Part shown: positions 1 to 64,000 of the stretch, piece after piece
How the letters are laid out: each line of letters starts with the position of its first letter
Numbering within the stretch: the first letter of the stretch is position 1
Assembly: GCA_018992685.1 (NCBI GenBank)
Contig: JACVGT010000021.1
Span: forward strand, 81,748-145,747
DNA from: Theionarchaea archaeon
GTDB lineage: Archaea > Methanobacteriota_B > Thermococci > Methanofastidiosales > SZ-28-30
Length of the DNA: 64,000 nt
Direction: 5' to 3'
Translations under genes and position numbers: made by a program
Notes under the pieces: generated by a model
Told to the model about the DNA's origin: nothing
Seen by the model: the letters and a program-made list of their open reading frames with translations, nothing else
Database searches by the model: none

Positions 1-352
1 ATAGCCCTGTGATCTGTCCTCGTTCTGTGATGAGAACATGACGTATCTGGTGTTGTTGCATTAATTCAAGCACTTTAGATACGGGAGAGTCAATGTCAGT
101 TGTGATGAGGTCCCTGGTCATGATGCTGGAAATGGGTTTAGCATAGGACAGTCCTTTAGCCACCACCCGCTCGATAACGTCCCCCTGGGTTAGGAATCCC
201 ACGACTCCTTCATTACACACTACCAGAGAACCTACCTTGAATTCCACCATTTTTCGACAGGCTTCCTGAATAGTTTCATGTTCAGATATGCCCACCAGTT
301 TTCGTGTGGTGTACTGTCTGATGGGAACTGAAAGGTTATTAATATCATTCAT
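1..352 (-). CDS. CBS-domain protein (partial, runs off left edge)
   Basis: Reading the minus strand from an ATG at 352 gives an open frame to the window edge (at least 117 residues). It reads as a tandem CBS domain: an N-terminal lead (MNDINNLSVPIRQYTTRKL), then the pattern EACRKMVEFKVGSLVV...GFLTQGDVIERVV, then a second repeat opening with IMTRDLITTDIDSPV and VLELMQQHQIRHV. CBS pairs usually sense adenine nucleotides or act as regulatory modules. The start overlaps the stop of the upstream 2-phosphoglycerate kinase gene by 8 bp, so it is probably the third gene of the cDPG operon. Its C-terminus is outside the window, so a fused catalytic domain cannot be excluded. Confidence 0.85.
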   Translation of the reverse strand, partial: MNDINNLSVPIRQYTTRKLVGISEHETIQEACRKMVEFKVGSLVVCNEGVVGFLTQGDVIERVVAKGLSYAKPISSIMTRDLITTDIDSPVSKVLELMQQHQIRHVLITERGQITGL

Positions 353-1223
353 CCGTTGCAGCCTCCTTTTGAAGTTGATCATACATTCTATTTAAGATTT
401 GAGTGACTGTCTCCTCTAACGCTATATTTTCCAGAACCGGAACCCTCTCTCTATTAGCCCTCCCTACGATGTGGTCTTGTATCTGCCTGATCTTGTCAAT
501 ATTCTCAAGGTAGTGTTCTGGAGGTCTTCTGCTGTCCTTTGCTCGAGCATAGAACCTGTTCACGTGTTCCTCTCTGTCACTGAGGGTAAGAACGAAATGA
601 AATATCGTCCGATCCTGACGTTCAACATACCCAGGGACAAGATGAATTCCTTCCATTACAAGACTGAACCCCTCGGTCAGTGCTCTGTTGATTATGGCAT
701 TAATCCCCACAGCAACATGAGATACCTGAAGCTCAAAAGCATAGATCACTGCACTCAAAAATGAAGAAGGAGCCTGAATTTCTTTCCATGCGGAAAATGA
801 GGACGTGTGAAGAGTGGGGAGTAGATCCCGTGAGACCATTTTCCGCATGACCTCACGCACGACGTCTGTCCCAATAATGGAATGAATCCCCAGTCGATAG
901 CTGATTTCAAAGGCTACCGTAGATTTCCCGATGCCTGTGGCACCTCCCAGAAGAACAACAAGTGACTGTTTTTTCTTTCTCAGTGAATGCCACATCTGGT
1001 AGAACGAGGCGATACGTGGGTACCCGTCATCTATCAGGATGTGGTAAGTCATGTCAGTGAGATCTTGTTCAGAGATCCGGGAGATTCCTGAGGTCACCAT
1101 TCTCTGCCCAATTTCCTCTGCCATTTTGTAGGCCCTGTTCACATCCAGCCCTGCTTTCAACAAAGATCCGGCCAGGACACCCTTTGAAAATGGAGTTACA
1201 TACTTCTTGCCTACTACTTCTAT
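345..1223 (-). CDS. 2-phosphoglycerate kinase
   Basis: The product matches archaeal 2-phosphoglycerate kinase, which makes 2,3-bisphosphoglycerate from 2-phosphoglycerate for cyclic 2,3-diphosphoglycerate synthesis. An N-terminal ATP-cone-like segment (IEVVGKKYVTPFSKGVLAGS) precedes a P-loop kinase domain with Walker A GGATGIGKST near residue 90. The first ordinary start codons in frame (TTG at 1166/1163) would delete the conserved start of the ATP-cone. The frame stays open and family-like back to about 1223, where an ATA overlaps the TAG stop of the upstream gene (ATAG) and follows a purine-rich GGAGGGG sequence. I give 1223 as the likely N-terminus, but no canonical start exists there; the conservative start is 1163. 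It lies between cDPG synthetase and the CBS gene on the same strand. Confidence 0.85.
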   Translation of the reverse strand: MEVVGKKYVTPFSKGVLAGSLLKAGLDVNRAYKMAEEIGQRMVTSGISRISEQDLTDMTYHILIDDGYPRIASFYQMWHSLRKKKQSLVVLLGGATGIGKSTVAFEISYRLGIHSIIGTDVVREVMRKMVSRDLLPTLHTSSFSAWKEIQAPSSFLSAVIYAFELQVSHVAVGINAIINRALTEGFSLVMEGIHLVPGYVERQDRTIFHFVLTLSDREEHVNRFYARAKDSRRPPEHYLENIDKIRQIQDHIVGRANRERVPVLENIALEETVTQILNRMYDQLQKEAATDE

Positions 1224-2566
1224 CGTGTGATCCCCTCCTCAGCCTTTCTTGCCAGCTGGACAATGGCATCCTCCAAGCTGGTGACAGTTCCTCCTCGAAG
1301 GCGGGGAACGTTATCCATGAACACGACATTGCGGTCGAATTTCAAAGCCTCTCGCGTGGCCACATCAATGGCAGAGGCCTTTATTTCAGTAAGGAGAGTA
1401 TCTGCCTGGGGAAGGAATTGGTTCAGGTCTTTCTTTAATCTCGGTCGATTAGAAAGATGGGGAGAAGCCTTTACTATTTCACAACTGAAGGTTTGTTCGA
1501 GGTAGGGTACCAGAGTAGATTCCAGGACTGAGGGGGGCGCCGTGGTAGCCAGGAATACTTTTCTACCTGAAATGTCTTTCAGGGGTACCGGCCTGAACAC
1601 GCAGTGTGCCTGGGGGAGTTCGGGCTTGATTTCACTAATTGCTTTTTGCATCTCTGCCACTTTTTGCGGCGAAGCCATGGGTTCTTCACACATCATGAGG
1701 ATGAGCAGATCGGCCATGAGAATTCTAAAGGGACCGAAGTACTCGTTGATGAATTCCAATGGTTGATGCGCTCCTGCAATCACGATGCAGCAATCTGTAT
1801 TCACAGGAGGGAAGGTGGTGCCTGACCCCTCTAGTATTACGAAGGTTGCTTCCAGTGTATTTGCCAGTTGGGCTCCTTTTTCCATATTAGATGAAAAAGG
1901 AACTCCAGCCATTCCACCACCACATCGCCTGCATCCGACTGTTGCTACGCGGGAAATAAGAGCATTCTCCCAGTGGTCTGACGCAGCGTGCTTTCCCTGA
2001 TTTGCCTGTTTCAGTAGATACGAAGGAGTGAGTTCGATGGTGTCACCTCTGATGATTTCGGGCTGAGCTGGACCTCCCCTTCCCATCGTCACAATCCAGG
2101 GAATATAACCTGAAGCCTTGAGTGTTCGGGCTATGTATCCCGAGACAGCAGTTTTTCCCACCCTCTTTGTTGTCCCCACCACGGAAAAACTGGGACGTTT
2201 CAGAATCTTTGGGTATCTTGGAGGTGTAAACAGGAAGTCTGATCCCTTGTATTGGACTCCTTCTTTCATGAGCGCACAGGCGAGATGTAACCTGCTGACG
2301 TAGTCCATAATCGGCTCGTCTGAAAGATCCACAACTTGCTCAATCTCATGAGCCGAGCAAGCTGTCACAATAACGTCGTGAATATCTCTTGACTGGTTTC
2401 CTCTGTAGATAGGAATATCAAGATGTGCTGTCAATTCCTCAATGCTACCGACTTTTTCCGTTCCTCCCAAGAAAACAGCAGCTCTCACGTCACCTTCAAT
2501 AGTTGCCAACGCATCTTTCGTTACTGGTGGATAATGTTCGCCGTCTATGAGGGCAAGAATATTCAT
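1220..2566 (-). CDS. cpgS: Cyclic 2,3-diphosphoglycerate synthetase
   Basis: The 448-residue protein resembles cyclic 2,3-diphosphoglycerate synthetase, which closes 2,3-bisphosphoglycerate to cDPG with ATP. cDPG is a solute of several methanogens linked to thermoprotection and phosphate storage. Family-like segments are the N-terminal LALIDGEHYPPVTKDAL, a nucleotide-binding GTTKRVGKTAVSGY near residue 130, and MGRGGPAQPE. ATG at 2566 is preferred over TTG at 2569 because a TATA-like CTTAAATAC (minus strand, about 2587-2595) lies about 25 nt upstream. The next gene, 2-phosphoglycerate kinase, supplies its substrate, which supports the assignment. It is transcribed away from the candidate origin. 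Confidence 0.9.
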   Translation of the reverse strand: MNILALIDGEHYPPVTKDALATIEGDVRAAVFLGGTEKVGSIEELTAHLDIPIYRGNQSRDIHDVIVTACSAHEIEQVVDLSDEPIMDYVSRLHLACALMKEGVQYKGSDFLFTPPRYPKILKRPSFSVVGTTKRVGKTAVSGYIARTLKASGYIPWIVTMGRGGPAQPEIIRGDTIELTPSYLLKQANQGKHAASDHWENALISRVATVGCRRCGGGMAGVPFSSNMEKGAQLANTLEATFVILEGSGTTFPPVNTDCCIVIAGAHQPLEFINEYFGPFRILMADLLILMMCEEPMASPQKVAEMQKAISEIKPELPQAHCVFRPVPLKDISGRKVFLATTAPPSVLESTLVPYLEQTFSCEIVKASPHLSNRPRLKKDLNQFLPQADTLLTEIKASAIDVATREALKFDRNVVFMDNVPRLRGGTVTSLEDAIVQLARKAEEGITR

Positions 2567-2630
2567 CAAATGAACTTGTTTAGTATGTATTTAAGGGTTC
2601 GCTTGAGAAAGAAGGGACTTCTCATACCTT

Positions 2631-2652
2631 TTCCCGTGGAACGAACCACGGG
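2631..2652 (+). promoter_or_regulatory. ORB-like / inverted repeat near cpgS promoter
   Basis: TTCCCGTGGAACGAA followed by CCACGGG resembles a degenerate ORB. It also forms a perfect inverted repeat CCCGTGG-N6-CCACGGG (2633-2639 and 2646-2652). It lies about 40 bp upstream of the cpgS TATA box, so it could instead be a cpgS operator. Confidence 0.4.
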
Positions 2653-2836
2653 CTTGAGTTCTTATATTACTAGTTATTTGCGGACGAGGGGGCTTGGTTG
2701 ATTCTGCTAGTTGAGATGGGGTGTGACGAGGACCGTAAAATAGGAGTGAAGTAATTCGTTAGGAACGGGAAGGTGATTATTGAGTCTCGGAGAGGTCTTG
2801 ATTGATTGTTTTTTGAGTGGCTGCCCTACCCCTTTA

Positions 2837-2856
2837 TTTCCTGTGGAAGTGGGGAA
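2837..2856 (+). promoter_or_regulatory. ORB-like element (second)
   Basis: The site reads TTTCCTGTGGAAGTGGGGAA. It keeps TTCC-N-GTGGAA and a following G-run, has one change in the dyad and a shorter spacer to the G-run, and points the same way as the strong box at 2995. Confidence 0.5.
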
Positions 2857-2994
2857 GAGGAAATGGTCGCTTATGTAGTGATAGAAGAATGAAATGGTTA
2901 CTTGGTTAAAAAAGATTGTACGCTTATAAAGATTCCTAACGAAAATTACTGCGCACCTAGCCGCGAAGTTACTTATCTTCTTATAACCCGTCAT

Positions 2995-3016
2995 ATTCCA
3001 GTGGAAATGAAGGGGG
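2995..3016 (+). promoter_or_regulatory. Origin recognition box (strong match)
   Basis: The site reads TTCCAGTGGAAATGAAG and continues directly into GGGGGC. It has the dyad TTCCAGTGGAA and the downstream G-stretch of the euryarchaeal ORB. It lies about 50 bp upstream of orc1/cdc6, so it may also mediate autoregulation by Orc1/Cdc6. Confidence 0.7.
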
Positions 3017-3065
3017 CGGAGGAAGGCTTAAATAGGTTTATCATGAAGGTGACAACGGTGATACA

Positions 3066-4355
3066 TTGGAGGGTCAGAGATCATTGGACCAGCTCTTTGA
3101 TGAGCTCTTGATTCAAAGGAAGATTTTCAAAAACAAGGAAGTGCTTCGCGACCACTATACTCCCTCACTGCTTCCTCATAGAGATCTGCAAATTGATGAA
3201 CTTGCTACTATACTTGTATCTGTAATGAAGGGTGAGACCCCTTCTAATATCTTTATTTATGGTAAAACGGGAACGGGCAAGACAGCTGTTACCATTCATG
3301 TAGGAGAAGCGTTGGTAAGAAAAGTAGGTGGATGTTGCTATATCCGTCCATATGGAACAAAACTGGAGATAAAAAAGCCGGAAATGCGCATTCCTGTTTG
3401 GCTCATCTACACGAATTGTGAAATTGTAGATACTCAGTATCGGCTGCTAGCAAAGCTTGCAGAGTACATGGGGCAGTCAGTACCTTTGACTGGGTGGCCC
3501 ACAGACAAAGTGTATGAAAGCTTTGTCCGCGCCCTGGACAAAGAGGAACGATTGGTGATTGTGGTCTTGGATGAGATCGATCGACTGCTCAAGAAAGGAA
3601 GCGATAGTGTCCTTTACAATTTGACACGCATCAACTCAGATCTGAAACGAGCCAAAGTGAGTATTATTGGAATTAGCAATGACCTGAACTTCGTGGAGTT
3701 TCTGGATCCCAGAGTGAGGAGTTCTCTGGGAGAAGAAGAATTGGTGTTTCCTCCGTATTATGCCCAGCAATTAGTTGACATTCTTTCCCATCGGGCAGAA
3801 GAGGCTTTTTTCGACAATGCACTGGATCTTGGGGTTATCCCACTGTGCGCTGCATTTGCAGCTCAGGAACATGGTGATGCACGTCGCGCTCTAGACTTCT
3901 TGAGGATAGCAGGAGAAATTGCTGAAAGAGACAGAGCCTCTCGCGTGACTGAGAAACATGTGCGTATTGCCAAGAACCGCATTGAACAGGACAGGGTGAC
4001 GGAAGTCATCAAGACCTTTCCCACCCAATCAAAGTTTGTACTGTTTGCCATACTGCTTCTGGAGAAGTACAATGCTTCAGCCATTACCACGGGAGAAACG
4101 TACAACGTGTACAAGGAACTGTGCAGACAATCAAAGATGGACATTCTCACTCAGAGGAGGGTATCTGATATTATCAGCGAAATGGACATGATGGGGATAG
4201 TGAATGCAACGGTGGTCAGCAAAGGGCGATATGGAAGAACCAAGGAAATTCGGCTGGGAGTTCCAATGAGCCAGGTAAAGAATGTTCTGGAGAAGCACCA
4301 CAAGATAGAACGAATTTCTAACTTTGTACCCCCTATTCAACGAAAACTTGTCTAG
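3066..4355 (+). CDS. Orc1/Cdc6 replication initiator
   Basis: The 429-residue AAA+ protein is the archaeal Orc1/Cdc6 initiator that binds ORBs and loads MCM. Walker A GKTGTGKT is near residue 65, Walker B VVLDEID near residue 165, and sensor-1 SIIGISNDLNF near residue 197. The C-terminal third is the winged-helix DNA-binding region. The start is TTG at 3066; an upstream TTAAATA box near 3028-3035 is suitably placed and no ATG in frame gives the conserved N-terminus SLDQLFDELL. The adjoining non-coding region contains ORBs. No symbol is given because the paralogue number cannot be determined from the window. Confidence 0.95.
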   Translation: MEGQRSLDQLFDELLIQRKIFKNKEVLRDHYTPSLLPHRDLQIDELATILVSVMKGETPSNIFIYGKTGTGKTAVTIHVGEALVRKVGGCCYIRPYGTKLEIKKPEMRIPVWLIYTNCEIVDTQYRLLAKLAEYMGQSVPLTGWPTDKVYESFVRALDKEERLVIVVLDEIDRLLKKGSDSVLYNLTRINSDLKRAKVSIIGISNDLNFVEFLDPRVRSSLGEEELVFPPYYAQQLVDILSHRAEEAFFDNALDLGVIPLCAAFAAQEHGDARRALDFLRIAGEIAERDRASRVTEKHVRIAKNRIEQDRVTEVIKTFPTQSKFVLFAILLLEKYNASAITTGETYNVYKELCRQSKMDILTQRRVSDIISEMDMMGIVNATVVSKGRYGRTKEIRLGVPMSQVKNVLEKHHKIERISNFVPPIQRKLV

Positions 4356-4365
4356 GTTCACTCTA

Positions 4366-4413
4366 CTTTTCCATTGATTTGACGATTCAGTTTTCTCATT
4401 TTCTTTTCTTTGG
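4366..4413 (+). terminator. T-rich terminator after orc1/cdc6
   Basis: Several runs of three to four T residues occur within about 50 bp just downstream of the orc1/cdc6 stop (TACTTTTCC, CAGTTTTCTC, CATTTTCTTTTC). Multiple U-tracts without a hairpin are typical of archaeal intrinsic termination. Confidence 0.4.
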
Positions 4414-4546
4414 GTTCATGACACCGGATAGGGTAACCCTTCTTGTATGACAGGGACCATCTTCCCCTCTTTCACAGACTCTCACATGGCTGAGGTTCAG
4501 AAGCATTTTTTTTCCTAGGCTATAGGCTACTACCATAACCGTAACA

Positions 4547-4555
4547 TTTATATAA
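4547..4555 (+). promoter_or_regulatory. TATA box of heat-shock operon
   Basis: TTTATATAA lies about 30 nt upstream of the first codons of the regulator gene. A transcript starting about 25 nt downstream would begin near 4577, just after the palindromic operator at 4561-4573 and just before the start codon. Confidence 0.7.
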
Positions 4556-4560
4556 TAGAC

Positions 4561-4573
4561 TAACTTCAAGTTA
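4561..4573. promoter_or_regulatory. Palindromic operator, Phr-like
   Basis: TAACTTCAAGTTA is a perfect 13-bp palindrome (TAACTT-c-AAGTTA) between the TATA box and the start of the ArsR-type regulator. It fits the core TNAC-N5-GTNA that I recall for the Pyrococcus heat-shock repressor Phr. Its position would block RNA polymerase, implying autoregulation of the whole chaperone operon. Confidence 0.6.
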
Positions 4574-4582
4574 AGATAAGTG

Positions 4583-5251
4583 ATGCTTATGATTTCATCA
4601 GAACAACTTCTGGACGTACTGGGAAACGAAACACGGAGGATGATACTGGAACTGCTGGCAGAAAAGCCACGATATACTACAGAAATTGCCAGTTTGTTGA
4701 ATATCGGTCAAAAGGCCATCAATGATCATCTCAAAATTATGTCTGACTTCGGCATAATTGAGACGTACGTCCAAAAGCAGCAGAGAGGTTCTCCTCGAAA
4801 GTATTTCCAGGTCAATGAACGGTTCAAACTTGAATTTACATTGACTCCTGGATTGTTCCGGATTTATGTGTTGGAACCTAGAAGTGATTGGAAATTCATC
4901 CTTGAGGAGTTTCCTGAGTTTAAAGAGCTGCAAAAAGAAGTGGAGCAAATACAGAAACTGAGGCAGATCGAGCAACATCGAAAGGTGTGCAGAGATCTGG
5001 TTCAAGAACTGGATCGACTGACACAGGCAAAAATGTATATTGAAAACCTGCTGGCAAGGACAAGAAAGCGGTGTATGATGATCATAGATTCTCTGGATCT
5101 GCCGCCTGTAGAGAGCAGGGTACTCTTTGAGGTGGTAACTGGAAAAGAAGGTCTCACTGTGGAGGGTATTGCTGAAAAGTGCAAAATTTCTACAGAAGAA
5201 ACTGTACAGGCCCTGCAGAACCTGGAACAGAAAGGTGTGGTGAGATTATGA
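4583..5251 (+). CDS. Phr-like heat-shock transcriptional repressor (ArsR-type HTH)
   Basis: The 222-residue protein has an N-terminal winged helix (SEQLLDVLGNETRRMILELL, then TTEIASLLNIGQKAINDHLKIM as the HTH and a wing near QQRGSPRKYF). A long helical coiled-coil segment (about residues 110-160) and a second winged-helix-like C-terminus (VEGIAEKCKISTEETVQALQNLEQKGVV) follow. Length and organisation resemble archaeal Phr. ATG at 4583 or 4589 is likely, given the TATA box; a GTG at 4580 is also in frame. The stop overlaps the next start (ATGA), and the downstream genes are Hsp20, GrpE, DnaK and DnaJ. A heat-shock regulator role is inferred from context and the operator. Confidence 0.75.
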   Translation: MLMISSEQLLDVLGNETRRMILELLAEKPRYTTEIASLLNIGQKAINDHLKIMSDFGIIETYVQKQQRGSPRKYFQVNERFKLEFTLTPGLFRIYVLEPRSDWKFILEEFPEFKELQKEVEQIQKLRQIEQHRKVCRDLVQELDRLTQAKMYIENLLARTRKRCMMIIDSLDLPPVESRVLFEVVTGKEGLTVEGIAEKCKISTEETVQALQNLEQKGVVRL

Positions 5252-5784
5252 GTGTTATGTTCTGCGTGTATTGTGGGAATTATCTCTCGCAGACATGGCG
5301 GTACTGTCCATATTGTGGGAGGAAAATCTCAGGTGAATCAGAGTTGTTCGATGCTTTGTTCAGGAATGAGGTCAGGGGGATCAGCATTCAAATTATTTCA
5401 GGAGGCTTCAGAAGACAGGAGACGCGAAACAAGGCGGAACGATGGAGGATCCCTATTGAAGAATCCCAGGACAGGAATGAAGAGCATACCTTGAAGGTAA
5501 AGGACAGAAAGGGTGAACGCATCGGGGCTGAATCCCTCGTTGTGCCCAGGCGAGTTGAGGAGCCCGAAGGCAGGATTCACAGAATTGGGCAGCACTGGAT
5601 AATCAGGGTTACTTTGCCTGGAGTCAGGAAAGAGAATATTGATGTACGAAAGCTGGAGACATCAATTGAAGTGAAGGCACACAAAAATGGTGAAGCATAT
5701 TTTAGACAATTCGAAGTGCCAGAATCTGCACGAATCATCTCACAGCACATGGAAGGGGATGAACTCGTTGTAGAAGTGGGGTGA
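5248..5784 (+). CDS. Zinc-ribbon Hsp20-type small heat-shock protein
   Basis: The 178-residue protein starts with a zinc ribbon (CVYCGNYLSQTWRYCPYCGRKI, with CxxC pairs at about residues 5-8 and 19-22). It continues through a charged linker into a short alpha-crystallin-like domain (WIIRVTLPGVRKENIDV, then IEVKAHKNGEAYFRQFEVPE and a final strand DELVVEVG). Small heat-shock proteins hold unfolding clients without ATP. The ATG at 5248 overlaps the regulator stop, excluding a longer start at 5179. It is just upstream of grpE and dnaK. The C-terminal IxI tail of classic Hsp20 is absent, so it may instead be a small-HSP-like cochaperone. Confidence 0.7.
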   Translation: MSVMFCVYCGNYLSQTWRYCPYCGRKISGESELFDALFRNEVRGISIQIISGGFRRQETRNKAERWRIPIEESQDRNEEHTLKVKDRKGERIGAESLVVPRRVEEPEGRIHRIGQHWIIRVTLPGVRKENIDVRKLETSIEVKAHKNGEAYFRQFEVPESARIISQHMEGDELVVEVG

Positions 5785-5785
5785 C

Positions 5786-6364
5786 ATGATGGATAAAAAA
5801 GAGCGCAGTGGCATGCAGCCTGAAACGAATGCCCAGCCTGCAGATGACGAGGGAGAACCCGTATCTGAATCCATTGAGGTCCCACCTCAATGTCAGGAAG
5901 AGATCGATGCATTATGCAGAGAGATTGAGGAACAGGATCGTACGGTGAAGGAGTATCTTTCCACCCTCCAGAGGTTGCAGGCTGAATTCGAAAATTACAA
6001 GAAAAGGGTGGAACGAGAGCGAATTGAGTATACAGAGCAGGCAAATACAGCCTTGCTTGAGAAATTACTTCCCGTTCTGGATAATTTCGAGCGAGCATTG
6101 AATGCAGAGAGTTCTGACATCCACTCATTGAGGAAGGGCCTCGAGATGATCTTCTCGCAGTTCAGAAAGATACTGGAGGGAGAGGGACTTTCATCCATCG
6201 ATGCTCTAGGAGAAGAATTTGATCCTTACTATCATGAGGCCGTCTTGGTAGCATGCGGCGATTATGAAGACGACACTGTTATTGAGGTGCTGGAGAAGGG
6301 ATATATGTTTAAGCATCGCTGTCTCCGGCCTTCAAAAGTTAAGGTGGGAAAGAGAGGTGATTAA
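5786..6364 (+). CDS. grpE: GrpE nucleotide exchange factor
   Basis: The 192-residue GrpE releases ADP from DnaK. It has an acidic disordered N-terminus, a long coiled coil (about residues 35-95, including LQRLQAEFENYKKRVERER), the four-helix region ending LLPVLDNFERAL, and the C-terminal beta domain ending VLEKGYMFKHRCLRPSKVKV, all GrpE hallmarks. It starts 2 nt after the Hsp20 stop and abuts dnaK directly. Confidence 0.95.
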   Translation: MMDKKERSGMQPETNAQPADDEGEPVSESIEVPPQCQEEIDALCREIEEQDRTVKEYLSTLQRLQAEFENYKKRVERERIEYTEQANTALLEKLLPVLDNFERALNAESSDIHSLRKGLEMIFSQFRKILEGEGLSSIDALGEEFDPYYHEAVLVACGDYEDDTVIEVLEKGYMFKHRCLRPSKVKVGKRGD

Positions 6365-9411
<3,047 letters not shown>

Positions 9412-9562
9412 TTCTGGAATCCTTGCTGAGTTAGAGATCTGCACGTTACTCACAGGGTTCCAAGAGGACTACTATCACGTTCCTGTATGCGGACATGAAA
9501 CGTCATGTGAAAGATGCAAGTCCCTTCTTTTAACGCTCGGTCAGAGTACCTTTACTTTTCCA

Positions 9563-9841
9563 ATGCTCTCGGACAAGTCACTTAAAAAGACCAATCCAGG
9601 TCTTCTCATGCACTATGAACTGGTAGCTCAATGTAATGCAGTAGAAAGACACCACGTGATTCAGAAAATAGAGATGACTGGAGGACGAATCAAGGATATC
9701 CTGGAAGATGAACACGGGCTGCTGCTATTCATTGAATATGATGAACCACCAATCCCTCGAAAAGGGCGCCTGATGGAGGTTTTGAGCGGCATTCTCTCGC
9801 AGATTGGGGATGGCGTTGCATTCCCCACTCCCTCAGCATAA
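9563..9841 (+). CDS. Small hypothetical protein
   Basis: This 92-residue protein is not one I recognise. Its middle (HYELVAQCNAVERHHVIQKIEMTGGRIKDILEDEHGLLLFIEYDEPP) predicts a mixed alpha/beta domain. The start may be ATG 9563 or ATG 9608. It is short but has no competing frame and lies upstream of diphthine synthase, which has its own TATA box. Function unknown. Confidence 0.5.
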   Translation: MLSDKSLKKTNPGLLMHYELVAQCNAVERHHVIQKIEMTGGRIKDILEDEHGLLLFIEYDEPPIPRKGRLMEVLSGILSQIGDGVAFPTPSA

Positions 9842-9873
9842 ACCCTTATATTGTTTCCGGATTCTCTTTTCTC

Positions 9874-10614
9874 ATGCTCTACTTAATTGGACTGGGTTTG
9901 AATGGTGATCTCACACAGGAGGGAGTTGCAGCTGCAAGAAGGTGCCGTGTCTATGTTGAGAAATATACCAGCCTTCTCACAAGTTCGATTGAAGAGATCG
10001 AGAGGGTTCTGCAACGGACCACGGGCACCCTGTCCAGAAGAGACATTGAGGAGACTGACAGGTTGCTCAGAGAAGCCGAAACAACTGATGTCGCACTTCT
10101 GGTGGTGGGGGATCCAATGGTAGCCACAACTCATTCTGAAATTATTATTGAAGCAAGAAAACGGAATATACCCACGAAAATTATTCATAATGCTTCTATT
10201 TACTCTGCAATAGGTGAAACGGGCCTTCAGATTTATAAGTTTGGCCGGACAGCAACGATTCCCTTTCCACAAGAAGGGTTCAATCCCACCAGTTTCTATG
10301 ACATCATTGAAAAGAATAGGAGCATAGGAGCACATACGCTTGTCCTTCTGGATATTCAGGAAGACAAAAGAAGGTACATGAACCCTACGGAAGCGATGGA
10401 GATTCTGGACCAGTTACGATTTTCTGGTAATCTGATTTGCATTTCTCGTCTCGGTTCCGACAGCCAGCAGATTCTCTATGGTGACATCTCCACCCTCCTT
10501 TCCATTGAGAAGGATCACTGGGGACAACCTCCTCACTGCCTCGTAATTCCATCTTCTCTTCACTTCAAGGAAGAAGAGTCTCTGGAAGCCTTTAGTATAG
10601 AGGTGAGCACATGA
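9874..10614 (+). CDS. dphB: Diphthine synthase (DphB/Dph5)
   Basis: The 246-residue SAM-dependent methyltransferase is of the tetrapyrrole-methylase fold. The N-terminus MLYLIGLGLNGDLTQEGVAAARRCRVYVEKYTSLL, the VVGDPMVATTHSEII motif and HNASIYSAIGETGLQIYKFG are characteristic. It trimethylates the modified histidine of elongation factor 2 during diphthamide synthesis. A TATA-like CCTTATATT at about 9843 lies 25-30 nt upstream, suggesting a nearly leaderless transcript. The stop overlaps the next start (ATGA). Confidence 0.96.
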   Translation: MLYLIGLGLNGDLTQEGVAAARRCRVYVEKYTSLLTSSIEEIERVLQRTTGTLSRRDIEETDRLLREAETTDVALLVVGDPMVATTHSEIIIEARKRNIPTKIIHNASIYSAIGETGLQIYKFGRTATIPFPQEGFNPTSFYDIIEKNRSIGAHTLVLLDIQEDKRRYMNPTEAMEILDQLRFSGNLICISRLGSDSQQILYGDISTLLSIEKDHWGQPPHCLVIPSSLHFKEEESLEAFSIEVST

Positions 10615-10904
10615 AAGAGGTTACAGAGGAAAAAATCACCACCTACCTCGCCATCACAGAGAAGGCTCTATCAGTGCTGAAGGTCCTGCCTCCAGAAGGT
10701 TCCACACTGCGGAAAGTTGCCGAAGATATCCTCATGATGGCAACGTCATACTTCAATGACGCTCGCTACTACAAAGAGAAAGCCGACTATGTGACTGCCT
10801 TTGCCTGCGTCAATTATGCACATGGATACATAGACTCGGGGGTTAGAATGGGACTGTTCATGGGAGATGGCAGCGGACTCTTTGCATTTGAACCCGCAGA
10901 TTGA
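10611..10904 (+). CDS. DUF357-type small helical protein
   Basis: The 97-residue all-helical protein matches the archaeal DUF357 pattern: EKITTYLAITEKAL, then AEDILMMATSYFNDARYYKEKADYVTAFACVNYAHGYIDSGVRMGLF. The DARYYKEKADYVTAFAC...YGHGWIDAG-like core is the hallmark of that family. Function unknown. It overlaps the diphthine synthase stop by 4 nt and is presumably co-translated with it. Confidence 0.85.
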   Translation: MKEVTEEKITTYLAITEKALSVLKVLPPEGSTLRKVAEDILMMATSYFNDARYYKEKADYVTAFACVNYAHGYIDSGVRMGLFMGDGSGLFAFEPAD

Positions 10905-10947
10905 ATCTTGACGTTCAAGGAATGCAGTAGCCTGAACCGGCGGATCA

Positions 10948-13077
10948 TCACAAGTCACTGTCAACTAAAACAACCTGACCGAAGCTCGTTCCACCGTCTC
11001 CTGGAGGCACTTCACAGTGAAGGTACAGGTTGGTTCCTCTGCGGTGCATTTCCTTTCTCAGAACAGTGGTGATGATTTCATTGTATGCCACTCCTCCGGA
11101 GAATCCAACTGGCATGTGCAGATCTTCATAATGAGATACTACTTCACTGTATGCCCTGCCCAGAGCAGCGTGTGCTGTTCGGGCAATATCCTTCTTAGAC
11201 GCATTAATTTCAGAAATCTTCTTCACAAAGTCCCTCACCATGATTGCATCCCCTTCTACTTCCATTTCCAGACCAAGATCACATCCTCCCATGGCAAGAG
11301 ATTCCGCTTTCATGGCAGGCTCTCCTTCATACGTTCTCTCGTAACAGATTCCGGTTAGAACAGCCACACTATCCAGGAAGCGTCCAGTTGAAGAAGTGAG
11401 AACCTTTTCCTTCTTCAGCCGCGATAAAAGGATTCTCTGTTCTTCTGGGGAATAGCGGTAACCGGGAATTTCATGTTCCAAATAGCTGAGCAGCATCCTT
11501 TCTGGATATTTTGTAGCCAGATCTCCTCCAGGCATGGGCACATATTCCAGGTGGCCAAGTCTCTCTGACGCTGTAAGTATTTCACCCCCCCACACATTTC
11601 CGTCCAGCCCGTATCCCGCACCATCAGCTGTGATTACCACCATCTCCTGATTATGCTCGGCCATCAGCCCACGTGCGTGCGCGAAATGGTGCTGTACCTT
11701 CTTCAAAGGAATCCCGTGCGTTTCACAGAATTCCTCAGCCTGCCGCCCTGTGGAGTACTGGGGATGCAGATCAGATACGATTAGCTCAACAGCAGACCAA
11801 TCAATTCCCAGCAATCGCATCATATGGGAAATGGCTTCCTTCTGGAATAAGAGAGTGTCATAGTGTGACGTATCCCCTATGTGCTGGGAAAGAAAGGCTT
11901 TTCTTCCTTTGGTGATGCAGAATGTGTTGTTCAGCTCCCCACCTACTGCCAGGACGACTTTTTCGTGTGTCACCGGAATTCCCCGGGGCACAAATCCTCG
12001 GGACCTTCTGATGAACATCCCATTCCTGATAACAGAATCATCGCACCGGTTGACAATTCTGAGATCGTGAGCAAGAAAGGCATCTGCAACGGGTAGCTCC
12101 TGTCGCGCAGCAGCATTGTCGACTATCATAGGGTTGCCTGGGAAATTGGCTGAGGTCATGACAAACACGTCACTGTGACTGAAGTGAAACAGTATGTGAT
12201 GAACAGGTGCATAGGGCAGCATGATCCCTATGGTGTGGAGTCCTGGAGCTACAGCTTCCAATGGAATCTTCTTGGGCAAAACGACAATGGGTCGCATCCA
12301 GGATTCCATGAGGTTTTCCTCCCCCCGGAAGTGAGCCAGGGCTCTGACTGCTTCTATGTTGCGAGCCATCAGAGCAAAGGGCTGTTGCGGACGATTGAGC
12401 GCTTTTCTCAACGTTGTGACCACTTCATTATCTATTCTACACGCAATATGATATCCGCCCAACCCCTTTATGGCCACAATGTTATCTGCGTCCAGAAGAC
12501 GTGCGGCCTTCTCTATGGACATGTCATACTTGGGGCCCTCTTGTGGACAGCACACGGGCTCTGCATGGTATCGTCTATCTGTAATGGTCGTATACTGTTC
12601 TTGACAGAATTCACACAGGGGAAAGGCCTTCATAGATGTCTTTTCTCGGTCATATGGAATTTCTTCAATGATAGTAAATCGCGGACCACAATTTGTGCAA
12701 TTTATAAATGGATACATATACCTTCTATCTGACGGTGAGAAGAGCTCTTCCAGGCAGTCATCACAGACTGCAATGTCTGGAGGGATTATTGATTCACCAC
12801 CTTCCCTCTTCCGGCTTTTCACAACTTCAAACGTCTTGAAGTTCTGATCAGGAAGCTCTTCTTTCTCAATTCTGTCAATTTCTGATATGGGCGGCTTCTC
12901 GTTCTGTAGATCGTTTAAGAAATGCTCAATATCTTCTGCGGATCCCTCTACGGAAATCTCAACGTGATCTCCCACGTTGGCTATATACCCTCTGAGGTTA
13001 TTCTCCAGCGCAATGCGGTGAATGAAAGGGCGGAACCCCACTGCCTGGACGATACCGTGCACCTGAAGTTTGAGCAT
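10948..13077 (-). CDS. hypF: Carbamoyltransferase HypF
   Basis: The 709-residue protein makes the carbamoyl group that HypE turns into the cyanide ligand of [NiFe] hydrogenases. Order: acylphosphatase domain (VHGIVQAVGFRPFIHRIA), zinc-finger region (CDDC, CTNCGPRFT, CEFC), YrdC-like domain (LLDADNIVAIKGLGGYHIACR) and a Kae1-like carbamoyltransferase domain (VQHHFAHARGLMAEHN, GGVAYNEI). ATG at 13077 is chosen over one at 13128 because it begins at the acylphosphatase domain and a TTTAAA box lies about 23 nt upstream. The fourth zinc motif, normally ACPxCGP, reads CCPQEGP. No hydrogenase genes are in the window. Confidence 0.96.
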   Translation of the reverse strand: MLKLQVHGIVQAVGFRPFIHRIALENNLRGYIANVGDHVEISVEGSAEDIEHFLNDLQNEKPPISEIDRIEKEELPDQNFKTFEVVKSRKREGGESIIPPDIAVCDDCLEELFSPSDRRYMYPFINCTNCGPRFTIIEEIPYDREKTSMKAFPLCEFCQEQYTTITDRRYHAEPVCCPQEGPKYDMSIEKAARLLDADNIVAIKGLGGYHIACRIDNEVVTTLRKALNRPQQPFALMARNIEAVRALAHFRGEENLMESWMRPIVVLPKKIPLEAVAPGLHTIGIMLPYAPVHHILFHFSHSDVFVMTSANFPGNPMIVDNAAARQELPVADAFLAHDLRIVNRCDDSVIRNGMFIRRSRGFVPRGIPVTHEKVVLAVGGELNNTFCITKGRKAFLSQHIGDTSHYDTLLFQKEAISHMMRLLGIDWSAVELIVSDLHPQYSTGRQAEEFCETHGIPLKKVQHHFAHARGLMAEHNQEMVVITADGAGYGLDGNVWGGEILTASERLGHLEYVPMPGGDLATKYPERMLLSYLEHEIPGYRYSPEEQRILLSRLKKEKVLTSSTGRFLDSVAVLTGICYERTYEGEPAMKAESLAMGGCDLGLEMEVEGDAIMVRDFVKKISEINASKKDIARTAHAALGRAYSEVVSHYEDLHMPVGFSGGVAYNEIITTVLRKEMHRRGTNLYLHCEVPPGDGGTSFGQVVLVDSDL

Positions 13078-13312
13078 AATCCTCCCACTTGATGGACTTT
13101 TAAATCCCTTTTGGTTTGACAGACGCACGAACCGTGTTCGTGGCAGACCAGCGCTGCCGTATTAGTGAGTGACTGCTATCACTGGTTCTATGACACCTGT
13201 GCTTGCCCTCGCTTGATATGTCTGCCTTTCGTTGCACCGGCCTGCAATGTGACGTCTTTTCTGTACCTGACGCATAGAAAATTCTTAAGAAGCCAGCCCG
13301 TCATGATGCAAT

Positions 13313-14032
13313 ATGAACCCTGCACATTTGTTGTGTGATCCTGACAAGGTCGCAAGGTCTGTACTTCTCCCCGGAGATCCCAGAAGATCTGAGTGGATAG
13401 CAGATTTCTTTGATAATACAGAAAAAGTTGCACACAACAGAGAATTCCTCCTGTTCACTGGTGAGTACAAAGGTGTTCCAGTTTCTGTATGCTCCACAGG
13501 AATTGGCTCTCCTTCAGCAGTCATAGCTCTCGAAGAGCTCATCATGTGTGGTGCAAAGACTTTCATCAGAGTGGGCACGTGCGGTGCCCTCCAGGAGAAC
13601 ATTGATATCGGGGATTTAGTCATACCTCTGGCCAGCTGCAGAGGAGAAGGAACATCCTCACGGTACGCCCCTCCTGAATTCCCTGCAGTTGCTGACCCTG
13701 ATGTTGTCGGGAGCTTAAGAAAGGCAGCTCCCGCAGCACATGTGGGTATTGTGTGGACTGATGATTCTTTCTATTGCTCGGGTGCGCAGTGCTGGCATTC
13801 TCTGGGGATTCTAGCAGTGGAAATGGAATGTGCGTCTTTGTTCACCGTGTCTTTGCTTAAGAAAGTGCAGACGGGAGCAATACTGGCTGTGGATGGGAAC
13901 ATCCTTTTGGGAACGTGTAAGAGTGATAGAAAGGCTACTGATCACACAGAAGTTTCTCAGGAAACACGGGAAGGTATTGAAAGAGAGATCGAGGCAGCTC
14001 TGGAAGCAGTGGTGTACTTGAGCCGGGAATAG
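13313..14032 (+). CDS. Uridine phosphorylase-family nucleoside phosphorylase
   Basis: The 239-residue protein belongs to the PNP/UDP family that splits nucleosides with phosphate. Visible signatures are LLPGDPRRSEWIADFF (phosphate-binding start), STGIGSPSAVIALEELI, RVGTCGALQENIDIGDLVIP and the substrate loop VEMECASLFTVSLL. Uridine phosphorylase is the closest guess from the motif set; purine specificity cannot be excluded. A T-run near 14077 follows the gene. It is monocistronic and convergent to nothing nearby. Confidence 0.9.
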   Translation: MNPAHLLCDPDKVARSVLLPGDPRRSEWIADFFDNTEKVAHNREFLLFTGEYKGVPVSVCSTGIGSPSAVIALEELIMCGAKTFIRVGTCGALQENIDIGDLVIPLASCRGEGTSSRYAPPEFPAVADPDVVGSLRKAAPAAHVGIVWTDDSFYCSGAQCWHSLGILAVEMECASLFTVSLLKKVQTGAILAVDGNILLGTCKSDRKATDHTEVSQETREGIEREIEAALEAVVYLSRE

Positions 14033-14176
14033 CCCATATCATCACACATGCAGTGATCCAAGGTCGCTTTCGCGTGCTTTTTCTCATTCCCCTTCCTGGA
14101 CACTAGAAAGAGGTAACACAATCAAGGAGGAAAAGTTTGCCCTTAACGTGTAACTCCGCGTACAGAACACATATAT

Positions 14177-14203
14177 TTACATTGGTCAAATTGATCAAGG
14201 TAA
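14177..14203. promoter_or_regulatory. 27-bp near-perfect palindrome upstream of ATP synthase operon
   Basis: Half-sites TTACATTGGTCAA and TTGATCAAGGTAA flank a central A; 11 of 13 positions are complementary. It directly follows a TATA-like ATATATTTA (about 14171-14179) and lies about 110 nt before the first atp gene. The placement fits a repressor site over a distal promoter. The regulator is not identified. Confidence 0.55.
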
Positions 14204-14283
14204 ACTTGTCATAGGTAAAATCTGGGAATCATCCAGCATCAATTACCTCTTTACACAGAGTCCACGCCTTTTCCAGCGAAACG

Positions 14284-14292
14284 CTTATAAAT
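14284..14292 (+). promoter_or_regulatory. Proximal TATA box of A-ATP synthase operon
   Basis: CTTATAAAT lies about 25-30 nt upstream of the GTG start of the H subunit (14316), predicting a nearly leaderless transcript. A second possible promoter (about 14171) overlaps the palindrome. Confidence 0.6.
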
Positions 14293-14315
14293 GAACTGCC
14301 CTTTACCATTTCAAG

Positions 14316-14648
14316 GTGACAGACGTGACATTGGAAGTACTCAGAGAAATCAGAGAAACAGAAGAGAAAGCAGAGAATATCATAGAAAGGGCGCGCATTG
14401 AAGCACAGGGTATAATTCGCGACGCCAGACAAGAGGCAGACAGATTATTTCAAAAGGAACAGGATGAAGCCCAGAAAAGTGGGGAAAAAAAGAAGAAGAG
14501 GATCATAGAGGACGCCAAAAAAGAGGCAGAAGATATCAGGAAGGAAGCAGAACGGCAGATTCAGGAAATTGCCACTATTCCAGAAAAGAAGGTCGATGAA
14601 GCAGTAACAGAAATTGTCAATAGAGTGAGAAAAGATGCCAGTACCTAA
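14316..14648 (+). CDS. ahaH: A-type ATP synthase subunit H
   Basis: The 110-residue protein is almost entirely helical and charged (EIRETEEKAENIIERARIEA, then RDARQEADRLFQKEQDEAQ), matching subunit H/G of the peripheral stalk, which pairs with subunit E in a coiled coil. The start is GTG at 14316. It is first in the operon order H-I-K-E-C-F-A-B-D and overlaps the I gene by 14 bp. Confidence 0.9.
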   Translation: MTDVTLEVLREIRETEEKAENIIERARIEAQGIIRDARQEADRLFQKEQDEAQKSGEKKKKRIIEDAKKEAEDIRKEAERQIQEIATIPEKKVDEAVTEIVNRVRKDAST

Positions 14649-16611
14649 GATGCTCAAGGTGCACATAGTTGCCCATGCTGACTATAAGGACAAAGTCATA
14701 GAAAAGCTCCATGATGCAGGTCTCGTTGAGGTGGAAAGCTTCATTGAGATACCTGAAGGGTTGCACACAGAAGATGTGGATACAGGCGATCTTGAACGCA
14801 GATTGGCCGATCTGACCTTCGGCATTGAGTTCTTGTATAGATTCAGTGAGAAACCCAACCTTCTAGAGAGTTTCTTTCTTCCCCGTTACAAGATAGAAAG
14901 AAAGGATTACGACTCTGCTGTCAAGGAATTCGATTTTTCAATCATAGAGGAGGCGAAAGAACTCGACCAGACTCTTTCTGAACTGAAAAACGAAGAGACC
15001 CGGCTCAAATCTATTATTCAGCAGTTGCAGCCGTGGGAAAACCTGGGCATTGCTGTCCGTGACTTTGAGACAGTGAGAACTGTCACTGAGGTAGGAATCA
15101 TTCCTACCGAGGCTGTGAGCGAAATCTCACAGGTGGACCATGTTCATGTGGAGATTCCACTCTCCACTGAGAGGAAAACATGGATATCTGTCACCTATTT
15201 GAAAGATTACAGCGATGATATGGAGACAATCTTCCGGAAGCTGGATTTCCAGAAAGTGTCACTTCCTGGAGGGAGCGAGGGGACTCCAGCAGAAACTATT
15301 GAAGAAGCAAGACACCAGATTCAGGAGCTTCAGAAGGAGAGGGAGAAAGCGGAAGAACGGGGTGCGGCTCTTGCTGAAAAACGAATGCATTTGATGATTG
15401 TATACGACCATTACGCGGACATTAAGAAAAAACATGATGTCAGAAAGAATTTTGCCAGTACGGAAAAATCCTTCATTCTACAAGGGTGGATCAAAAAGGA
15501 GGATCTTCCCGTACTAGAAAAGGAACTCTCTTTCATTGATGAAGTGGAGATTTCCAGTTATGAGCCATCTGACATAGATGATGTTCCGGTGGAGATAGAA
15601 AACAAAAGAGCATTCAAGCCCTTTGAGGTCATCACCCGGATCTACGGCCTCCCCCTGTACAAGGAGATCGATCCCACCCTGCTGCTTTTTCCCTTTTTCA
15701 TTGTATTTTTTGGATTATGTCTTTCCGATTTTGTGTATGGGGCAGTTCTCATCCTGCTCTCTGTGTTTGCCCTGAAGAAAATAAAGATCGGGCCTGATGC
15801 CGTACTCTTGTTCAAGGTGTTGATTGTGGGTGGAGCAGTCACCATGGTGCTCGGCCTTTTGACAGGTGGATGGGCAGGCGATCTCACCATGTATTTACCC
15901 CAACAGCTTTCATTTCTGGAAAATGTCAGAGAGTCTCTTACGGTGATTAATTTGTTGGAAAACCCCATTCTTATGTTGGAAATAGCCCTGATCTTGGGAT
16001 TGATCCAGGTATGGGTGGGGATCTTAATTCGTGGATACATGAATGTGCGAGACGGGTATTATCTTGACGCCATCTTTGACCAGGGATTGTGGTTGTTGTT
16101 GCTTCCCGTGGGTACACTTACCCTGGTAAATAAGATGTTTGGTGTTGATGTGCCTGCAGCAGACCTCATGTTCAATCTCTCGCTGGGTGCTCTGGCAGGG
16201 TTGGTTCTGACGCAGGGACGCTATCAGAAAGCAAAGAACCCTGTAGTGGCCTTAGGGAAGAAAGCAATGGTGGGAGTGCTCAGTATCTACAATATTTTCG
16301 GGTATCTTGGAGATGTGCTCAGTTATTCACGTATTCTGGCCTTGGGATTGGCCACAGCAGCTCTGGCATCTGCTTTTAACATGGTGGCTGTACAGTTTTC
16401 AGGAGCGAAGATACTGGGACCAGTTATCATGGTGGTATTCCTCATTTTGCTGCACCTTTTGAATATTATCATTTCTTCTCTGAGTGCTTTCGTGCACTCA
16501 GGAAGGCTCCAGTTTGTTGAATACTTTACTAAATTCTTGGAAGGAGGCGGACGCACATTCAAACCATTTGGATCTCGTCCAAAATATGTAAAAATCAAAG
16601 AGGAGGACTAG
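14635..16611 (+). CDS. atpI: A-type ATP synthase subunit I (a)
   Basis: The 658-residue membrane stator subunit has an N-terminal soluble coiled-coil arm (about 1-340) and a C-terminal domain with about eight membrane segments (340-640). The conserved Arg-containing helix near LGDVLSYSRILALGLATAALASAFN marks the ion path. It forms the half-channels for ions together with the K ring. The start is ATG 14635; ATG 14650 (MLKVHIVAHADYKDKV) is equally plausible and would avoid the overlap with subunit H. Confidence 0.95.
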   Translation: MPVPKMLKVHIVAHADYKDKVIEKLHDAGLVEVESFIEIPEGLHTEDVDTGDLERRLADLTFGIEFLYRFSEKPNLLESFFLPRYKIERKDYDSAVKEFDFSIIEEAKELDQTLSELKNEETRLKSIIQQLQPWENLGIAVRDFETVRTVTEVGIIPTEAVSEISQVDHVHVEIPLSTERKTWISVTYLKDYSDDMETIFRKLDFQKVSLPGGSEGTPAETIEEARHQIQELQKEREKAEERGAALAEKRMHLMIVYDHYADIKKKHDVRKNFASTEKSFILQGWIKKEDLPVLEKELSFIDEVEISSYEPSDIDDVPVEIENKRAFKPFEVITRIYGLPLYKEIDPTLLLFPFFIVFFGLCLSDFVYGAVLILLSVFALKKIKIGPDAVLLFKVLIVGGAVTMVLGLLTGGWAGDLTMYLPQQLSFLENVRESLTVINLLENPILMLEIALILGLIQVWVGILIRGYMNVRDGYYLDAIFDQGLWLLLLPVGTLTLVNKMFGVDVPAADLMFNLSLGALAGLVLTQGRYQKAKNPVVALGKKAMVGVLSIYNIFGYLGDVLSYSRILALGLATAALASAFNMVAVQFSGAKILGPVIMVVFLILLHLLNIIISSLSAFVHSGRLQFVEYFTKFLEGGGRTFKPFGSRPKYVKIKEED

Positions 16612-17103
<492 letters not shown>

Positions 17104-17107
17104 TGCT

Positions 17108-17692
17108 ATGGGAGTAGAAGATATCAAGAGGAAGATAATTACCGATGCGGAAAAGGAAAAGGAGAAGATCCTAGAGGAAGCCAGGGAGAAAGCAGCCCAC
17201 ATCATGGACGAAAAGAGGAAATCTGCCCAGAAAAGGAAAGAAGAAATCCTTTCTAGAGCAGAAAAGGATGGCGAAATGGAGAAGAGCAGGATCTTGACTA
17301 TCGAAAAGCTCGAATCCAGGAAAAATCTGCTGGCAGCAAAGCAGACTGTCATACAGCGCGTATTTGATGCCGCCCTGGAGCACCTATCTGCCTCAGATGA
17401 ATATGAAGGAATTCTGGCAGAACGCATTACACACGTGGCTCATGGAGGGGAGGAAATCATTCTCTCTCCCAGAGATAGAAAGCACCTGGGCAAGGCTTTT
17501 TTTGACAGGGTGAACTCCACATTGAGCCAGCCTCTGACTCCGTCCACTGAAACCAGGAACATTGCAGGAGGATTCATATTGAAGAGGGGCGACATTGAGA
17601 TCAATGAAAGCTTCGACATGCAGATGCGTGAACTGCGGGATGACATGGAACGTGAGGTAGCACACATTCTCTTTTCAGGTGATAGCAGGTGA
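17108..17692 (+). CDS. atpE: A-type ATP synthase subunit E
   Basis: The 194-residue peripheral-stalk subunit has a long N-terminal coiled coil (about 1-85, rich in Lys/Glu) and a C-terminal globular domain (about 95-194, ending MEREVAHILF) that contacts subunit B. The start is ATG 17108, 4 nt after atpK. The stop overlaps the GTG start of subunit C (GTGA). Confidence 0.93.
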   Translation: MGVEDIKRKIITDAEKEKEKILEEAREKAAHIMDEKRKSAQKRKEEILSRAEKDGEMEKSRILTIEKLESRKNLLAAKQTVIQRVFDAALEHLSASDEYEGILAERITHVAHGGEEIILSPRDRKHLGKAFFDRVNSTLSQPLTPSTETRNIAGGFILKRGDIEINESFDMQMRELRDDMEREVAHILFSGDSR

Positions 17693-18663
17693 CGGGCTCC
17701 AAGTATGCCTATGCATTCGGAAGGATAAAGGCCCTTGAAGTGGGATTGATCGATGCATCCCAGCTCAAGAGGATGATCGATGCCCGCACAGCTCAGGACG
17801 CAGTGAAGATTGTGGCAGAAACATCATATGGAACCTATCTTTCTGAGAGTCCAGACATACCAGAAATTGAGCGTGCTATCCTTCAAGAAGTGGAAAGGAC
17901 CTACCAGGTTGTGGGGAAGATATCGCCCGAGAAGGCTGTTACTGATCTTCTTCAGCTCAAGTATGATATACACAATATCAAGATCTTACTCAAGTCGCAG
18001 ATAACAGGAAAGGACCTGTCTCATCTGCTGGTGCCCCTGGGGAGAGAAGGTTCTGGCGCATTGAAGGCAGCATGCGATGGAGATCTGAAGGCAGTATCCC
18101 CTGAGGTAGCACAGATCATTCAGAAAGCACTCTCGCTGTATGAAGAGAGCGGGGATTTTCAGAAAGTCCAGTTCTTTCTGGACAGGGAGCATTCCCTTTT
18201 GCTCAGTGAGGGTTTCAGTGAAATCCCTTTCCTGCGGCAGTACAATGCCCTTGCAGTTGATCTAGAGAATATTCGCAACTTCATCAGAGCAGAAAAGATG
18301 GAAATCGGGTTTGAGGAGGTCTTCTTGTCAGGAGGGACACTGGTGCTGGCTTTTTTTTCTGAGGTAAAGGATCAACCCGCTGACTACTTTATGGAATCCA
18401 CCAGGAATCGTGATTTTGCAGGTGTGGTTCATGAGGGGTTGACTGCCTATCAGGAGACAGGCTCACTCTCTCGTTACGAGACGCTGGTAGACAACTTCCT
18501 CATGGAGTACATGAAGAAAGCAAAGACATACTCCCTTTCTCTTGAGCCGGTAGTTGGATACCTCTTTGCCAAAGAACGGGAGGCAAAAGTGGTGAGACAG
18601 ATACTTATTTCAAAAATGAAAGGGATCGATATCACAGGAAGGGTGAGTGACGTTTATGAATAA
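17689..18663 (+). CDS. atpC: A-type ATP synthase subunit C
   Basis: The 324-residue all-helical subunit C (V-ATPase d type) joins the central stalk to the K ring. Typical features are YAYAFGRIKALEVGLI at the N-terminus, LLQLKYDIHNIKILLKSQI in the middle, and GYLFAKEREAKVVRQILISKMKGI near the C-terminus. It starts with GTG overlapping the atpE stop. Confidence 0.95.
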   Translation: MTGSKYAYAFGRIKALEVGLIDASQLKRMIDARTAQDAVKIVAETSYGTYLSESPDIPEIERAILQEVERTYQVVGKISPEKAVTDLLQLKYDIHNIKILLKSQITGKDLSHLLVPLGREGSGALKAACDGDLKAVSPEVAQIIQKALSLYEESGDFQKVQFFLDREHSLLLSEGFSEIPFLRQYNALAVDLENIRNFIRAEKMEIGFEEVFLSGGTLVLAFFSEVKDQPADYFMESTRNRDFAGVVHEGLTAYQETGSLSRYETLVDNFLMEYMKKAKTYSLSLEPVVGYLFAKEREAKVVRQILISKMKGIDITGRVSDVYE

Positions 18664-18973
18664 GATAGCAATGATATCAGATAGAGAGACAGGATTGATC
18701 TTTAAGAACATGGGAATCGATAGTCTGGAGGCTGAAACTCCCGACATGGCCTCTGCACTCCTGAGAGAACACGCCAAGGAGTATGGAATCATCTTCATCA
18801 CGGAAGACCTGGCAGTACAGATTGCAGGTACTATTGAGGAATATGCATCTTCAAGTCTTCCTGCAGTCATTGAAATACCTTCATTTGAGGGGCCAAAAGG
18901 CCTGGGCAAAATGAAGATGAGACGCATCTGCGAAAAAGCTGCAGGTGCTGATATTCTGTTTAAGGAGGAATGA
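18656..18973 (+). CDS. atpF: A-type ATP synthase subunit F
   Basis: The 105-residue central-stalk subunit F has a small Rossmann-like fold: [20 protein letters not shown] at the start, then [18 protein letters not shown] and [15 protein letters not shown] 18656 gives the family N-terminus; GTG 18647 would add three residues. It overlaps the end of atpC, and its stop overlaps the start of atpA. Confidence 0.94.
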
Positions 18974-20718
18974 TTATGGGTACAATTATCAAGGTGTCTG
19001 GACCCGTGGTGGTGGCAGAGAAGATGGAAAATGCCCGAATGTACGATGTGTGCAGGGTGGCAGACGAGCGGCTGATTGGTGAAATCATTGAGCTGCGAGG
19101 CGATAAAGCCACCATTCAAGTATATGAAGAGACAGCAGGATTAGGCCCGGGCGATCCCGTTGAATCCACAGGGAAACCATTGAGTGTGGAACTGGGTCCG
19201 GGAATGATTGAGTCAATTTATGATGGAATACAGAGACCTCTGGATGTGATCAGGGATAGAATTGGACCCCACATCAAGAGAGGAATTGAGCAACCTGGTA
19301 TTGACAGGAAAAAGAAGTGGGAGTTCCAGCCCTTGCTGAAAAAAGGGCAGAAAGTCGTGAGTGGAGATATCCTGGGCGTTGTGCAGGAAGGCCCCCTGGT
19401 GAGCCACCGGATTCTGATTCCCATAGGCTCAGAGGGAGAGATCGAAGAGATCTTTTCTGGAACCTTTACGGTGGAGGAAACTGTTGCCACCCTTGATGGC
19501 ACGGATATTTCTATGCTTCAGAAATGGCCTGTTCGAAAGGGGAGACCATACAAGGAGAAGCTGCCACCGTCCAGCCCACTGGTGACGGGGCAGCGCATTG
19601 TGGATACCTTCTTTCCCATGGCCAAGGGCGGGACTGCGTGCTGTCCGGGACCGTTTGGATCGGGAAAGACCGTGACACAGCACCAACTGGCGAAATGGGC
19701 AGAGGCAGATATCATATTCTTTGTAGGATGCGGAGAACGCGGTAATGAAATGGCAGAAGTGCTACGGGAATTCCCCGGGCTGCAGGATCCCAAGAGTGGG
19801 GAACCGCTGATGAAGAGAACTGTCTTGGTGGCCAATACTTCAGACATGCCCGTGGCAGCACGGGAAGCTTCCATTTACACGGGAATTACACTGGCAGAGT
19901 ATTTCAGAGATATGGGGTATTCAGTGGCCTTGATGGCAGATTCCACATCCAGGTGGGCTGAAGCACTGCGAGAGATATCAGGGCGGCTGGAAGAAATGCC
20001 AGGTGAAGAGGGGTACCCCGCATATCTGGCGTCCCGGCTGGCTGAATTCTATGAACGTGCAGGCAAGGTGGTTACCTTGGGGTCTGAGTACAGGGAAGGG
20101 TCATTGTCTGTAATTGGAGCAGTTTCTCCTCCCGGTGGGGACTTTTCAGAGCCTGTGACCCAGGCCACTCTGAGAATCACCAAGGTGTTCTGGGGCCTGG
20201 ATGCACGACTGGCCTTTGCCAGACACTTCCCGGCCATCGACTGGCTACAGAGTTATTCACTGTATCTGGACGATGTGAAAGACTGGTGGACTGAAAATGT
20301 TTCCGGGAACTGGAGAAGCTACCGGGATGAAGCCATGCGTATCCTGCAGGAAGAAGCGGAATTGGAAGAGATTGTACGGCTGGTAGGAGTTGAAGCCCTG
20401 TCCAACAGAGACCGATTGTTGTTGGAGACTGCAAAATCTCTGCGAGAAGATTTCCTTCACCAGAATGCGTACCATGAGATTGATACGTATACGTCTTCTG
20501 AAAAGCAGTTCACCATGCTGGAACTCATCCTTGATCTCCATCACTGGGGCCTGGATGCACTGGGCAGGGGTGCACCCATTAAGCCGATACTGGAATTGAA
20601 AGAAAGGGAAGATATCGCCAAACTCAAGTTCGTTTCAGAAGAGGAATTTCCCAAGGCACTGGAGGGGTTGAGGGAGCGAATACGAACTGCAGTGCAGTCC
20701 ATGAAGGGAGGAGATTGA
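18970..20718 (+). CDS. atpA: A-type ATP synthase catalytic subunit A
   Basis: The 582-residue catalytic subunit has Walker [18 protein letters not shown] near residue 226, the glutamate-containing [17 protein letters not shown], and the non-homologous insert characteristic of A/V-type A subunits (about 110-190). It hydrolyses or makes ATP at the A-B interface. The start overlaps the atpF stop (ATGA) and is preceded by AAGGAGG. Confidence 0.98.
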
Positions 20719-22131
20719 ATGCCCAAAGAATACAGGACCATTTCTGAGATAGCAGGCCCCCTGATGGTAGTAGAAAAGATCGAAGGAGTGAAATACGGAG
20801 AACTTGTGGAAATCGAGCTTGCTTCTGGAGAAAAGAGAAGAGGCCGTGTCTTGGAAGTGGAAGTAGGCAAGGCTCTGGTGCAGATTTTTGAAGGTTCTTC
20901 AGAGCTTGATGTGAATCAGACCAAGGTGCGTTTCCTGGGCAAGGGAATTGAACTGGCTGTATCCCAGGACATGCTGGGTCGAGTGTTTTCGGGATTGGGT
21001 GAACCAATAGATAAGGGTCCCAGAATTATCCCTGAAGATCGTCTGGACATTTCAGGAAGCCCGATCAACCCATATGCTCGCGATTATCCTATAGACTTTA
21101 TTCAAACTGGTATATCTGCTATTGATGGAATGAATTCTCTGGTGCGGGGACAGAAGCTTCCCATTTTCTCCGGATCAGGACTGCCCCATGCTGCCATTGC
21201 TGCACAGATTGCCAGGCAATCCAGAGTGCTCAAGACAGAAGAAGAATTCGCTGTGGTCTTTGGAGCAATGGGAGTCACCTTTGAAGAAGCCAATTACTTC
21301 ATTTCCGACTTCAGACAGACGGGAGCCATTGAACGGTCGGTAGTGTTCATTAATCTGGCAGATGACCCGGCTGTGGAGAGAATATCGACTCCCCGGATGG
21401 CTTTAACTGCAGCAGAATACCTGGCATTTACCCTGGACATGCACGTTCTGGTCATTCTGACTGACATGACCAACTACTGTGAGGCACTGCGGGAGATCTC
21501 TGCTGCCAGGATGGAAGTCCCGGGAAGAAGAGGGTATCCCGGGTACATGTACACTGATCTGGCCACCATCTATGAGAGAGCGGGTAGGATAAAGGGCAAG
21601 AAGGGTTCAATAACGTCATTTCCTATTCTGTCCATGCCCGAAGACGACATAACTCACCCCATACCAGATCTTACGGGGTACATAACAGAAGGGCAGATTT
21701 TCCTCAGCAGGGAACTGCACAGGAAAGGTATCTACCCCCCTATTGACGTGCTTCCTTCATTATCTCGTCTGAAAGACCTGGGTATCGGTGTTGTCAAGGA
21801 AACAGGGGAACTAAGAACAAGAGAAGATCACCCGGATGTTTTGAACCAGTTGTATGCTGCCTATGCCAGAGGAAAGGAAGCACGAGAACTGGCAGTCATC
21901 TTGGGTGAAGCAGCCCTGACTGACGTTGACAAGAAGTTCCTGGGATTCGCAGACCAATTTGAGCAGAAGTTTGTGGCCCAGGGCGACCATGAGAACAGGA
22001 CTATCGAACAGACCCTGGACATCGGCTGGGATCTCCTGACCACCCTCCCAGAAGGGGAACTGAAACGTATCAGGCCAGAATACATTGAGAAATATCTGAG
22101 ACCACGGAAGACATCCGGAGAAGGAGCATAA
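20719..22131 (+). CDS. atpB: A-type ATP synthase regulatory subunit B
   Basis: The 470-residue non-catalytic subunit B contains [19 protein letters not shown] in place of a true P-loop, as expected, plus [28 protein letters not shown]. It alternates with subunit A in the head. It starts directly after the atpA stop (positions 20716-20718). Confidence 0.98.
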
Positions 22132-22133
22132 CC

Positions 22134-22751
22134 ATGGCAAAGGTCAATGCAACTCGAATGGAACTACTGAAACTGAAAAAACGGGTCAAACTGGCTAAGA
22201 GAGGACATAAATTGCTGAAAGATAAACGAGATGAGCTCATGAAGCAATTCCTCTCTCTTATTCACAGGAACCGGGAACTGCGAGAGGAGATTGAACGGGA
22301 AATCGCAGTAGTGTACCGCACCTTTATGTCGGCTCGCTCACTGATGTCCCCCGAAATGCTGGAAGAGGCTCTCATGCTTCCTAAGGCGCGCCTGCACGTG
22401 GATGTTGGAACCAGATTGATCATGAGTGTCCAGGTTCCCCAGATCGTGGTATCACAGAAAGGGGAAGGCATCCTCTCTTATGGCCTGTACAATGTCCCCT
22501 CCGAGCTCGATGAGTCGCTGGAGGCACTCCAAGACCTAATGCCCAAGTTGATCCAGCTGGCCGAGATGGAAAAATCGCTGGAGCTTCTGGCAGCAGAAAT
22601 CGAGAAGACCAGGAGACGGGTGAATGCACTTGAATATGTGTTGATCCCCGAGCTGGAAAGTACTGCCAGATTCATTGAGATGAAACTCGACGAGATGGAA
22701 CGTTCAGCTCTGACGACCCTCATGAGTATCACGGGAAAACTGAGAGAGTGA
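22134..22751 (+). CDS. atpD: A-type ATP synthase subunit D
   Basis: The 205-residue central rotor shaft subunit has two long helices forming a coiled coil at the N-terminus (RMELLKLKKRVKLAKRGHKLLKDKRDELM) and C-terminus (RRVNALEYVLIPELESTARFIEMKLDEMERS). It is last in the operon and starts 2 nt after the atpB stop. Confidence 0.97.
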   Translation: MAKVNATRMELLKLKKRVKLAKRGHKLLKDKRDELMKQFLSLIHRNRELREEIEREIAVVYRTFMSARSLMSPEMLEEALMLPKARLHVDVGTRLIMSVQVPQIVVSQKGEGILSYGLYNVPSELDESLEALQDLMPKLIQLAEMEKSLELLAAEIEKTRRRVNALEYVLIPELESTARFIEMKLDEMERSALTTLMSITGKLRE

Positions 22752-22825
22752 GGGAGGATTGTAGATGAGTTCTCTTTCTCGCACATGACACGAACACTTT
22801 TATTCTTGTGCTTCCCTTGAAGTGC

Positions 22826-23782
22826 ATGGAGATCCGCAAGCTGCAGTGCACTGGAGGCGGCACCTACATTCTGTCATTGCCCAAGAAGTGGATAGAGAAG
22901 TATTCTTTACAGAAAGGGGACAGTTTCGGCTTATTTGAACAGGAAAACGGATTATTCATAACTCCAAAATTTGAAGAAAGAAAGGAGAAGCAGGTGGAGA
23001 TCACCGCGGACGAATTTGTAGCCAGAAAAATTATGACGTCCTACACGTATGGGTATTCCTCCCTTTCCATTACTGGTAACCTGACCAATGAAGTCAGGTC
23101 TCAGATTCGAAAGACGGTGGATACCTTGCTGGGATATGAGATAATTGATGAGAAAGAGAACGCCATATTCGTCCAGGACTTGCTGAACCCCTCAGAACTT
23201 ACCACTGAGAAAGCTCTCAAGAGAGAGTATTTTCTGGCTTCCAGCATGCATAAAGACCTCAACAGAGCCATATCTTCTCAGAGGTTTGGAATGGCAAATG
23301 ATATCATCACCCGGGATTCCGAAGTGGACAAGCTATATTTTCTGATTGTGAGGCAGCTGAGGTCAGCTCTCCAGAATACAGGGTTTGCAGAGAAGGTGGG
23401 TGTCTCCCCCTTGGAATGCCTGGATGTCCGCATTGTTGCCAAGAACGTGGAGGAGATAGGGGATTCGGCTGAGACTGCATCCCGCAACCTCCTTGAAATT
23501 GACTCAATGCCAGAAGACATTGCAGAGGATATGGTCAGCTTCAGTGAGCTTGCCTTCTTGATGCACGAGACAGCATTTAGGGCCTTCCTGGATGCAGACA
23601 GGGCAAAGGCGAACCTCGTCATTGAGAAACTTGACGAAGCGGTGTCACGGAAAGAGGAACTCGATGAGAGAATTCTGAAGGCTGAACAGGCAGTGCTTCT
23701 GGGAAATATTGTAGAGAATATCGAGATTATCTGCGAAAAGGGAAGTGATGTGGCAGACCTGGTGTTCACTCCAGAGGACTGA
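22826..23782 (+). CDS. Phosphate-uptake-regulator-like protein (AbrB-PhoU)
   Basis: The 318-residue protein has an N-terminal SpoVT/AbrB-type DNA-binding domain (MEIRKLQCTGGGTYILSLPKKWIEKYSLQKGDSF) followed by two PhoU-like helical repeats (about 110-310). Archaeal proteins of this build regulate phosphate uptake. ATG 22826 is chosen because a TATA-like ACTTTTATT near 22795-22803 predicts a leaderless transcript; a GTG at 22808 is in frame. No phosphate transporter genes adjoin it here. Confidence 0.88.
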   Translation: MEIRKLQCTGGGTYILSLPKKWIEKYSLQKGDSFGLFEQENGLFITPKFEERKEKQVEITADEFVARKIMTSYTYGYSSLSITGNLTNEVRSQIRKTVDTLLGYEIIDEKENAIFVQDLLNPSELTTEKALKREYFLASSMHKDLNRAISSQRFGMANDIITRDSEVDKLYFLIVRQLRSALQNTGFAEKVGVSPLECLDVRIVAKNVEEIGDSAETASRNLLEIDSMPEDIAEDMVSFSELAFLMHETAFRAFLDADRAKANLVIEKLDEAVSRKEELDERILKAEQAVLLGNIVENIEIICEKGSDVADLVFTPED

Positions 23783-23812
23783 CTCATAAGATATAAAGAA
23801 AAGAGAAGAATA

Positions 23813-25462
23813 TTACAAGATATCCAGTGCGCGAGACAATACGTGACTTCCTCTGTAATCAGGAAGCAGCATGGGTGCTCTCCTGTCTGTCTCTACTCCG
23901 GCATTCTGCAAAGCTTCTTCGTATTTCCGTACATGATCCAAACTCAATTTGCCTAGTGCCACTTTCTTCACATATTCTGCTGCATTGATGCCAGCTCGTC
24001 TCCCGAAGACATTGTAGTCCAGAAGCGAATTGCCCATCAGCCTGTTCTTTCCATGGACTCCACCTTCAACCTCTCCGCCTGCGAACAACCCAGGGACAGA
24101 CGTTTCCGCCTTATCGGTTATCTCCACACCGCCGTTCTGATAGTGAAGCGTGGGAAAGACCAGGATGGGGTCCTGGGTCATATCAATGCCAAACCGTTCA
24201 AACATCCGCACCATGGCCGCTAGGTTCTTTCTGATAGTACCCTCCCCCTTTAGATCATCGATCATGGGAGAATCCAGCCACACACCTTTCATTCCCGTGG
24301 GAGTGGTAAGCCCATTGTCCCTCCCATAGCATTCTCGAATGAAGTTTGCAGATTCTACATCTCTGGGCTCCAGCGGGTACACAAAGAGTTCACCATCCTT
24401 GTTCACCGGTTGGGCACCCAACCCCCTTACCTTCTCTGTCACCAGTAGTCCCACAATTTGCTCAGGGTACGCGGCTCCCGTGGGATGATACTGCACAGAG
24501 TCGAGGTCAATGAGATTGGCACCTACATGATAGGCCATAACAAGCCCGTCCGCCGTCGCTCCATAGTGGTTGGTGGTGGCAAATCCCTGGATGTGTAACC
24601 GCCCAAATCCACCGGTGGCCAGAATCACAGCCTTTGCCCTTACCACGTAGTACTGATCTGTCTCCATGTTGAAAAGAACAGCTCCTGCAATCCTGCCCTG
24701 ATCATCCTTTAACAACTCCACAGCAGGAGAGAATTCCAGTACAGGGACTCCAATGTTCCGGGCTTCATCCCTGACTGTCCGCATGATCTCCATCCCCGTA
24801 TAGTCCCTGGCAGAGTGCATCCTCTTTCTAGAGGTCCCCCCTCCGCTGAGCTCCATCATCACTCCTTTGTCATCTTTATCATACATGACTCCCAGTTCCT
24901 CATGCCACTTTATGATTCTGGGCGCATCCATGGTCAACGCTCTTACCAGTTCGGGCTTGTTGGTGAAATGCCCTCCTCCAATAGCATCCAGATAATGGCG
25001 AGGAGGACTATCTTCCGGTCGATCTGCAGCCTGAATTCCACCCTGGGCCATCATGGAGTTGGAGTCACCATGTCGCAGTTTGGTGGTTATGAGCATCCTG
25101 TCCACAGGTATCCCTGCATAGTGGGCCCAGAGAGCAGCAACAGTGCCTGCACCTCCACCACCGATGATGAGAATGTCACAATCATGATCGACCTTGGACA
25201 GATCAACATCATCAGGATCTATCAGCGGGTGGGCTTCAAGCAAATCTGCCACCTCATGAGGCAGGCGCTGCCCCTTGCTTGGTCCAATCTTCAGGTCTCG
25301 CTTCGCTTCCGGCTTGTAATCCGGGTGGTATTCGTTGAGAATCTGTTCCCTCTCCTCCAGGGTCATGGCCTTAAATGTGGCTTTCAGTCTCTGAGGGCGG
25401 GTTTTCTCCACTTTTTCTATTGATTCTCGCATGTAGTCTGGATAACCTCTGATTATTTCCAT
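23813..25462 (-). CDS. Fumarate reductase/succinate dehydrogenase-type flavoprotein (TfrA-like)
   Basis: The 549-residue flavoprotein has an extra helical N-terminus (about 1-95), then an FAD-binding GGGGAG motif near residue 100, SMMAQGGIQAA, substrate residues VQYHPTG, EKVRGLGAQPV and LHYQNGGV, and NRLMGNSLLDYNVFGRRAG. The position that carries the covalent-FAD His in SdhA (HTVAAQGG) is Asn here, so FAD is probably non-covalent. This, and its partners, suit the thiol:fumarate reductase A type; direction (fumarate reduction or succinate oxidation) is not determinable. It is last in a four-gene minus-strand operon. Confidence 0.88.
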   Translation of the reverse strand: MEIIRGYPDYMRESIEKVEKTRPQRLKATFKAMTLEEREQILNEYHPDYKPEAKRDLKIGPSKGQRLPHEVADLLEAHPLIDPDDVDLSKVDHDCDILIIGGGGAGTVAALWAHYAGIPVDRMLITTKLRHGDSNSMMAQGGIQAADRPEDSPPRHYLDAIGGGHFTNKPELVRALTMDAPRIIKWHEELGVMYDKDDKGVMMELSGGGTSRKRMHSARDYTGMEIMRTVRDEARNIGVPVLEFSPAVELLKDDQGRIAGAVLFNMETDQYYVVRAKAVILATGGFGRLHIQGFATTNHYGATADGLVMAYHVGANLIDLDSVQYHPTGAAYPEQIVGLLVTEKVRGLGAQPVNKDGELFVYPLEPRDVESANFIRECYGRDNGLTTPTGMKGVWLDSPMIDDLKGEGTIRKNLAAMVRMFERFGIDMTQDPILVFPTLHYQNGGVEITDKAETSVPGLFAGGEVEGGVHGKNRLMGNSLLDYNVFGRRAGINAAEYVKKVALGKLSLDHVRKYEEALQNAGVETDRRAPMLLPDYRGSHVLSRALDIL

Positions 25463-25471
25463 GAATATCCC

Positions 25472-26161
25472 TCACTTCTCAATATCCCTCTCTATGTATG
25501 ATTTCTTCAACTGGTCCAGGTCCATGGTGGTAAGGTTCTCCATTTCCTGATCGAACACTCCAGCTTCGATTTCGTCATTCCGCTCCTTCAGATGCAGTGA
25601 CTTGGGCAGGATGAACTTCCCGTACAATCGCCGGGCCAGCTGACCCACGTGATAATGGACAATATCTGCCGGACATCGTGCTGCACACAGCCCACACTGC
25701 AGACAGTCAAATGACAGTTCAGCTGCCTGTTCAATATCTCCTCGTAATGATGCCTGGATGTAGTCCATGACCTGCAAATCCTGTGGACACGCTTTAGTAC
25801 AGGTATTGCAGCTGACACATCGTGCAATTTCGGGGTACAACGATACAATGATGTTGGGTCCAGAAGCAAGTTCTTCAAGTTCATATTCTGCCTTGTTGGC
25901 AGGAACAAAAGGCAGTTCTGTCAAATACATGCCGTCCTCTGCAGGAGTCTGGCAGGCTAAAGCCGTCTTGAATTTGTATTCATCTTTTTTTCGGAATATT
26001 GTTCCACAAGCCCCACAGAACCCAGCTCTACATCCTGCTCCTCTGATGAACCGGTATCCTGCGTATTCCATGGCCTTCATGATGGTCAGTCCTTCAGGAA
26101 CGTCATATTCCTTACCCATGATGTAGACTTTGATCATTCTGGTCTTGATAGTATCTGTCAT
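25472..26161 (-). CDS. Iron-sulfur subunit (TfrB N-terminal/SdhB-like)
   Basis: The 229-residue protein has a [2Fe-2S] ferredoxin domain (GCRAGFCGACGT plus a later Cys in ALACQTPA; about 40-80) and two [4Fe-4S] motifs (CVSCNTCTKACP and CLQCGLCAARCP; about 125-190). It passes electrons between the flavoprotein and the HdrB-like partner. In methanogen TfrB this part is fused to an HdrB-like domain; here the two halves are separate genes 4 nt apart. No membrane anchor subunit lies nearby. Confidence 0.9.
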   Translation of the reverse strand: MTDTIKTRMIKVYIMGKEYDVPEGLTIMKAMEYAGYRFIRGAGCRAGFCGACGTIFRKKDEYKFKTALACQTPAEDGMYLTELPFVPANKAEYELEELASGPNIIVSLYPEIARCVSCNTCTKACPQDLQVMDYIQASLRGDIEQAAELSFDCLQCGLCAARCPADIVHYHVGQLARRLYGKFILPKSLHLKERNDEIEAGVFDQEMENLTTMDLDQLKKSYIERDIEK

Positions 26162-26165
26162 ACAA

Positions 26166-27023
26166 TCACCTTAACAGTCCTTTCTCTTTCAATAACGGTT
26201 TGGGATCAACATAGTGTTGATCAAATTCGAGGGCATCGAAGAGCCCCAATGATATAGCCAGTAACTGGGAGAAATACAGAATTGGCATGGGTGCCAGTTC
26301 CTGTTCCAGGTCTTTCTGCCTGAAGTCTAGATTGAATTCACACAGAGGACAGGATAGAACCACAGCTTCTGCACCTCTCTTGCGGGCAGAACTGAGAATG
26401 TGGTATGTTTTCTCGCATACAACCTCTTTATGATTTACCGTGTGATAACTTCCACAGCATTCAAGCTTATACGGATAGTCCACAACAGTAGCCCCCAGGG
26501 AGGTAAGAAGTTCTGCCATCACCGTAGGTCTTTCCGGGTTGTCGATGGAGATCTCCTCAGGTCGCAGCAATAAGCAGCCATAATAGGGTACAACAGTCAA
26601 TCCTTTGAGGGGGTTCTTTACGGGGAGAGAATCGAATCCCATCTCCTTCAATACTGTCAAATAATGAACCACCGTCACTCCGCCTGTGTAGTCTTCCTCC
26701 TGGTCCATGAACGAGTTCATCTTTTCAAGCTTCTCAGGGTCACTCTTCACCAGTTGATTTGCCTGCTCCAGGGTATTGTAGCACATGGAGCACAGTGTCG
26801 TCACTCTGTCATACCCCATGTCCTGGACTCTGATCAAGTTTCGTATCGGTGCCAACTGGTGCATGAGATCATCACTGGCCAGTGAATAGACTGTGCCACA
26901 GCAGTTCCAGCGGGGCATCTCGATGAGTTCAATACCCACTGCTTCTGAAACTGCCTTTGTGGTGTCCTCGAAAGGTTTGGCCGTTGTTTTCAAGGTACAC
27001 CCTGGATAATACGGAATCTTCAC
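26166..27023 (-). CDS. HdrB-like CCG-domain protein
   Basis: The 285-residue protein has two complete CCG modules: YYPGC...WNCCG...CSMC and YYGC...LECCG...CPLC. In HdrB these bind the two non-cubane [4Fe-4S] clusters that reduce heterodisulfide, and in SdhE/TfrB a related role is known. With both modules intact, disulfide or thiol chemistry is plausible. It is co-transcribed with HdrC-like and Tfr-like proteins. Confidence 0.9.
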   Translation of the reverse strand: MKIPYYPGCTLKTTAKPFEDTTKAVSEAVGIELIEMPRWNCCGTVYSLASDDLMHQLAPIRNLIRVQDMGYDRVTTLCSMCYNTLEQANQLVKSDPEKLEKMNSFMDQEEDYTGGVTVVHYLTVLKEMGFDSLPVKNPLKGLTVVPYYGCLLLRPEEISIDNPERPTVMAELLTSLGATVVDYPYKLECCGSYHTVNHKEVVCEKTYHILSSARKRGAEAVVLSCPLCEFNLDFRQKDLEQELAPMPILYFSQLLAISLGLFDALEFDQHYVDPKPLLKEKGLLR

Positions 27024-27027
27024 GAAA

Positions 27028-27432
27028 TCACCCTGTATACTTTCTGAAGTTTGACACCAAAGCTACCGGAGGAAGTTCCTTCAGATCTTCCTTGGAAATC
27101 TCAGATATTCTGATGTGATCAACGTTCTCTCGAAGAACAAGCAAGCGTAGTGCTTCCATGACTCTTGTCAAGTCCACATCCTTGGGACACCTGGTGGCAC
27201 ACTGGAAACATGATGCACACAACCAGATGGTCTTGGACTCCAACACGTTCCAGTCGTTGGCCTGGACCAACTCGATGACTTGATGAGGGCGAACATCCAT
27301 AAGAGTTCCTACAGGGCATCCTGCGGAGCACTTACCACATTTATGACAAGAAAAGATCTTCTCTCCACTCAATTCCTCTGCTTTTTCAAGGAGAGTCGTT
27401 TCCTTGGATATTTTCGGGATCATATGACTCAT
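27028..27432 (-). CDS. HdrC-like [4Fe-4S] protein
   Basis: The 134-residue protein has two [4Fe-4S] binding motifs, CHKCGKCSAGCP (about residues 30-41) and CASCFQCATRCP (about 72-83), in the HdrC arrangement, with a helical remainder. It should wire electrons to the HdrB-like protein encoded 4 nt downstream. It is the first gene of the operon; a TATA box lies at about 27461-27470. Confidence 0.88.
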   Translation of the reverse strand: MSHMIPKISKETTLLEKAEELSGEKIFSCHKCGKCSAGCPVGTLMDVRPHQVIELVQANDWNVLESKTIWLCASCFQCATRCPKDVDLTRVMEALRLLVLRENVDHIRISEISKEDLKELPPVALVSNFRKYTG

Positions 27433-27460
27433 CTCGGCTGTGATGAAGCCTCTTTACTTA

Positions 27461-27470
27461 TGTATATAAG
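27461..27470 (-). promoter_or_regulatory. TATA box of tfr/hdr-like operon
   Basis: On the minus strand CTTATATACA lies about 30 nt upstream of the ATG at 27432. The rest of the 263-bp gap (27433-27695) shows no gene or clear motif. Confidence 0.6.
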
Positions 27471-27695
27471 GTTTTCTATATGAGTTTAAAAAGTTTCTGC
27501 TGTATAAACCTTAATAAGTAGAGGCAAAGGAATCGGAAAAATCCCGGAGTAACTATCTTTCTGGCTGGTCTCAATCCCCCGCTTCAACTAGTGGCACCTG
27601 TCACTCGTCTTCTAACGTTCATCCAGTGCCCAGTCTATCCTACTCTTTAACTCCTGGGTTTCATCCGGCACCTGGCCGCATCTCTGGATACGTGT

Positions 27696-28823
27696 CTACC
27701 CGATTACCAGTGAGTCCAATGTCTTGGGGCACGTGGTCAGCGCATTGCCACCCGTCTTTGTTACCAAGACAGTATCAGAATGCCTGAATCCGCCAAAGCC
27801 AGGTATATACACACCAGGCTCATTGCTGATTACCATGTTCTCCTGCAGAACTGTTGTGTCACCTTCTTCAATCCACGGAGGTTCATGACCTTGTAGTCCA
27901 ATGCCGTGGCCCATTCTATGTCTGAGATAGCGTTCATATCCTCGTTCTCTGATCACTTGAAGGCATTGCTCATTGACATCAGAACATTTCACACCGGCCC
28001 TCACCGCTTCTCCACCCTTTTTTTGGGCCTCATACATGACTTCAAACGCTTCTTTTTGTTCTGGTGCAGGGCTCCCCACAAATCCTGTGCGTTCACTTTC
28101 TGCTTGATATCCACCAACAGCGGCTCCGAAGCTCAGAATGATAGACTCACCTTTTTCCACCTTCTTGCTGGAAGGTAACCCGTGAGGGAGTGCACCATTC
28201 TTCCCGGAGCCCACCAGTCCTCCGCACATGCCGCCCTGAACAGGCACAATTTCCTCCAGTTCTTCAAGCATCCGTTCAGAAACATCCATCCTGGTCCTCT
28301 CATTGATTTCGAATTCAGTGACTCCCGGACGTGTATGGTGGACAGCCCGCTCCACTGCATAGTCTGCATATTCGGCCGCTTTGGAAATTAGGACAACTTC
28401 CTCAGGGGTTTTCACCAATCTCATTTGTGAGATTATGCTGGAAGAACGAATTTTCAAATCAGAGAGTATTTTATGGGATGATATAGCAAGACTGTCCTCA
28501 ATGCCCACATTGACCAAGGCCCGCTTCTTTAAGTGTGATTTGATCCATTCGATGCGATTGATCTCCCCCGGATAGTCAAAATATGTTTCTACCTCTGTAT
28601 GTTCGGGGACATGATCCACCTCCAAGAGGGGAATCAACAAGAGGGGTACACCTTCTCGGGGAATTACTGCTGCCAGAGGTCTTTCTGTCCTCAAGTGAAA
28701 GAACCCTGTTGCATAGGCGATATTGGCTGGCTCAAAAAGGAGGAGAGCATCCAGAGACTGCGTGTCCAGAGTGTCTTGGATTTTGTGGCAGATCTTTTGA
28801 TAGAATTCGCTGCTCAGCTTCAT
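27696..28823 (-). CDS. Creatinase-like M24 family hydrolase (annotatable as Xaa-Pro peptidase)
   Basis: The 375-residue protein has an N-terminal creatinase-type domain (about 1-130) and a pita-bread fold domain with RHRMGHGIGLQGHEPP and ENMVISNEPGVYIPGFGGFRHSDTVLVT. The canonical metal ligands are changed: DFGA is SFGA, the second Asp is Glu (AESERT), and the final Glu is His (FRHSD), the set seen in creatinase-like rather than metallopeptidase members. The substrate is therefore uncertain. ATG 28823 is chosen since a TATATA box lies about 25 nt upstream; a longer in-frame start at 28931 adds a non-conserved tail. Confidence 0.85.
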   Translation of the reverse strand: MKLSSEFYQKICHKIQDTLDTQSLDALLLFEPANIAYATGFFHLRTERPLAAVIPREGVPLLLIPLLEVDHVPEHTEVETYFDYPGEINRIEWIKSHLKKRALVNVGIEDSLAISSHKILSDLKIRSSSIISQMRLVKTPEEVVLISKAAEYADYAVERAVHHTRPGVTEFEINERTRMDVSERMLEELEEIVPVQGGMCGGLVGSGKNGALPHGLPSSKKVEKGESIILSFGAAVGGYQAESERTGFVGSPAPEQKEAFEVMYEAQKKGGEAVRAGVKCSDVNEQCLQVIRERGYERYLRHRMGHGIGLQGHEPPWIEEGDTTVLQENMVISNEPGVYIPGFGGFRHSDTVLVTKTGGNALTTCPKTLDSLVIG

Positions 28824-28963
28824 AAGTTCTCTTTTCCCAATCGTGATATATAGGTTGCGGTGGAAGCAGTAACAACCTCTTTGAAGCTGCTTCCGTGACT
28901 GCCAGGGAATTCTTACCTGTTCTGCTGCCAAAGTTTATAAAGTTAGGTTTCTACCCCTCAATG

Positions 28964-29034
28964 GCGGCTGTAGTCTAGTGGTAGGACTCAAGCCCCCCAA
29001 GCTTGCGACGCGGGTTCGAATCCCGCCAGCCGCA
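28964..29034 (+). tRNA. tRNA-Gly(CCC)
   Basis: The 71-nt cloverleaf has acceptor stem GCGGCTG/CAGCCGC with discriminator A, D-arm GTC/GAC, anticodon stem CAAGC/GCTTG, and T-arm GCGGG-TTCGAAT-CCCGC. The loop CCCCCAA places CCC at 34-36. Position 33, nearly always U, is C here. CCA is not encoded. A TTTATAAAG box lies about 30 nt upstream. Confidence 0.93.
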
Positions 29035-29138
29035 TTCCATGTATGTGTTCCTGGGGAATTGAAGGTAGAGCCTGTGCCTGTCCCAGGTTCGAGGACTCTG
29101 GACCGCAAACCTATTTATAAGCACCTCAAAAGAGCATC

Positions 29139-30776
29139 ATGAAGCAAGCATTTGACAGGCTCCAGAAAGAATTCATGGAAGTGTGCTTCTGCAGGCGTCC
29201 TCAGGAAGCGAGTTATCTTGGATTCACTGAGTATGATGCAAAAATGCCCTTGGGGAGTCTTGATCATCGTGTAAGAGAAATAAAGCAGGATAGAGAATTC
29301 CTGCAACGGTTTTGTGATATTAATGAAGAAAACCTGGACTTTGATCGAAGGCTTTCCCTGAAATTGGCTATTCATAAGCTGAAGATATGGTTATTTGTGG
29401 ACGAGACTCTTCAGCATTATTTAATGGATCCCAATGCGTCAAATGAAATTTCCTCAGCCCTGAACAGTCTGTTCATACGGGAAGGGCCTGAGAAGTTCTA
29501 TCCAATCCTGAAGAGACTAGAGCAGACTCCCCAGTACATTGAAGACTTCAAGAGCCGAATAGTTCACCCCACACGACTGTGGACAGAAATGGCTATAGAA
29601 GCTGCCGACGGGTTGCTTGAATTTCTGCCTCTGATCGTGGCTGCAGCCAGAGATGAAGCACCGCACATTGCGGAGTCAATAGAAGATGCCGGAAAGACGG
29701 TGGAGAAGTCACTGCTGAGCTACATATCCTTCTTGCGTGGGATTCTCCCCCAGGCTGTCACTCCCTGGGTCATGGGAAAGGAGAATTTTGAGACACTCCT
29801 GAGACTCAGGAAAATACCTTATACAGGGGCCCAAATCCTGGATATGGGAAAAAAGTGGCTTAAAGATGAGACAGAGATTCTGACGGAACTTGCACGCACA
29901 ATTGACGGTAAAAAATCTGTGGATGAAGTTGCTCGGGCAGTGAAATCGCAGCACCCCCCCACCTTTGACGAGGTCCTGGAGTTGTACCGTACCTACATAG
30001 AAAAATCTAGGGGTTTCATCATTGCTAATGATATTGTAACCGTCCCTGAGAATGAGGTCCTTGTAGTTCAGGAGACTCCATCCTACATCAGGTATCAGTT
30101 GCCTTTTGCTGCTTATATGGCGGCCCCCGCGGTAGGGAATCGGATTGGTCACTACTGGGTTACTCCTCCCGAAGACGCGCAGGGGCTGGATGAGCACTCT
30201 GAACCTGCAATAGCCAACACCTCGGTCCATGAGGCATATCCAGGACATCATATTCAGATTTTCTGTAGCAACAGCCATCCTCACCCATTGCGCTGGGCCT
30301 TCACTCCGTCTGACGTCTATGCCAAATACGTGTCCGAAGGCCCTGAATTGATTGAAGGATGGGCTCACTACTGTGAAGAATATATGCTGCAGAAAGGATT
30401 CAGTGCGACCCGTGAACACAGATTCATCAAGGCTCTGTGGGGAAGATTCAGGGCAATCCGAATAGTCGCAGATGTGCAGCTTTCAACAGGAGATATGACA
30501 TTTGATGAAGCTGTCGCCTTCTTGCAGACAGAAGGGGGACTCCCTCTGTACGCAGCGAAAGCAGAAGTCAAGAGGTATACTCTTGGTCCTTCCTACCCCC
30601 TGTCCTACCTCCTGGGAAAGCACATGGTAGTAGACCTCAAGGCCAGGGTACAGCAGATGATGGGATCACAGTTCACAGACAAATTCTTTCATGATACCCT
30701 TGTCTATGAAGGGACCATGCCACTGGCTCTCATGGAGGAAGCATTTGTCCACAGATCACAAGAACACTCTCTCTAG
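29139..30776 (+). CDS. DUF885-family putative zinc carboxypeptidase
   Basis: The 545-residue, largely helical protein carries HEAYPGHH near residue 364 and, further on, EGPELIEGWAHYCEEYM, the metal-binding HExxxGHH/E set of the DUF885 family, which includes putative dipeptidyl carboxypeptidase-like enzymes. No signal peptide, so it is probably cytoplasmic. ATG 29139 follows a TATTTATAAG box by about 25 nt. Substrate unknown. Confidence 0.85.
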   Translation: MKQAFDRLQKEFMEVCFCRRPQEASYLGFTEYDAKMPLGSLDHRVREIKQDREFLQRFCDINEENLDFDRRLSLKLAIHKLKIWLFVDETLQHYLMDPNASNEISSALNSLFIREGPEKFYPILKRLEQTPQYIEDFKSRIVHPTRLWTEMAIEAADGLLEFLPLIVAAARDEAPHIAESIEDAGKTVEKSLLSYISFLRGILPQAVTPWVMGKENFETLLRLRKIPYTGAQILDMGKKWLKDETEILTELARTIDGKKSVDEVARAVKSQHPPTFDEVLELYRTYIEKSRGFIIANDIVTVPENEVLVVQETPSYIRYQLPFAAYMAAPAVGNRIGHYWVTPPEDAQGLDEHSEPAIANTSVHEAYPGHHIQIFCSNSHPHPLRWAFTPSDVYAKYVSEGPELIEGWAHYCEEYMLQKGFSATREHRFIKALWGRFRAIRIVADVQLSTGDMTFDEAVAFLQTEGGLPLYAAKAEVKRYTLGPSYPLSYLLGKHMVVDLKARVQQMMGSQFTDKFFHDTLVYEGTMPLALMEEAFVHRSQEHSL

Positions 30777-30854
30777 TACAATACTACGGTGAAATGAATA
30801 CCTCTTCCATCAAGGACTACCGACAGCTTTACTCAAAAAAGAAGTGATAAAGAA

Positions 30855-31355
30855 CTACAGACTATCATAGACTGCTCTGAAAATGCTGTAACTCTCTTCT
30901 GAATACAGGACGAAGACCACGTCGAGAGGTTTAGGGTACGTGAGAACCTCCTCCAACATGACCTGTGCACATCGGTTCAGGGGAAAGCCTCCCACACCTG
31001 TGCCCAGTGCAGGAAAGGCTACTCTTTTGACTCCAAGGCTTTCTGCAAGCTTCAGAGCGTTTCTGGTTGCCTTTCGTATTACCTGTTCATTTGTTCTGAG
31101 ATCCTGTCCCATCACTGCTGCATGAATCACGTAGCGTGCAGGCAGTGTGCCAGCACCTGTCTCCACAACATCTCCCACAGATATCGGTCCTTTTCTCACA
31201 GCTTCGTCCTCAATGTCCTGTCCCCCTCTCCTCTTCAGAGCTCCCGCAACTCCGGTCCCCATCCACAGGTGGTTATTTGCTGCATTAACCACAGCATCCA
31301 CCTCAATACTGGAGATGTCTCCTTTTACGAGTCGGATCCTGTCTTTAATAGTCAT
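30855..31355 (-). CDS. Macro-domain protein (ADP-ribose-type hydrolase)
   Basis: The 166-residue macro domain has [44 protein letters not shown] and [13 protein letters not shown]. The family binds ADP-ribose and often removes it from proteins or from O-acetyl-ADP-ribose. ATG 31355 begins at the family N-terminus and overlaps the upstream dehydrogenase stop by 11 bp; a longer start at 31397 would add an unlikely tail. Probably translationally coupled to the dehydrogenase gene. Confidence 0.9.
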
Positions 31356-32184
31356 AGAATCCTTTTCCCGTTTTCCTCCCCAGGTACCCGGCTTCAACCA
31401 TTTTCACCAGTAAAGGACATGGTCGGTACTTACTGTCCTTGTATCCTTCGTACAGAACATTCATTACCGCCAGCACCACGTCCAGTCCGATGAGGTCAGC
31501 CAGCGTCAGAGGCCCCATAGGGTGGTTCATACCCAGTTTCATCACCGTATCGATGGCCTCCCTGGATCCAATTCCCTCGTACAAACAGAAAATCGCCTCG
31601 TTAATCATGGGACATAATATTCTGTTGGAAATAAATCCTGGGAAATCGTTCGCTTCTACAGGGGTCTTTCCCAACTGTTGGGCCAGTTCGACAGTCCTTC
31701 TGGTAGTCTCATCAGAGGTGGGCAGTGCCCTGATGATCTCCACCAGCTTCATCAAGGGAACGGGGTTCATGAAGTGCATACCAATGACTTTATCCGGCCT
31801 GGAGGTTGTAGCGGCCAGCTCCGTAACTGGCAAGCTGGACGTGTTGGTGGCCAGAATACTATCGGGGGAGACAATGGCATCCAGTTCCCTGAATATATCC
31901 TTCTTGAGGTTTAAATTCTCTGTGGCAGCTTCAATGACAAATTCTGCCCCTTTGATATCCTGTAGGTCCAGAGTACCCCGTATCCTGGACAGAATATCTT
32001 TCATGTCTGTATCCGAGATCTTCTCTTTTTCGACGAATTTAGAGAGGCTCTTCTGAATGATAGAGAGTCCTCTGTCAATAAACTGCTGTTCAATATCACG
32101 CATAACAACATCATGTCCTGCCGTGGCACACACTTGGGTAATCCCATTCCCCATGGTGCCAGCACCAATAACAGCGATCTTCAT
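31345..32184 (-). CDS. 3-hydroxyacyl-CoA (3-hydroxybutyryl-CoA) dehydrogenase
   Basis: The 279-residue protein has the NAD-binding start [20 protein letters not shown], the catalytic segment [37 protein letters not shown] and the C-terminal [10 protein letters not shown]. It oxidises or reduces 3-hydroxyacyl-CoA. ATG 32184 is preferred to the long upstream reading because it begins at the Rossmann fold and has a GGTGAG ribosome site and a TTTTAA box upstream. No other CoA-pathway genes are adjacent. Confidence 0.93.
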
Positions 32185-32520
32185 GTACTCACCTGACCTC
32201 TCTTTTTCCATTGCCTTAAAAGGGTTTACCATCTTTCTATTACATATCACATATCTTGCATGGACTGTATATTCCCGGTCAAAAAACAGAATGTAGATCA
32301 GTATTAGTATTTTCATCTTTTTCATATTCACTATACCGATACACATTTTCGACTCATTTTTCCTTTTTTCTCTCAATTCTCGTAATCTTTTACATATTTG
32401 TCATGAATTTCATTATTTGCTTAAAGAATTGCGATTTCATCGAAAACCAACTTGAGATGTCACGATTTTCCCAAAAAATCTATCGCAAAGCTTAAGTATG
32501 TGTAATGATATTACGGGTAT
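32185..32520. other. A/T-rich divergent intergenic region
   Basis: The 336-bp gap between divergent genes holds a promoter for the dehydrogenase on the minus strand (CTTTTAAGG near 32213-32225) and one for the plus-strand gene (GCTTAAGTA near 32489-32497). Between them I see T-rich sequence but no supportable gene or repeat. Confidence 0.5.
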
Positions 32521-33672
32521 ATGGGAAGAATTATGGGAACCCTGACAAGAGATATTGGCATGCTCTGCTGGATGGCATGGAGCACGACCTGCCCATCACT
32601 CAGATTTTCGGTGTCTTCTTCACTTGCCCATATCGCCCATGTTGCATGCAGGACCCGACTGGAAACCCTTCCTGCGCATTGCCTTCCCTATCACGAACTT
32701 CTGGGAGAATCCTACTTGAAAGAAAAGCACTGGGTGTATGCCATCCTCATGGCTGTCATGGAATCCCTCCCCGTACTGTACGGGAGACGCACACAGGATG
32801 AGATTCTTCATTCTGTCCTGGGGAAGACCTACCTGGGAGCAAGCTCAAAACTGCTGGATAACCTCAACGACGAGATCCACACTGTCGATCAGGCTCTCAG
32901 TTCACTGCAGAACTACCTTGCAGCCCTGACGTGTGGACACTATCAGGTGAACGAAGATTCCAAAGTCTCAAGAGCTGAATCTTCTGCATGCGAAATGGCT
33001 TCCTGGATATATACCACCTTGAATGATGATTCCCCTGCATTCACCTGGTATGTTGAAGATTGTAGGAAGTTGGTGAATGGTCAGGTAGCCTCACTGAACC
33101 ACAAGAGGACAACATGGCCATCACTTGCTGAGTATGTCGGTGCCATTGCAGAAAAGAGCATTGGGGATGTATGGATTGATATTGATCTGTGTCAGGTAGA
33201 CGAGGTGGATTCAGATACACACCTTCTCAAGAAGAGCAATGAGTACATTTTCAAGTCCAGTCTTCTCTATGATGATGTTCAGGATCTCACAGACGATATT
33301 GAGACCACTTCCATAAATTCCGTGCTGCTCTTGGCTCTGGAGAGAAAAATAATCTCAGAAGCAGATCTTGAGAACCTGCAACCGGCTCAGCTGAAGGTGT
33401 TGCTTCAGGAAGCTGGCATCGTAGACGATATTATTCACCTGGCTGACGCCTTCTTTTTGAAAGGCATTTATGCCTTCCAGGACATAGAGACCACAGAGGT
33501 AGACAAGAAAGGGTTGCTCTACAGCTTCCAGCTCGTGCGGCTTTTCAATTTTAGAAAGCTGCTTTTAGCACAGAGGGATAGAAAGACACTCAAAAAGGTC
33601 ATGGCATCCTTCTCAGATCTCCAATCACTGCGAGACACCATACCTGAAGAAATTGGGGCTCTCGTCTGGTGA
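32521..33672 (+). CDS. Helical protein with two Asp-rich motifs, possible isoprenoid-synthase fold
   Basis: I do not recognise this 383-residue, mostly helical protein. It has two acidic motifs on predicted helices about 150 residues apart: LLDNLNDE near residue 115 and LYDDVQDLTDD near residue 255. Prenyl-diphosphate and related class I synthases bind Mg-diphosphate with such a pair. The next gene is a prenyltransferase, 4 nt downstream, which fits a prenyl-lipid role. Family membership is inference; there is no KR-type substrate segment I can confirm. A TATA-like box near 32490 precedes ATG 32521. Confidence 0.55.
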   Translation: MGRIMGTLTRDIGMLCWMAWSTTCPSLRFSVSSSLAHIAHVACRTRLETLPAHCLPYHELLGESYLKEKHWVYAILMAVMESLPVLYGRRTQDEILHSVLGKTYLGASSKLLDNLNDEIHTVDQALSSLQNYLAALTCGHYQVNEDSKVSRAESSACEMASWIYTTLNDDSPAFTWYVEDCRKLVNGQVASLNHKRTTWPSLAEYVGAIAEKSIGDVWIDIDLCQVDEVDSDTHLLKKSNEYIFKSSLLYDDVQDLTDDIETTSINSVLLLALERKIISEADLENLQPAQLKVLLQEAGIVDDIIHLADAFFLKGIYAFQDIETTEVDKKGLLYSFQLVRLFNFRKLLLAQRDRKTLKKVMASFSDLQSLRDTIPEEIGALVW

Positions 33673-33676
33673 TAGA

Positions 33677-34570
33677 ATGGTTAACCCATGGGTGAGAGCA
33701 ATCCGGCTGCAATACTACCCCACGACGGGGCTGATCCTGCTGGTGGCCCTATCTGTATCCGCTTTTGAAGGCATTGTCTTCATGACCGGCATTGTGTGGA
33801 TAGTGGCAGGGAATGTACTCCTCCATTGTGCATGCAGTCTGATCAATGAATACCGGGATTTCAAAACTGGGGCAGACCTCGTGGAGTATCCTCAGAGCGG
33901 GTGGTCAGCAACAGGAGGGAGTGGTGTCCTAAAGGAGCAACTACTTCTGCCCAGGCAGGCTCTGCGTGTATCTGCCATCCTGTTCTTGGCATCCTGGGCT
34001 ATCTGGCTGGTCCTGGGTTACAAGACCGATTACTGGGTTGTCTTCTTGATGAGTGGAGCCCTCTTGATGACATACTTGTATTCGGCAGCTGTATCTGTGG
34101 GAGGATTTTACTACTACAGAGATGTTGCAATGAGCCTGGGGAGCGTCCCTCTGGTAGTGGTATCAGTGGTGAAGGTCTTGACTGCAGGGTACTCTCTGGT
34201 TGCTCTTGCTACAGGAATTATTATGGGAATACTGATTCTTATTTACCTCCTATACCATGGGATTGTGGATCTAAATGCAGATTCTATGAGTGGAAAACTG
34301 CGGATCAGCAGGGTACTGGGACCGGAAAAGACACGTATGGTCGCGAAGGTGCTTTTCTTTTCCACGGTTCTGGGAGTCACGGGATTGGCGTACAAGGGGG
34401 TTCTCCCTCAATTCAGTATGTTGATAGTTACGCTACTCCCTCCTGCCATTGTCGTCATGTGGAACGAGAAGAGGCAGCCCCCCATGAAGACCTACAACCA
34501 GGTTATCTTACTGCTAGGAGCAGCTGCAGTATTTCTCTGCAGTGGGTTCTGGGTGCATCTTGTATTGTAG
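33677..34570 (+). CDS. UbiA/MenA-like membrane prenyltransferase
   Basis: The 297-residue polytopic protein has about eight membrane segments. The first Asp-rich motif is MenA-like (NEYRDFKTGAD followed by SATGGSGVLKE) and the second is DLNADSMSGKL. UbiA-superfamily enzymes join a prenyl chain to an acceptor ring or glycerol phosphate. The acceptor is unknown; a menaquinone-like quinone fits the motif best. ATG 33677, 4 nt after the previous stop, is preferred over 33653. Confidence 0.85.
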   Translation: MVNPWVRAIRLQYYPTTGLILLVALSVSAFEGIVFMTGIVWIVAGNVLLHCACSLINEYRDFKTGADLVEYPQSGWSATGGSGVLKEQLLLPRQALRVSAILFLASWAIWLVLGYKTDYWVVFLMSGALLMTYLYSAAVSVGGFYYYRDVAMSLGSVPLVVVSVVKVLTAGYSLVALATGIIMGILILIYLLYHGIVDLNADSMSGKLRISRVLGPEKTRMVAKVLFFSTVLGVTGLAYKGVLPQFSMLIVTLLPPAIVVMWNEKRQPPMKTYNQVILLLGAAAVFLCSGFWVHLVL

Positions 34571-34625
34571 AAGAGGGTGATACTCCCACAGGCAGGTTTA
34601 TAAGATGTGATTTGCCAGTTCTTTT

Positions 34626-35462
34626 ATGAAACGCCGGATCAACTGGATGCGGGTCATAAGTATTACTGGATTGGCCCTGGCTTTCCTGGGCATCCAGATC
34701 ATTTTCACAAGCTATACACTGTTTGATACGAATTTTGATCATGTGATCTCCATGCTCATAAGGAGAGGCGCCATTGAAACTGTGGTGGCCCTGCTGTTGT
34801 TTGTGGTAGTTGCCAAGAATACGACCCTGCATGACATCAAAGTTATCCTGCACAGTCTGAGAGTATATGTTGTACTGGCAAGTCTATTTCTGTTGCTTGG
34901 ATTCGTTGCGGGTATTTTCCTGCAGGAGGCTTTCAAGGGACTTGCCCAAACTATTTTTGAAGAATTGGCCAGGGAAGCTGAAAAAATCCAATCCATTCCA
35001 TCCCACTATCAGGTTCTTGTAATTTTTGGAAACAATTCCCGTGTTACAGCACTCTCTGGTATCGTTTCTGGAATTATAGCCCCTTTTTTCCTTGTTGGAG
35101 TCCTGGTCCCGCCAGTGGTCATGGGGATGAACGGATTCATACTGGGGTTTGCCCCCGGTCTTGTGGGGATGAGCTGGTCTGATTTTATGATAGCCATTGC
35201 CCCCCACGGGATATTTGAAATTCCTGCCCTGGTTCTGTCTGCGGCTGTCGGATTGAAGTTTGCCATCTCAGTACTCCAAGCCTGCATTGGGTATCTGTTT
35301 CCTCCACCAGGTGTCAAGGCGATGGAGGCCTTCCTAGACAGGATCAGACCTGGATGGTATTCACTGAAGCTCTTTGCCTTGATCATTCCCCTTCTCGTGG
35401 TGGCTGCATTCGTCGAAGCTTACGTCACCCCGCAGATCATGGAGCTTTTTGGCATCTTGTAA
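34626..35462 (+). CDS. SpoIIM-family (DUF95) membrane protein
   Basis: The 278-residue protein has an N-terminal membrane helix, a soluble loop (about 35-80), and five further segments with the family signature ALSGIVSGIIAPFFLVGVLVPPVVMGMNGFILGF and PHGIFEIPALVLSAAVGLKFA. Members occur in many archaea; in Bacillus SpoIIM acts in membrane remodelling, but the archaeal role is unknown. A GTTTATAAG box near 34596 sits about 30 nt before the ATG. Confidence 0.85.
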   Translation: MKRRINWMRVISITGLALAFLGIQIIFTSYTLFDTNFDHVISMLIRRGAIETVVALLLFVVVAKNTTLHDIKVILHSLRVYVVLASLFLLLGFVAGIFLQEAFKGLAQTIFEELAREAEKIQSIPSHYQVLVIFGNNSRVTALSGIVSGIIAPFFLVGVLVPPVVMGMNGFILGFAPGLVGMSWSDFMIAIAPHGIFEIPALVLSAAVGLKFAISVLQACIGYLFPPPGVKAMEAFLDRIRPGWYSLKLFALIIPLLVVAAFVEAYVTPQIMELFGIL

Positions 35463-35558
35463 TCGAGGGTACACCTGAACTGAGTAATGGCTGAAAAGGG
35501 TACGTGGGAATCCTGAAAATCCTAAACCCTTATAACTTCTGGTGCTGTGCTGTAGACA

Positions 35559-36977
35559 ATGCAGAAGAAACGCAGTGATGGCAACTTAGCAATTCTGACC
35601 TCCATTATCGTCCCAACAGCCATCATGATATACCGGAATGACAGCATGAGCCTTTTTGAATTCCGCGTTCTAATGGGGGGGTTTTTGATCCCTATTTTTG
35701 GAGAATTCCTTCTCTTCCAGAAAAAGAAAAGTTCTGCCTTGAAGTGGATCTTGTTTTCCCACACGTCTCTGTTCATTCTTGCAGTAATTGCTCTCTCCTT
35801 TCACAAGAAGGAGCACCTGTTCTTTGGACTGTTCTCTGCAGGGATACTGATCATTCTCCTCTCCAATGCAGTAATAGATAATCTCTCTTTCACTGCCCGG
35901 GTCATGAGGCTATTTACGGGAGGCATTGCGTTCTGGGTTGTAGTTTCATATTTTCCTCTAAACATTGTGCTTTCAGTGATATTTGGAGCCGTAGCATTCT
36001 TTCTGTGTTACATTTTCTTTGAGATTCCTGTGAAGATCACTCCCACGCAACCTCCCAAGTCAGTCGAACAGAGTGTACCACCTCGCGAGCTTGTGCTCAT
36101 GTCCCCAGCGGCGCAATTTTTCCGTAAGCGGGATTTTTCCCGGCTGACAAGCGAAGTTAATACACTCATTGAGGTGACGGATTGCTCACCATATGCAGAG
36201 CGGACTATCAGAGAAGAAGCTCTCACCTATATTCTCCAGCTCTATTCGCGAAAAGCAGAGTCTTTTGAGCAGTGTGTTGCGCAGCCTGACCTGCAGGAAT
36301 TTCATGATAAAGTTGATCACTGCAGGAGGCTTCTGGCAAAGATGCAGCAGGCAGAGACGGGGTGGAACAACCTCAGGGCAGACCTGTCCTTTCTGAAGAA
36401 ACATGTCAAGGAAGCCACTTCGCAGCAGATCCAAGAGATTCTTTCTCAAATCTCTAACTTCAAAGAGGAATATGGCAATCATGTGCCTGAAAAAGATATG
36501 GCTGCTCTTTCCAAAGAGGTTGCTGCTACTTCGCAGTATATTGCACACTACGATGTCATTAGAGAAGAATGGGGCAACTTGGCAAAGGAGGTATCTCGGC
36601 TCATGAGACGACTTGAAGTTGCTCAACCGTCTGAATGCCAGACATTGAGGGACCGGTTCACGGAGAATGTGGGCCTCTTTCAAAGATGCATTCCTCTGGA
36701 GAAGATTGAGGAAATGCGCCAGAAGATTACGTACTGTCACTCTCTTTCACAACTGATGGAAGAATGGAAAACCCTCAAGGCATCCCTGAATAGTGTCTTG
36801 AGTGCAACCCAGGATTCCGGACAGGAAATTGCGGAGCTTGAACGGCTTTTCCTTTCTAAAACGGATGAATTTGCATCTATAGTGCCCCCTGATGAAATAT
36901 CATGGATGAAAGTTCGACTTAGGCTGGCACGTCTCAGCCATGAGAGATCTGGACAGAAAGGTCAAGACGCGGGCTGA
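35559..36977 (+). CDS. Membrane-anchored helical-repeat protein
   Basis: The 472-residue protein has about five N-terminal membrane helices (1-160) and a long soluble helical C-terminus. That part looks like three or more repeats of about 80 residues, each with a cue such as NHVPEKDMAALSKEV, RCIPLEKIEEMRQKI or SIVPPDEISWMKVRL, and a following EEWxxL (REEWGNLAKEV, MEEWKTLKASL). I do not recognise the family. A scaffold role is a guess. A CCTTATAAC box lies about 30 nt upstream. The downstream glycosyltransferase follows closely. Confidence 0.8.
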   Translation: MQKKRSDGNLAILTSIIVPTAIMIYRNDSMSLFEFRVLMGGFLIPIFGEFLLFQKKKSSALKWILFSHTSLFILAVIALSFHKKEHLFFGLFSAGILIILLSNAVIDNLSFTARVMRLFTGGIAFWVVVSYFPLNIVLSVIFGAVAFFLCYIFFEIPVKITPTQPPKSVEQSVPPRELVLMSPAAQFFRKRDFSRLTSEVNTLIEVTDCSPYAERTIREEALTYILQLYSRKAESFEQCVAQPDLQEFHDKVDHCRRLLAKMQQAETGWNNLRADLSFLKKHVKEATSQQIQEILSQISNFKEEYGNHVPEKDMAALSKEVAATSQYIAHYDVIREEWGNLAKEVSRLMRRLEVAQPSECQTLRDRFTENVGLFQRCIPLEKIEEMRQKITYCHSLSQLMEEWKTLKASLNSVLSATQDSGQEIAELERLFLSKTDEFASIVPPDEISWMKVRLRLARLSHERSGQKGQDAG

Positions 36978-36998
36978 TTGAACAAATGGAGAGTAAGC

Positions 36999-37685
36999 AT
37001 GAAGGTTTCACTGGTATTTCCGACCCGAAATGAAAAACTTACCATAGGAGGCTGCATAAATAAGGCCAGGGAGGCTCTCCGTCAGAATTCATTCGATGTA
37101 GAGGTTATCGTCTGTGATAGTTCTGTGGACGCTACTCCACAGATTGCTCTGGATCTGGGAGCCGATGTCATTTCTTGCACCACACTGGGGTACGGTCGTG
37201 CGTGTCGAACAGGACTTCACCATTCCTCAGGGAATGTTATCGTGATATGTGATGCAGATGGGACTTATCCCTTGGAAATACTAGAAGAATTCATCGAACC
37301 AGCGATTTCGGGTGAAGCAGATCTCGTGATTGGGAATCGATTTACCAGCATCATGGAAAAGGGTGCCATGCCATGGCACCACAAATATGTGGGTAATCCC
37401 TTTCTCACCGGTGTACTGAATCTCCTTTTTGGGATGGATATTAAAGATGCACACTGCGGGATGAGGGCAGTAACCCGGAAAGCGTATCAGAACATGCATA
37501 TGAAGTGCGATGGCATGGAATTCGCATCAGAAATGCTTGTTGAAGCCAAGAGGTGTGGCCTCACCATCAGACAAGTTCCCATACCCTACTTTTCAAGGAG
37601 ATCTCCTTCTCATCTTAATTCATTTTCAGACGGATGGAGGCATTTTTGGTTCCTGGTTTCACGCTGGATCAGATCTCATCTGTAG
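36999..37685 (+). CDS. Glycosyltransferase family 2 (dolichol-phosphate hexosyltransferase type)
   Basis: The 228-residue GT-A enzyme has SLVFPTRNEKLTIGGCI, DGTYPLEILEEF with the metal-binding CDADG, and the DPM1-like MRAVTRKAYQNM...EFASEMLVEAKRCG. It probably transfers a sugar from a nucleotide donor to a polyprenyl phosphate on the cytoplasmic face. ATG 36999 follows a GGAGAG ribosome site; TTG 36978 is the alternative. Confidence 0.88.
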   Translation: MKVSLVFPTRNEKLTIGGCINKAREALRQNSFDVEVIVCDSSVDATPQIALDLGADVISCTTLGYGRACRTGLHHSSGNVIVICDADGTYPLEILEEFIEPAISGEADLVIGNRFTSIMEKGAMPWHHKYVGNPFLTGVLNLLFGMDIKDAHCGMRAVTRKAYQNMHMKCDGMEFASEMLVEAKRCGLTIRQVPIPYFSRRSPSHLNSFSDGWRHFWFLVSRWIRSHL

Positions 37686-37803
37686 CTGTTTCAGAGAATG
37701 CCCGGGGAATGCGAGGGTTTATATAGAACGATTCGATGAGTACGTATAGATCGGAAACCATTTCCGGAAAAAGAAATGAGAAAACAGCTGAGGAGAGTTC
37801 AGT

Positions 37804-38685
37804 ATGGAAACGCTCTCTATAATTATCCCGACACTGGATGAAGAGGAAGCCATTGGACTGGTTCTGGACGAATGCCTGTCAGTACTGGAGACTCTGCCCT
37901 TTGAATCAGAGGTAATTGTGGTGGATGGGAATTCTTGTGATAAGACAGCAGAAATTGCCAGAGAAAGGGGAGCCAGAGTGATAACGGAAAAGCGAAGAGG
38001 GAAGGGCACTGCCATAATGACTGCATTCAGAAGAACAAGTTCCGAGTATGTAATTATGATGGATGGGGATTTCTCCTATGATCCACGGGATATACCCAGA
38101 ATGCTGGCCCCATTACGTAACAATGAAGCCGACTGCGTACTGGGGAAGAGAAATCCTGCAGAAGGCTCCATGGCCAGGGTCAACAATGTGGGTAACCGGA
38201 TCATCAGTGGACTCGTCCGGATGTTGTACAACATTCCTGTTTGTGATGTGTGCACAGGGTTTTGGGCACTCAAGAAAGATGTGGTGGCGATTTTGAAGAA
38301 TAGTGATGCAGGGGGATTTGACCTGGAGGCCACCATGTTGATAAGAACGTTCCACGGAGGATACCACGTTGCAGAAGTACCTGTGGGGTACAGGCAGAGG
38401 AAAGGGACTGCAAAGTTGCGTCCTCTGCGAAGTGGGATTACTATTGTAGCTACTGTAGTAAGGATGTTGCGAGACTACAATCCACTCCTTCTGTTCGGGG
38501 GAATCAGCTTGCTGAGCTTTCTTATTGGGGGGTTTCTAGGGGTTAATGTGATATCCATGTTTCAGAAATATGGAGAAATCATGATCGGAAGGGCTTTGTT
38601 GACAGTGCTTTTCATTCTGATCGGTGTCCAGAGTTTGTTTTTCGGGCTACTCTCTGATATGATTCTGAGAAGGGATATGAGATGA
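37804..38685 (+). CDS. Glycosyltransferase family 2 with C-terminal membrane helices
   Basis: The 293-residue protein has a GT-A domain (IIIPTLDEEEAIGLVLDECL, VVVDGNS, MMDGDFSYDPRDIPRML, FWALKKDVVAIL) and two C-terminal membrane segments (about 225-285). It resembles dolichyl-phosphate glucosyl- or mannosyltransferases. Its stop overlaps the start of the next glycosyltransferase (ATGA). The ATG is preceded by a GAGGAGAG ribosome site. Confidence 0.9.
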   Translation: METLSIIIPTLDEEEAIGLVLDECLSVLETLPFESEVIVVDGNSCDKTAEIARERGARVITEKRRGKGTAIMTAFRRTSSEYVIMMDGDFSYDPRDIPRMLAPLRNNEADCVLGKRNPAEGSMARVNNVGNRIISGLVRMLYNIPVCDVCTGFWALKKDVVAILKNSDAGGFDLEATMLIRTFHGGYHVAEVPVGYRQRKGTAKLRPLRSGITIVATVVRMLRDYNPLLLFGGISLLSFLIGGFLGVNVISMFQKYGEIMIGRALLTVLFILIGVQSLFFGLLSDMILRRDMR

Positions 38686-39869
38686 TACACATATTGCTGA
38701 TTTTGAGCGGTATTTCTCTCTTGTTGTTCTACTCTTCATACTATTGCCTAGTTCTGCTTGAATCCAGAAAGAATAAAACAAAAAGGCCATTTGAAACGAG
38801 TGTATCCATTATTATCCCAACGTATAATGAGGAAAAAACTATAGAGCAAAAGCTCCAGAATGTAGGAAGTCAAGACTACACCGGCAAGATGGAAATTCTC
38901 GTTGTCGACAGTTCTACAGACGGGACGCTGGAGACAGTCAAGCACTGCGCAGGAACGGATCCGTGCATACGCGTCCTACATGAAGAAACCAGAAGAGGAA
39001 AAGCATTTGCGCTTAATCAGGCATTCCCCGTCTGTTCTGGCGAAATCATTGTTATAACTGATGCAGATGCGATCTGGGCACGTGATACTTTGAAGGAGGC
39101 CATTATGAATTTCTCAGATCCGGAAGTGGGGGCAGTCACAGGGAGGCAGATCCTTTTGAATCCAACACAAACGCGTGCAACAGAAACTGAGCGTGTCTAC
39201 AGAAAATTCTATGAGATTCTGAGGATTGCGGAGAGCAACATAGATTCAACTCCCATATTCCATGGCGAACTGGCTTGCTATAGGAGGGATCTCCTGGAAA
39301 AAGTCACTGAAAATAGCATGGCAGACGATTCAGAGCTGGCTCTATCTGTTCGGAAAAAAGGAGCTAGAAGTATCTATGATCCAAAATCAGTGTTCTTTGA
39401 GTACGCACCTCCCACATGGAGGTCTAGATACATTCAAAAAGTCAGAAGGGGTCAGGGGTTACAGCAGCTCTTCTGTCGGAACTGGAGAATCCTTTTCAAT
39501 TCCACCTACGGTAGGTTCGGCCTCGTGGTGTATCCAGCGGAGTTTTTTATGCATGTTGTGTCTCCTAATCTAGTGTTGCTTTTTGTGATAACACTATTAT
39601 GGACAGCGATCAAGAATTTCCTGGGCTATTTTCTGGTTCTTGCACTTGGTCTTACCCTCCTGTACTTGATAAGTGGAAAAACTCTTGAGACTTTTGCCAC
39701 TTTTTTTCAATCACAATTCATCCTTATAATTTCTCTGATTCGTTTGATCTCAGGACATTCTCAGCATGTGTGGCCCCAAGTGGAGGAGATTAGAGACCTG
39801 TGGGAAATCGAGATGTTCGAATCGAATGGCACTCATGAAGAACAAGGGGTCAATAGGCATCATGAATAA
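38682..39869 (+). CDS. Membrane glycosyltransferase family 2
   Basis: The 395-residue protein has one N-terminal membrane helix, a GT2 domain with VSIIIPTYNEEKTIEQKL, TDADAIWARDTL and DDSELALSVRKKG, the QxxRW-like VRRGQGLQQL, and two or more C-terminal membrane segments (about 295-370). This is the layout of processive or polysaccharide GT2 enzymes. It is coupled to the preceding gene. Confidence 0.88.
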   Translation: MIHILLILSGISLLLFYSSYYCLVLLESRKNKTKRPFETSVSIIIPTYNEEKTIEQKLQNVGSQDYTGKMEILVVDSSTDGTLETVKHCAGTDPCIRVLHEETRRGKAFALNQAFPVCSGEIIVITDADAIWARDTLKEAIMNFSDPEVGAVTGRQILLNPTQTRATETERVYRKFYEILRIAESNIDSTPIFHGELACYRRDLLEKVTENSMADDSELALSVRKKGARSIYDPKSVFFEYAPPTWRSRYIQKVRRGQGLQQLFCRNWRILFNSTYGRFGLVVYPAEFFMHVVSPNLVLLFVITLLWTAIKNFLGYFLVLALGLTLLYLISGKTLETFATFFQSQFILIISLIRLISGHSQHVWPQVEEIRDLWEIEMFESNGTHEEQGVNRHHE

Positions 39870-39914
39870 TAAATCCTATAAGTGAAAACTGCGTGTAGGA
39901 GGCGGAGAGTCTGA

Positions 39915-40835
39915 ATGGAAAAGATATTGGTGACAGGTGGGGCTGGCTTCATTGGCAGCCACCTCGTTGATCATTTGGTGAGCTGTGGAGAGGTTGTGGT
40001 CATTGACAACTTCGAAACAGGGAAAATATCCAACTTGAAACAGGTTAGAGACAGAATACGTCTGGTGAAGGGTGACATCAGAGATAGTAATCTCTTAAAA
40101 AGGGTTATTGTAGATATTGATACTGTATTTCATTTTGCAGCTAGTGCGTCTGTGCCCCTTTCTTTTCATGATCCACGAATTGATCTAGAAACAAATGCGC
40201 TTGGCACTCTCAACCTGTTGCAGGCTGCAGCCGAATCTGATGTTGAAAGGATTATTTATGCTTCCTCTGCAGCAGTCTATGGCGAGCCTCAATATCTTCC
40301 TGTGGATGAGGATCATCCAGTCTCTCCGATTTCACCGTACGGCATGACGAAGTATCTGGGTGAGCGATACGGCATGATATTCAGAGAACGTTATGGAATT
40401 TCCTTTTCATCTGCACGCATCTTCAATGTTTACGGACCGCGGCAGGCCAATAACGTAGTGCACGATTTGCTGTCAAAGCTCAGTAAGAATCCTCGAACTC
40501 TCGAGGTTTTGGGAACGGGTGAGCAAGTAAGAGATTTCTCTCATATAGCAGATATAATTGACGCACTTCTTCTCATCGCGAAAAGAGGGGATGGGACATA
40601 CAATGTTGCAAGTGGAAATGCAATTACTGTTAGAGAACTGGCACAAATGCTTGTTGGGCTAATATTTCCATCTGTAGATATATCGTATACAGGATCATCA
40701 TGGGAAGGAGATGTTAGTCGTTTGTCGGCAGACATTGCACGATTGTCAGAGCTTGGATTCATTCCTCGAGTCCCTCTGGAAGAGGGCCTTAGCCACACAG
40801 TGCAGTGGTTCTTCACAAGGAGAAGAGAGGTATGA
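39915..40835 (+). CDS. NAD-dependent sugar-nucleotide epimerase/dehydratase
   Basis: The 306-residue short-chain-type enzyme has VTGGAGFIGSHLVDHLV, YASSAAVYGEP and the catalytic YGMTKYLGERYG, closest to UDP-glucose 4-epimerase-like proteins. Likely product is a nucleotide sugar for this locus. The stop overlaps the next start (ATGA at 40832). Confidence 0.92.
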   Translation: MEKILVTGGAGFIGSHLVDHLVSCGEVVVIDNFETGKISNLKQVRDRIRLVKGDIRDSNLLKRVIVDIDTVFHFAASASVPLSFHDPRIDLETNALGTLNLLQAAAESDVERIIYASSAAVYGEPQYLPVDEDHPVSPISPYGMTKYLGERYGMIFRERYGISFSSARIFNVYGPRQANNVVHDLLSKLSKNPRTLEVLGTGEQVRDFSHIADIIDALLLIAKRGDGTYNVASGNAITVRELAQMLVGLIFPSVDISYTGSSWEGDVSRLSADIARLSELGFIPRVPLEEGLSHTVQWFFTRRREV

Positions 40836-41887
40836 GAATAATTCAGATAACTCCCAGGTACCTGCCATTCTATGGCGGAGTCGAAATTCATGTAAAATAC
40901 ATTTCAGAGTGGCTTGCAAGGATGCATGAAGTGGTAGTTCTTACCTGTGACCCTGTGGGTGGTCTTCCAAGGGAGGAAATCATCAATGGCGTTTTCGTCA
41001 GAAGATTTCGGGGATTTGCTCCAGGGGAGGCGTACTATTTCTCTCCGGAAATGGCACTAGAAATAAAACGAGCACATCCTGATATTCTTCACGCTCACAA
41101 CTATCATGCGTTTCCTTTCTTCGCCTCAGCATTGGGAACCTCAAAACTTGTAGTCACGCCTCACTATCACGGAAGGGGTCACACTTGGCTGCGGAATATT
41201 CTGCTGGGCGGATTTCGTCCAATAGGAAAAGTAGTTTTTGGAAAGGCAGACAAGATATTATATCTGTCGTCGCACGAAAGGAGGCTACTCAAGGAGCATT
41301 TTGGAATAGGTGATAGTAAATTGTATTTTCTTCCGAATGGAGTAGACCCCAGTGAATTGAGGAATCCGAAAACGAAAACAAGAAAGCAGAATCAGAAAAC
41401 CATTCTTTGCGTGAGTAGACTCCAGAAATATAAGGGAATCCATTATGCTATACATGCACTTTCCCATTTGGATTCCAGGTTTGAACTTGAAATAGTGGGA
41501 ACCGGTCCATACAAGAAAGATCTGATCCGACTGGTTAAGGAAACCGGACTTGAAGAAAGAGTCACCTTCTATGAGAATTTGCCGCGAAAGCTCCTTCTCG
41601 AAAGATATGGTGAGGCGGATGTTTTCGTTCTTCTCTCTTCAGCAGAAAGTTATGGAATATCTGTTGGAGAAGCCCTTGCGTCAGGAATACCATGTATAGT
41701 GGCAAATACTTCTGCCCTATCAGCGTGGGCTGACGGGAAGACCTGTTTTGGGATTGATATTCCTCCGAATATTGAAAGGCTTGCAGGCTTGATAAGGGAG
41801 GTTTCAACTGCAATTTCTGAACCAGTTGAGTTGCCGACATGGCCAGAGATAGGCCAGAGATTGAATCAGATCTATCAGATGGAGTAA
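40832..41887 (+). CDS. Glycosyltransferase family 4
   Basis: The 351-residue GT-B enzyme begins MRIIQITPRYLPFYGGVEIHV and has the donor-site motif SSAESYGISVGEALASGIPCIV with E-x7-E. It uses a nucleotide sugar and retains the anomeric configuration, as is typical of GT4. ATG 40832 overlaps the epimerase stop; an upstream GTG-like start at 40805 lies in the epimerase and is unlikely. A T-run follows the stop (about 41890). Confidence 0.92.
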   Translation: MRIIQITPRYLPFYGGVEIHVKYISEWLARMHEVVVLTCDPVGGLPREEIINGVFVRRFRGFAPGEAYYFSPEMALEIKRAHPDILHAHNYHAFPFFASALGTSKLVVTPHYHGRGHTWLRNILLGGFRPIGKVVFGKADKILYLSSHERRLLKEHFGIGDSKLYFLPNGVDPSELRNPKTKTRKQNQKTILCVSRLQKYKGIHYAIHALSHLDSRFELEIVGTGPYKKDLIRLVKETGLEERVTFYENLPRKLLLERYGEADVFVLLSSAESYGISVGEALASGIPCIVANTSALSAWADGKTCFGIDIPPNIERLAGLIREVSTAISEPVELPTWPEIGQRLNQIYQME

Positions 41888-41992
41888 TCCCTTTTTCTGG
41901 CCTTCGGGCGGAATCCTTGGATTTGGTGTTCGCCAGAACATCAAAGCAAGACTAGGTTAAACTTTATATGACTGATTATCTAACATTGACGG

Positions 41993-43786
41993 GTGTCCCC
42001 TTTGACAAGAAAGAGACTCTGCATTCTGATCTCCGCAGTTCTTGGAGAGGTTGGTCTTTTCTGGTTGGTGCTGGAAATATGGAATGGGGAATCATCCCTG
42101 GGGGCCTACATTCTGGGCTCAATCATCGTTTCAATGTCAATTTGCTATTTGACTCTTGAATCTGAAGACTATAGAATTCCCACTTTTCTCGTCTTTATGG
42201 CATGTCTATACCTTACAAGTGCCTATTTTATGTATGTTGCCTTTGGTTCGCTCCCGCCTGGAGATGAAATGATTGAGTATGCAGCAATTGATATGTTTTC
42301 GGCTGAAAATCACCTTTTTGCCGTCAAATCATCGCCGGACACTCCGTGGTATTTTTCCTCCCCTGCCAACAGGCTCGCGTGGTACACATCATGGCCAGGA
42401 ATCTATAGTTGCTCTGTTTCTCTGGTTGAGGTATCGGGAATCGATCCATACTATGTGCCAATGATTCTACCTTTGTTCTTTACCATTGTGAAATTCATGA
42501 TTGTGTATTCCCTTGCTGTCCACATAGGTAATGATTTGTCTTTGCATAAGAATTTTATTCCCATTTTTGTTCTTATCTTTGCATTTTTGCCTGAATCCAT
42601 CTATTTTAATTTCAAGTTTGTCAGGCAGAATATGGCCATTGTCTTATTCTTTTTCATCATATACTTGTCCTATAGAATTGCTACTTCTCGGACCAAATTG
42701 AGTCCTCTATCCTGGCTTTTCTGGCTTTTCTCGATAGTCCTTGTTATCACCCATCATCTAACATCATTCATTTACATATCTTACTTGTTTTTTATTATTT
42801 TTTTCTCTGTGGTTTTCAAATACAAATACAGAATCGATTTGAAAATTAGGACGATAATCCTGCCAATTTTCGCTATAATGTCTGTGGTGATTGTGGGTTT
42901 CTGGACGAACTTTTCTAGTCTGATTATGGGATCAATAGAGGCAGCACTCAATAACATTCATTCATTTTCATTGTCTTTCATTACAAGCCATTGCTTCCCT
43001 CAGGTGCTCACACCGTTTTGGTCAATCATCCTCTTGAATATGAGAGACTTTCTTCTTTTGATTGGATGTTTAGCCGGATATGCTCTCCTCATTGTTTTTT
43101 TCCTCAGAATGGATAAAACTGGCAAAAAGGTACCAATTGTATCCTTTTTAGTGTTGTCAATTTCCTCCTTTGGGATTATTTTTCTCCTTCTTGTTCTTCT
43201 TAGAAGGGAACCCTTTCGGATGATAGCGATTTGCACACCCTTCCTCTCTCTGACCTTTTCTTTCTTCATGCTCAAATTGAATGAGAGAAGAACATTCTCA
43301 TTCGTTCTCATTTTCTTAATAGTTTTCTCGTCCTTCTTGGGATTTTGGGGGCACCAATATGTGCCGCTACACATGTATTCAAGTCAAGTTCAGAAAGAAG
43401 AGGTCGAGGGCTTTATTATGTTCGATACGTCTAGAGTTGAAGCATTGAAGGGATTTTTCGATCAGGATTACAGAATTTCAACAGAAGCTCAGATTCTCTC
43501 TGATGGAAGACAAATCTTTTTTGTCCTCGCCCCGCGCCATTATTCGAATGTATATAGTACGACTGCATTCACGCCATATTACACGTATGAACAGGCGTTC
43601 ACTGAAAGCGAAAACATTATTATCGTCTGTTTCAATACGGCATTCTACTCCCACTTCAACCCACATTGCGGAGCAGGAGATTTATACATTTCGTGGGAGA
43701 GAATATTCACTAGAGGGGAGGAGGGAGATAAGATATACGATAGTGGAATCCAGGTGTATGTGAACTCATCTGATCCAGAGATGTGA
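41993..43786 (+). CDS. Polytopic membrane protein, GT-C-like
   Basis: The 597-residue protein has about 12 membrane segments and a C-terminal extracytoplasmic region (about 460-597). Its core shows PPGDEMIEYAAIDMF, GIDPYYVPMILPLF and VITHHLTSFIYI, a pattern shared with the C-terminal half of the protein at 48059. Such architecture fits lipid-linked-sugar (GT-C) glycosyltransferases or O-antigen-type membrane enzymes, but I cannot assign a reaction. The GTG start is supported by an ACTTTATATG box about 25 nt upstream. Confidence 0.75.
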   Translation: MSPLTRKRLCILISAVLGEVGLFWLVLEIWNGESSLGAYILGSIIVSMSICYLTLESEDYRIPTFLVFMACLYLTSAYFMYVAFGSLPPGDEMIEYAAIDMFSAENHLFAVKSSPDTPWYFSSPANRLAWYTSWPGIYSCSVSLVEVSGIDPYYVPMILPLFFTIVKFMIVYSLAVHIGNDLSLHKNFIPIFVLIFAFLPESIYFNFKFVRQNMAIVLFFFIIYLSYRIATSRTKLSPLSWLFWLFSIVLVITHHLTSFIYISYLFFIIFFSVVFKYKYRIDLKIRTIILPIFAIMSVVIVGFWTNFSSLIMGSIEAALNNIHSFSLSFITSHCFPQVLTPFWSIILLNMRDFLLLIGCLAGYALLIVFFLRMDKTGKKVPIVSFLVLSISSFGIIFLLLVLLRREPFRMIAICTPFLSLTFSFFMLKLNERRTFSFVLIFLIVFSSFLGFWGHQYVPLHMYSSQVQKEEVEGFIMFDTSRVEALKGFFDQDYRISTEAQILSDGRQIFFVLAPRHYSNVYSTTAFTPYYTYEQAFTESENIIIVCFNTAFYSHFNPHCGAGDLYISWERIFTRGEEGDKIYDSGIQVYVNSSDPEM

Positions 43787-43790
43787 TTCT

Positions 43791-45356
43791 ATGACAAGAT
43801 CCAAGAATGTAAACAACCGCCACAGAGTCATCATCGTGGGACTTGATGGAGCTTCCTGGGAGGCATTGAATCCCCTTATTCAAGAAGGTCTGGTTCCCAC
43901 CATAGAGATGCTTTGCAGAGAAGGATGCAGTGGAGTCCTGCAAAGTACCATTCCTCCCATAACTCCTCCCGCCTGGACCTCTCTGGTTACGGGGGTGAAT
44001 CCAGGAAAACATGGCATTTTTGACATGACAATCGTTGACACAGACTATCATCAGAAGCTTCCGAGTTCTTTTGACATTCAGGCTGACACTCTGTGGGACC
44101 TAATTGAAAATTCTGTAGTAATCGATTTCCCCGTATCATATCCCCCTAATGCGATTTCTGGAGTTATGATTTCAGGAATGTTTACTCCGCACAGAGGCAA
44201 GGAATTCACTCATCCAAAGGCGCTGCGAGATGAAATCCTTCACACGATGCCACACTACAAGTTTGACCTACATTGGGAAAGATATCGGGGCAGAAAAGAA
44301 CAGCTCCTGACCAACCTATATGGGATGACTGAAGATAGGGAGTATTTGCTTTTCAGGTTCCTAAACACGGCGTGGAATCTGTTTTTCATCGTATTTACAG
44401 GAACAGACAGATTGCAGCACGTAGCATGGAATGAACAGGAACTGAAGGATTATTACTGTTATCTGGATCAGATTCTAGAGAAAGTTCTCCAGAAAATAGA
44501 GAACACAGAAACTATTCTCCTCATGGTCTCAGATCATGGATTCGATGCAGTTAGCAACGTAGTCAATATTAACACATTCTTATATGAGGAAGGATACTTG
44601 AACTTGAAGAAGCGTGTATCGCCATTACGCCGTCTGGGGGTGACAGAAGAGCGCATATTTAGATTACTGAATAAGTTTCAGCTAATCGATACTCGACTAG
44701 CCTTACAATATCCTGCAGTAACTAGATTTACAAGAAAGCTTCTTCCGAGAAGCAGCAGCTTTGATCTTGAGAATGATGTCGAGTGGAGTAAAACAGAAGC
44801 TTTTTTCAGTGGATATGGGATATATATAAATGACACGAGATTCAGAAAAGGCATAGTCACAGATGATGTTGTAGTCAGAGAGGGCATAATTGAGAAACTG
44901 AAATCCATTAGAGATCCCGCAAGTGGAAAAAGGGTCATAGAGAATATTTATACAAGAGAGGATATCTATGTTGGTTCTAACTCAGGATCGGCGCCTGATT
45001 TGGTAATTATTCCCAAAAGAGGCTATTCTCTTGGCGAGGCCATCTCTAGTGTGATTGAACCAACAGATTTCATGAAAGCAGATCATCGTCCGGAAGGGGT
45101 TTGTATAGTATTCGGACCAGGTATTAAGAAAGGAAAGACCCTCGGGAATGTCTCTATTTGTGACATTGCCCCCACAACCCTTCACATTTTAGGATTCATG
45201 CAGCCCGGGTACATGGATGGGACTGCGCGTCAAGAAATATTTCAGCAGGACTCAGACTTGGCAGCATCGACTGAACTGAAAATCATTAGCGAGAGGTTAA
45301 GGATTAAAAAGAACGTTAGAGATCTGAAAAAATCTGGGAAACTTGGCCTCATATGA
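43791..45356 (+). CDS. Alkaline-phosphatase-superfamily phosphodiesterase/nucleotide pyrophosphatase
   Basis: The 521-residue protein starts with VIIVGLDGASWEALNPLIQEGLVPT and has PPAWTSLVTGVNPGKHGIFDM (nucleophile Thr/Ser region) and metal sites DRLQH, VSDHGFD and DHRPEG...FGPG near the C-terminus. Relatives hydrolyse phosphodiesters or move phospho groups in lipid and glycan metabolism. No signal peptide is evident. It starts 4 nt after the membrane gene and meets the next gene tail to tail, overlapping 8 bp. Confidence 0.88.
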   Translation: MTRSKNVNNRHRVIIVGLDGASWEALNPLIQEGLVPTIEMLCREGCSGVLQSTIPPITPPAWTSLVTGVNPGKHGIFDMTIVDTDYHQKLPSSFDIQADTLWDLIENSVVIDFPVSYPPNAISGVMISGMFTPHRGKEFTHPKALRDEILHTMPHYKFDLHWERYRGRKEQLLTNLYGMTEDREYLLFRFLNTAWNLFFIVFTGTDRLQHVAWNEQELKDYYCYLDQILEKVLQKIENTETILLMVSDHGFDAVSNVVNINTFLYEEGYLNLKKRVSPLRRLGVTEERIFRLLNKFQLIDTRLALQYPAVTRFTRKLLPRSSSFDLENDVEWSKTEAFFSGYGIYINDTRFRKGIVTDDVVVREGIIEKLKSIRDPASGKRVIENIYTREDIYVGSNSGSAPDLVIIPKRGYSLGEAISSVIEPTDFMKADHRPEGVCIVFGPGIKKGKTLGNVSICDIAPTTLHILGFMQPGYMDGTARQEIFQQDSDLAASTELKIISERLRIKKNVRDLKKSGKLGLI

Positions 45357-46269
45357 GTTTTCCTCCAGCTTCTTCAATAGGAAAGCGAAAATCATACATA
45401 TTTCGAATCCAGAAAGAACTGCCCCTCGATCTGACCTCGTGCATTCTGGGTTCTTCCCACAGTGGAGCCAAAACACTGCGCAATTCGGTGTCTCTACTAA
45501 TGAATGCATTTGGCAAGACAATGTCAGGCATGTGAAATCCTGATAAAATACTTACAGCCAGTAGGTATTGTTCATTATAGAAGCGATTTCTCAGTCGTGT
45601 GTCGTAATCATAGGGAAGAAAAACGTCATGGAATTCCACAAATATATTTGCCTTCAATCTCGGTAATATGTCGAGGAAGATGACAGTTACATCAGAGTTC
45701 ATGAAACATTGATGGGAACCATCTATGAAAAGAATATCACCCTCCTGCAGCTCATTAAAAAGAGCTAGATCAGTATCCTGAAGATATGTCCGGACAGGGC
45801 GATCGCAAAGCTCATCGATCTGTTCTCTGGGGGCAGGATCGAATGAAGTGATTTCTGTCTGTAGCCCATAATCTGCAATTGTTTTTCTGGCAAACTTTGT
45901 GGACCATCCTGAGCCGATTTCATAATAATTTCGAGGATTGTTCAGGAGGAGAAATGAGCAAAGAGCAACGGAATCCAATCCAGAAAACCACTTATTGTTC
46001 CAGCTTGGCTCATAGGAGTTCGAATTATTTAGACCGATCGAGAAAAAGTATTCTTTGAAGCTCAGGAATTGTTCAAGAGTTTTTCTGTATACAGCTCTTT
46101 TCTGATTGATGATCTTGTAGAGAACGGGGTGAGGTTGTGCGAGGTCGTATCGCGGAATGGGTGTACCCTTATAGTCTATAGGAGCAAGTGGGTGACCACC
46201 CAGCATGGCAGCAATTCTGTAAGCCAATGAATTTTGTTCGATCAATCCTACTATCCAGTTCTTGTCCAT
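45349..46269 (-). CDS. Class I SAM-dependent methyltransferase
   Basis: The 306-residue protein has a central Rossmann-type core: NYYEIGSGWSTKFARKTI (SAM-binding), EITSFDPAPREQIDELC, DILFIDGSHQCFMNSDV and NIFVEFHDVFLPYDYD. The DGSH motif and overall style match the methyltransferase-24-like group, which often acts on sugars in glycan loci. Substrate unknown. No TATA box is clear upstream. Confidence 0.8.
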   Translation of the reverse strand: MDKNWIVGLIEQNSLAYRIAAMLGGHPLAPIDYKGTPIPRYDLAQPHPVLYKIINQKRAVYRKTLEQFLSFKEYFFSIGLNNSNSYEPSWNNKWFSGLDSVALCSFLLLNNPRNYYEIGSGWSTKFARKTIADYGLQTEITSFDPAPREQIDELCDRPVRTYLQDTDLALFNELQEGDILFIDGSHQCFMNSDVTVIFLDILPRLKANIFVEFHDVFLPYDYDTRLRNRFYNEQYLLAVSILSGFHMPDIVLPNAFISRDTELRSVLAPLWEEPRMHEVRSRGSSFWIRNMYDFRFPIEEAGGKLI

Positions 46270-46352
46270 ACGTAGTTTTCATCACTCAACATTATGAGTC
46301 TTTCCTCCACAATTATTCGGCTGATTACGTTGATGAAAAATCCATGCTGTTC

Positions 46353-47009
46353 TTATTCTTTTCTCAGCACCCCTTCTGTCATGATATATCGCTTCGTAAT
46401 ATGAATACGACTGATGGGGTCATGAGATACCACAATGACAGTCACTCCAAATTCCTTGTTGATAGATGATAACGTCTCATGGATCAGGTGTGAGTTACCG
46501 ATATCCAGGTTTGAGGAGGGTTCGTCCGCCAGAATGATGTGGGGATTGTTGGACAGAGCCCTCAGGATTGCTACGCGCTGGTTCTCTCCCCCACTGAGCT
46601 CATCTGGTCTCTTGTCTCTCAGGTGACTCATATCAAAGGCTGTCAACAGATCCTCTACCCGTTTCTTCCTCCCTTCTTTTCCTGCCAGGAGTAGGGGTAA
46701 TTCTATGTTATCATAAACAGTCAACGTAGGGAGTAGGTTATAGTCCTGAAAAATGAACCCCATGGTGTTCAGTCGAAAATCCGAGAGCTCGTTTTCTGTC
46801 ATTGCATCTATGTTCTTCCCAAAGATGGTGCAGGTTCCCGAAGTGGCTTTCTCAAGACATCCAATCAGTTTCAGCAACGTGGTCTTTCCACTTCCTGATC
46901 TCCCATCAATCAGGAGAAGGTCTCCTTCATCAACAGCAAGAGAAACATTCTGTACTGCATATACCCCATTGTACGTCTTAGTTAAGTCCACAGTTTCTAC
47001 AGCATGCAT
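46353..47009 (-). CDS. ABC transporter ATP-binding protein (LolD/MacB type)
   Basis: The 218-residue ATPase has Walker A GRSGSGKTTLLKLIG, a Q-loop FIFQDYNLLPTLTVYDNIELPL, signature LSGGENQRVAILRAL and Walker B IILADEPSSNLD. It should power the FtsX-type permeases encoded divergently at 47052 and 48059. The start at 47009 is about 25 nt from a TATA box (minus-strand TTTTTATAG at 47031-47038). Confidence 0.93.
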   Translation of the reverse strand: MHAVETVDLTKTYNGVYAVQNVSLAVDEGDLLLIDGRSGSGKTTLLKLIGCLEKATSGTCTIFGKNIDAMTENELSDFRLNTMGFIFQDYNLLPTLTVYDNIELPLLLAGKEGRKKRVEDLLTAFDMSHLRDKRPDELSGGENQRVAILRALSNNPHIILADEPSSNLDIGNSHLIHETLSSINKEFGVTVIVVSHDPISRIHITKRYIMTEGVLRKE

Positions 47010-47017
47010 CTCGATAA

Positions 47018-47038
47018 CCTTATATTACGTCTATAAAA
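47018..47038. promoter_or_regulatory. Overlapping divergent promoters for ABC transporter genes
   Basis: In the 33-42-bp gap between divergent genes, CTTATATTA (plus, about 47018-47026) fits the permease start and CTATAAAAA read on the minus strand (47031-47038) fits the ATPase start. Each box lies nearer the other gene, so the promoters interleave. Confidence 0.5.
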
Positions 47039-47051
47039 AGGTGTGGTGAGC

Positions 47052-48059
47052 ATGTTGAAAATTGTGGCAAAAAACCTGACAGGACAGAAGGTACGCGTTT
47101 TCCTACTTATTTTCACTCTCGGAGTGGGAGTCATGGTTTTTGTGTCACTCTCTGCGCTGCTCCAGGGGTTAGAATTCTCAGTATACCAGACATTTGAAGG
47201 ATTTTCCCAGGAGAGGGATATCTTGCTGGTAAAGGGGACGGTCGAACTGCCTGTACCCTCGCAGGCTCTCTCTGTATGCACTGTGGAAGAAAGGGTTCTT
47301 CCCACCGGAACAGTGCTCATAAAGCATGTTGATCTCGCTCAGTTTGAGAATCTCACTTCTATCTCGATGGTGGAAGGTGACTATCCCGAATCAGGTACTG
47401 AATGTATTACTGAATACTTTTTCTCGCAAAAGGAAGACATCACTCTGGGAGCACTCTTTCTTGACTACAAGGTGGTGGGCATTTTCTTTCACCAGAAAGG
47501 GTTCTACACTCATGTAATTGCCACCACGCCATACACAGGATATACTCTGACTGAAATGAAGGTTGATCCTGACCAGTACAACGAAATTGCCTCTCAGATA
47601 CCTTCGTCCTTCCCGGCCAGGGAGCTTTCCTACTTTTTTTCAGAAGGAACAGTAAGACTTCATGAAACACTGGAGCAAATGCTCGGGATTGTTGTGGCTA
47701 TTCTGGTGCTCAGTGTCTTTATCAGCATGAATGCAGCTGTCCTGGAACGAAAGTGGGAAATTGGAGTGCTCAGAGCCCTGGGAGCCAAAAGATCATTTAT
47801 CTTGCGCCTTTTTCTCTATGAAAGTGTCATTATTTCATTCCTGGCGGCAGGCATAGGAATTGCGCTGGGCATCATTTTCTCCAATTCACTTACTGTATTC
47901 TTCTCAGAAATTCAACAAGTTAAGGGGATTCAGCCTGTGATGACAGCAGCGCTTTTGGTTGAGGCTGTAGCAGGCCCTCTGCTAATCGGAGTTCTGGGAG
48001 GTATTCTCCCCGCATATAGGGCCTCCAGAATGGATATAAGTGAATGCCTGGTGGTGTGA
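47052..48059 (+). CDS. FtsX/MacB-type ABC permease
   Basis: The 335-residue permease has one N-terminal membrane helix, an extracytoplasmic domain (about 45-205) and three C-terminal helices with the FtsX motif SMNAAVLERKWEIGVLRALGAKRSFILRLFLYES and PAYRASRMDISECLVV. It works with an ATPase such as that at 46353. ATG 47052 is chosen; GTG at 47043 is in frame. The stop overlaps the next ATG. Confidence 0.9.
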   Translation: MLKIVAKNLTGQKVRVFLLIFTLGVGVMVFVSLSALLQGLEFSVYQTFEGFSQERDILLVKGTVELPVPSQALSVCTVEERVLPTGTVLIKHVDLAQFENLTSISMVEGDYPESGTECITEYFFSQKEDITLGALFLDYKVVGIFFHQKGFYTHVIATTPYTGYTLTEMKVDPDQYNEIASQIPSSFPARELSYFFSEGTVRLHETLEQMLGIVVAILVLSVFISMNAAVLERKWEIGVLRALGAKRSFILRLFLYESVIISFLAAGIGIALGIIFSNSLTVFFSEIQQVKGIQPVMTAALLVEAVAGPLLIGVLGGILPAYRASRMDISECLVV

Positions 48060-51000
48060 TGATTTCTCTCATTAGAAAGCCAATTCTTAAGAGGAGGAGA
48101 ATCCTGATGACAGGAATCTCCATTGTCTTGTCCACCATGCTCTTCTTCTGTGTAAGTTCCGCTCTGGAATTCGTGGATCAGTCTTCTCAGGAGTATTTGG
48201 GCGACGAACAAACATTTATACTGACAGAGGGTGGATCCACAACACTGAGAGATACTGTGTTGGGCATGGGCTTGGCAGAGGCTTTGCAGGGACTATCAGG
48301 AATATATCTCGTGAGCCCTGAGAATTTCTACTATGAAACGCTGGAAGGAGAGCCAGTCATCATCAGGGGAGTGACTCCCACCTTTTTTGAACTGGAACAG
48401 ATTTCCATACAGGGGCGGATTCTCGACGCCTCTGATTTACACAGTGCTGTCATTGGAAGTGAAATCTCTCAGCGGTTTCGCCTATCTGTGGGAGATTCCT
48501 TTATCATTCCCGATCCTATTCATTCGTCGTACATTGAATATACAGTAGTGGGTATTCTCAAAAGCTCTGGCTTCTTGGATAGTGAAATACTTATTCCCCT
48601 TGAGAGCGGCTGGGTCCTTGCTCACCATCCTCGCACCGGTACAGTCAGTGTCATCAGGGTGAAGGTCGACCCTTCAGTCTGGCCTACCTATGAAGAGTTG
48701 TATCGGGTGCTCAAGGAGCCTCCTGAACTCTCAAACCTCCACTCTTACCCTCTTCCTGGCGAGCCACGGATCACTCTCTCAGGAACAGTCTATGATAACA
48801 TGAAGGTGGATGCGGTTCAGGCGTATTACCTGGTGGACACCACGTGGAAGACCAGTTCGGCTCGCGTTGAGGATACTACCTTCGAGGCAGAGATACCTGC
48901 GCGCAGCGAGCAGTACTATGTCACTGCCCGTGATGTCGTCGGAAATGTCACCTCAACCACGGTACAAAGAACAATCCCTCTACAATCAGGCGCTGTTCAG
49001 TACTCACTTACCCCAGAGAATCCAACTGCAGATGATACTCTCACTATTCACTGCTTTTCAGATGCAGATGATGTCAGCCTATACTATACTACAGCGGGGC
49101 CATGGTCCCGACTGGAAATGAGGAAACAGGACGGAAAATTCATTGGCGAGGTGGGGACTCTCAAGGGAGAACTTTTGTTCTACTTTGTCGTTGACACGGG
49201 GGGTATTGAGTATGAAAGCCCCATTTACAAATGCACTGTGGAGAAGGAAAGAGACAAAGGTATCATACAGAGAATCCTCGAAGGGAATAAAATTACGCAG
49301 ACCCAAATCATGTTCCCAGAAGGCATAACTGGTGATTTTGATCTTCATTCGTCACAGGAGTTTTCGGAGGACATAAAGAAGGTTGGTCTGGGGAACCTGT
49401 ACGCTCTGACCATGGTAATCCTGGTGGTCACTGTTCTAGCAACAGTCATGGCCATTTTCTCTTCCATGACTGCAGCCGTTTTTGAATCCAGAAGGGAGAT
49501 TGGGATTCTGCTCTCCCTGGGCGGAAGGCGTTCTGTACTCTACAGTGTATTTCTCATCCATTCCGTGGCCATTTCACTGGCTGCAGGAATCCTGGGAAGC
49601 GTCGGAGGGTATGGGCTGCTTCACCTGATCCATCGCTACGGAACGCTAGTTGCAGGTACAATCTTGATAGAGCCACTTCTGGATGGTCGCATCTTTCTGA
49701 CCAGTCTCCTGTTTGCTGTAGGGATGGGTTGCGTGGCTACCTTCTTCTCGGTGAGGATACTCTCCTCACTGAATCCCTCTGAAGCGCTCAAACGGGTGTA
49801 TCTTGTGAAGGAATCTGGAAGAAAAATCCCCTCTTTCACTTTTCTCCCGGGGGATAGAACCAAGAGCATACTGGTGGTGATCCTCCTGCTAGTATTCTCT
49901 TCAGCACTCCACCTGTATCCCACACTCCGTACTGGACTTCCCTTTGATCCAGATGCATGGTCTCACTATTCCCTCTCCACCGGGATGATCACAACACATC
50001 ACTCTCTGGAAGAACATCCCTTTTTCTATCTCAACTATAATACTCACTGGCAGGCTGTAACGTTCATCCTGTCAGAGTGCAGTCTTGTTTCGGGGATTGA
50101 CCCACTGGATATTACTCGGATTCTCATCCCCCTCATTTCTTCTATATCACTCATTCTCATCTATGCATTGACAGTCCTGGTGTCCAAGTCACGAGTTTCG
50201 GGGGCTGTTTCAGCTGCCGTGTTCTGTGTAGGGGGAATATATATCAACCGATCTTCAGCCGTGACCAAAGAAAGCCTGGCTTTCACTCTCCTTCTCCTCA
50301 CCATCTACCTATACGGAGCAGGAAGATTGAAGAAAAGTCCTGCATTCTATGTTCTTTCCTTTATCAGCTATCCGTGTCTGTTGGTGACACACCACATAAC
50401 TACACTTCTGTTCATCTTGATCCTTCTTTCTATTTCTGTCCCTTTGATGTTATATGAATTGTACAGAGGAACGAATCGAAGGTGGACAGGAATTCTTGAT
50501 ATAACCTTTGTAGTTTACTGCATTACTCTCTTTTACTGGTTCAACAGGGATATGAGTGACTTCCTGCGATTTGGGTTTAGTGATATCTCTCTCCTGCTAT
50601 CCTACCTCCTCGTGGTAGGCAGTACTTTTACATATCTAGCTCTCAGACAGAGTCTCAAAAAGACGATCCTCATGAGTATGTGCGGTTCAGCATGTCTCAT
50701 ACTGCTCCCGTATTTTATCATAGAGTTCAATGTATATTCTGCTGCCCCATCAGAATTTCTCAAGGAGGTTCCTCCCTATGCAATCTGGATGGTCCTGGGC
50801 AGTATTGGCGTTTTCCCCTTACTGACACGGTCTGCAGAGAGAAGACTTCTCTTTTCCGGATGGATTGCTGCTGTCAGTTCCTTTCTTTTGTTTGCATTGA
50901 CCAGGGAACGGTCTGCATTCAGTTTTCTCCTCCTCTTCAGGACGATTTCCTACGGGTACCAGGTCCTGGCCATCATGGCAGGAATGGGAATCGTATTTCT

Positions 51001-51427
51001 CATACAGAAAGGCTCTTCACGGACCCGCAGCGGAATACTTCTCTTTGGAATTGCGGTAGTAATACTTTCCTTTTATTCTGTCCAGTCCGGGTATCTTGGA
51101 AGCTACTATGAGCAGAAGGATCTGTACTGGATGCCCGAATACACAGCAGGAACCTGGGCGGGAGAGTACCTTACAGGTCCAGCGCTAACTGACGAACGTT
51201 TCGGCAAGCTTCTGCAGGGCGTGGCACAAGTCGATTATGACCTGATTGGATTCAGCCAGCTCATGATCAAGGGAGAAGGTCCAGAGGGCGTGATAATCCT
51301 GTATAATGACATGTATATCCATGGATTCGTGGTAGATGTGAATTTCATCCACCCTCAGAAAACGATGGATTCCTTTGACTGCGTGTATGCTAATCCAGTG
51401 GTAACTGTACACAGAAAAGAAGAGTGA
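48059..51427 (+). CDS. FtsX-type permease fused to a GT-C-like polytopic domain
   Basis: The 1122-residue protein has, in order: an N-terminal membrane helix; an extracytoplasmic MacB-like domain (about 40-230); two Ig-like beta segments (about 235-400, e.g. VTARDVVGNVTSTTVQRTIPL); three FtsX helices with FESRREIGILLSLGGRRSVLYSVFL (about 450-595); then an additional domain of about ten membrane segments (615-1000) and a C-terminal soluble tail. The second half has FDPDAWSHY, GIDPLDITRILIPL and VTHHITTLLFIL, resembling the protein at 41993. The fusion suggests export coupled to glycan handling. ATG 48059 overlaps the previous stop. Confidence 0.85.
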   Translation: MISLIRKPILKRRRILMTGISIVLSTMLFFCVSSALEFVDQSSQEYLGDEQTFILTEGGSTTLRDTVLGMGLAEALQGLSGIYLVSPENFYYETLEGEPVIIRGVTPTFFELEQISIQGRILDASDLHSAVIGSEISQRFRLSVGDSFIIPDPIHSSYIEYTVVGILKSSGFLDSEILIPLESGWVLAHHPRTGTVSVIRVKVDPSVWPTYEELYRVLKEPPELSNLHSYPLPGEPRITLSGTVYDNMKVDAVQAYYLVDTTWKTSSARVEDTTFEAEIPARSEQYYVTARDVVGNVTSTTVQRTIPLQSGAVQYSLTPENPTADDTLTIHCFSDADDVSLYYTTAGPWSRLEMRKQDGKFIGEVGTLKGELLFYFVVDTGGIEYESPIYKCTVEKERDKGIIQRILEGNKITQTQIMFPEGITGDFDLHSSQEFSEDIKKVGLGNLYALTMVILVVTVLATVMAIFSSMTAAVFESRREIGILLSLGGRRSVLYSVFLIHSVAISLAAGILGSVGGYGLLHLIHRYGTLVAGTILIEPLLDGRIFLTSLLFAVGMGCVATFFSVRILSSLNPSEALKRVYLVKESGRKIPSFTFLPGDRTKSILVVILLLVFSSALHLYPTLRTGLPFDPDAWSHYSLSTGMITTHHSLEEHPFFYLNYNTHWQAVTFILSECSLVSGIDPLDITRILIPLISSISLILIYALTVLVSKSRVSGAVSAAVFCVGGIYINRSSAVTKESLAFTLLLLTIYLYGAGRLKKSPAFYVLSFISYPCLLVTHHITTLLFILILLSISVPLMLYELYRGTNRRWTGILDITFVVYCITLFYWFNRDMSDFLRFGFSDISLLLSYLLVVGSTFTYLALRQSLKKTILMSMCGSACLILLPYFIIEFNVYSAAPSEFLKEVPPYAIWMVLGSIGVFPLLTRSAERRLLFSGWIAAVSSFLLFALTRERSAFSFLLLFRTISYGYQVLAIMAGMGIVFLIQKGSSRTRSGILLFGIAVVILSFYSVQSGYLGSYYEQKDLYWMPEYTAGTWAGEYLTGPALTDERFGKLLQGVAQVDYDLIGFSQLMIKGEGPEGVIILYNDMYIHGFVVDVNFIHPQKTMDSFDCVYANPVVTVHRKEE

Positions 51428-51455
51428 TCCCCACTCCCGCTCGGCTGTTCTCTCT

Positions 51456-51815
51456 CTAAGGCCCTCCTCTGTCTTTCTTCTTGATAATACTTCTTCGTAT
51501 AGCACCACAGAGAAAACACAGTATACTGAAAAGGGACAGAGAGTACACAACAGGGATGAGAGAAATCTCCCACAGTACATCCAGGATAACGCCTCCCAAG
51601 ACAGTGACACAGATACTCAACCCAAAACTCAGGGCCAGTGCTTCTATTGGGTCCAGTTCTTTGTGTGGAAACAGTGCGTAAACCAGGGAACCGCCAGGAA
51701 GAAAAAGGACGAATATGAACCCTGCAACTGCTCTCCCATAGACAGGAGCAAGAATCCACACAGTGCACAAGGCAACAATCACACAGATAATCAGTGCGTC
51801 CCTTGGTTTCACCAT
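51456..51815 (-). CDS. DUF1616-like small membrane protein
   Basis: The 119-residue protein has about three membrane segments and the DUF1616-type signature AGFIFVLFLPGGSLVYALFPHKELDPIEALALSFGLSICVTVLGG. DUF1616 proteins are usually longer (about 300 residues), so this is a short version ending in a basic cytoplasmic tail. ATG 51815 is chosen because CTTAAAAGT at 51836-51844 lies 25 nt upstream. It may be cotranscribed with the STT3-like gene upstream, but it has its own box. Confidence 0.7.
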   Translation of the reverse strand: MVKPRDALIICVIVALCTVWILAPVYGRAVAGFIFVLFLPGGSLVYALFPHKELDPIEALALSFGLSICVTVLGGVILDVLWEISLIPVVYSLSLFSILCFLCGAIRRSIIKKKDRGGP

Positions 51816-51876
51816 GGTCCTACTCCTGGTCATTACTTTTAAGGTTGTGTGCGGATACAGTTTTTCCGGAATGAGG

Positions 51877-53931
51877 CTACCTGAGGAAGACTGCCCGGGT
51901 CACGGGGGCATGCTCCCCTTCTCTCAACACGATGTAGAACCGCACTACGGGAGGCATGTCAAGAGACACGTGCTGCACTCCAGAGCCGGGCATCGCTCTG
52001 ATGGTGACATCGTAGACACGAATGTCCTCTGATTCCATTGTTCTCATAGCAAAAGAGCAGTTCAAGGTGATGGGTTCAGGTGAGGGATTGTATGTATACA
52101 CCATGACATCCAGAAGGGAGCCGGAACACGTGTATGTAAAGTTGGTCACCAGAGCTCTTTCGTACGTGACCTTGAATAGTTTTAGATCTTCATATTCAAA
52201 GACAAGCTCCATTCCATCGATATCTTCGAAATACAGGGTGCACAGGGCAGAATCCTGATAGGGAACAGGATCTTTGGCAAACAACACCATGGCATAGAAG
52301 CGCTGTACCGTTTGTGCATCCAGTGCTACATACTGTATTCTGTGGTATCTCAGATAGCCCATTCCTTTTTCAGGAGACGCACAGAAGAAATCTGCTGCCT
52401 TTTCAGGTTTCTGGGCCATGATAGTATCTGTTACAGTGCACCGCTCAGCCAGTGCCTGAAACCAATTGCTCTGATCCCATTCTGTGAGGATGCTTGCATC
52501 TGGTGAGCTGTTGTACAAGAGCCAGGAGCTGGCTTCCTCCCAAGAAGGAGTGATATAGGGCTCAGTACTGCTGTAGGTGTAAAAAGAACTGTACAAAGGC
52601 ACCAGCACGTACAAGAATATGACTGAGTATTTCGCTATCATGTTGAACGTGGGGGATCGAAGAGCGTGCTCTGTAGAACGAAAGAAGTAGTAGAAGGCGA
52701 TGGCAGAAAAAGCACATATGCCGGGAGCAGCAGCGAAGAGAAATCGATTGAGTGTTACACTCAAGTACAGCGACAGTACAGTCCATGCACCCACCATGCA
52801 CAGAGATACAGAATCTGGAGACCTGGGCTCCAGCCCCTTTCTCTTGATCAAGGAGACCACAAGGAGAAGTGCTCCAAACACGACCATAAGAATCAGTGAA
52901 TTGTACGCAGACAGGAACACCGAAGGCGTCACTGGCTGAAGTTCCACGATCTGCTGGGAAACCATGGTCTTAGGCAGAAAGAAGGCGCTGCGGGAAATCA
53001 AGAATCCCTTTATGAATGAGAGGCGTTCCCAGAATCCAATCAAAAAGAGGAAGGGAAAAAGTAGTAACAGAGCGCCCGGGATGCGCCCTTTGCGTATCAG
53101 GAGATACCGTGTGAAATCCGTATATACCAGTACTGAGCCTCCTCCCAGCACAGAGAGGCTCATCTTGACCACGAAATCAGCCATTAAATTATCATATACT
53201 TTATTTGAATAGTAGAAGAGCAGGATAGAGGGTATGGAAACGCATAAAAATATAAATGAATGTTTGAAATTAACTTTTTTTCGAAACAGATCTGTCACGC
53301 TCATAAAAAAAGAGAATGACAGCAGAACCAACACAATAAGAATCCATCCATTGAAAATAAGCATGGCGGTGGCAAGAAGTCCGATTTCCAGGACAATCCA
53401 CAGCAATGTGGCAGATCCTGAGCTCTTATATATTTTCAGGTAGACATAGATGGCCAGGATGAGAATGACCACCATGAAAACGTCACCTCTGTACACCCCG
53501 GATGTGCTTCGAATAGAAGCTGCAGAGACGATTGCCAGGAAGAAGGCGGATAGAAATCCGATCTTTCTGTTACAGGCGTCTGCCATTAATATATAGATGA
53601 AGACAACTGCGGTGGTTCCGAAGATAATGGGCCACAGCTGGAAAAAGTGTATGAGATGGGATTCGTTTTCAGACATGACGGTGTATGGGATGAGAAGAAT
53701 ATAGTAAAATCCAGGAGGAGTCCAGTTCTTTCCCGTTCCCGGGAAGTTTGAAAGGTTGTTCCAGGGGGCATAGTGGTGTGTATGAGTAAAATCCGTCTTT
53801 GTCACGGCGTAATGGAGCCAGGGGTCAGCCCATGGCAGGGTTTGGTGTTCCAGGCTCATGACTCTCACAGAAAGAGCGAGCAAAACAAGAAGCATGATAA
53901 GAACTAAAAGTGGAGTTGTCTTTTCTTTCAT
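51877..53931 (-). CDS. Divergent STT3/AglB-like oligosaccharyltransferase
   Basis: The 684-residue protein has about 12-13 membrane helices then a C-terminal globular domain (about 455-684). STT3-like landmarks: first-loop DPWLHY, second acidic motif RSTSGVYRGD, and the loop-5 Glu in IVELQPVTP. The WWDYG region aligns to ILTEWDQSNWF, so only W-D is retained. STT3/AglB moves a lipid-linked glycan onto Asn of sequons outside the cell. The motif change makes substrate preference or activity uncertain. It follows the 53949 gene by 17 bp. Confidence 0.8.
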   Translation of the reverse strand: MKEKTTPLLVLIMLLVLLALSVRVMSLEHQTLPWADPWLHYAVTKTDFTHTHHYAPWNNLSNFPGTGKNWTPPGFYYILLIPYTVMSENESHLIHFFQLWPIIFGTTAVVFIYILMADACNRKIGFLSAFFLAIVSAASIRSTSGVYRGDVFMVVILILAIYVYLKIYKSSGSATLLWIVLEIGLLATAMLIFNGWILIVLVLLSFSFFMSVTDLFRKKVNFKHSFIFLCVSIPSILLFYYSNKVYDNLMADFVVKMSLSVLGGGSVLVYTDFTRYLLIRKGRIPGALLLLFPFLFLIGFWERLSFIKGFLISRSAFFLPKTMVSQQIVELQPVTPSVFLSAYNSLILMVVFGALLLVVSLIKRKGLEPRSPDSVSLCMVGAWTVLSLYLSVTLNRFLFAAAPGICAFSAIAFYYFFRSTEHALRSPTFNMIAKYSVIFLYVLVPLYSSFYTYSSTEPYITPSWEEASSWLLYNSSPDASILTEWDQSNWFQALAERCTVTDTIMAQKPEKAADFFCASPEKGMGYLRYHRIQYVALDAQTVQRFYAMVLFAKDPVPYQDSALCTLYFEDIDGMELVFEYEDLKLFKVTYERALVTNFTYTCSGSLLDVMVYTYNPSPEPITLNCSFAMRTMESEDIRVYDVTIRAMPGSGVQHVSLDMPPVVRFYIVLREGEHAPVTRAVFLR

Positions 53932-53948
53932 GAAGACCCTGATTTACT

Positions 53949-54389
53949 TCATTTGGCTTGAAATCTCCAGTAGCCGTCTTCCGGCATTCTCCACATTAGA
54001 CCGTCTACTGTGTGAACAAACAGGTAATAATCATATGGTCCTCTGTCCAGACAGATAGATCCGTCAAACCGTCCTGTCTTCCCGTTGTACATTAATTCAA
54101 CCTGGGTTCCTGGCCTGATGATACAGATAACCCGGGAAATGTCATAGTTTCCTTCATTAACGTGTGCAGATATACTGACCCAACAGCCGTCCTGACGGAT
54201 ACTAATGAAGTCCCTTGTTGAATGAGGTATGACTGGAGGAGAAGAACCACCACCTCGATTCCCACCGAACCTGTTTCCGAAGTTACCCTGTCCGTACATC
54301 AGTAATGGCAACCCTACCGTAGCAAATAACAGAATCGCAATCATGGAAACCAGAATCCAGCTTTTGGTAAGAACACCTTTTTCAGCCAT
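53949..54389 (-). CDS. Single-pass extracytoplasmic protein of unknown function
   Basis: The 146-residue protein has one membrane helix (about 10-33: ILVSMIAILLFATVGLPLLMYG), a Gly/Asn/Arg linker and a beta-rich outer domain with four Cys (DGCWVSI, VICII, GSICLDRG). I recognise no family. It is first of a minus-strand unit with the STT3-like gene 17 bp downstream, suggesting a partner or substrate role in glycosylation. A TTTATATGC box lies about 35 nt upstream. Confidence 0.7.
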   Translation of the reverse strand: MAEKGVLTKSWILVSMIAILLFATVGLPLLMYGQGNFGNRFGGNRGGGSSPPVIPHSTRDFISIRQDGCWVSISAHVNEGNYDISRVICIIRPGTQVELMYNGKTGRFDGSICLDRGPYDYYLFVHTVDGLMWRMPEDGYWRFQAK

Positions 54390-54588
54390 GTATCTCGCCT
54401 GCCATTATTTTATATTTAATGCATATAAACCTTTGGGCATTCTGTCCTCAGTCACACAAAATTCGCGATTTTGACGAAAATTCAAGGCGTCTGATCCATC
54501 TCCCTCCGCGTAGCTCAACGAGAGCAAGAGCAATCAGTGGATATAAATAGTACCCTTACGTCAGTACAAGAAGAACAGGAGGATCGCC

Positions 54589-55203
54589 ATGAGCAAAGAA
54601 TATTTCGAAACGGTAGCTCAAGAATGGGATACTCTGAGAGAAGGATTCTTCTCTCAGGCAGTGAGGGAGAAGGCATTTGCCAAGGCAGGGATTTGTCCTG
54701 GCACAGTAGCCGTCGACGTGGGCTCTGGAACAGGGTTTATAACAGAAGGACTTGTTTCAGAGGGAGTATATGTCATTGCAGTGGACGAATCTGAATCAAT
54801 GATCCGGGAATTGAAAAAGAAAATCCAGAGTTCCGAATTTGGGTGCTGTATTGCGGAGGTGGAAGCATTGCCCATCACCAGTGGCAGCACGTTCTATGTT
54901 TTCTCCAATATGGTATTGCACCATGTAGAGAACCCACCGTCAGCCATCAAAGAAATGGCCCGAATTCTTCGTCCAGGAGGAATCCTGGTAATAACAGACT
55001 TGGATGAGCACCAATTCGAGTTCTTGAGAGAAGAGCATTCTGATCGTTGGATGGGATTCAAGAGGGAACATGTCAAAGCGTGGTTTGAGCAGGCAGGACT
55101 TACGAATGTTGATGTAGACTGTGTGGGAGAAGACTGTTGTTCCACGTCACGCTCACATGAACAGGCGCAAATCAGCATTTTTGTGGCTTCGGGCAGCAGA
55201 TAA
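54589..55203 (+). CDS. Class I SAM-dependent methyltransferase
   Basis: The 204-residue protein has SAM motif I VAVDVGSGTGFITEGLV, motif IAVDESESMIREL and LRPGGILVITDLDEH, like UbiE/ArsM-type small methyltransferases. The N-terminus SKEYFETVAQEWDTLREGFFS and a Cys pair near the C-terminus (GEDCCSTSRSHE) are notable. It has a strong ribosome site (AGGAGG) and an ATATAAAT box near 54540. Substrate unknown. Confidence 0.88.
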   Translation: MSKEYFETVAQEWDTLREGFFSQAVREKAFAKAGICPGTVAVDVGSGTGFITEGLVSEGVYVIAVDESESMIRELKKKIQSSEFGCCIAEVEALPITSGSTFYVFSNMVLHHVENPPSAIKEMARILRPGGILVITDLDEHQFEFLREEHSDRWMGFKREHVKAWFEQAGLTNVDVDCVGEDCCSTSRSHEQAQISIFVASGSR

Positions 55204-55407
55204 CTGGATTTCCCCATAGTTACAGTGATTTTGTACGGGGTTAAAAGCTCGAACGTATCGCAAAAGAGAAGAAAGATGCGAGAACACGTTTCCTACAATC
55301 TCAGCTTCTTCTGATTCTACTGACGGGCGGGCTTGCACAAGGAAGACCAGTAAAGTGAAATTATCAAAAACATACTGGTATATCTGATTTGACATGCCAT
55401 TGAGCAT
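55153..55407 (-). CDS. Possible small CDS or gene remnant
   Basis: The 84-residue minus-strand frame (MLNGMSNQIYQYVFDNFTLLVFLVQARPSVESEEAEIVGNVFSHLSS and more) reads like protein rather than random sequence and stays open upstream of the ATG for about 25 codons (VRSVYARLFIFNRTTKHEIRC). It overlaps the 3' end of the methyltransferase by 51 bp and has no clear promoter or start motif. It might be a remnant. I do not recognise it. Confidence 0.25.
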   Translation of the reverse strand: MLNGMSNQIYQYVFDNFTLLVFLVQARPSVESEEAEIVGNVFSHLSSLLRYVRAFNPVQNHCNYGEIQLSAARSHKNADLRLFM

Positions 55408-55721
55408 GGGAGGCCCACAACGTATCTCATGCTTTGTTGTCCGGTTGAAAATAAACAGTCTAGCGTATACCGAACGTACTCATTGAAAGGACAAGTCATA
55501 AAGCCAAGAACTGCCAGATTTTACATTTGAAATCAATCTAATGGTCTCATTAATCTCCGATCTATCCTTCGATAATATTTTAAAACATAAATTCATCTAT
55601 TAATGTTCAGGTTTCTACCAATGATTATTTTATATGCGCTAATAGAAAAGTTTATAAAGCACTGATTCCCCAAGAAGAATCGGCGCGGACAACAAGTGAG
55701 TCAAGTATATTTGAAGGAGGT
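55204..55721. other. A/T-rich intergenic region before RHS gene
   Basis: The 518-bp gap is rich in A and T towards its right end. It holds the RHS promoter (GTTTATAAAG near 55650-55659), with a ribosome site GAAGGAGGT before ATG 55722. Apart from the weak minus-strand frame above I see no gene. Confidence 0.5.
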
Positions 55722-58700
55722 ATGGACATGAAAGTAATAAAGGTAAGTTGGATAACAATTGCTTTGATTCTTGGGCTACTCTCTATCTCTCAGAACGTCT
55801 TTTCCACACTGGAGAGTTCCCAAGATATAGTTCTCAATCAGCCTTTTGACATGGTAAGACATTTTGCGTTGGAGGATCCACTCTATAGGACTGAAGAGGC
55901 CTACGGTTCCACAGAACAACCATCTCATCCACCTCTGGAGATTCATGCCAGTGATATACCACAATTTGAGTACATGGCAGCCTCTCCCTACTACAAGGTG
56001 TTCTTCAAAGGGACAGCAATGAGAATGGAGATTGGGGAAGCCTGGATTGAGTTTGAAATGGTTGGAAACGATCTAGAACAGGTGCAAAAAGGACGAATTT
56101 CAGTTGATAGTGATATACTTTCTGTTTCTAACGTTCTTGATGCAACAGATGTAGAATACCAGGTAGGAACATCTTTGCTGACAGAAAATCTGGTCCTCCA
56201 CATCCCACGGGAATACCAACGATTTGTATACACGATATCCTGGGGTGACCTGACACCCGAATACGTAGAAGACGGACTACTATTCTCTTCAAATGGTAAC
56301 CCTGTTGTGAAGATTCTTCCTCCTTTCATGAAGGATGCAGTAGGCTCAATATCTACTGATATTCATTACGAACTGATCGAGACAGAGGCAGGTCAAGAAC
56401 TACACAAGGTTATCAACGAATCAGGACGGGAATGGCTTAGAAACGCTGTGTACCCTGTGATTATTGATCCCTCCATGCAGACCTTTGAGGATGCCTGGCA
56501 ATCTTCAGGATTAACACCATTTGGACAATATTTTAAGAATTTAAAAGAATACGTCAACCCTGCAAATGGGTTCCTAACCATTACCCAGAATGATCTCGTA
56601 ATCCCTGGGCGCGGGCTCGATCTTCTCATTACTAGAGTGTATCAAACGCCTGCTATCTTCTATGGTACAGATCCCTATGATTACGAAGCTCCGCCTGTAG
56701 ACATCGGAAAAGGATGGGCACTTGATTTCCCTTATGTTGGCAGCAAATACCTGCACCTATGGGGAGGAACAGTGTATAAAATCTCCTGGGTAAATAATAC
56801 CTTTGAAAACCACATAGGTACCCACTTTGTGTTGGTGAAAAACGGCGATAGTACTTATACCCTAACTACAGCCAGCGGAACCGTGTACGAGTTCAATACA
56901 TCAGGCAACATAACTCAGATCAAGGATGTTGATGTCAACACCATTTCCTTTACCTATGAGAGCGGAGTCCTGACCACCATCACTGACACAATTGGACGCA
57001 CGGTGAGCCTGACCTATTCGGACGGGCTCCTGTGGAAGGTTTCCTACAATGGTGCAGAACTGGAGTATTCTTATGACGATAATGACTGTCTGCAGTGGAC
57101 AGAAGATTTCCTGAATAGAAGAACTAGCTACTACTATAATACCGGGTACAACTACTGGTTACTATCAAAGATAGAGTATGTAACAGGGGGCTACACAACA
57201 TATTCCTATTCCCGATTCACTGATGAAGACTACTACAAGTACTACGTCACTGACCAGAGGGCATACACAGCAAGTCAGATTCGCCACTCTGCTTTTGCCT
57301 ATACCGGCACGTTTGACTCCATCACGTCTTCATCCACTACTGTCAAGAATGAATCAGATGTCGCTCAAGGCTCATATCATTTCACCATAGATTCCAACGG
57401 GCTGATAACCCAGAGAGTCGTCAAGAATGCAGCAGAAACGACAATTCGAAAATCTGTCTATAGCTACAACTCTTTGAAGGAGGCGATCCAAGAACAGGTC
57501 TACCATGATGGGTCCACCCTATCATATACTGTTTACTACGCATATGATAATTGGGGTAATCTCATCTATGTTAAGGATGCAGAGGGCCATGAACAGTTCT
57601 TATCGTATGCAAATACCTCTACCTCGGGGTTCTTCATAGATAATAATGGTAATATCATCAAGACCTTTACTGGCGCTTTCTCCAATTCCAGTGTTCCTTC
57701 AGCAGTCCACACCGCTGTACTAGGCGTAGCAGAAAAACAGGATGCGACACACGTTAAGGAGATGTATGTCACCTATGATTCTGAAGCTCATCCCACACAG
57801 GATAAGAAACTGTTTGGTGGTACCACCACGTGGCTAACCTTTTCAGGGACGTTCAATGAAAAGACAGATGATACGAGCTTTTCCGTTGACCTGACTGGAC
57901 ACCAGGTCATAGGAAACGGGGTTCTGCAGATTACAGGGGCTGGATCTGATGATACGTATAGCGAAAGTCACGGATTCGGCTGTCCATGCACGTACGACAG
58001 CTGCTACTCGGAAACAGGTGGCTGGTCAAGCAACTATTACTACCTCTACTATCGATATTGCATTGGAGGAGGAGTGTACTGTTATTATGCAGATACATAT
58101 ATTGGTCCTTTTACCCACTACCCCGGTACTCTTGGTTACCAGAGTTATTCTGTTAATCCTTCTCTTGGTTCAGCTTTCACGGATACGAACCCCTTCACTG
58201 TCTGGACGTACTGGAAGGCGTACCCAGTGCAAGTCCAGTATGACATCAATGGATCTGATTGGAAGACTATCACGTCGAACCTGAAGAACACAACTGCAAA
58301 TATTACAGTCCCTGGATTGAATAGTGGTCAGAATACATTGTACTTCACCGAATCCTCATCATATCAGACCAAGTTTACCTGGAGTCTGTATGTGCCAGTG
58401 GACAATTCACCACAGAGCTATCAAACGAGTATGCAATACGATACCTATGGTAATGTCACTTCTGTTACTGATCCTGAATCCAATTCTGTTAGTTTCACCT
58501 ACTCTGCAACATACAGTTCCGCCTATCTAACCGAAATTTCAGCCACTGTTGGCCAAGATACAATTGCTACCAAAGCCACATACGATTACAATAGGGGATG
58601 GATTACTTCCATACAGGAACCCAAGGGTGTAGCAGCAAGCTCTGGGTACACCACGTCTTATTCCTATGATCTCTTGGGGAGAACTACTACCAAGACGTTC

Positions 58701-61700
58701 CCATTGCTCACAGGACAATCTGAACCATCAACCGTTCGAGCAATCTATGACGATACCAACAGGCTGGTCTATATTGTGGACCAGCTCAACCATTATGTCA
58801 GATATGACTATGACAACCTGGGGAGAACGACTGCCAAGAAGTGGTATACAGGTACCTACAGCACGGGAACGTTGTATGCGACAGAGTCATTTTCCTATCG
58901 CTATGATGATCTAGTCTCAAATGTCACTGATCCGGGCAGTCATCAAACAGCATATACATACGATTTTCTAGGAAGAGTCACTCAGGTTTCATATCCAGAC
59001 TCATCTTCAGTTTCTTATTCTTACCTTGACACAAATAACAAAGTAATGTTCACGAATGGACGTGGATATGACAAAATTAACTGGTATGATTGGCTGAATC
59101 GATTGGAAAAAGTCGAGGAAGAGTATGCTACAGATTCTTTTGCAGTGAGCACCTATCAATATGATGATGTGGGGAATTTGACCTCTTTAGTTGATGCAGA
59201 GAATCACACCACGAGTTATACGTATGGTTCATTTTTTGGGTTAACGAAGGTTACCTATCCGGATTCCACCTATGAGCAGTATGAGTATGACAACGTGGGC
59301 AATCTTTCCAATTATATTGACGCCGAAGGTAACACCATCATGTATTCTTACGATGATATATATCGTCTAACTCAAATGGAATATGAATCTGCAGATAGCT
59401 TCAAATACTATAAGCAGATCTCAATAAGCAATTTCTCTTCAAATTATCAATACAAGATAACAGTTCATAAAGGTGGTGGGACAGATGACGCAACCAATGT
59501 ATACCTGAATAATCACTGTCAGGATGACTTTGATGACATCCGGTTTAGAGCATCAGATAAGACCACGGAGCTAGATCACTACAGAGAATCCTATACTTCA
59601 GGATCTTCAGCCGTTTTCTGGGTGGAGCTACCATCATCAAGCCAGACCATTTACATTCTCTATGGGAATGATTCTGCTTCCTCAGCAAGTAATGGTGAAA
59701 ACACCTTCATATTCTTTGATGGTTGTGAAAGCGGGAGCATCGGTGACGAATGGAGCGAAGATAATTCTGCGGGAACATCAACGTACTCAACAGAAGAGAG
59801 TAAATTCGGCTCAAGAAGCCTGAAACTGACCCAAACATCGACCACAGAAGATTACATCATTCATCCTTCCGCCACATTTAACGTTCCCAATTTCATTCTG
59901 GAATTATGGGTAAAGCAAGGTGATTCAGGCAACAGGAATAGCATTCAAACAAGAAAAAGTGGCGATTATCTCATTTTCTCTGCGGTTTTTGCAGCTTCTG
60001 ATCTGAAGTATTGGTCCACTGAGATGTATGATACAGGCTATGACTTTACCACAAATTGGGAATTCCATCAGTTTACTGGGACTGAGTCGGATGACGTCGT
60101 CAAATGGAAACTGGGTGACACACAGATAGCCTCTGACATTCACTTTGATCCGTGGGCCAATCTGTATACTATTTGGTTGAAAGGAGGAAAAGACGGTCCG
60201 AATGACTACGTATATTTTGACAATATCAAGGTCAGGAAGTATGAAGCAACACCCCCCACATTTGGGTTTGGCAGTGAGACAGAGACCGAGCTCCCCACTG
60301 TATCATTCACCTACGATTTGAATTCAAACAGGACACGAATGAATGACGATGCACCAAATGCCGATGACTATATTGAATACTCCTATGACTACTGGAATAG
60401 GCTGACCTCGCAGACAAGACACATCTCTACCAGCAGCTACGGAGTCTCGTACCAGTATGATGTGTCCAGCAGAATGACAAAGTTGACCTACCCCACCAAT
60501 ATGCAGATTCTTCATTCGTATGATGATCTGAATCGAATGACAGAAACCAAGCGATATGTAGACGGCGTTGATGATGAAATCCTCATGGACAATGTGCAGT
60601 ACACGGTGGAAAGTCTCTTGACACAGGCTGATTATGGCAATGATCTCCAAGCTACATTCTCCTATGATTCACTGGACAGGGTCTCCACCCTTGATGTCAA
60701 GAATGGAACAACTGCCTTTTTGGATCTCGACTACACCTATGATAATAACGGTAATATTACCCAGCTAGTAAATGGCTGGAGAGACACCAGTTCCTCATGG
60801 CATTCTGAAACTGAGTCCTATGGATATGATGGCATGGACAGATTGACATCCGCCAGCTGCACCTCATGGTCTCACACATATTCCTACGACAAGGCAGGGA
60901 ATAGAACAGCTAAAGATGGTGTGACATACACCATCAATACGGTCAATGAAGTGACTGCCTTGAGTGATGGGACTACCTTTTCATATGATAATAACGGGAG
61001 CAGAACGGGGAAGAGCAAGGGAACAGATGCGTGGGTCTATACGTACGAGTTCGTCAGTAGACTAGCCAAAGTGGAGAAGAATTCTGTCACATTGGGAGAA
61101 TACGTGTATGATGGTGACGGGAAGAGAATTCAGGTAACTGAAGACGAGGTCACCACTGTCTATGTATATTCGGGTTCGAATGTAGTGTACGAAGAGAATT
61201 CCACTGGTATAGCGTGTTACATTTTCGGTTCAACAGGAAGACTGGCCAAGAGAACCACTATTAGCGGAGAATCCAACATGTTCTACTACTCTTCAGACCA
61301 TTTGGGGTCCACTCGACTGGTGACAGATGGAAGCAAGAATATCGTGGCAGCTGTAGCGTATCATCCTTTTGGTGAGACTAGCACAGAGGAAGGCTCTGAA
61401 TCGTACTTATACAATGGAAAAGAAAAAGATGCAACAGGACTATACTACTACGGGGCGCGGTATTATGATCCGGAAGCGGGAAGATTTATAACTAGAGACG
61501 CAAGAAAAGGAGATATCCATGCTCCTTCTACACTGAACAGGTTCGCCTATTGCAGAAACAACCCCGTGAGATTTATTGATCCATGGGGAGAACGAGATGC
61601 TCTCCATGACATTGGGGACCCAGGGAAGACAGATGAGCCAGAAGTTGTAGAGGATCCACTGGCCAATTTTGATCCAAATGCAGACTTCTGGGATCCAGAT

Positions 61701-62243
61701 GTTATGCAGGAAGTGGCGAAAGCAGTGTCTGAACTGAACATTGGAGTTAGAGGGGAAGCATCTGCTGGGGCATGGGACATTCCCGGTCCAGACTATATTG
61801 GAAGTAGAGCTGGAAGTAGTTCTGGAGGAGGATGGAAGTTTCCAGATTTCTCGATAGGATTTGAAATCAGCGCGGGATTTGCGGAGCTACTTGGAATTGG
61901 TGGTGGGCTAGGATTTGTTATTGACACGAATGGCAATTTCGAATCGTACACAATAGAGCAGATTGGGCTGGTAGGATTCAACGCAGGAAGCGTAGACATT
62001 ACTGCATTTGGTTCCACCCTTTCAGCCGAAGAAGTGGCGAATTCCACTTCCAGTACGGTGGAGATAAGTTTCATAGCAGGTAATGGTCAATGCTCCGGTC
62101 CAGAATATCAAGGATTTCCCTCTGGGCGTTTCAATAAAATCAATTTTGGATTATCTTACTCTCCTGCCCCTTTTCCTCTTAATATGGGAAGTGCTGTTTT
62201 GTGGTATGTGGAGACTCAGTCTTTTGATTGGCCCTTTTGGTGA
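55722..62243 (+). CDS. Large secreted RHS/YD-repeat protein
   Basis: The 2173-residue protein has an N-terminal signal-like helix (VSWITIALILGLLSISQNVFS), an N-terminal beta domain, a DUF6531-like start (EYVNPANGFLTITQNDLVIPGRGLDLLITRVYQ near 280), and many YD repeats (e.g. YDYDNLGRTTAKK, YEYDNVGNLSNYIDAEGN). A DUF2341/LamG-like insert sits at about 1229-1519 (ISNFSSNYQYKITVHKG, FWVELPSSSQTIYILYGND). The conserved RHS core YNGKEKDATGLYYYGARYYDPEAG near 1895 precedes a unique glycine- and beta-rich C-terminal region (about 1950-2173), which could be a toxin-type tip. Confidence 0.93.
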   Translation: MDMKVIKVSWITIALILGLLSISQNVFSTLESSQDIVLNQPFDMVRHFALEDPLYRTEEAYGSTEQPSHPPLEIHASDIPQFEYMAASPYYKVFFKGTAMRMEIGEAWIEFEMVGNDLEQVQKGRISVDSDILSVSNVLDATDVEYQVGTSLLTENLVLHIPREYQRFVYTISWGDLTPEYVEDGLLFSSNGNPVVKILPPFMKDAVGSISTDIHYELIETEAGQELHKVINESGREWLRNAVYPVIIDPSMQTFEDAWQSSGLTPFGQYFKNLKEYVNPANGFLTITQNDLVIPGRGLDLLITRVYQTPAIFYGTDPYDYEAPPVDIGKGWALDFPYVGSKYLHLWGGTVYKISWVNNTFENHIGTHFVLVKNGDSTYTLTTASGTVYEFNTSGNITQIKDVDVNTISFTYESGVLTTITDTIGRTVSLTYSDGLLWKVSYNGAELEYSYDDNDCLQWTEDFLNRRTSYYYNTGYNYWLLSKIEYVTGGYTTYSYSRFTDEDYYKYYVTDQRAYTASQIRHSAFAYTGTFDSITSSSTTVKNESDVAQGSYHFTIDSNGLITQRVVKNAAETTIRKSVYSYNSLKEAIQEQVYHDGSTLSYTVYYAYDNWGNLIYVKDAEGHEQFLSYANTSTSGFFIDNNGNIIKTFTGAFSNSSVPSAVHTAVLGVAEKQDATHVKEMYVTYDSEAHPTQDKKLFGGTTTWLTFSGTFNEKTDDTSFSVDLTGHQVIGNGVLQITGAGSDDTYSESHGFGCPCTYDSCYSETGGWSSNYYYLYYRYCIGGGVYCYYADTYIGPFTHYPGTLGYQSYSVNPSLGSAFTDTNPFTVWTYWKAYPVQVQYDINGSDWKTITSNLKNTTANITVPGLNSGQNTLYFTESSSYQTKFTWSLYVPVDNSPQSYQTSMQYDTYGNVTSVTDPESNSVSFTYSATYSSAYLTEISATVGQDTIATKATYDYNRGWITSIQEPKGVAASSGYTTSYSYDLLGRTTTKTFPLLTGQSEPSTVRAIYDDTNRLVYIVDQLNHYVRYDYDNLGRTTAKKWYTGTYSTGTLYATESFSYRYDDLVSNVTDPGSHQTAYTYDFLGRVTQVSYPDSSSVSYSYLDTNNKVMFTNGRGYDKINWYDWLNRLEKVEEEYATDSFAVSTYQYDDVGNLTSLVDAENHTTSYTYGSFFGLTKVTYPDSTYEQYEYDNVGNLSNYIDAEGNTIMYSYDDIYRLTQMEYESADSFKYYKQISISNFSSNYQYKITVHKGGGTDDATNVYLNNHCQDDFDDIRFRASDKTTELDHYRESYTSGSSAVFWVELPSSSQTIYILYGNDSASSASNGENTFIFFDGCESGSIGDEWSEDNSAGTSTYSTEESKFGSRSLKLTQTSTTEDYIIHPSATFNVPNFILELWVKQGDSGNRNSIQTRKSGDYLIFSAVFAASDLKYWSTEMYDTGYDFTTNWEFHQFTGTESDDVVKWKLGDTQIASDIHFDPWANLYTIWLKGGKDGPNDYVYFDNIKVRKYEATPPTFGFGSETETELPTVSFTYDLNSNRTRMNDDAPNADDYIEYSYDYWNRLTSQTRHISTSSYGVSYQYDVSSRMTKLTYPTNMQILHSYDDLNRMTETKRYVDGVDDEILMDNVQYTVESLLTQADYGNDLQATFSYDSLDRVSTLDVKNGTTAFLDLDYTYDNNGNITQLVNGWRDTSSSWHSETESYGYDGMDRLTSASCTSWSHTYSYDKAGNRTAKDGVTYTINTVNEVTALSDGTTFSYDNNGSRTGKSKGTDAWVYTYEFVSRLAKVEKNSVTLGEYVYDGDGKRIQVTEDEVTTVYVYSGSNVVYEENSTGIACYIFGSTGRLAKRTTISGESNMFYYSSDHLGSTRLVTDGSKNIVAAVAYHPFGETSTEEGSESYLYNGKEKDATGLYYYGARYYDPEAGRFITRDARKGDIHAPSTLNRFAYCRNNPVRFIDPWGERDALHDIGDPGKTDEPEVVEDPLANFDPNADFWDPDVMQEVAKAVSELNIGVRGEASAGAWDIPGPDYIGSRAGSSSGGGWKFPDFSIGFEISAGFAELLGIGGGLGFVIDTNGNFESYTIEQIGLVGFNAGSVDITAFGSTLSAEEVANSTSSTVEISFIAGNGQCSGPEYQGFPSGRFNKINFGLSYSPAPFPLNMGSAVLWYVETQSFDWPFW

Positions 62244-62541
62244 ATTCTGAAATGAATTATATCGGAAATATTCGGAACAGATAGAATAAAGAGAAAATAA
62301 CTTACAATGGGATATTGGGAAACTACAATGGTATGAGCAAGTGCCTTACGAAGTACTGGGCACAGAATTTGGCAGATATGTCTATTCTTAACGCCGTTCG
62401 TGACAAAACGTGGTTCATAACCTTATCTAGCAACTGAAAGTATTCGAGACAGAAATTAATATTGAATGTAGTTGAAGTTTTGAAAGACATAGATTTTGCG
62501 TCTAAAGGATAGCTTTAAAAGTATAGATGACTATGTGAATC
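62244..62541. other. Intergenic region after RHS gene
   Basis: A 298-bp A/T-rich stretch with no supportable gene. At its right end CTTTAAAAG (about 62513-62521) is a TATA-like box 25 nt before ATG 62542. Confidence 0.5.
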
Positions 62542-63006
62542 ATGAATGATACCAGACAAAAGAGACCCACAGGGTTAAGTATTGTTTCAGTCTTATGGAT
62601 TCTGTGGGGGGTATTGAATCTCTTTCTTGTTTCACTCTATGTAAATGCTGATCTTTCAGTCATGTCTTCGGCTTCATATCAGACGATGCATGAATGGCTG
62701 CGATTTGCGTTACCTGCTGAACTGGCATTGAATTTGACAGCTTTTGCTGCTAGCCTGGTAATGGTATTTGCAGGCTACGGATTATTGACAGGGAAGTCCT
62801 GGTCATACAAATTGACTCTTGCAATCGTTCTAGTACCCATCATACTAAATTCCTTGGTGATCATGCTTTATTTATCTGCCCCTACAGAACTGAATTTTAG
62901 TGGGTCAGCTCCAGTAATGCGTCTTCCCTTTGGTCTTATATGGGTAGCACTGTTGTGGATATATCTGAGAAGAGATAATGTGAAGATGTTTCTGGGAGTC
63001 AGATAA
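62542..63006 (+). CDS. Small four-helix membrane protein
   Basis: The 154-residue protein has about four membrane segments (about 10-33, 55-83, 91-110, 122-143) and basic ends. I recognise no specific family. The start is supported by the TATA-like box upstream. Its position just after the RHS gene makes it an immunity or accessory candidate, which is inference only. Confidence 0.7.
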   Translation: MNDTRQKRPTGLSIVSVLWILWGVLNLFLVSLYVNADLSVMSSASYQTMHEWLRFALPAELALNLTAFAASLVMVFAGYGLLTGKSWSYKLTLAIVLVPIILNSLVIMLYLSAPTELNFSGSAPVMRLPFGLIWVALLWIYLRRDNVKMFLGVR

Positions 63007-63262
63007 ATTCTCAAGATCGACGGGAGGAACAATGCTGAATACGACAGAAGAGATGGAAAGGAGGATGTTTCCTAATGAGGAATGAAGGTGGTTCTGTAAG
63101 AAGATCCTGAACTCCACACTGATCTCCCTCGCAATATTTGTGATACCCCTTTGTTTTCTTTGGCTTCTCCTGGTAGCTCGGTAAAGATAACTTTATTAAC
63201 ATGTGAAGAAGAAATGAATCGAAAAAGAATGGAGGACAGCTGATGTTCTGGGAGTGAACCGA
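63007..63262. other. Intergenic region before broken membrane gene
   Basis: A 256-bp gap. ACTTTATTAA near 63189 is TATA-like but lies about 70 nt before the ATG at 63263. No gene supported. Confidence 0.4.
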
Positions 63263-63939
63263 ATGAAGAGAAGACTATTCACAATAAGATATTGGCAAAT
63301 CTACAAAGGTATAGGTATATGCCTCATAGTATCCTTATTCTGTTCAGTCATCGCTATCCTCTTCTTGAGGCTCGACAGAATTCCCACGATAGTTATATCA
63401 TTATTACCCCTCATTGGGTGGCAGCTTTACTGTCAGGGATCAGCAGCAGAAGCCTTTTCCAGATTACTCTGTCTCTTTGAAGGTGACATTGAATTTAAAA
63501 GTCAATTCTTTACCATTTTGTCTTTAGCCCATATTCTTTATGGATTTGTTACAAAAACCTCATTCCACGAGGGGAGATTCCCCCTGAACACTATCAGGTT
63601 TGGAAAGAGACTTCATGGCCCTCAAGAATAAGGGTATCTCCTTACAGTCTCAGAGAATATATCTTGCCCGATTGGATATGGCGGTGGTTATTCCCAGGAT
63701 TGAGAATCTCGAAGAAAGCAGCTGATACCGTGAGTGATGAACTCAAGCCTTATTTCTCGAGAGAAAAGATTGATATTCCATCGGTTCGACACATTGGTCT
63801 TGCAAGAAGAGCCAATAAGAATATCTTGATAGCGTTGCTCACCACTGATGCCTCGCTTGAGGAATTTCAGCTAGTCTTCTCTATTCTTGACGAAATTGAG
63901 GATAGTATCCGAAGAAGTGATGAAACTGAGATGTGGTGA
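63263..63939 (+). pseudogene. Putative membrane protein gene, apparently frameshifted
   Basis: A first frame (63263-63631) encodes two membrane helices and SFHEGRFPLNTIRFGKR before a stop. A second frame, open from 63499, reads convincingly from about 63571 as GEIPPEHYQVWKETSWPSRI, then LREYILPDWIWRWLFPG, ISKKAADTVSDELKPYFSREKIDIPS and on to 63939. A -1 shift at the run GAGGGGAGATTCCCCC (63569-63584) would join them into one protein of about 225 residues. This could be a real disruption, an assembly error, or frameshifting. No family recognised. GTG 63254 is an alternative start. The last 61 bp of the window (63940-64000) show nothing. Confidence 0.5.
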
Positions 63940-64000
63940 ATACATTCAGATTGATTTCCCCCCGGTCAGGCATGAACGGTCTCGGTATTCGTCACTGGAC

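Follow-up and report, generated by a model that had tools for sequence, protein, structure and literature searches.

Gap and initiator gene

Does the gap in front of an archaeal orc1/cdc6 gene hold the chromosomal replication origin, and if so, how is that origin built? A locus in a 3.03-Mb Theionarchaea-type metagenome assembly raised this question. We analysed a stretch of 64,000 nucleotides (C6:81748-145747), called the window here, for which an earlier note had proposed a candidate origin with three origin recognition boxes (ORBs), all pointing in the same direction. Our analysis indicates that the gap is very probably an orc1/cdc6-linked chromosomal replication origin of the oriC1 type. 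The core of the proposal held, with conserved ORBs, the initiator gene, an A/T-rich spacer and a local GGGT skew, but its three boxes of one direction did not. The gap (2570-3065) separates a minus-strand gene from orc1/cdc6, the initiator gene beside which the note had placed it and which is full-length. The features of the locus are as follows:

1220-2569, minus strand: divergent neighbour gene, 449 aa, left border of the proposed origin
2588-2600, minus strand: BRE/TATA-like promoter of the divergent gene, GAACCCTTAAATA, conserved in the congener
2634-2653: hairpin CCCGTGG-AACGAA-CCACGGG between the divergent gene and the left ORB, not in the congener
2825-2851, minus strand: left ORB, CACTTCCACAGGAAATAAAGGGGTAGG, dyad 2837-2848, G-run leftward (outward), matrix score 32.9 bits
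2852-2992, no strand: inter-ORB spacer, putative duplex unwinding element (DUE), 62% A+T, richest around 2855-2950
2860-2903, plus strand: two direct repeats inside the spacer, GAAATGGTCGCTT / GAAATGGTTACTT
2993-3019, plus strand: right ORB, ATATTCCAGTGGAAATGAAGGGGGCGG, dyad 2996-3007, G-run rightward (outward), matrix score 34.7 bits
3022-3034, plus strand: BRE/TATA-like promoter of orc1, GAAGGCTTAAATA, as read from the sequence, directly 3' of the right ORB
3066-4355, plus strand: orc1/cdc6, TTG start, 429 aa, with AAA+, lid and C-terminal winged-helix domains

The orc1/cdc6 product matched NF001625 with 601.7 bits (cut-off 501) and TIGR02928 with 440.2 bits, together with the Pfam families Cdc6_C and Cdc6_lid. 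Its closest solved chains were 2v1u from Aeropyrum (355 bits) and 2qby_A, the Sulfolobus Orc1-1 (349.5 bits). These family profiles and solved chains identify the adjacent initiator gene as the Orc1-1 type. The nearest named relative of the window's genome is a Theionarchaea metagenome assembly (L004, the congener below), whose orc1 is 98% identical to that of the window, and many Thermococcales belong to the same class.

Two inverted origin recognition boxes

With simple matching, the dyad at 2996 came out as perfect and those at 2838 and 2631 as imperfect. The gap was then scored with a 27-column ORB matrix trained on 34 sites, all of them from families f2, f3 and f4, with the window and its genus excluded. 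This matrix gave the right ORB the top score on the whole 145.7-kb contig. This box consists of the perfect dyad TTCCAGTGGAAA from 2996 followed by TGAAGGGGGCGG, and confirms the near-consensus box placed at 2995 in the earlier note. The box that the note had described as weaker, at 2837, is real but not weak, and it lies on the minus strand, where the locus scored 32.9 bits against 5.9 bits when read on the plus strand. After these two ORBs, the next scores on the contig were 15.0 and 9.4 bits. Among 20 million placements in first-order random sequence, the null maximum was 21.7 bits and none reached 25.

The gap contains two ORBs of opposite orientation, with their G-runs pointing outward and a 141-bp spacer between them. 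Since known archaeal oriC1 origins have opposite polarity, the corrected polarity of the boxes strengthens the reading as an origin. The proposed third, degenerate box at 2631 had to be discarded: it scored -11.3 bits on the plus and -7.5 bits on the minus strand, lacks a G-run and has no counterpart in the congener. The site is one arm of the short hairpin CCCGTGG/CCACGGG. A plus-strand match at 2006 (15.0 bits), inside the neighbour gene, was taken as chance because 11 matches of this kind occurred in the 20 million null placements and because it is disrupted in the congener.

Conservation of the divergent pair

Comparison of the window with the congener (L004/L025) revealed that most of the gap has diverged. 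The right ORB and the TATA element form a block of ~43 bp that is identical in both genomes within diverged surroundings, and the left ORB, which scored 29.9 bits in the congener, was retained together with two short spacer blocks. Boxes that stay nearly unchanged in a diverged gap point to selection on the boxes.

Among the genomes of the order, 18 had a readable region upstream of orc1, the window's own genome and the congener included, and a minus-then-plus box pair was found there in 18/18. Not counted were G009, in which the contig begins within orc1, and two genomes that returned no full-length copy of this orc1. The dyad-to-dyad distance was 157-159 bp in family f1, 153-154 bp in f2, 223-228 bp in f3 and 258-262 bp in f4, so that the 159 bp of the window falls within a range of 153-262 bp across the order. 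Two f3 genomes carried an additional plus box between the members of the pair. The divergent neighbour varied: f1 has the 449-aa gene at this place, and f3 and f4 encode other proteins there; as the pair remained constant while the left neighbour changed, it evidently travels with orc1 and not with the neighbour. When at most one mismatch was allowed, the pattern TTCCANNGGAAAYNAAGGGG was present in 20 of 21 genomes; its reversed form, used as a control, was present in 0.

The strongest boxes of Thermococcales formed the same minus-then-plus pair in 12/12 tested, 275-298 bp apart compared with 159 bp in the window. The orc1-linked origins of the Thermococcales and of the window's order share a constant core of one divergent ORB pair, and they differ in the number of boxes, the distance within the pair and the adjacent genes.

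Composition of the spacer

The A/T-rich sequence that the earlier note had placed around 2800-2950 was found there, if modestly enriched, with 63% A/T versus 54% for the whole window. The most A/T-rich 100 bp starts at 2850 and ranks at the 97.8th percentile. Across the order, the spacer was richer in A/T than its flank in 18/18 genomes (62-84% vs 55-72%); its A+T content is a modest 62% in the window, 71% in the congener and up to 84% in family f4.

The two direct repeats inside the spacer read GAAATGGT(C/T)(G/A)CTT. The second copy lies within the block GAATGAAATGGTTACTTGGTT, which is identical in the congener in this comparison of two genomes only. The repeats are a possible site for a second factor, which we regard as a weak lead.

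Strand asymmetry around the pair

Strand skew was read on the single 145.7-kb contig of the window, the assembly being divided into 45 contigs. The cumulative GGGT skew, a measure first used for the oriC of P. abyssi (PMC4010727), was lowest at C6:79432, and the ORB pair lies ~5 kb away, at ~C6:84660. The GGGT contrast between left and right was significant (p = 0.0004, 5-kb block permutation), with the best split at 80000. All three classes of sequence (plus-coding, minus-coding and non-coding) shifted by about +12 to +20 per 10 kb, which argues that the shift is no by-product of gene direction. Plain GC skew on the window's contig was not significant (p = 0.42). Two contigs of relatives were tested: in G003 the GC skew turned 4.5 kb from the pair (p = 0.005), and G013 showed the opposite skew trend. 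The strand asymmetry lends moderate support to the origin reading.

Comparison with known origins

In the published arrangement, ORBs of opposite polarity flank a DUE; each ORB binds one Orc1 monomer with fixed polarity, and inverted ORBs orient two Orc1 molecules towards each other on either side of the DUE for MCM loading (PMC6742236). By analogy with these homologues, the Orc1 encoded by the adjacent gene would place one monomer on each of the two ORBs of the window. The two bound proteins would face each other across the A/T-rich spacer, which would melt and receive MCM, and forks would exit both ways. As the right ORB adjoins the BRE/TATA element of orc1, Orc1 bound there probably represses its own gene as well.

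The oriC1 of Haloarcula hispanica resembles the window in its two inverted ORBs, terminal G-strings (a C-run in the left box and a G-run in the right), A/T-rich middle and adjoining initiator gene; both inverted ORBs and the G-strings are essential there (PMC3936714). The Sulfolobus oriC1 is also similar, with inverted ORBs (ORB2/ORB3) flanking a DUE beside orc1-1 and an initiator (2qby_A) that is a close homologue of the window's Orc1. Both ORBs are essential in S. islandicus oriC1 (PMC12141716). The Sulfolobus origin differs from the window in having three ORBs and also a ucm motif, to which UBP binds (PMC12141716). The repeats in the window's spacer (2860-2903) are not known to be related to the ucm motif.

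In the Thermococcales (Pyrococcus/Thermococcus), the oriC carries the same TTCCANTGGAAA dyad upstream of an orthologous orc1 (54-63% protein identity). The Thermococcales ORB continues with AAACTCTGGGG, whereas the ORB of the window continues with AAGGGG. Several more ORB-like boxes lie upstream of orc1 in the Thermococcales and none in the window, and the neighbour genes of the two origins differ.

The locus is very probably a further example of the well-known orc1-linked oriC1 type, here with its anatomy corrected. Our literature search returned no described origin for this uncultured lineage. The locus could serve as a minimal origin in which to study how Orc1 directs MCM loading, as a landmark for rotating and closing Theionarchaea genomes, and as a site for reading growth state from metagenome coverage.

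Alternative explanations

The BRE/TATA-like element of orc1 is identical in the congener and is an inverted match to the promoter at 2588-2600. A TATA-like element stands directly 3' of the right ORB in aligned members of families f1-f4, a position that fits repression of orc1 by its own product. The ORBs might on these grounds be only an autoregulatory operator of orc1, with replication starting elsewhere or by recombination. The case of T. kodakarensis fits such an explanation: the equivalent ORB region can be deleted, showed no marker-frequency peak in one study, and the organism lives without cdc6 (PMC5663688). ORBs beside cdc6 are therefore no proof of use, and stationary-phase oriC peaks were later profiled in T. 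kodakarensis, P. furiosus and T. barophilus (PMC11005403). For an operator, however, the distant inverted left ORB and the A/T-rich spacer would be superfluous, yet both are kept in all 18 genomes. Moreover, the GGGT asymmetry turns within 5 kb of the pair, and a search of the genome yielded no better cluster of ORBs. We consider it improbable that the pair is an operator and nothing else.

The gap could also be the relic of a former origin, with the active origin or origins linked to a second orc1/cdc6 or to another initiator. The genome does have a second orc1/cdc6, on contig C3 (L071:10587-11825), which scored 231.5 bits and thus above the family cut-off, and haloarchaea are known to have dormant orc1-linked origins (PMC4595724). 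Against a relic stand the boxes themselves, which are nearly the same in the congener although the remainder of the gap differs, a sign of selection. The earlier note had named a stronger ORB cluster beside another orc1/cdc6 as evidence that would speak against this locus; the 20 kb around the second copy contained no ORB (best score 3.7 bits), and no clear repeat array was seen near it on C3. These two findings argue against a second origin beside that gene, and a relic is a very remote prospect. The second paralogue may act in regulation and not in initiation.

A third alternative is that palindromic TTCC/GGAA sequences look like ORBs by chance. It would draw on the abundance of short TTCCNNNGGAA-like dyads, with many two-mismatch matches in the window, and it stands as the explanation of the 2631 site; for the two full boxes it is refuted and its probability is next to nil, as both score above all 20 million null placements and are conserved in 18/18 genomes.

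Solitary boxes away from orc1

Besides the origin pair, the pattern used above also picked out solitary ORBs away from orc1; the genes at these sites were named by eye from their translations. In the window's genome, the top-scoring ORB (36.6 bits) stands alone within the coding sequence of pyrD at C19:39900 (L083:5901-5927). It is the only other strong ORB of that genome besides the pair; the congener contig ends just before the corresponding position.

Family f4 showed two such sites. One lies between oxidoreductase and tgt-like genes in nine genomes (L086, L087, L089, L090, L091, L093, L094, L096 and L097), where the block TGGACAAACTTCCAGTRGAAATAAAGGGG is conserved while the flanking sequence, and even the flanking genes, vary. 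The other lies just upstream of a CxxC-rich gene and could be aligned in three genomes (L088, L092 and L095). Two sites were likewise found in f3, one in a gap between convergent genes, close to an mrp-like gene, in four genomes (L099, L102, L103 and L105) and one near a glycosyltransferase gene in three (L098, L101 and L104). With its single strong box, the window's genome adds one site to this tally.

The location of several solitary ORBs between convergent genes argues against simple promoter control. It is conceivable, though not likely, that in this order Orc1 acts through a small fixed set of sites, made up of the oriC pair and one or two position-conserved solitary ORBs. The latter would serve to titrate the initiator, to reload it or to control individual genes. 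In such a scheme, the solitary ORBs could be comparable in role to bacterial datA/DARS.

Neighbouring genes

The 449-aa neighbour gene had no Pfam or NCBIfam match; from its resemblance, we take it to be probably a cyclic 2,3-diphosphoglycerate synthetase. Beside it lies a 2-phosphoglycerate kinase-like gene, which matched NF003259 with 335.8 bits, just below the cut-off of 343. The gene pair (345-2569) is likely to represent a thermolyte pathway next to the origin.

Downstream of orc1, positions 4580-9411 hold a heat-shock cluster. It comprises an ArsR-type regulator weakly similar to Phr, and zinc-ribbon/Hsp20-like, GrpE-, DnaK- and DnaJ-like genes that were named by eye.

What the first reader, a model, noticed from the sequence alone, without database searches (positions are those of the whole stretch)
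55722..62243. Archaeal RHS protein with DUF2341-like insert and unique C-terminal tip
A secreted RHS/YD protein of over 2100 residues with the full core motif before a non-repetitive tip resembles bacterial polymorphic toxins, in an archaeon. The DUF2341/LamG-like insert inside the YD shell is unusual and suggests carbohydrate or surface binding.
Basis: partly seen in the sequence, partly recalled or inferred. Interest (0 to 1): 0.65.

Follow-up and report, generated by a model that had tools for sequence, protein, structure and literature searches.

The report
Archaeal Rhs toxin-like gene, swappable tip
An uncultured archaeon carries a family of very large secreted proteins built like bacterial contact weapons, each with a different end piece; the end piece of this one travels with its own downstream membrane-protein gene, and a sister species has lost the weapon but kept that likely antidote.

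Summary
The ORF is real: 2173 aa, window 55722-62243, with a signal-like N-terminus, RHS/YD shell, RHS-associated core ending at residue 1956, and a 217-aa tip. The host is an archaeon. Its genome holds five more near-full-length RHS paralogues and several fragments. Shells are 35-80% identical, but identity falls to background right after the core: tips are interchangeable. The DUF2341/LamG-like stretch is an insert of about 300 aa that the paralogues lack. This tip occurs in only one other of 396 archaeal genomes, in another family of the order, where a two-TM membrane protein follows it 10-13 bp downstream. A relative of that protein lies downstream of this RHS gene (63254-63939, frame broken by a 31-nt gap), with two more copies on the overlapping next contig, one of them intact. 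The sister species has a clean 8.5-kb deletion of the RHS gene, leaving a methyltransferase stub and an intact orthologue of the membrane protein: the orphan-immunity pattern. Best reading: a Sec-exported archaeal Rhs polymorphic toxin whose tip probably acts at the target membrane, with an immunity array. Toxicity, immunity, autocleavage and carbohydrate binding are untested; AlphaFold failed on the tip. The kind is known; the tip and immunity families appear new.

The parts
55722..62243 (+). RHS/YD protein gene, 2173 aa
   Evidence: ORF; Pfam/NCBIfam; five near-full-length paralogues in the same genome
55722..55805 (+). signal-peptide-like N-terminus (hydrophobic residues 5-23)
   Evidence: hydropathy scan; sequence; no signal-peptide predictor run
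56394..57161 (+). conserved N-terminal plug/DUF6531-like region (residues ~225-480)
   Evidence: invariant columns in paralogues; DUF6531 weak, below cut-off; found in only 2 of 396 archaeal genomes
59391..60296 (+). DUF2341 + jelly-roll-like insert (residues 1224-1525) within the YD shell
   Evidence: absent from 5 paralogues; DUF2341 at residues 1269-1340; only DUF2341 in this genome; homologues in 47/396 archaeal genomes
60297..61358 (+). second part of the YD shell (residues 1526-1879)
   Evidence: phmmer to solved Rhs shells, 8h8a 2.7e-29 over residues 1546-1956
61359..61589 (+). RHS-associated core (residues 1880-1956, ends ...FIDPWG)
   Evidence: TIGR03696 6.3e-22; end coincides with the end of many matches to solved Rhs/TcC shells
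61590..62240 (+). variable C-terminal tip, 217 aa, candidate toxin domain
   Evidence: no Pfam/PDB match; unrelated to other tips; homologue only in G008
62542..63006 (+). 154-aa protein with four TM-like segments, role unclear
   Evidence: no similarity to the candidate immunity family; lies in the segment missing from the sister
63254..63939 (+). candidate immunity gene, two-TM family, copy 1; frame broken by a 31-nt gap relative to the intact sister orthologue
   Evidence: tandem paralogues continue on contig C32, which overlaps this contig end by 144 bp
54589..55203 (+). class I SAM methyltransferase gene, upstream neighbour; only its 5' stub remains in the sister
   Evidence: Pfam
54666..63172 (.). 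8.5-kb segment absent from the sister genome, with CTTCTC microhomology at the junction
   Evidence: blastn collinearity and junction alignment

Best explanation
It is an archaeal member of the Rhs polymorphic-toxin kind. SHOWN by sequence: a conserved shell and core, an exchangeable C-terminal tip, a downstream membrane-protein gene linked to this particular tip, tandem copies of that gene, and a sister species that lost the toxin gene but kept the membrane-protein gene. INFERRED: the protein is exported through Sec and displayed on the cell surface. The YD shell encloses the tip, as in solved Rhs and Tc structures. The DUF2341/jelly-roll insert projects from the shell as an adhesion module. 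On contact the tip is released at the DPWG end of the core, where the Asp is conserved. It then acts on a competing archaeon, most likely at the cytoplasmic membrane, because it is Gly-rich and acidic (1 His, 1 Cys, 8 Lys+Arg in 217 aa) and its linked partner is an integral membrane protein. Kin are protected by the two-TM immunity protein, present as an array. The confidence given is for the toxin-immunity reading as a whole; the membrane as the site of action is less than even on its own.
For: Shell identity to the two closest paralogues is 61-80%, falling to 9-18% after residue 1970. Paralogue tips include three related HExxH domains, hydrophobic tips and a coiled coil. The tip homologue in G008 (pairwise E 1e-5; SW score 73 against a maximum of 42 for 498 control ORFs) is followed 10-13 bp later by a 229-aa two-TM protein. 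That protein matches the window gene 63254-63939 collinearly in both frame pieces (E 6e-4 and 1e-4) and the sister orthologue (E 7.6e-5; SW 117 against control maximum 59). C32 overlaps the window's contig end by 144 bp exactly and carries two more family members, one intact. The sister deletion leaves an intact orthologue; dN/dS about 0.26-0.30 indicates purifying selection. Orphan cassettes: C15 core+tip and C35 signal peptide fused to a tip. Core related to solved Rhs and TcC proteins. Orphan tips and immunity genes are described in bacterial rhs loci (PMC3967940).
Against: No toxicity or immunity data. The immunity copy nearest the RHS gene is frame-broken, so protection would rest on downstream copies. 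The tip homologue in G008 sits at a contig edge, so its RHS context is unseen, and n=1 for the linkage. The four-TM gene at 62542 lies between RHS and the immunity family here. The tip has no recognisable catalytic motif, and two AlphaFold runs gave pLDDT about 30. The residue after DPxG is E, not the canonical L. No dedicated secretion apparatus was sought.
Confidence: 0.7

Rival explanations
1. A surface recognition or adhesion protein family (teneurin-like or VARTIG-like) whose variable C-terminus is a recognition module rather than a toxin; the downstream membrane proteins are receptors or anchors.
For: The DUF2341 insert fits adhesion; the domain is found in 47 of 396 archaeal genomes. 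Thermococcales have a hypervariable Ig-domain module with a polymorphic-toxin-like layout for which non-toxin roles are proposed (PMC8416519). HExxH tips are followed by membrane-anchored beta-propellers, which could be cell-surface partners. The tip lacks an obvious catalytic motif.
Against: Sibling tips carry HExxH signatures, an enzyme-like feature. Loss of the RHS gene with retention of the partner gene under purifying selection, and tandem partner arrays, fit immunity better than a receptor.
Confidence: 0.2
2. A sub-rival within the toxin reading: the tip is a soluble enzyme (nuclease, protease or similar) acting in the cytosol, not at the membrane.
For: Most Rhs tips catalogued in Zhang et al. 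2012 are enzymes (PMC3482391). The two-TM family has a long part outside the predicted TM segments, which could bind a soluble enzyme.
Against: The tip is acidic and Gly-rich with 1 His and 1 Cys, unlike typical nucleases; no enzyme family matches.
Confidence: 0.3
3. A relic or inactive Rhs gene, kept by chance in a decaying repeat-protein family.
For: Several RHS fragments and remnants exist in the genome; the nearest immunity copy is frame-broken; the sister lost the gene.
Against: A 6.5-kb frame without a stop, conserved shell residues and an intact tip; three complete or partial immunity-family copies.
Confidence: 0.08

Closest known systems
Bacterial Rhs polymorphic toxins (e.g. Rhs1 of Photorhabdus, Tse5, enterobacterial Rhs)
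   Same: YD shell, RHS-associated core ending in a DPxG motif, variable C-terminal tip, downstream partner gene, orphan tip cassettes (PMC8636562, PMC3967940)
   Different: Signal-like N-terminus instead of a PAAR/T6SS module; DUF2341 insert in the shell; E instead of L after DPxG; tip and partner families without Pfam match; toxicity not tested
Archaeal RHS polymorphic toxins of Methanosarcina acetivorans (Zhang et al. 2012, PMC3482391)
   Same: Stalked RHS proteins with toxin and immunity cassettes in an archaeon
   Different: Different lineage (class shared with a family whose genome sizes look like Thermococcaceae, an inference; no mcrA found), many paralogues, tip without match to catalogued families; no direct comparison with the Methanosarcina loci was made
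VARTIG modules of Thermococcales (PMC8416519)
   Same: Large secreted protein with hypervariable C-terminus followed by co-directed membrane-protein genes
   Different: Ig domains, no RHS/YD repeats
Homogeneous poly-immunity loci (PMC3482391)
   Same: Tandem paralogues of one candidate immunity family, same strand
   Different: A beta-propeller gene interrupts the array; the family is new; extended loci described there only from bacteria

Membership tests
Rhs polymorphic toxin system | YD/RHS repeat shell | tested here: met
   PF05593 five stretches, 1.5e-26; phmmer to solved Rhs shells 2.7e-29
Rhs polymorphic toxin system | RHS-associated core immediately before the tip | tested here: met
   TIGR03696 6.3e-22 at residues 1880-1956
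Rhs polymorphic toxin system | conserved body with unrelated C-terminal tips among family members | tested here: met
   identity 61-80% in the shell against 9-18% in the tip for the two closest paralogues; tips unrelated
Rhs polymorphic toxin system | cognate gene next to the tip, moving with it | tested here: met
   tip and two-TM gene linked in G008 and in the window; one independent case only
Rhs polymorphic toxin system | C-terminal aspartyl autocleavage site (two DPxGL-like motifs, catalytic Asp in the second) | tested here: inconclusive
   Asp1953, Pro1954 and Gly1956 invariant in paralogues; the residue after Gly is E; first motif DARKG, spacing 22 instead of 17 (sequence, PMC8636562); cleavage not testable
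Rhs polymorphic toxin system | tip is toxic and partner gives immunity | not testable with these tools
   needs expression experiments
Rhs polymorphic toxin system | dedicated or Sec-based export | tested here: inconclusive
   hydrophobic N-terminus residues 5-23; no secretion-system genes sought
Homogeneous poly-immunity locus | tandem, same-strand paralogues of one immunity family | tested here: met
   window 63254-63939 plus C32 1707-2480 and 2687-3460, joined by a 144-bp contig overlap
Homogeneous poly-immunity locus | small intergenic distances, immunity genes in one uninterrupted run | tested here: not met
   a beta-propeller gene lies between copies 1 and 2, so it is not filed as a classical poly-immunity locus
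VARTIG | Ig domains in the large protein | tested here: not met
   no Ig-domain match in Pfam

The most novel reading that the evidence does not exclude
The tip is the founder of a new class of archaeal membrane-acting (possibly beta-pore) toxin with its own two-TM immunity family, one of a genome-wide arsenal used in archaeon-against-archaeon competition, in which tip types are matched to different surface partners (two-TM proteins for this tip, membrane-anchored beta-propellers for the HExxH tips).
Probability: 0.3. Interest if true: 0.75.

Novelty: new member of a known kind. Interest (0 to 1): 0.52.

Why it matters
In 2021 archaeal polymorphic toxins were described as predicted but not experimentally characterised (PMC8416519). 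This locus gives a sharply testable case: a tip linked to one membrane-protein family across archaeal families, a natural toxin deletion in a sister species that kept the likely antidote, and several different tip types in one genome. It would make contact-dependent competition between archaea directly testable and adds two sequence families that Pfam does not recognise.

Tried and rejected
Structure prediction of the tip alone and with its one homologue failed (pLDDT 33.5 and 29.4), so no fold search was run. Tip against Pfam, PDB, plasmids and viral contigs: nothing credible; a weak PDB hit to a CdiA fragment (E 0.13) was not pursued as it is within chance. The weak tip match in G086 (E 0.004) was not accepted: a stop codon lies inside it and no RHS gene is seen around it. 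A possible relation of the Gly-rich tips of G001 and G017 to this tip was tested and not supported. The idea that the 154-aa four-TM gene is the cognate immunity was set aside because the G008 partner matches the 63254-63939 gene and not this one. The idea that the RHS segment is a recent insertion in the window lineage was set aside because the sister keeps a truncated 5' stub of the methyltransferase. One genome-contig scan with the N-terminal region gave only four distant relatives.

Full report
OBSERVATION. Window 55722-62243 (+) is a single ATG ORF of 2173 aa. It has a hydrophobic N-terminus at residues 5-23, RHS repeats (PF05593, 1.5e-26), DUF2341 at residues 1269-1340 (7.9e-17), and the RHS-associated core at residues 1880-1956 (TIGR03696, 6.3e-22). 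phmmer against the PDB finds solved bacterial Rhs and Tc shells (8h8a, 2.7e-29, residues 1546-1956); many of these matches end at residue 1956. The tip is thus residues 1957-2173, 217 aa. The host is an archaeon: the window encodes A-type ATP synthase subunits and diphthine synthase. The assembly is 3.03 Mb, 91% complete, with no mcrA found. Its named identity was not established.

PARALOGUES AND TIP POLYMORPHISM. The same genome holds five more near-full-length RHS proteins (contigs C18, C7, C20, C23, C27; C23 with its N-terminal part in a separate frame) and fragments (C22, C19, C15, C17, part of C18). A full alignment shows invariant core residues, including D1953, P1954 and G1956, up to the end of the core, then loss of similarity. 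Per-block identity to the two closest paralogues is 61-80% from residue 225 to 1956, leaving out the insert, and 9-18% from residue 1971. All-against-all comparison of 16 tips shows related groups among the others (C27/C22/C19 with HExxH motifs, C7/C23) but none related to the tip studied here. C15 is an isolated core-plus-tip cassette with its own downstream membrane gene. At C35 a signal-peptide-like start is fused directly to an HExxH tip. These are hallmarks of rhs loci (orphan cassettes: PMC3967940).

THE INSERT. Residues about 1224-1525 are absent from all five paralogues, whose flanking YD repeats align across the gap. It is the only DUF2341 in this genome, whereas related domains occur in 47 of 396 archaeal genomes. 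Only the DUF2341 part is recognised; the following jelly-roll-like part has no Pfam or PDB match. It is an ordinary archaeal domain placed in the shell. Adhesion is an inference; carbohydrate binding is untested.

THE TIP AND ITS PARTNER. Across 396 archaeal genomes the tip profile finds, besides itself, one credible homologue: an 88-aa partial frame at the start of contig G008:C63, in another family of the same order. Pairwise E is 1e-5; the Smith-Waterman score of 73 exceeds all of 1000 shuffles and 498 control ORFs (maximum 42). Its stop is followed 10-13 bp later by a 229-aa protein with two TM-like segments. In the window, the gene at 63254-63939 matches that protein collinearly in two frame pieces, while the four-TM gene at 62542-63006 does not. 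The sister orthologue matches it with E 7.6e-5; the score of 117 compares with a control maximum of 59, and the match persists with the TM part removed. So tip and partner are linked in two families. This rests on one independent case and a contig edge.

THE IMMUNITY ARRAY. The family profile finds in this genome the two pieces in the window and an intact member on contig C32. The start of C32 is identical to the last 144 bases of the window's contig, so C32 very likely continues the locus. The order is RHS, four-TM gene, copy 1 (frame broken), beta-propeller, copy 2 (divergent, E 5e-12 to copy 3), copy 3 (intact). Copy 1 lacks 31 nt present in the sister. Whether that is a true mutation or an assembly fault near a contig end is open. 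The array resembles homogeneous poly-immunity loci (PMC3482391), except that a beta-propeller gene interrupts it.

THE SISTER SPECIES. G001:C100 (L078) is collinear with window 46358-54665 at 77% nucleotide identity and then directly with 63173-63945 at 75%. The 8.5 kb between, holding most of the methyltransferase gene, the RHS gene and the four-TM gene, is missing. The junction lies at a CTTCTC shared by both window ends, and the sister keeps the first codons of the methyltransferase, so a deletion in the sister is the simplest reading. It keeps an intact orthologue of copy 1, with dN/dS 0.26-0.30 between the two, against 0.07-0.13 for neighbouring genes: relaxed but still purifying. Toxin lost, antidote kept, is the expected pattern for immunity. 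The sister also has other RHS loci, one with a visible and different tip.

MECHANISM. Shown: architecture, tip exchange, tip-partner linkage, partner array, and toxin loss with partner retention. Inferred: Sec export, surface display, encapsulation of the tip by the shell (by analogy with PMC8636562), Asp autoproteolysis, and action at the target membrane. The last step rests on the tip's composition (30 Gly, 31 Asp+Glu, 8 Lys+Arg, 1 His, 1 Cys in 217 aa) and on the membrane nature of its partner. I give it less than even odds on its own.

WHAT IS KNOWN. RHS polymorphic toxins with cassettes are described in Methanosarcina acetivorans (PMC3482391). Archaeal polymorphic toxins were described in 2021 as predicted but not experimentally characterised (PMC8416519). 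The 2019 survey by Makarova et al. is cited there but not held in the library, so its content was not checked. The kind is therefore known. The tip and partner families have no Pfam match and the tip has no PDB match; they look new.

LIMITS. Most relatives compared are fragmented, incomplete assemblies. The tip's fold is unknown, since two AlphaFold runs failed. The confidence values given for the best reading and for the soluble-enzyme sub-rival overlap, because both are polymorphic toxins.

Noticed in passing
L025, L026, L028, L094 (contigs C27, C22, C19, C35 of the same genome): All four HExxH-type tips are followed directly by a secreted beta-propeller gene (PQQ-type at C27, PD40-type at the others) with a C-terminal TM, a possible extracellular partner or immunity protein; other PD40 genes exist elsewhere in the genome.
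   Followed up: partly
L057 (JAPCJO010000005.1, Thaumarchaeota MAG), 521-6211 (+) and 7672-8547 (-): A full RHS gene and an opposite-strand truncated RHS core share the first ~14 tip residues and then diverge: a likely tip-swap case in another archaeal group.
   Followed up: partly
window 48044-51427: A MacB/FtsX-type permease followed in the same protein by a large C-terminal multi-TM region without family match.
   Followed up: no
window 51877-53931: A weak STT3-like multi-membrane protein next to the RHS locus, conserved in the sister (83% aa).
   Followed up: no
L021 1-1995: Decayed RHS remnants and two small membrane-protein genes downstream of the C18 RHS gene.
   Followed up: no
L024 12925-13631: Transposase-like helix-turn-helix frame after the C23 RHS gene at a contig end.
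   Followed up: no
L111 9098-9872: Short tandem repeat coding for a repeated DASGLVR-type motif in one frame (TNPEASR in another), on contig C32.
   Followed up: no
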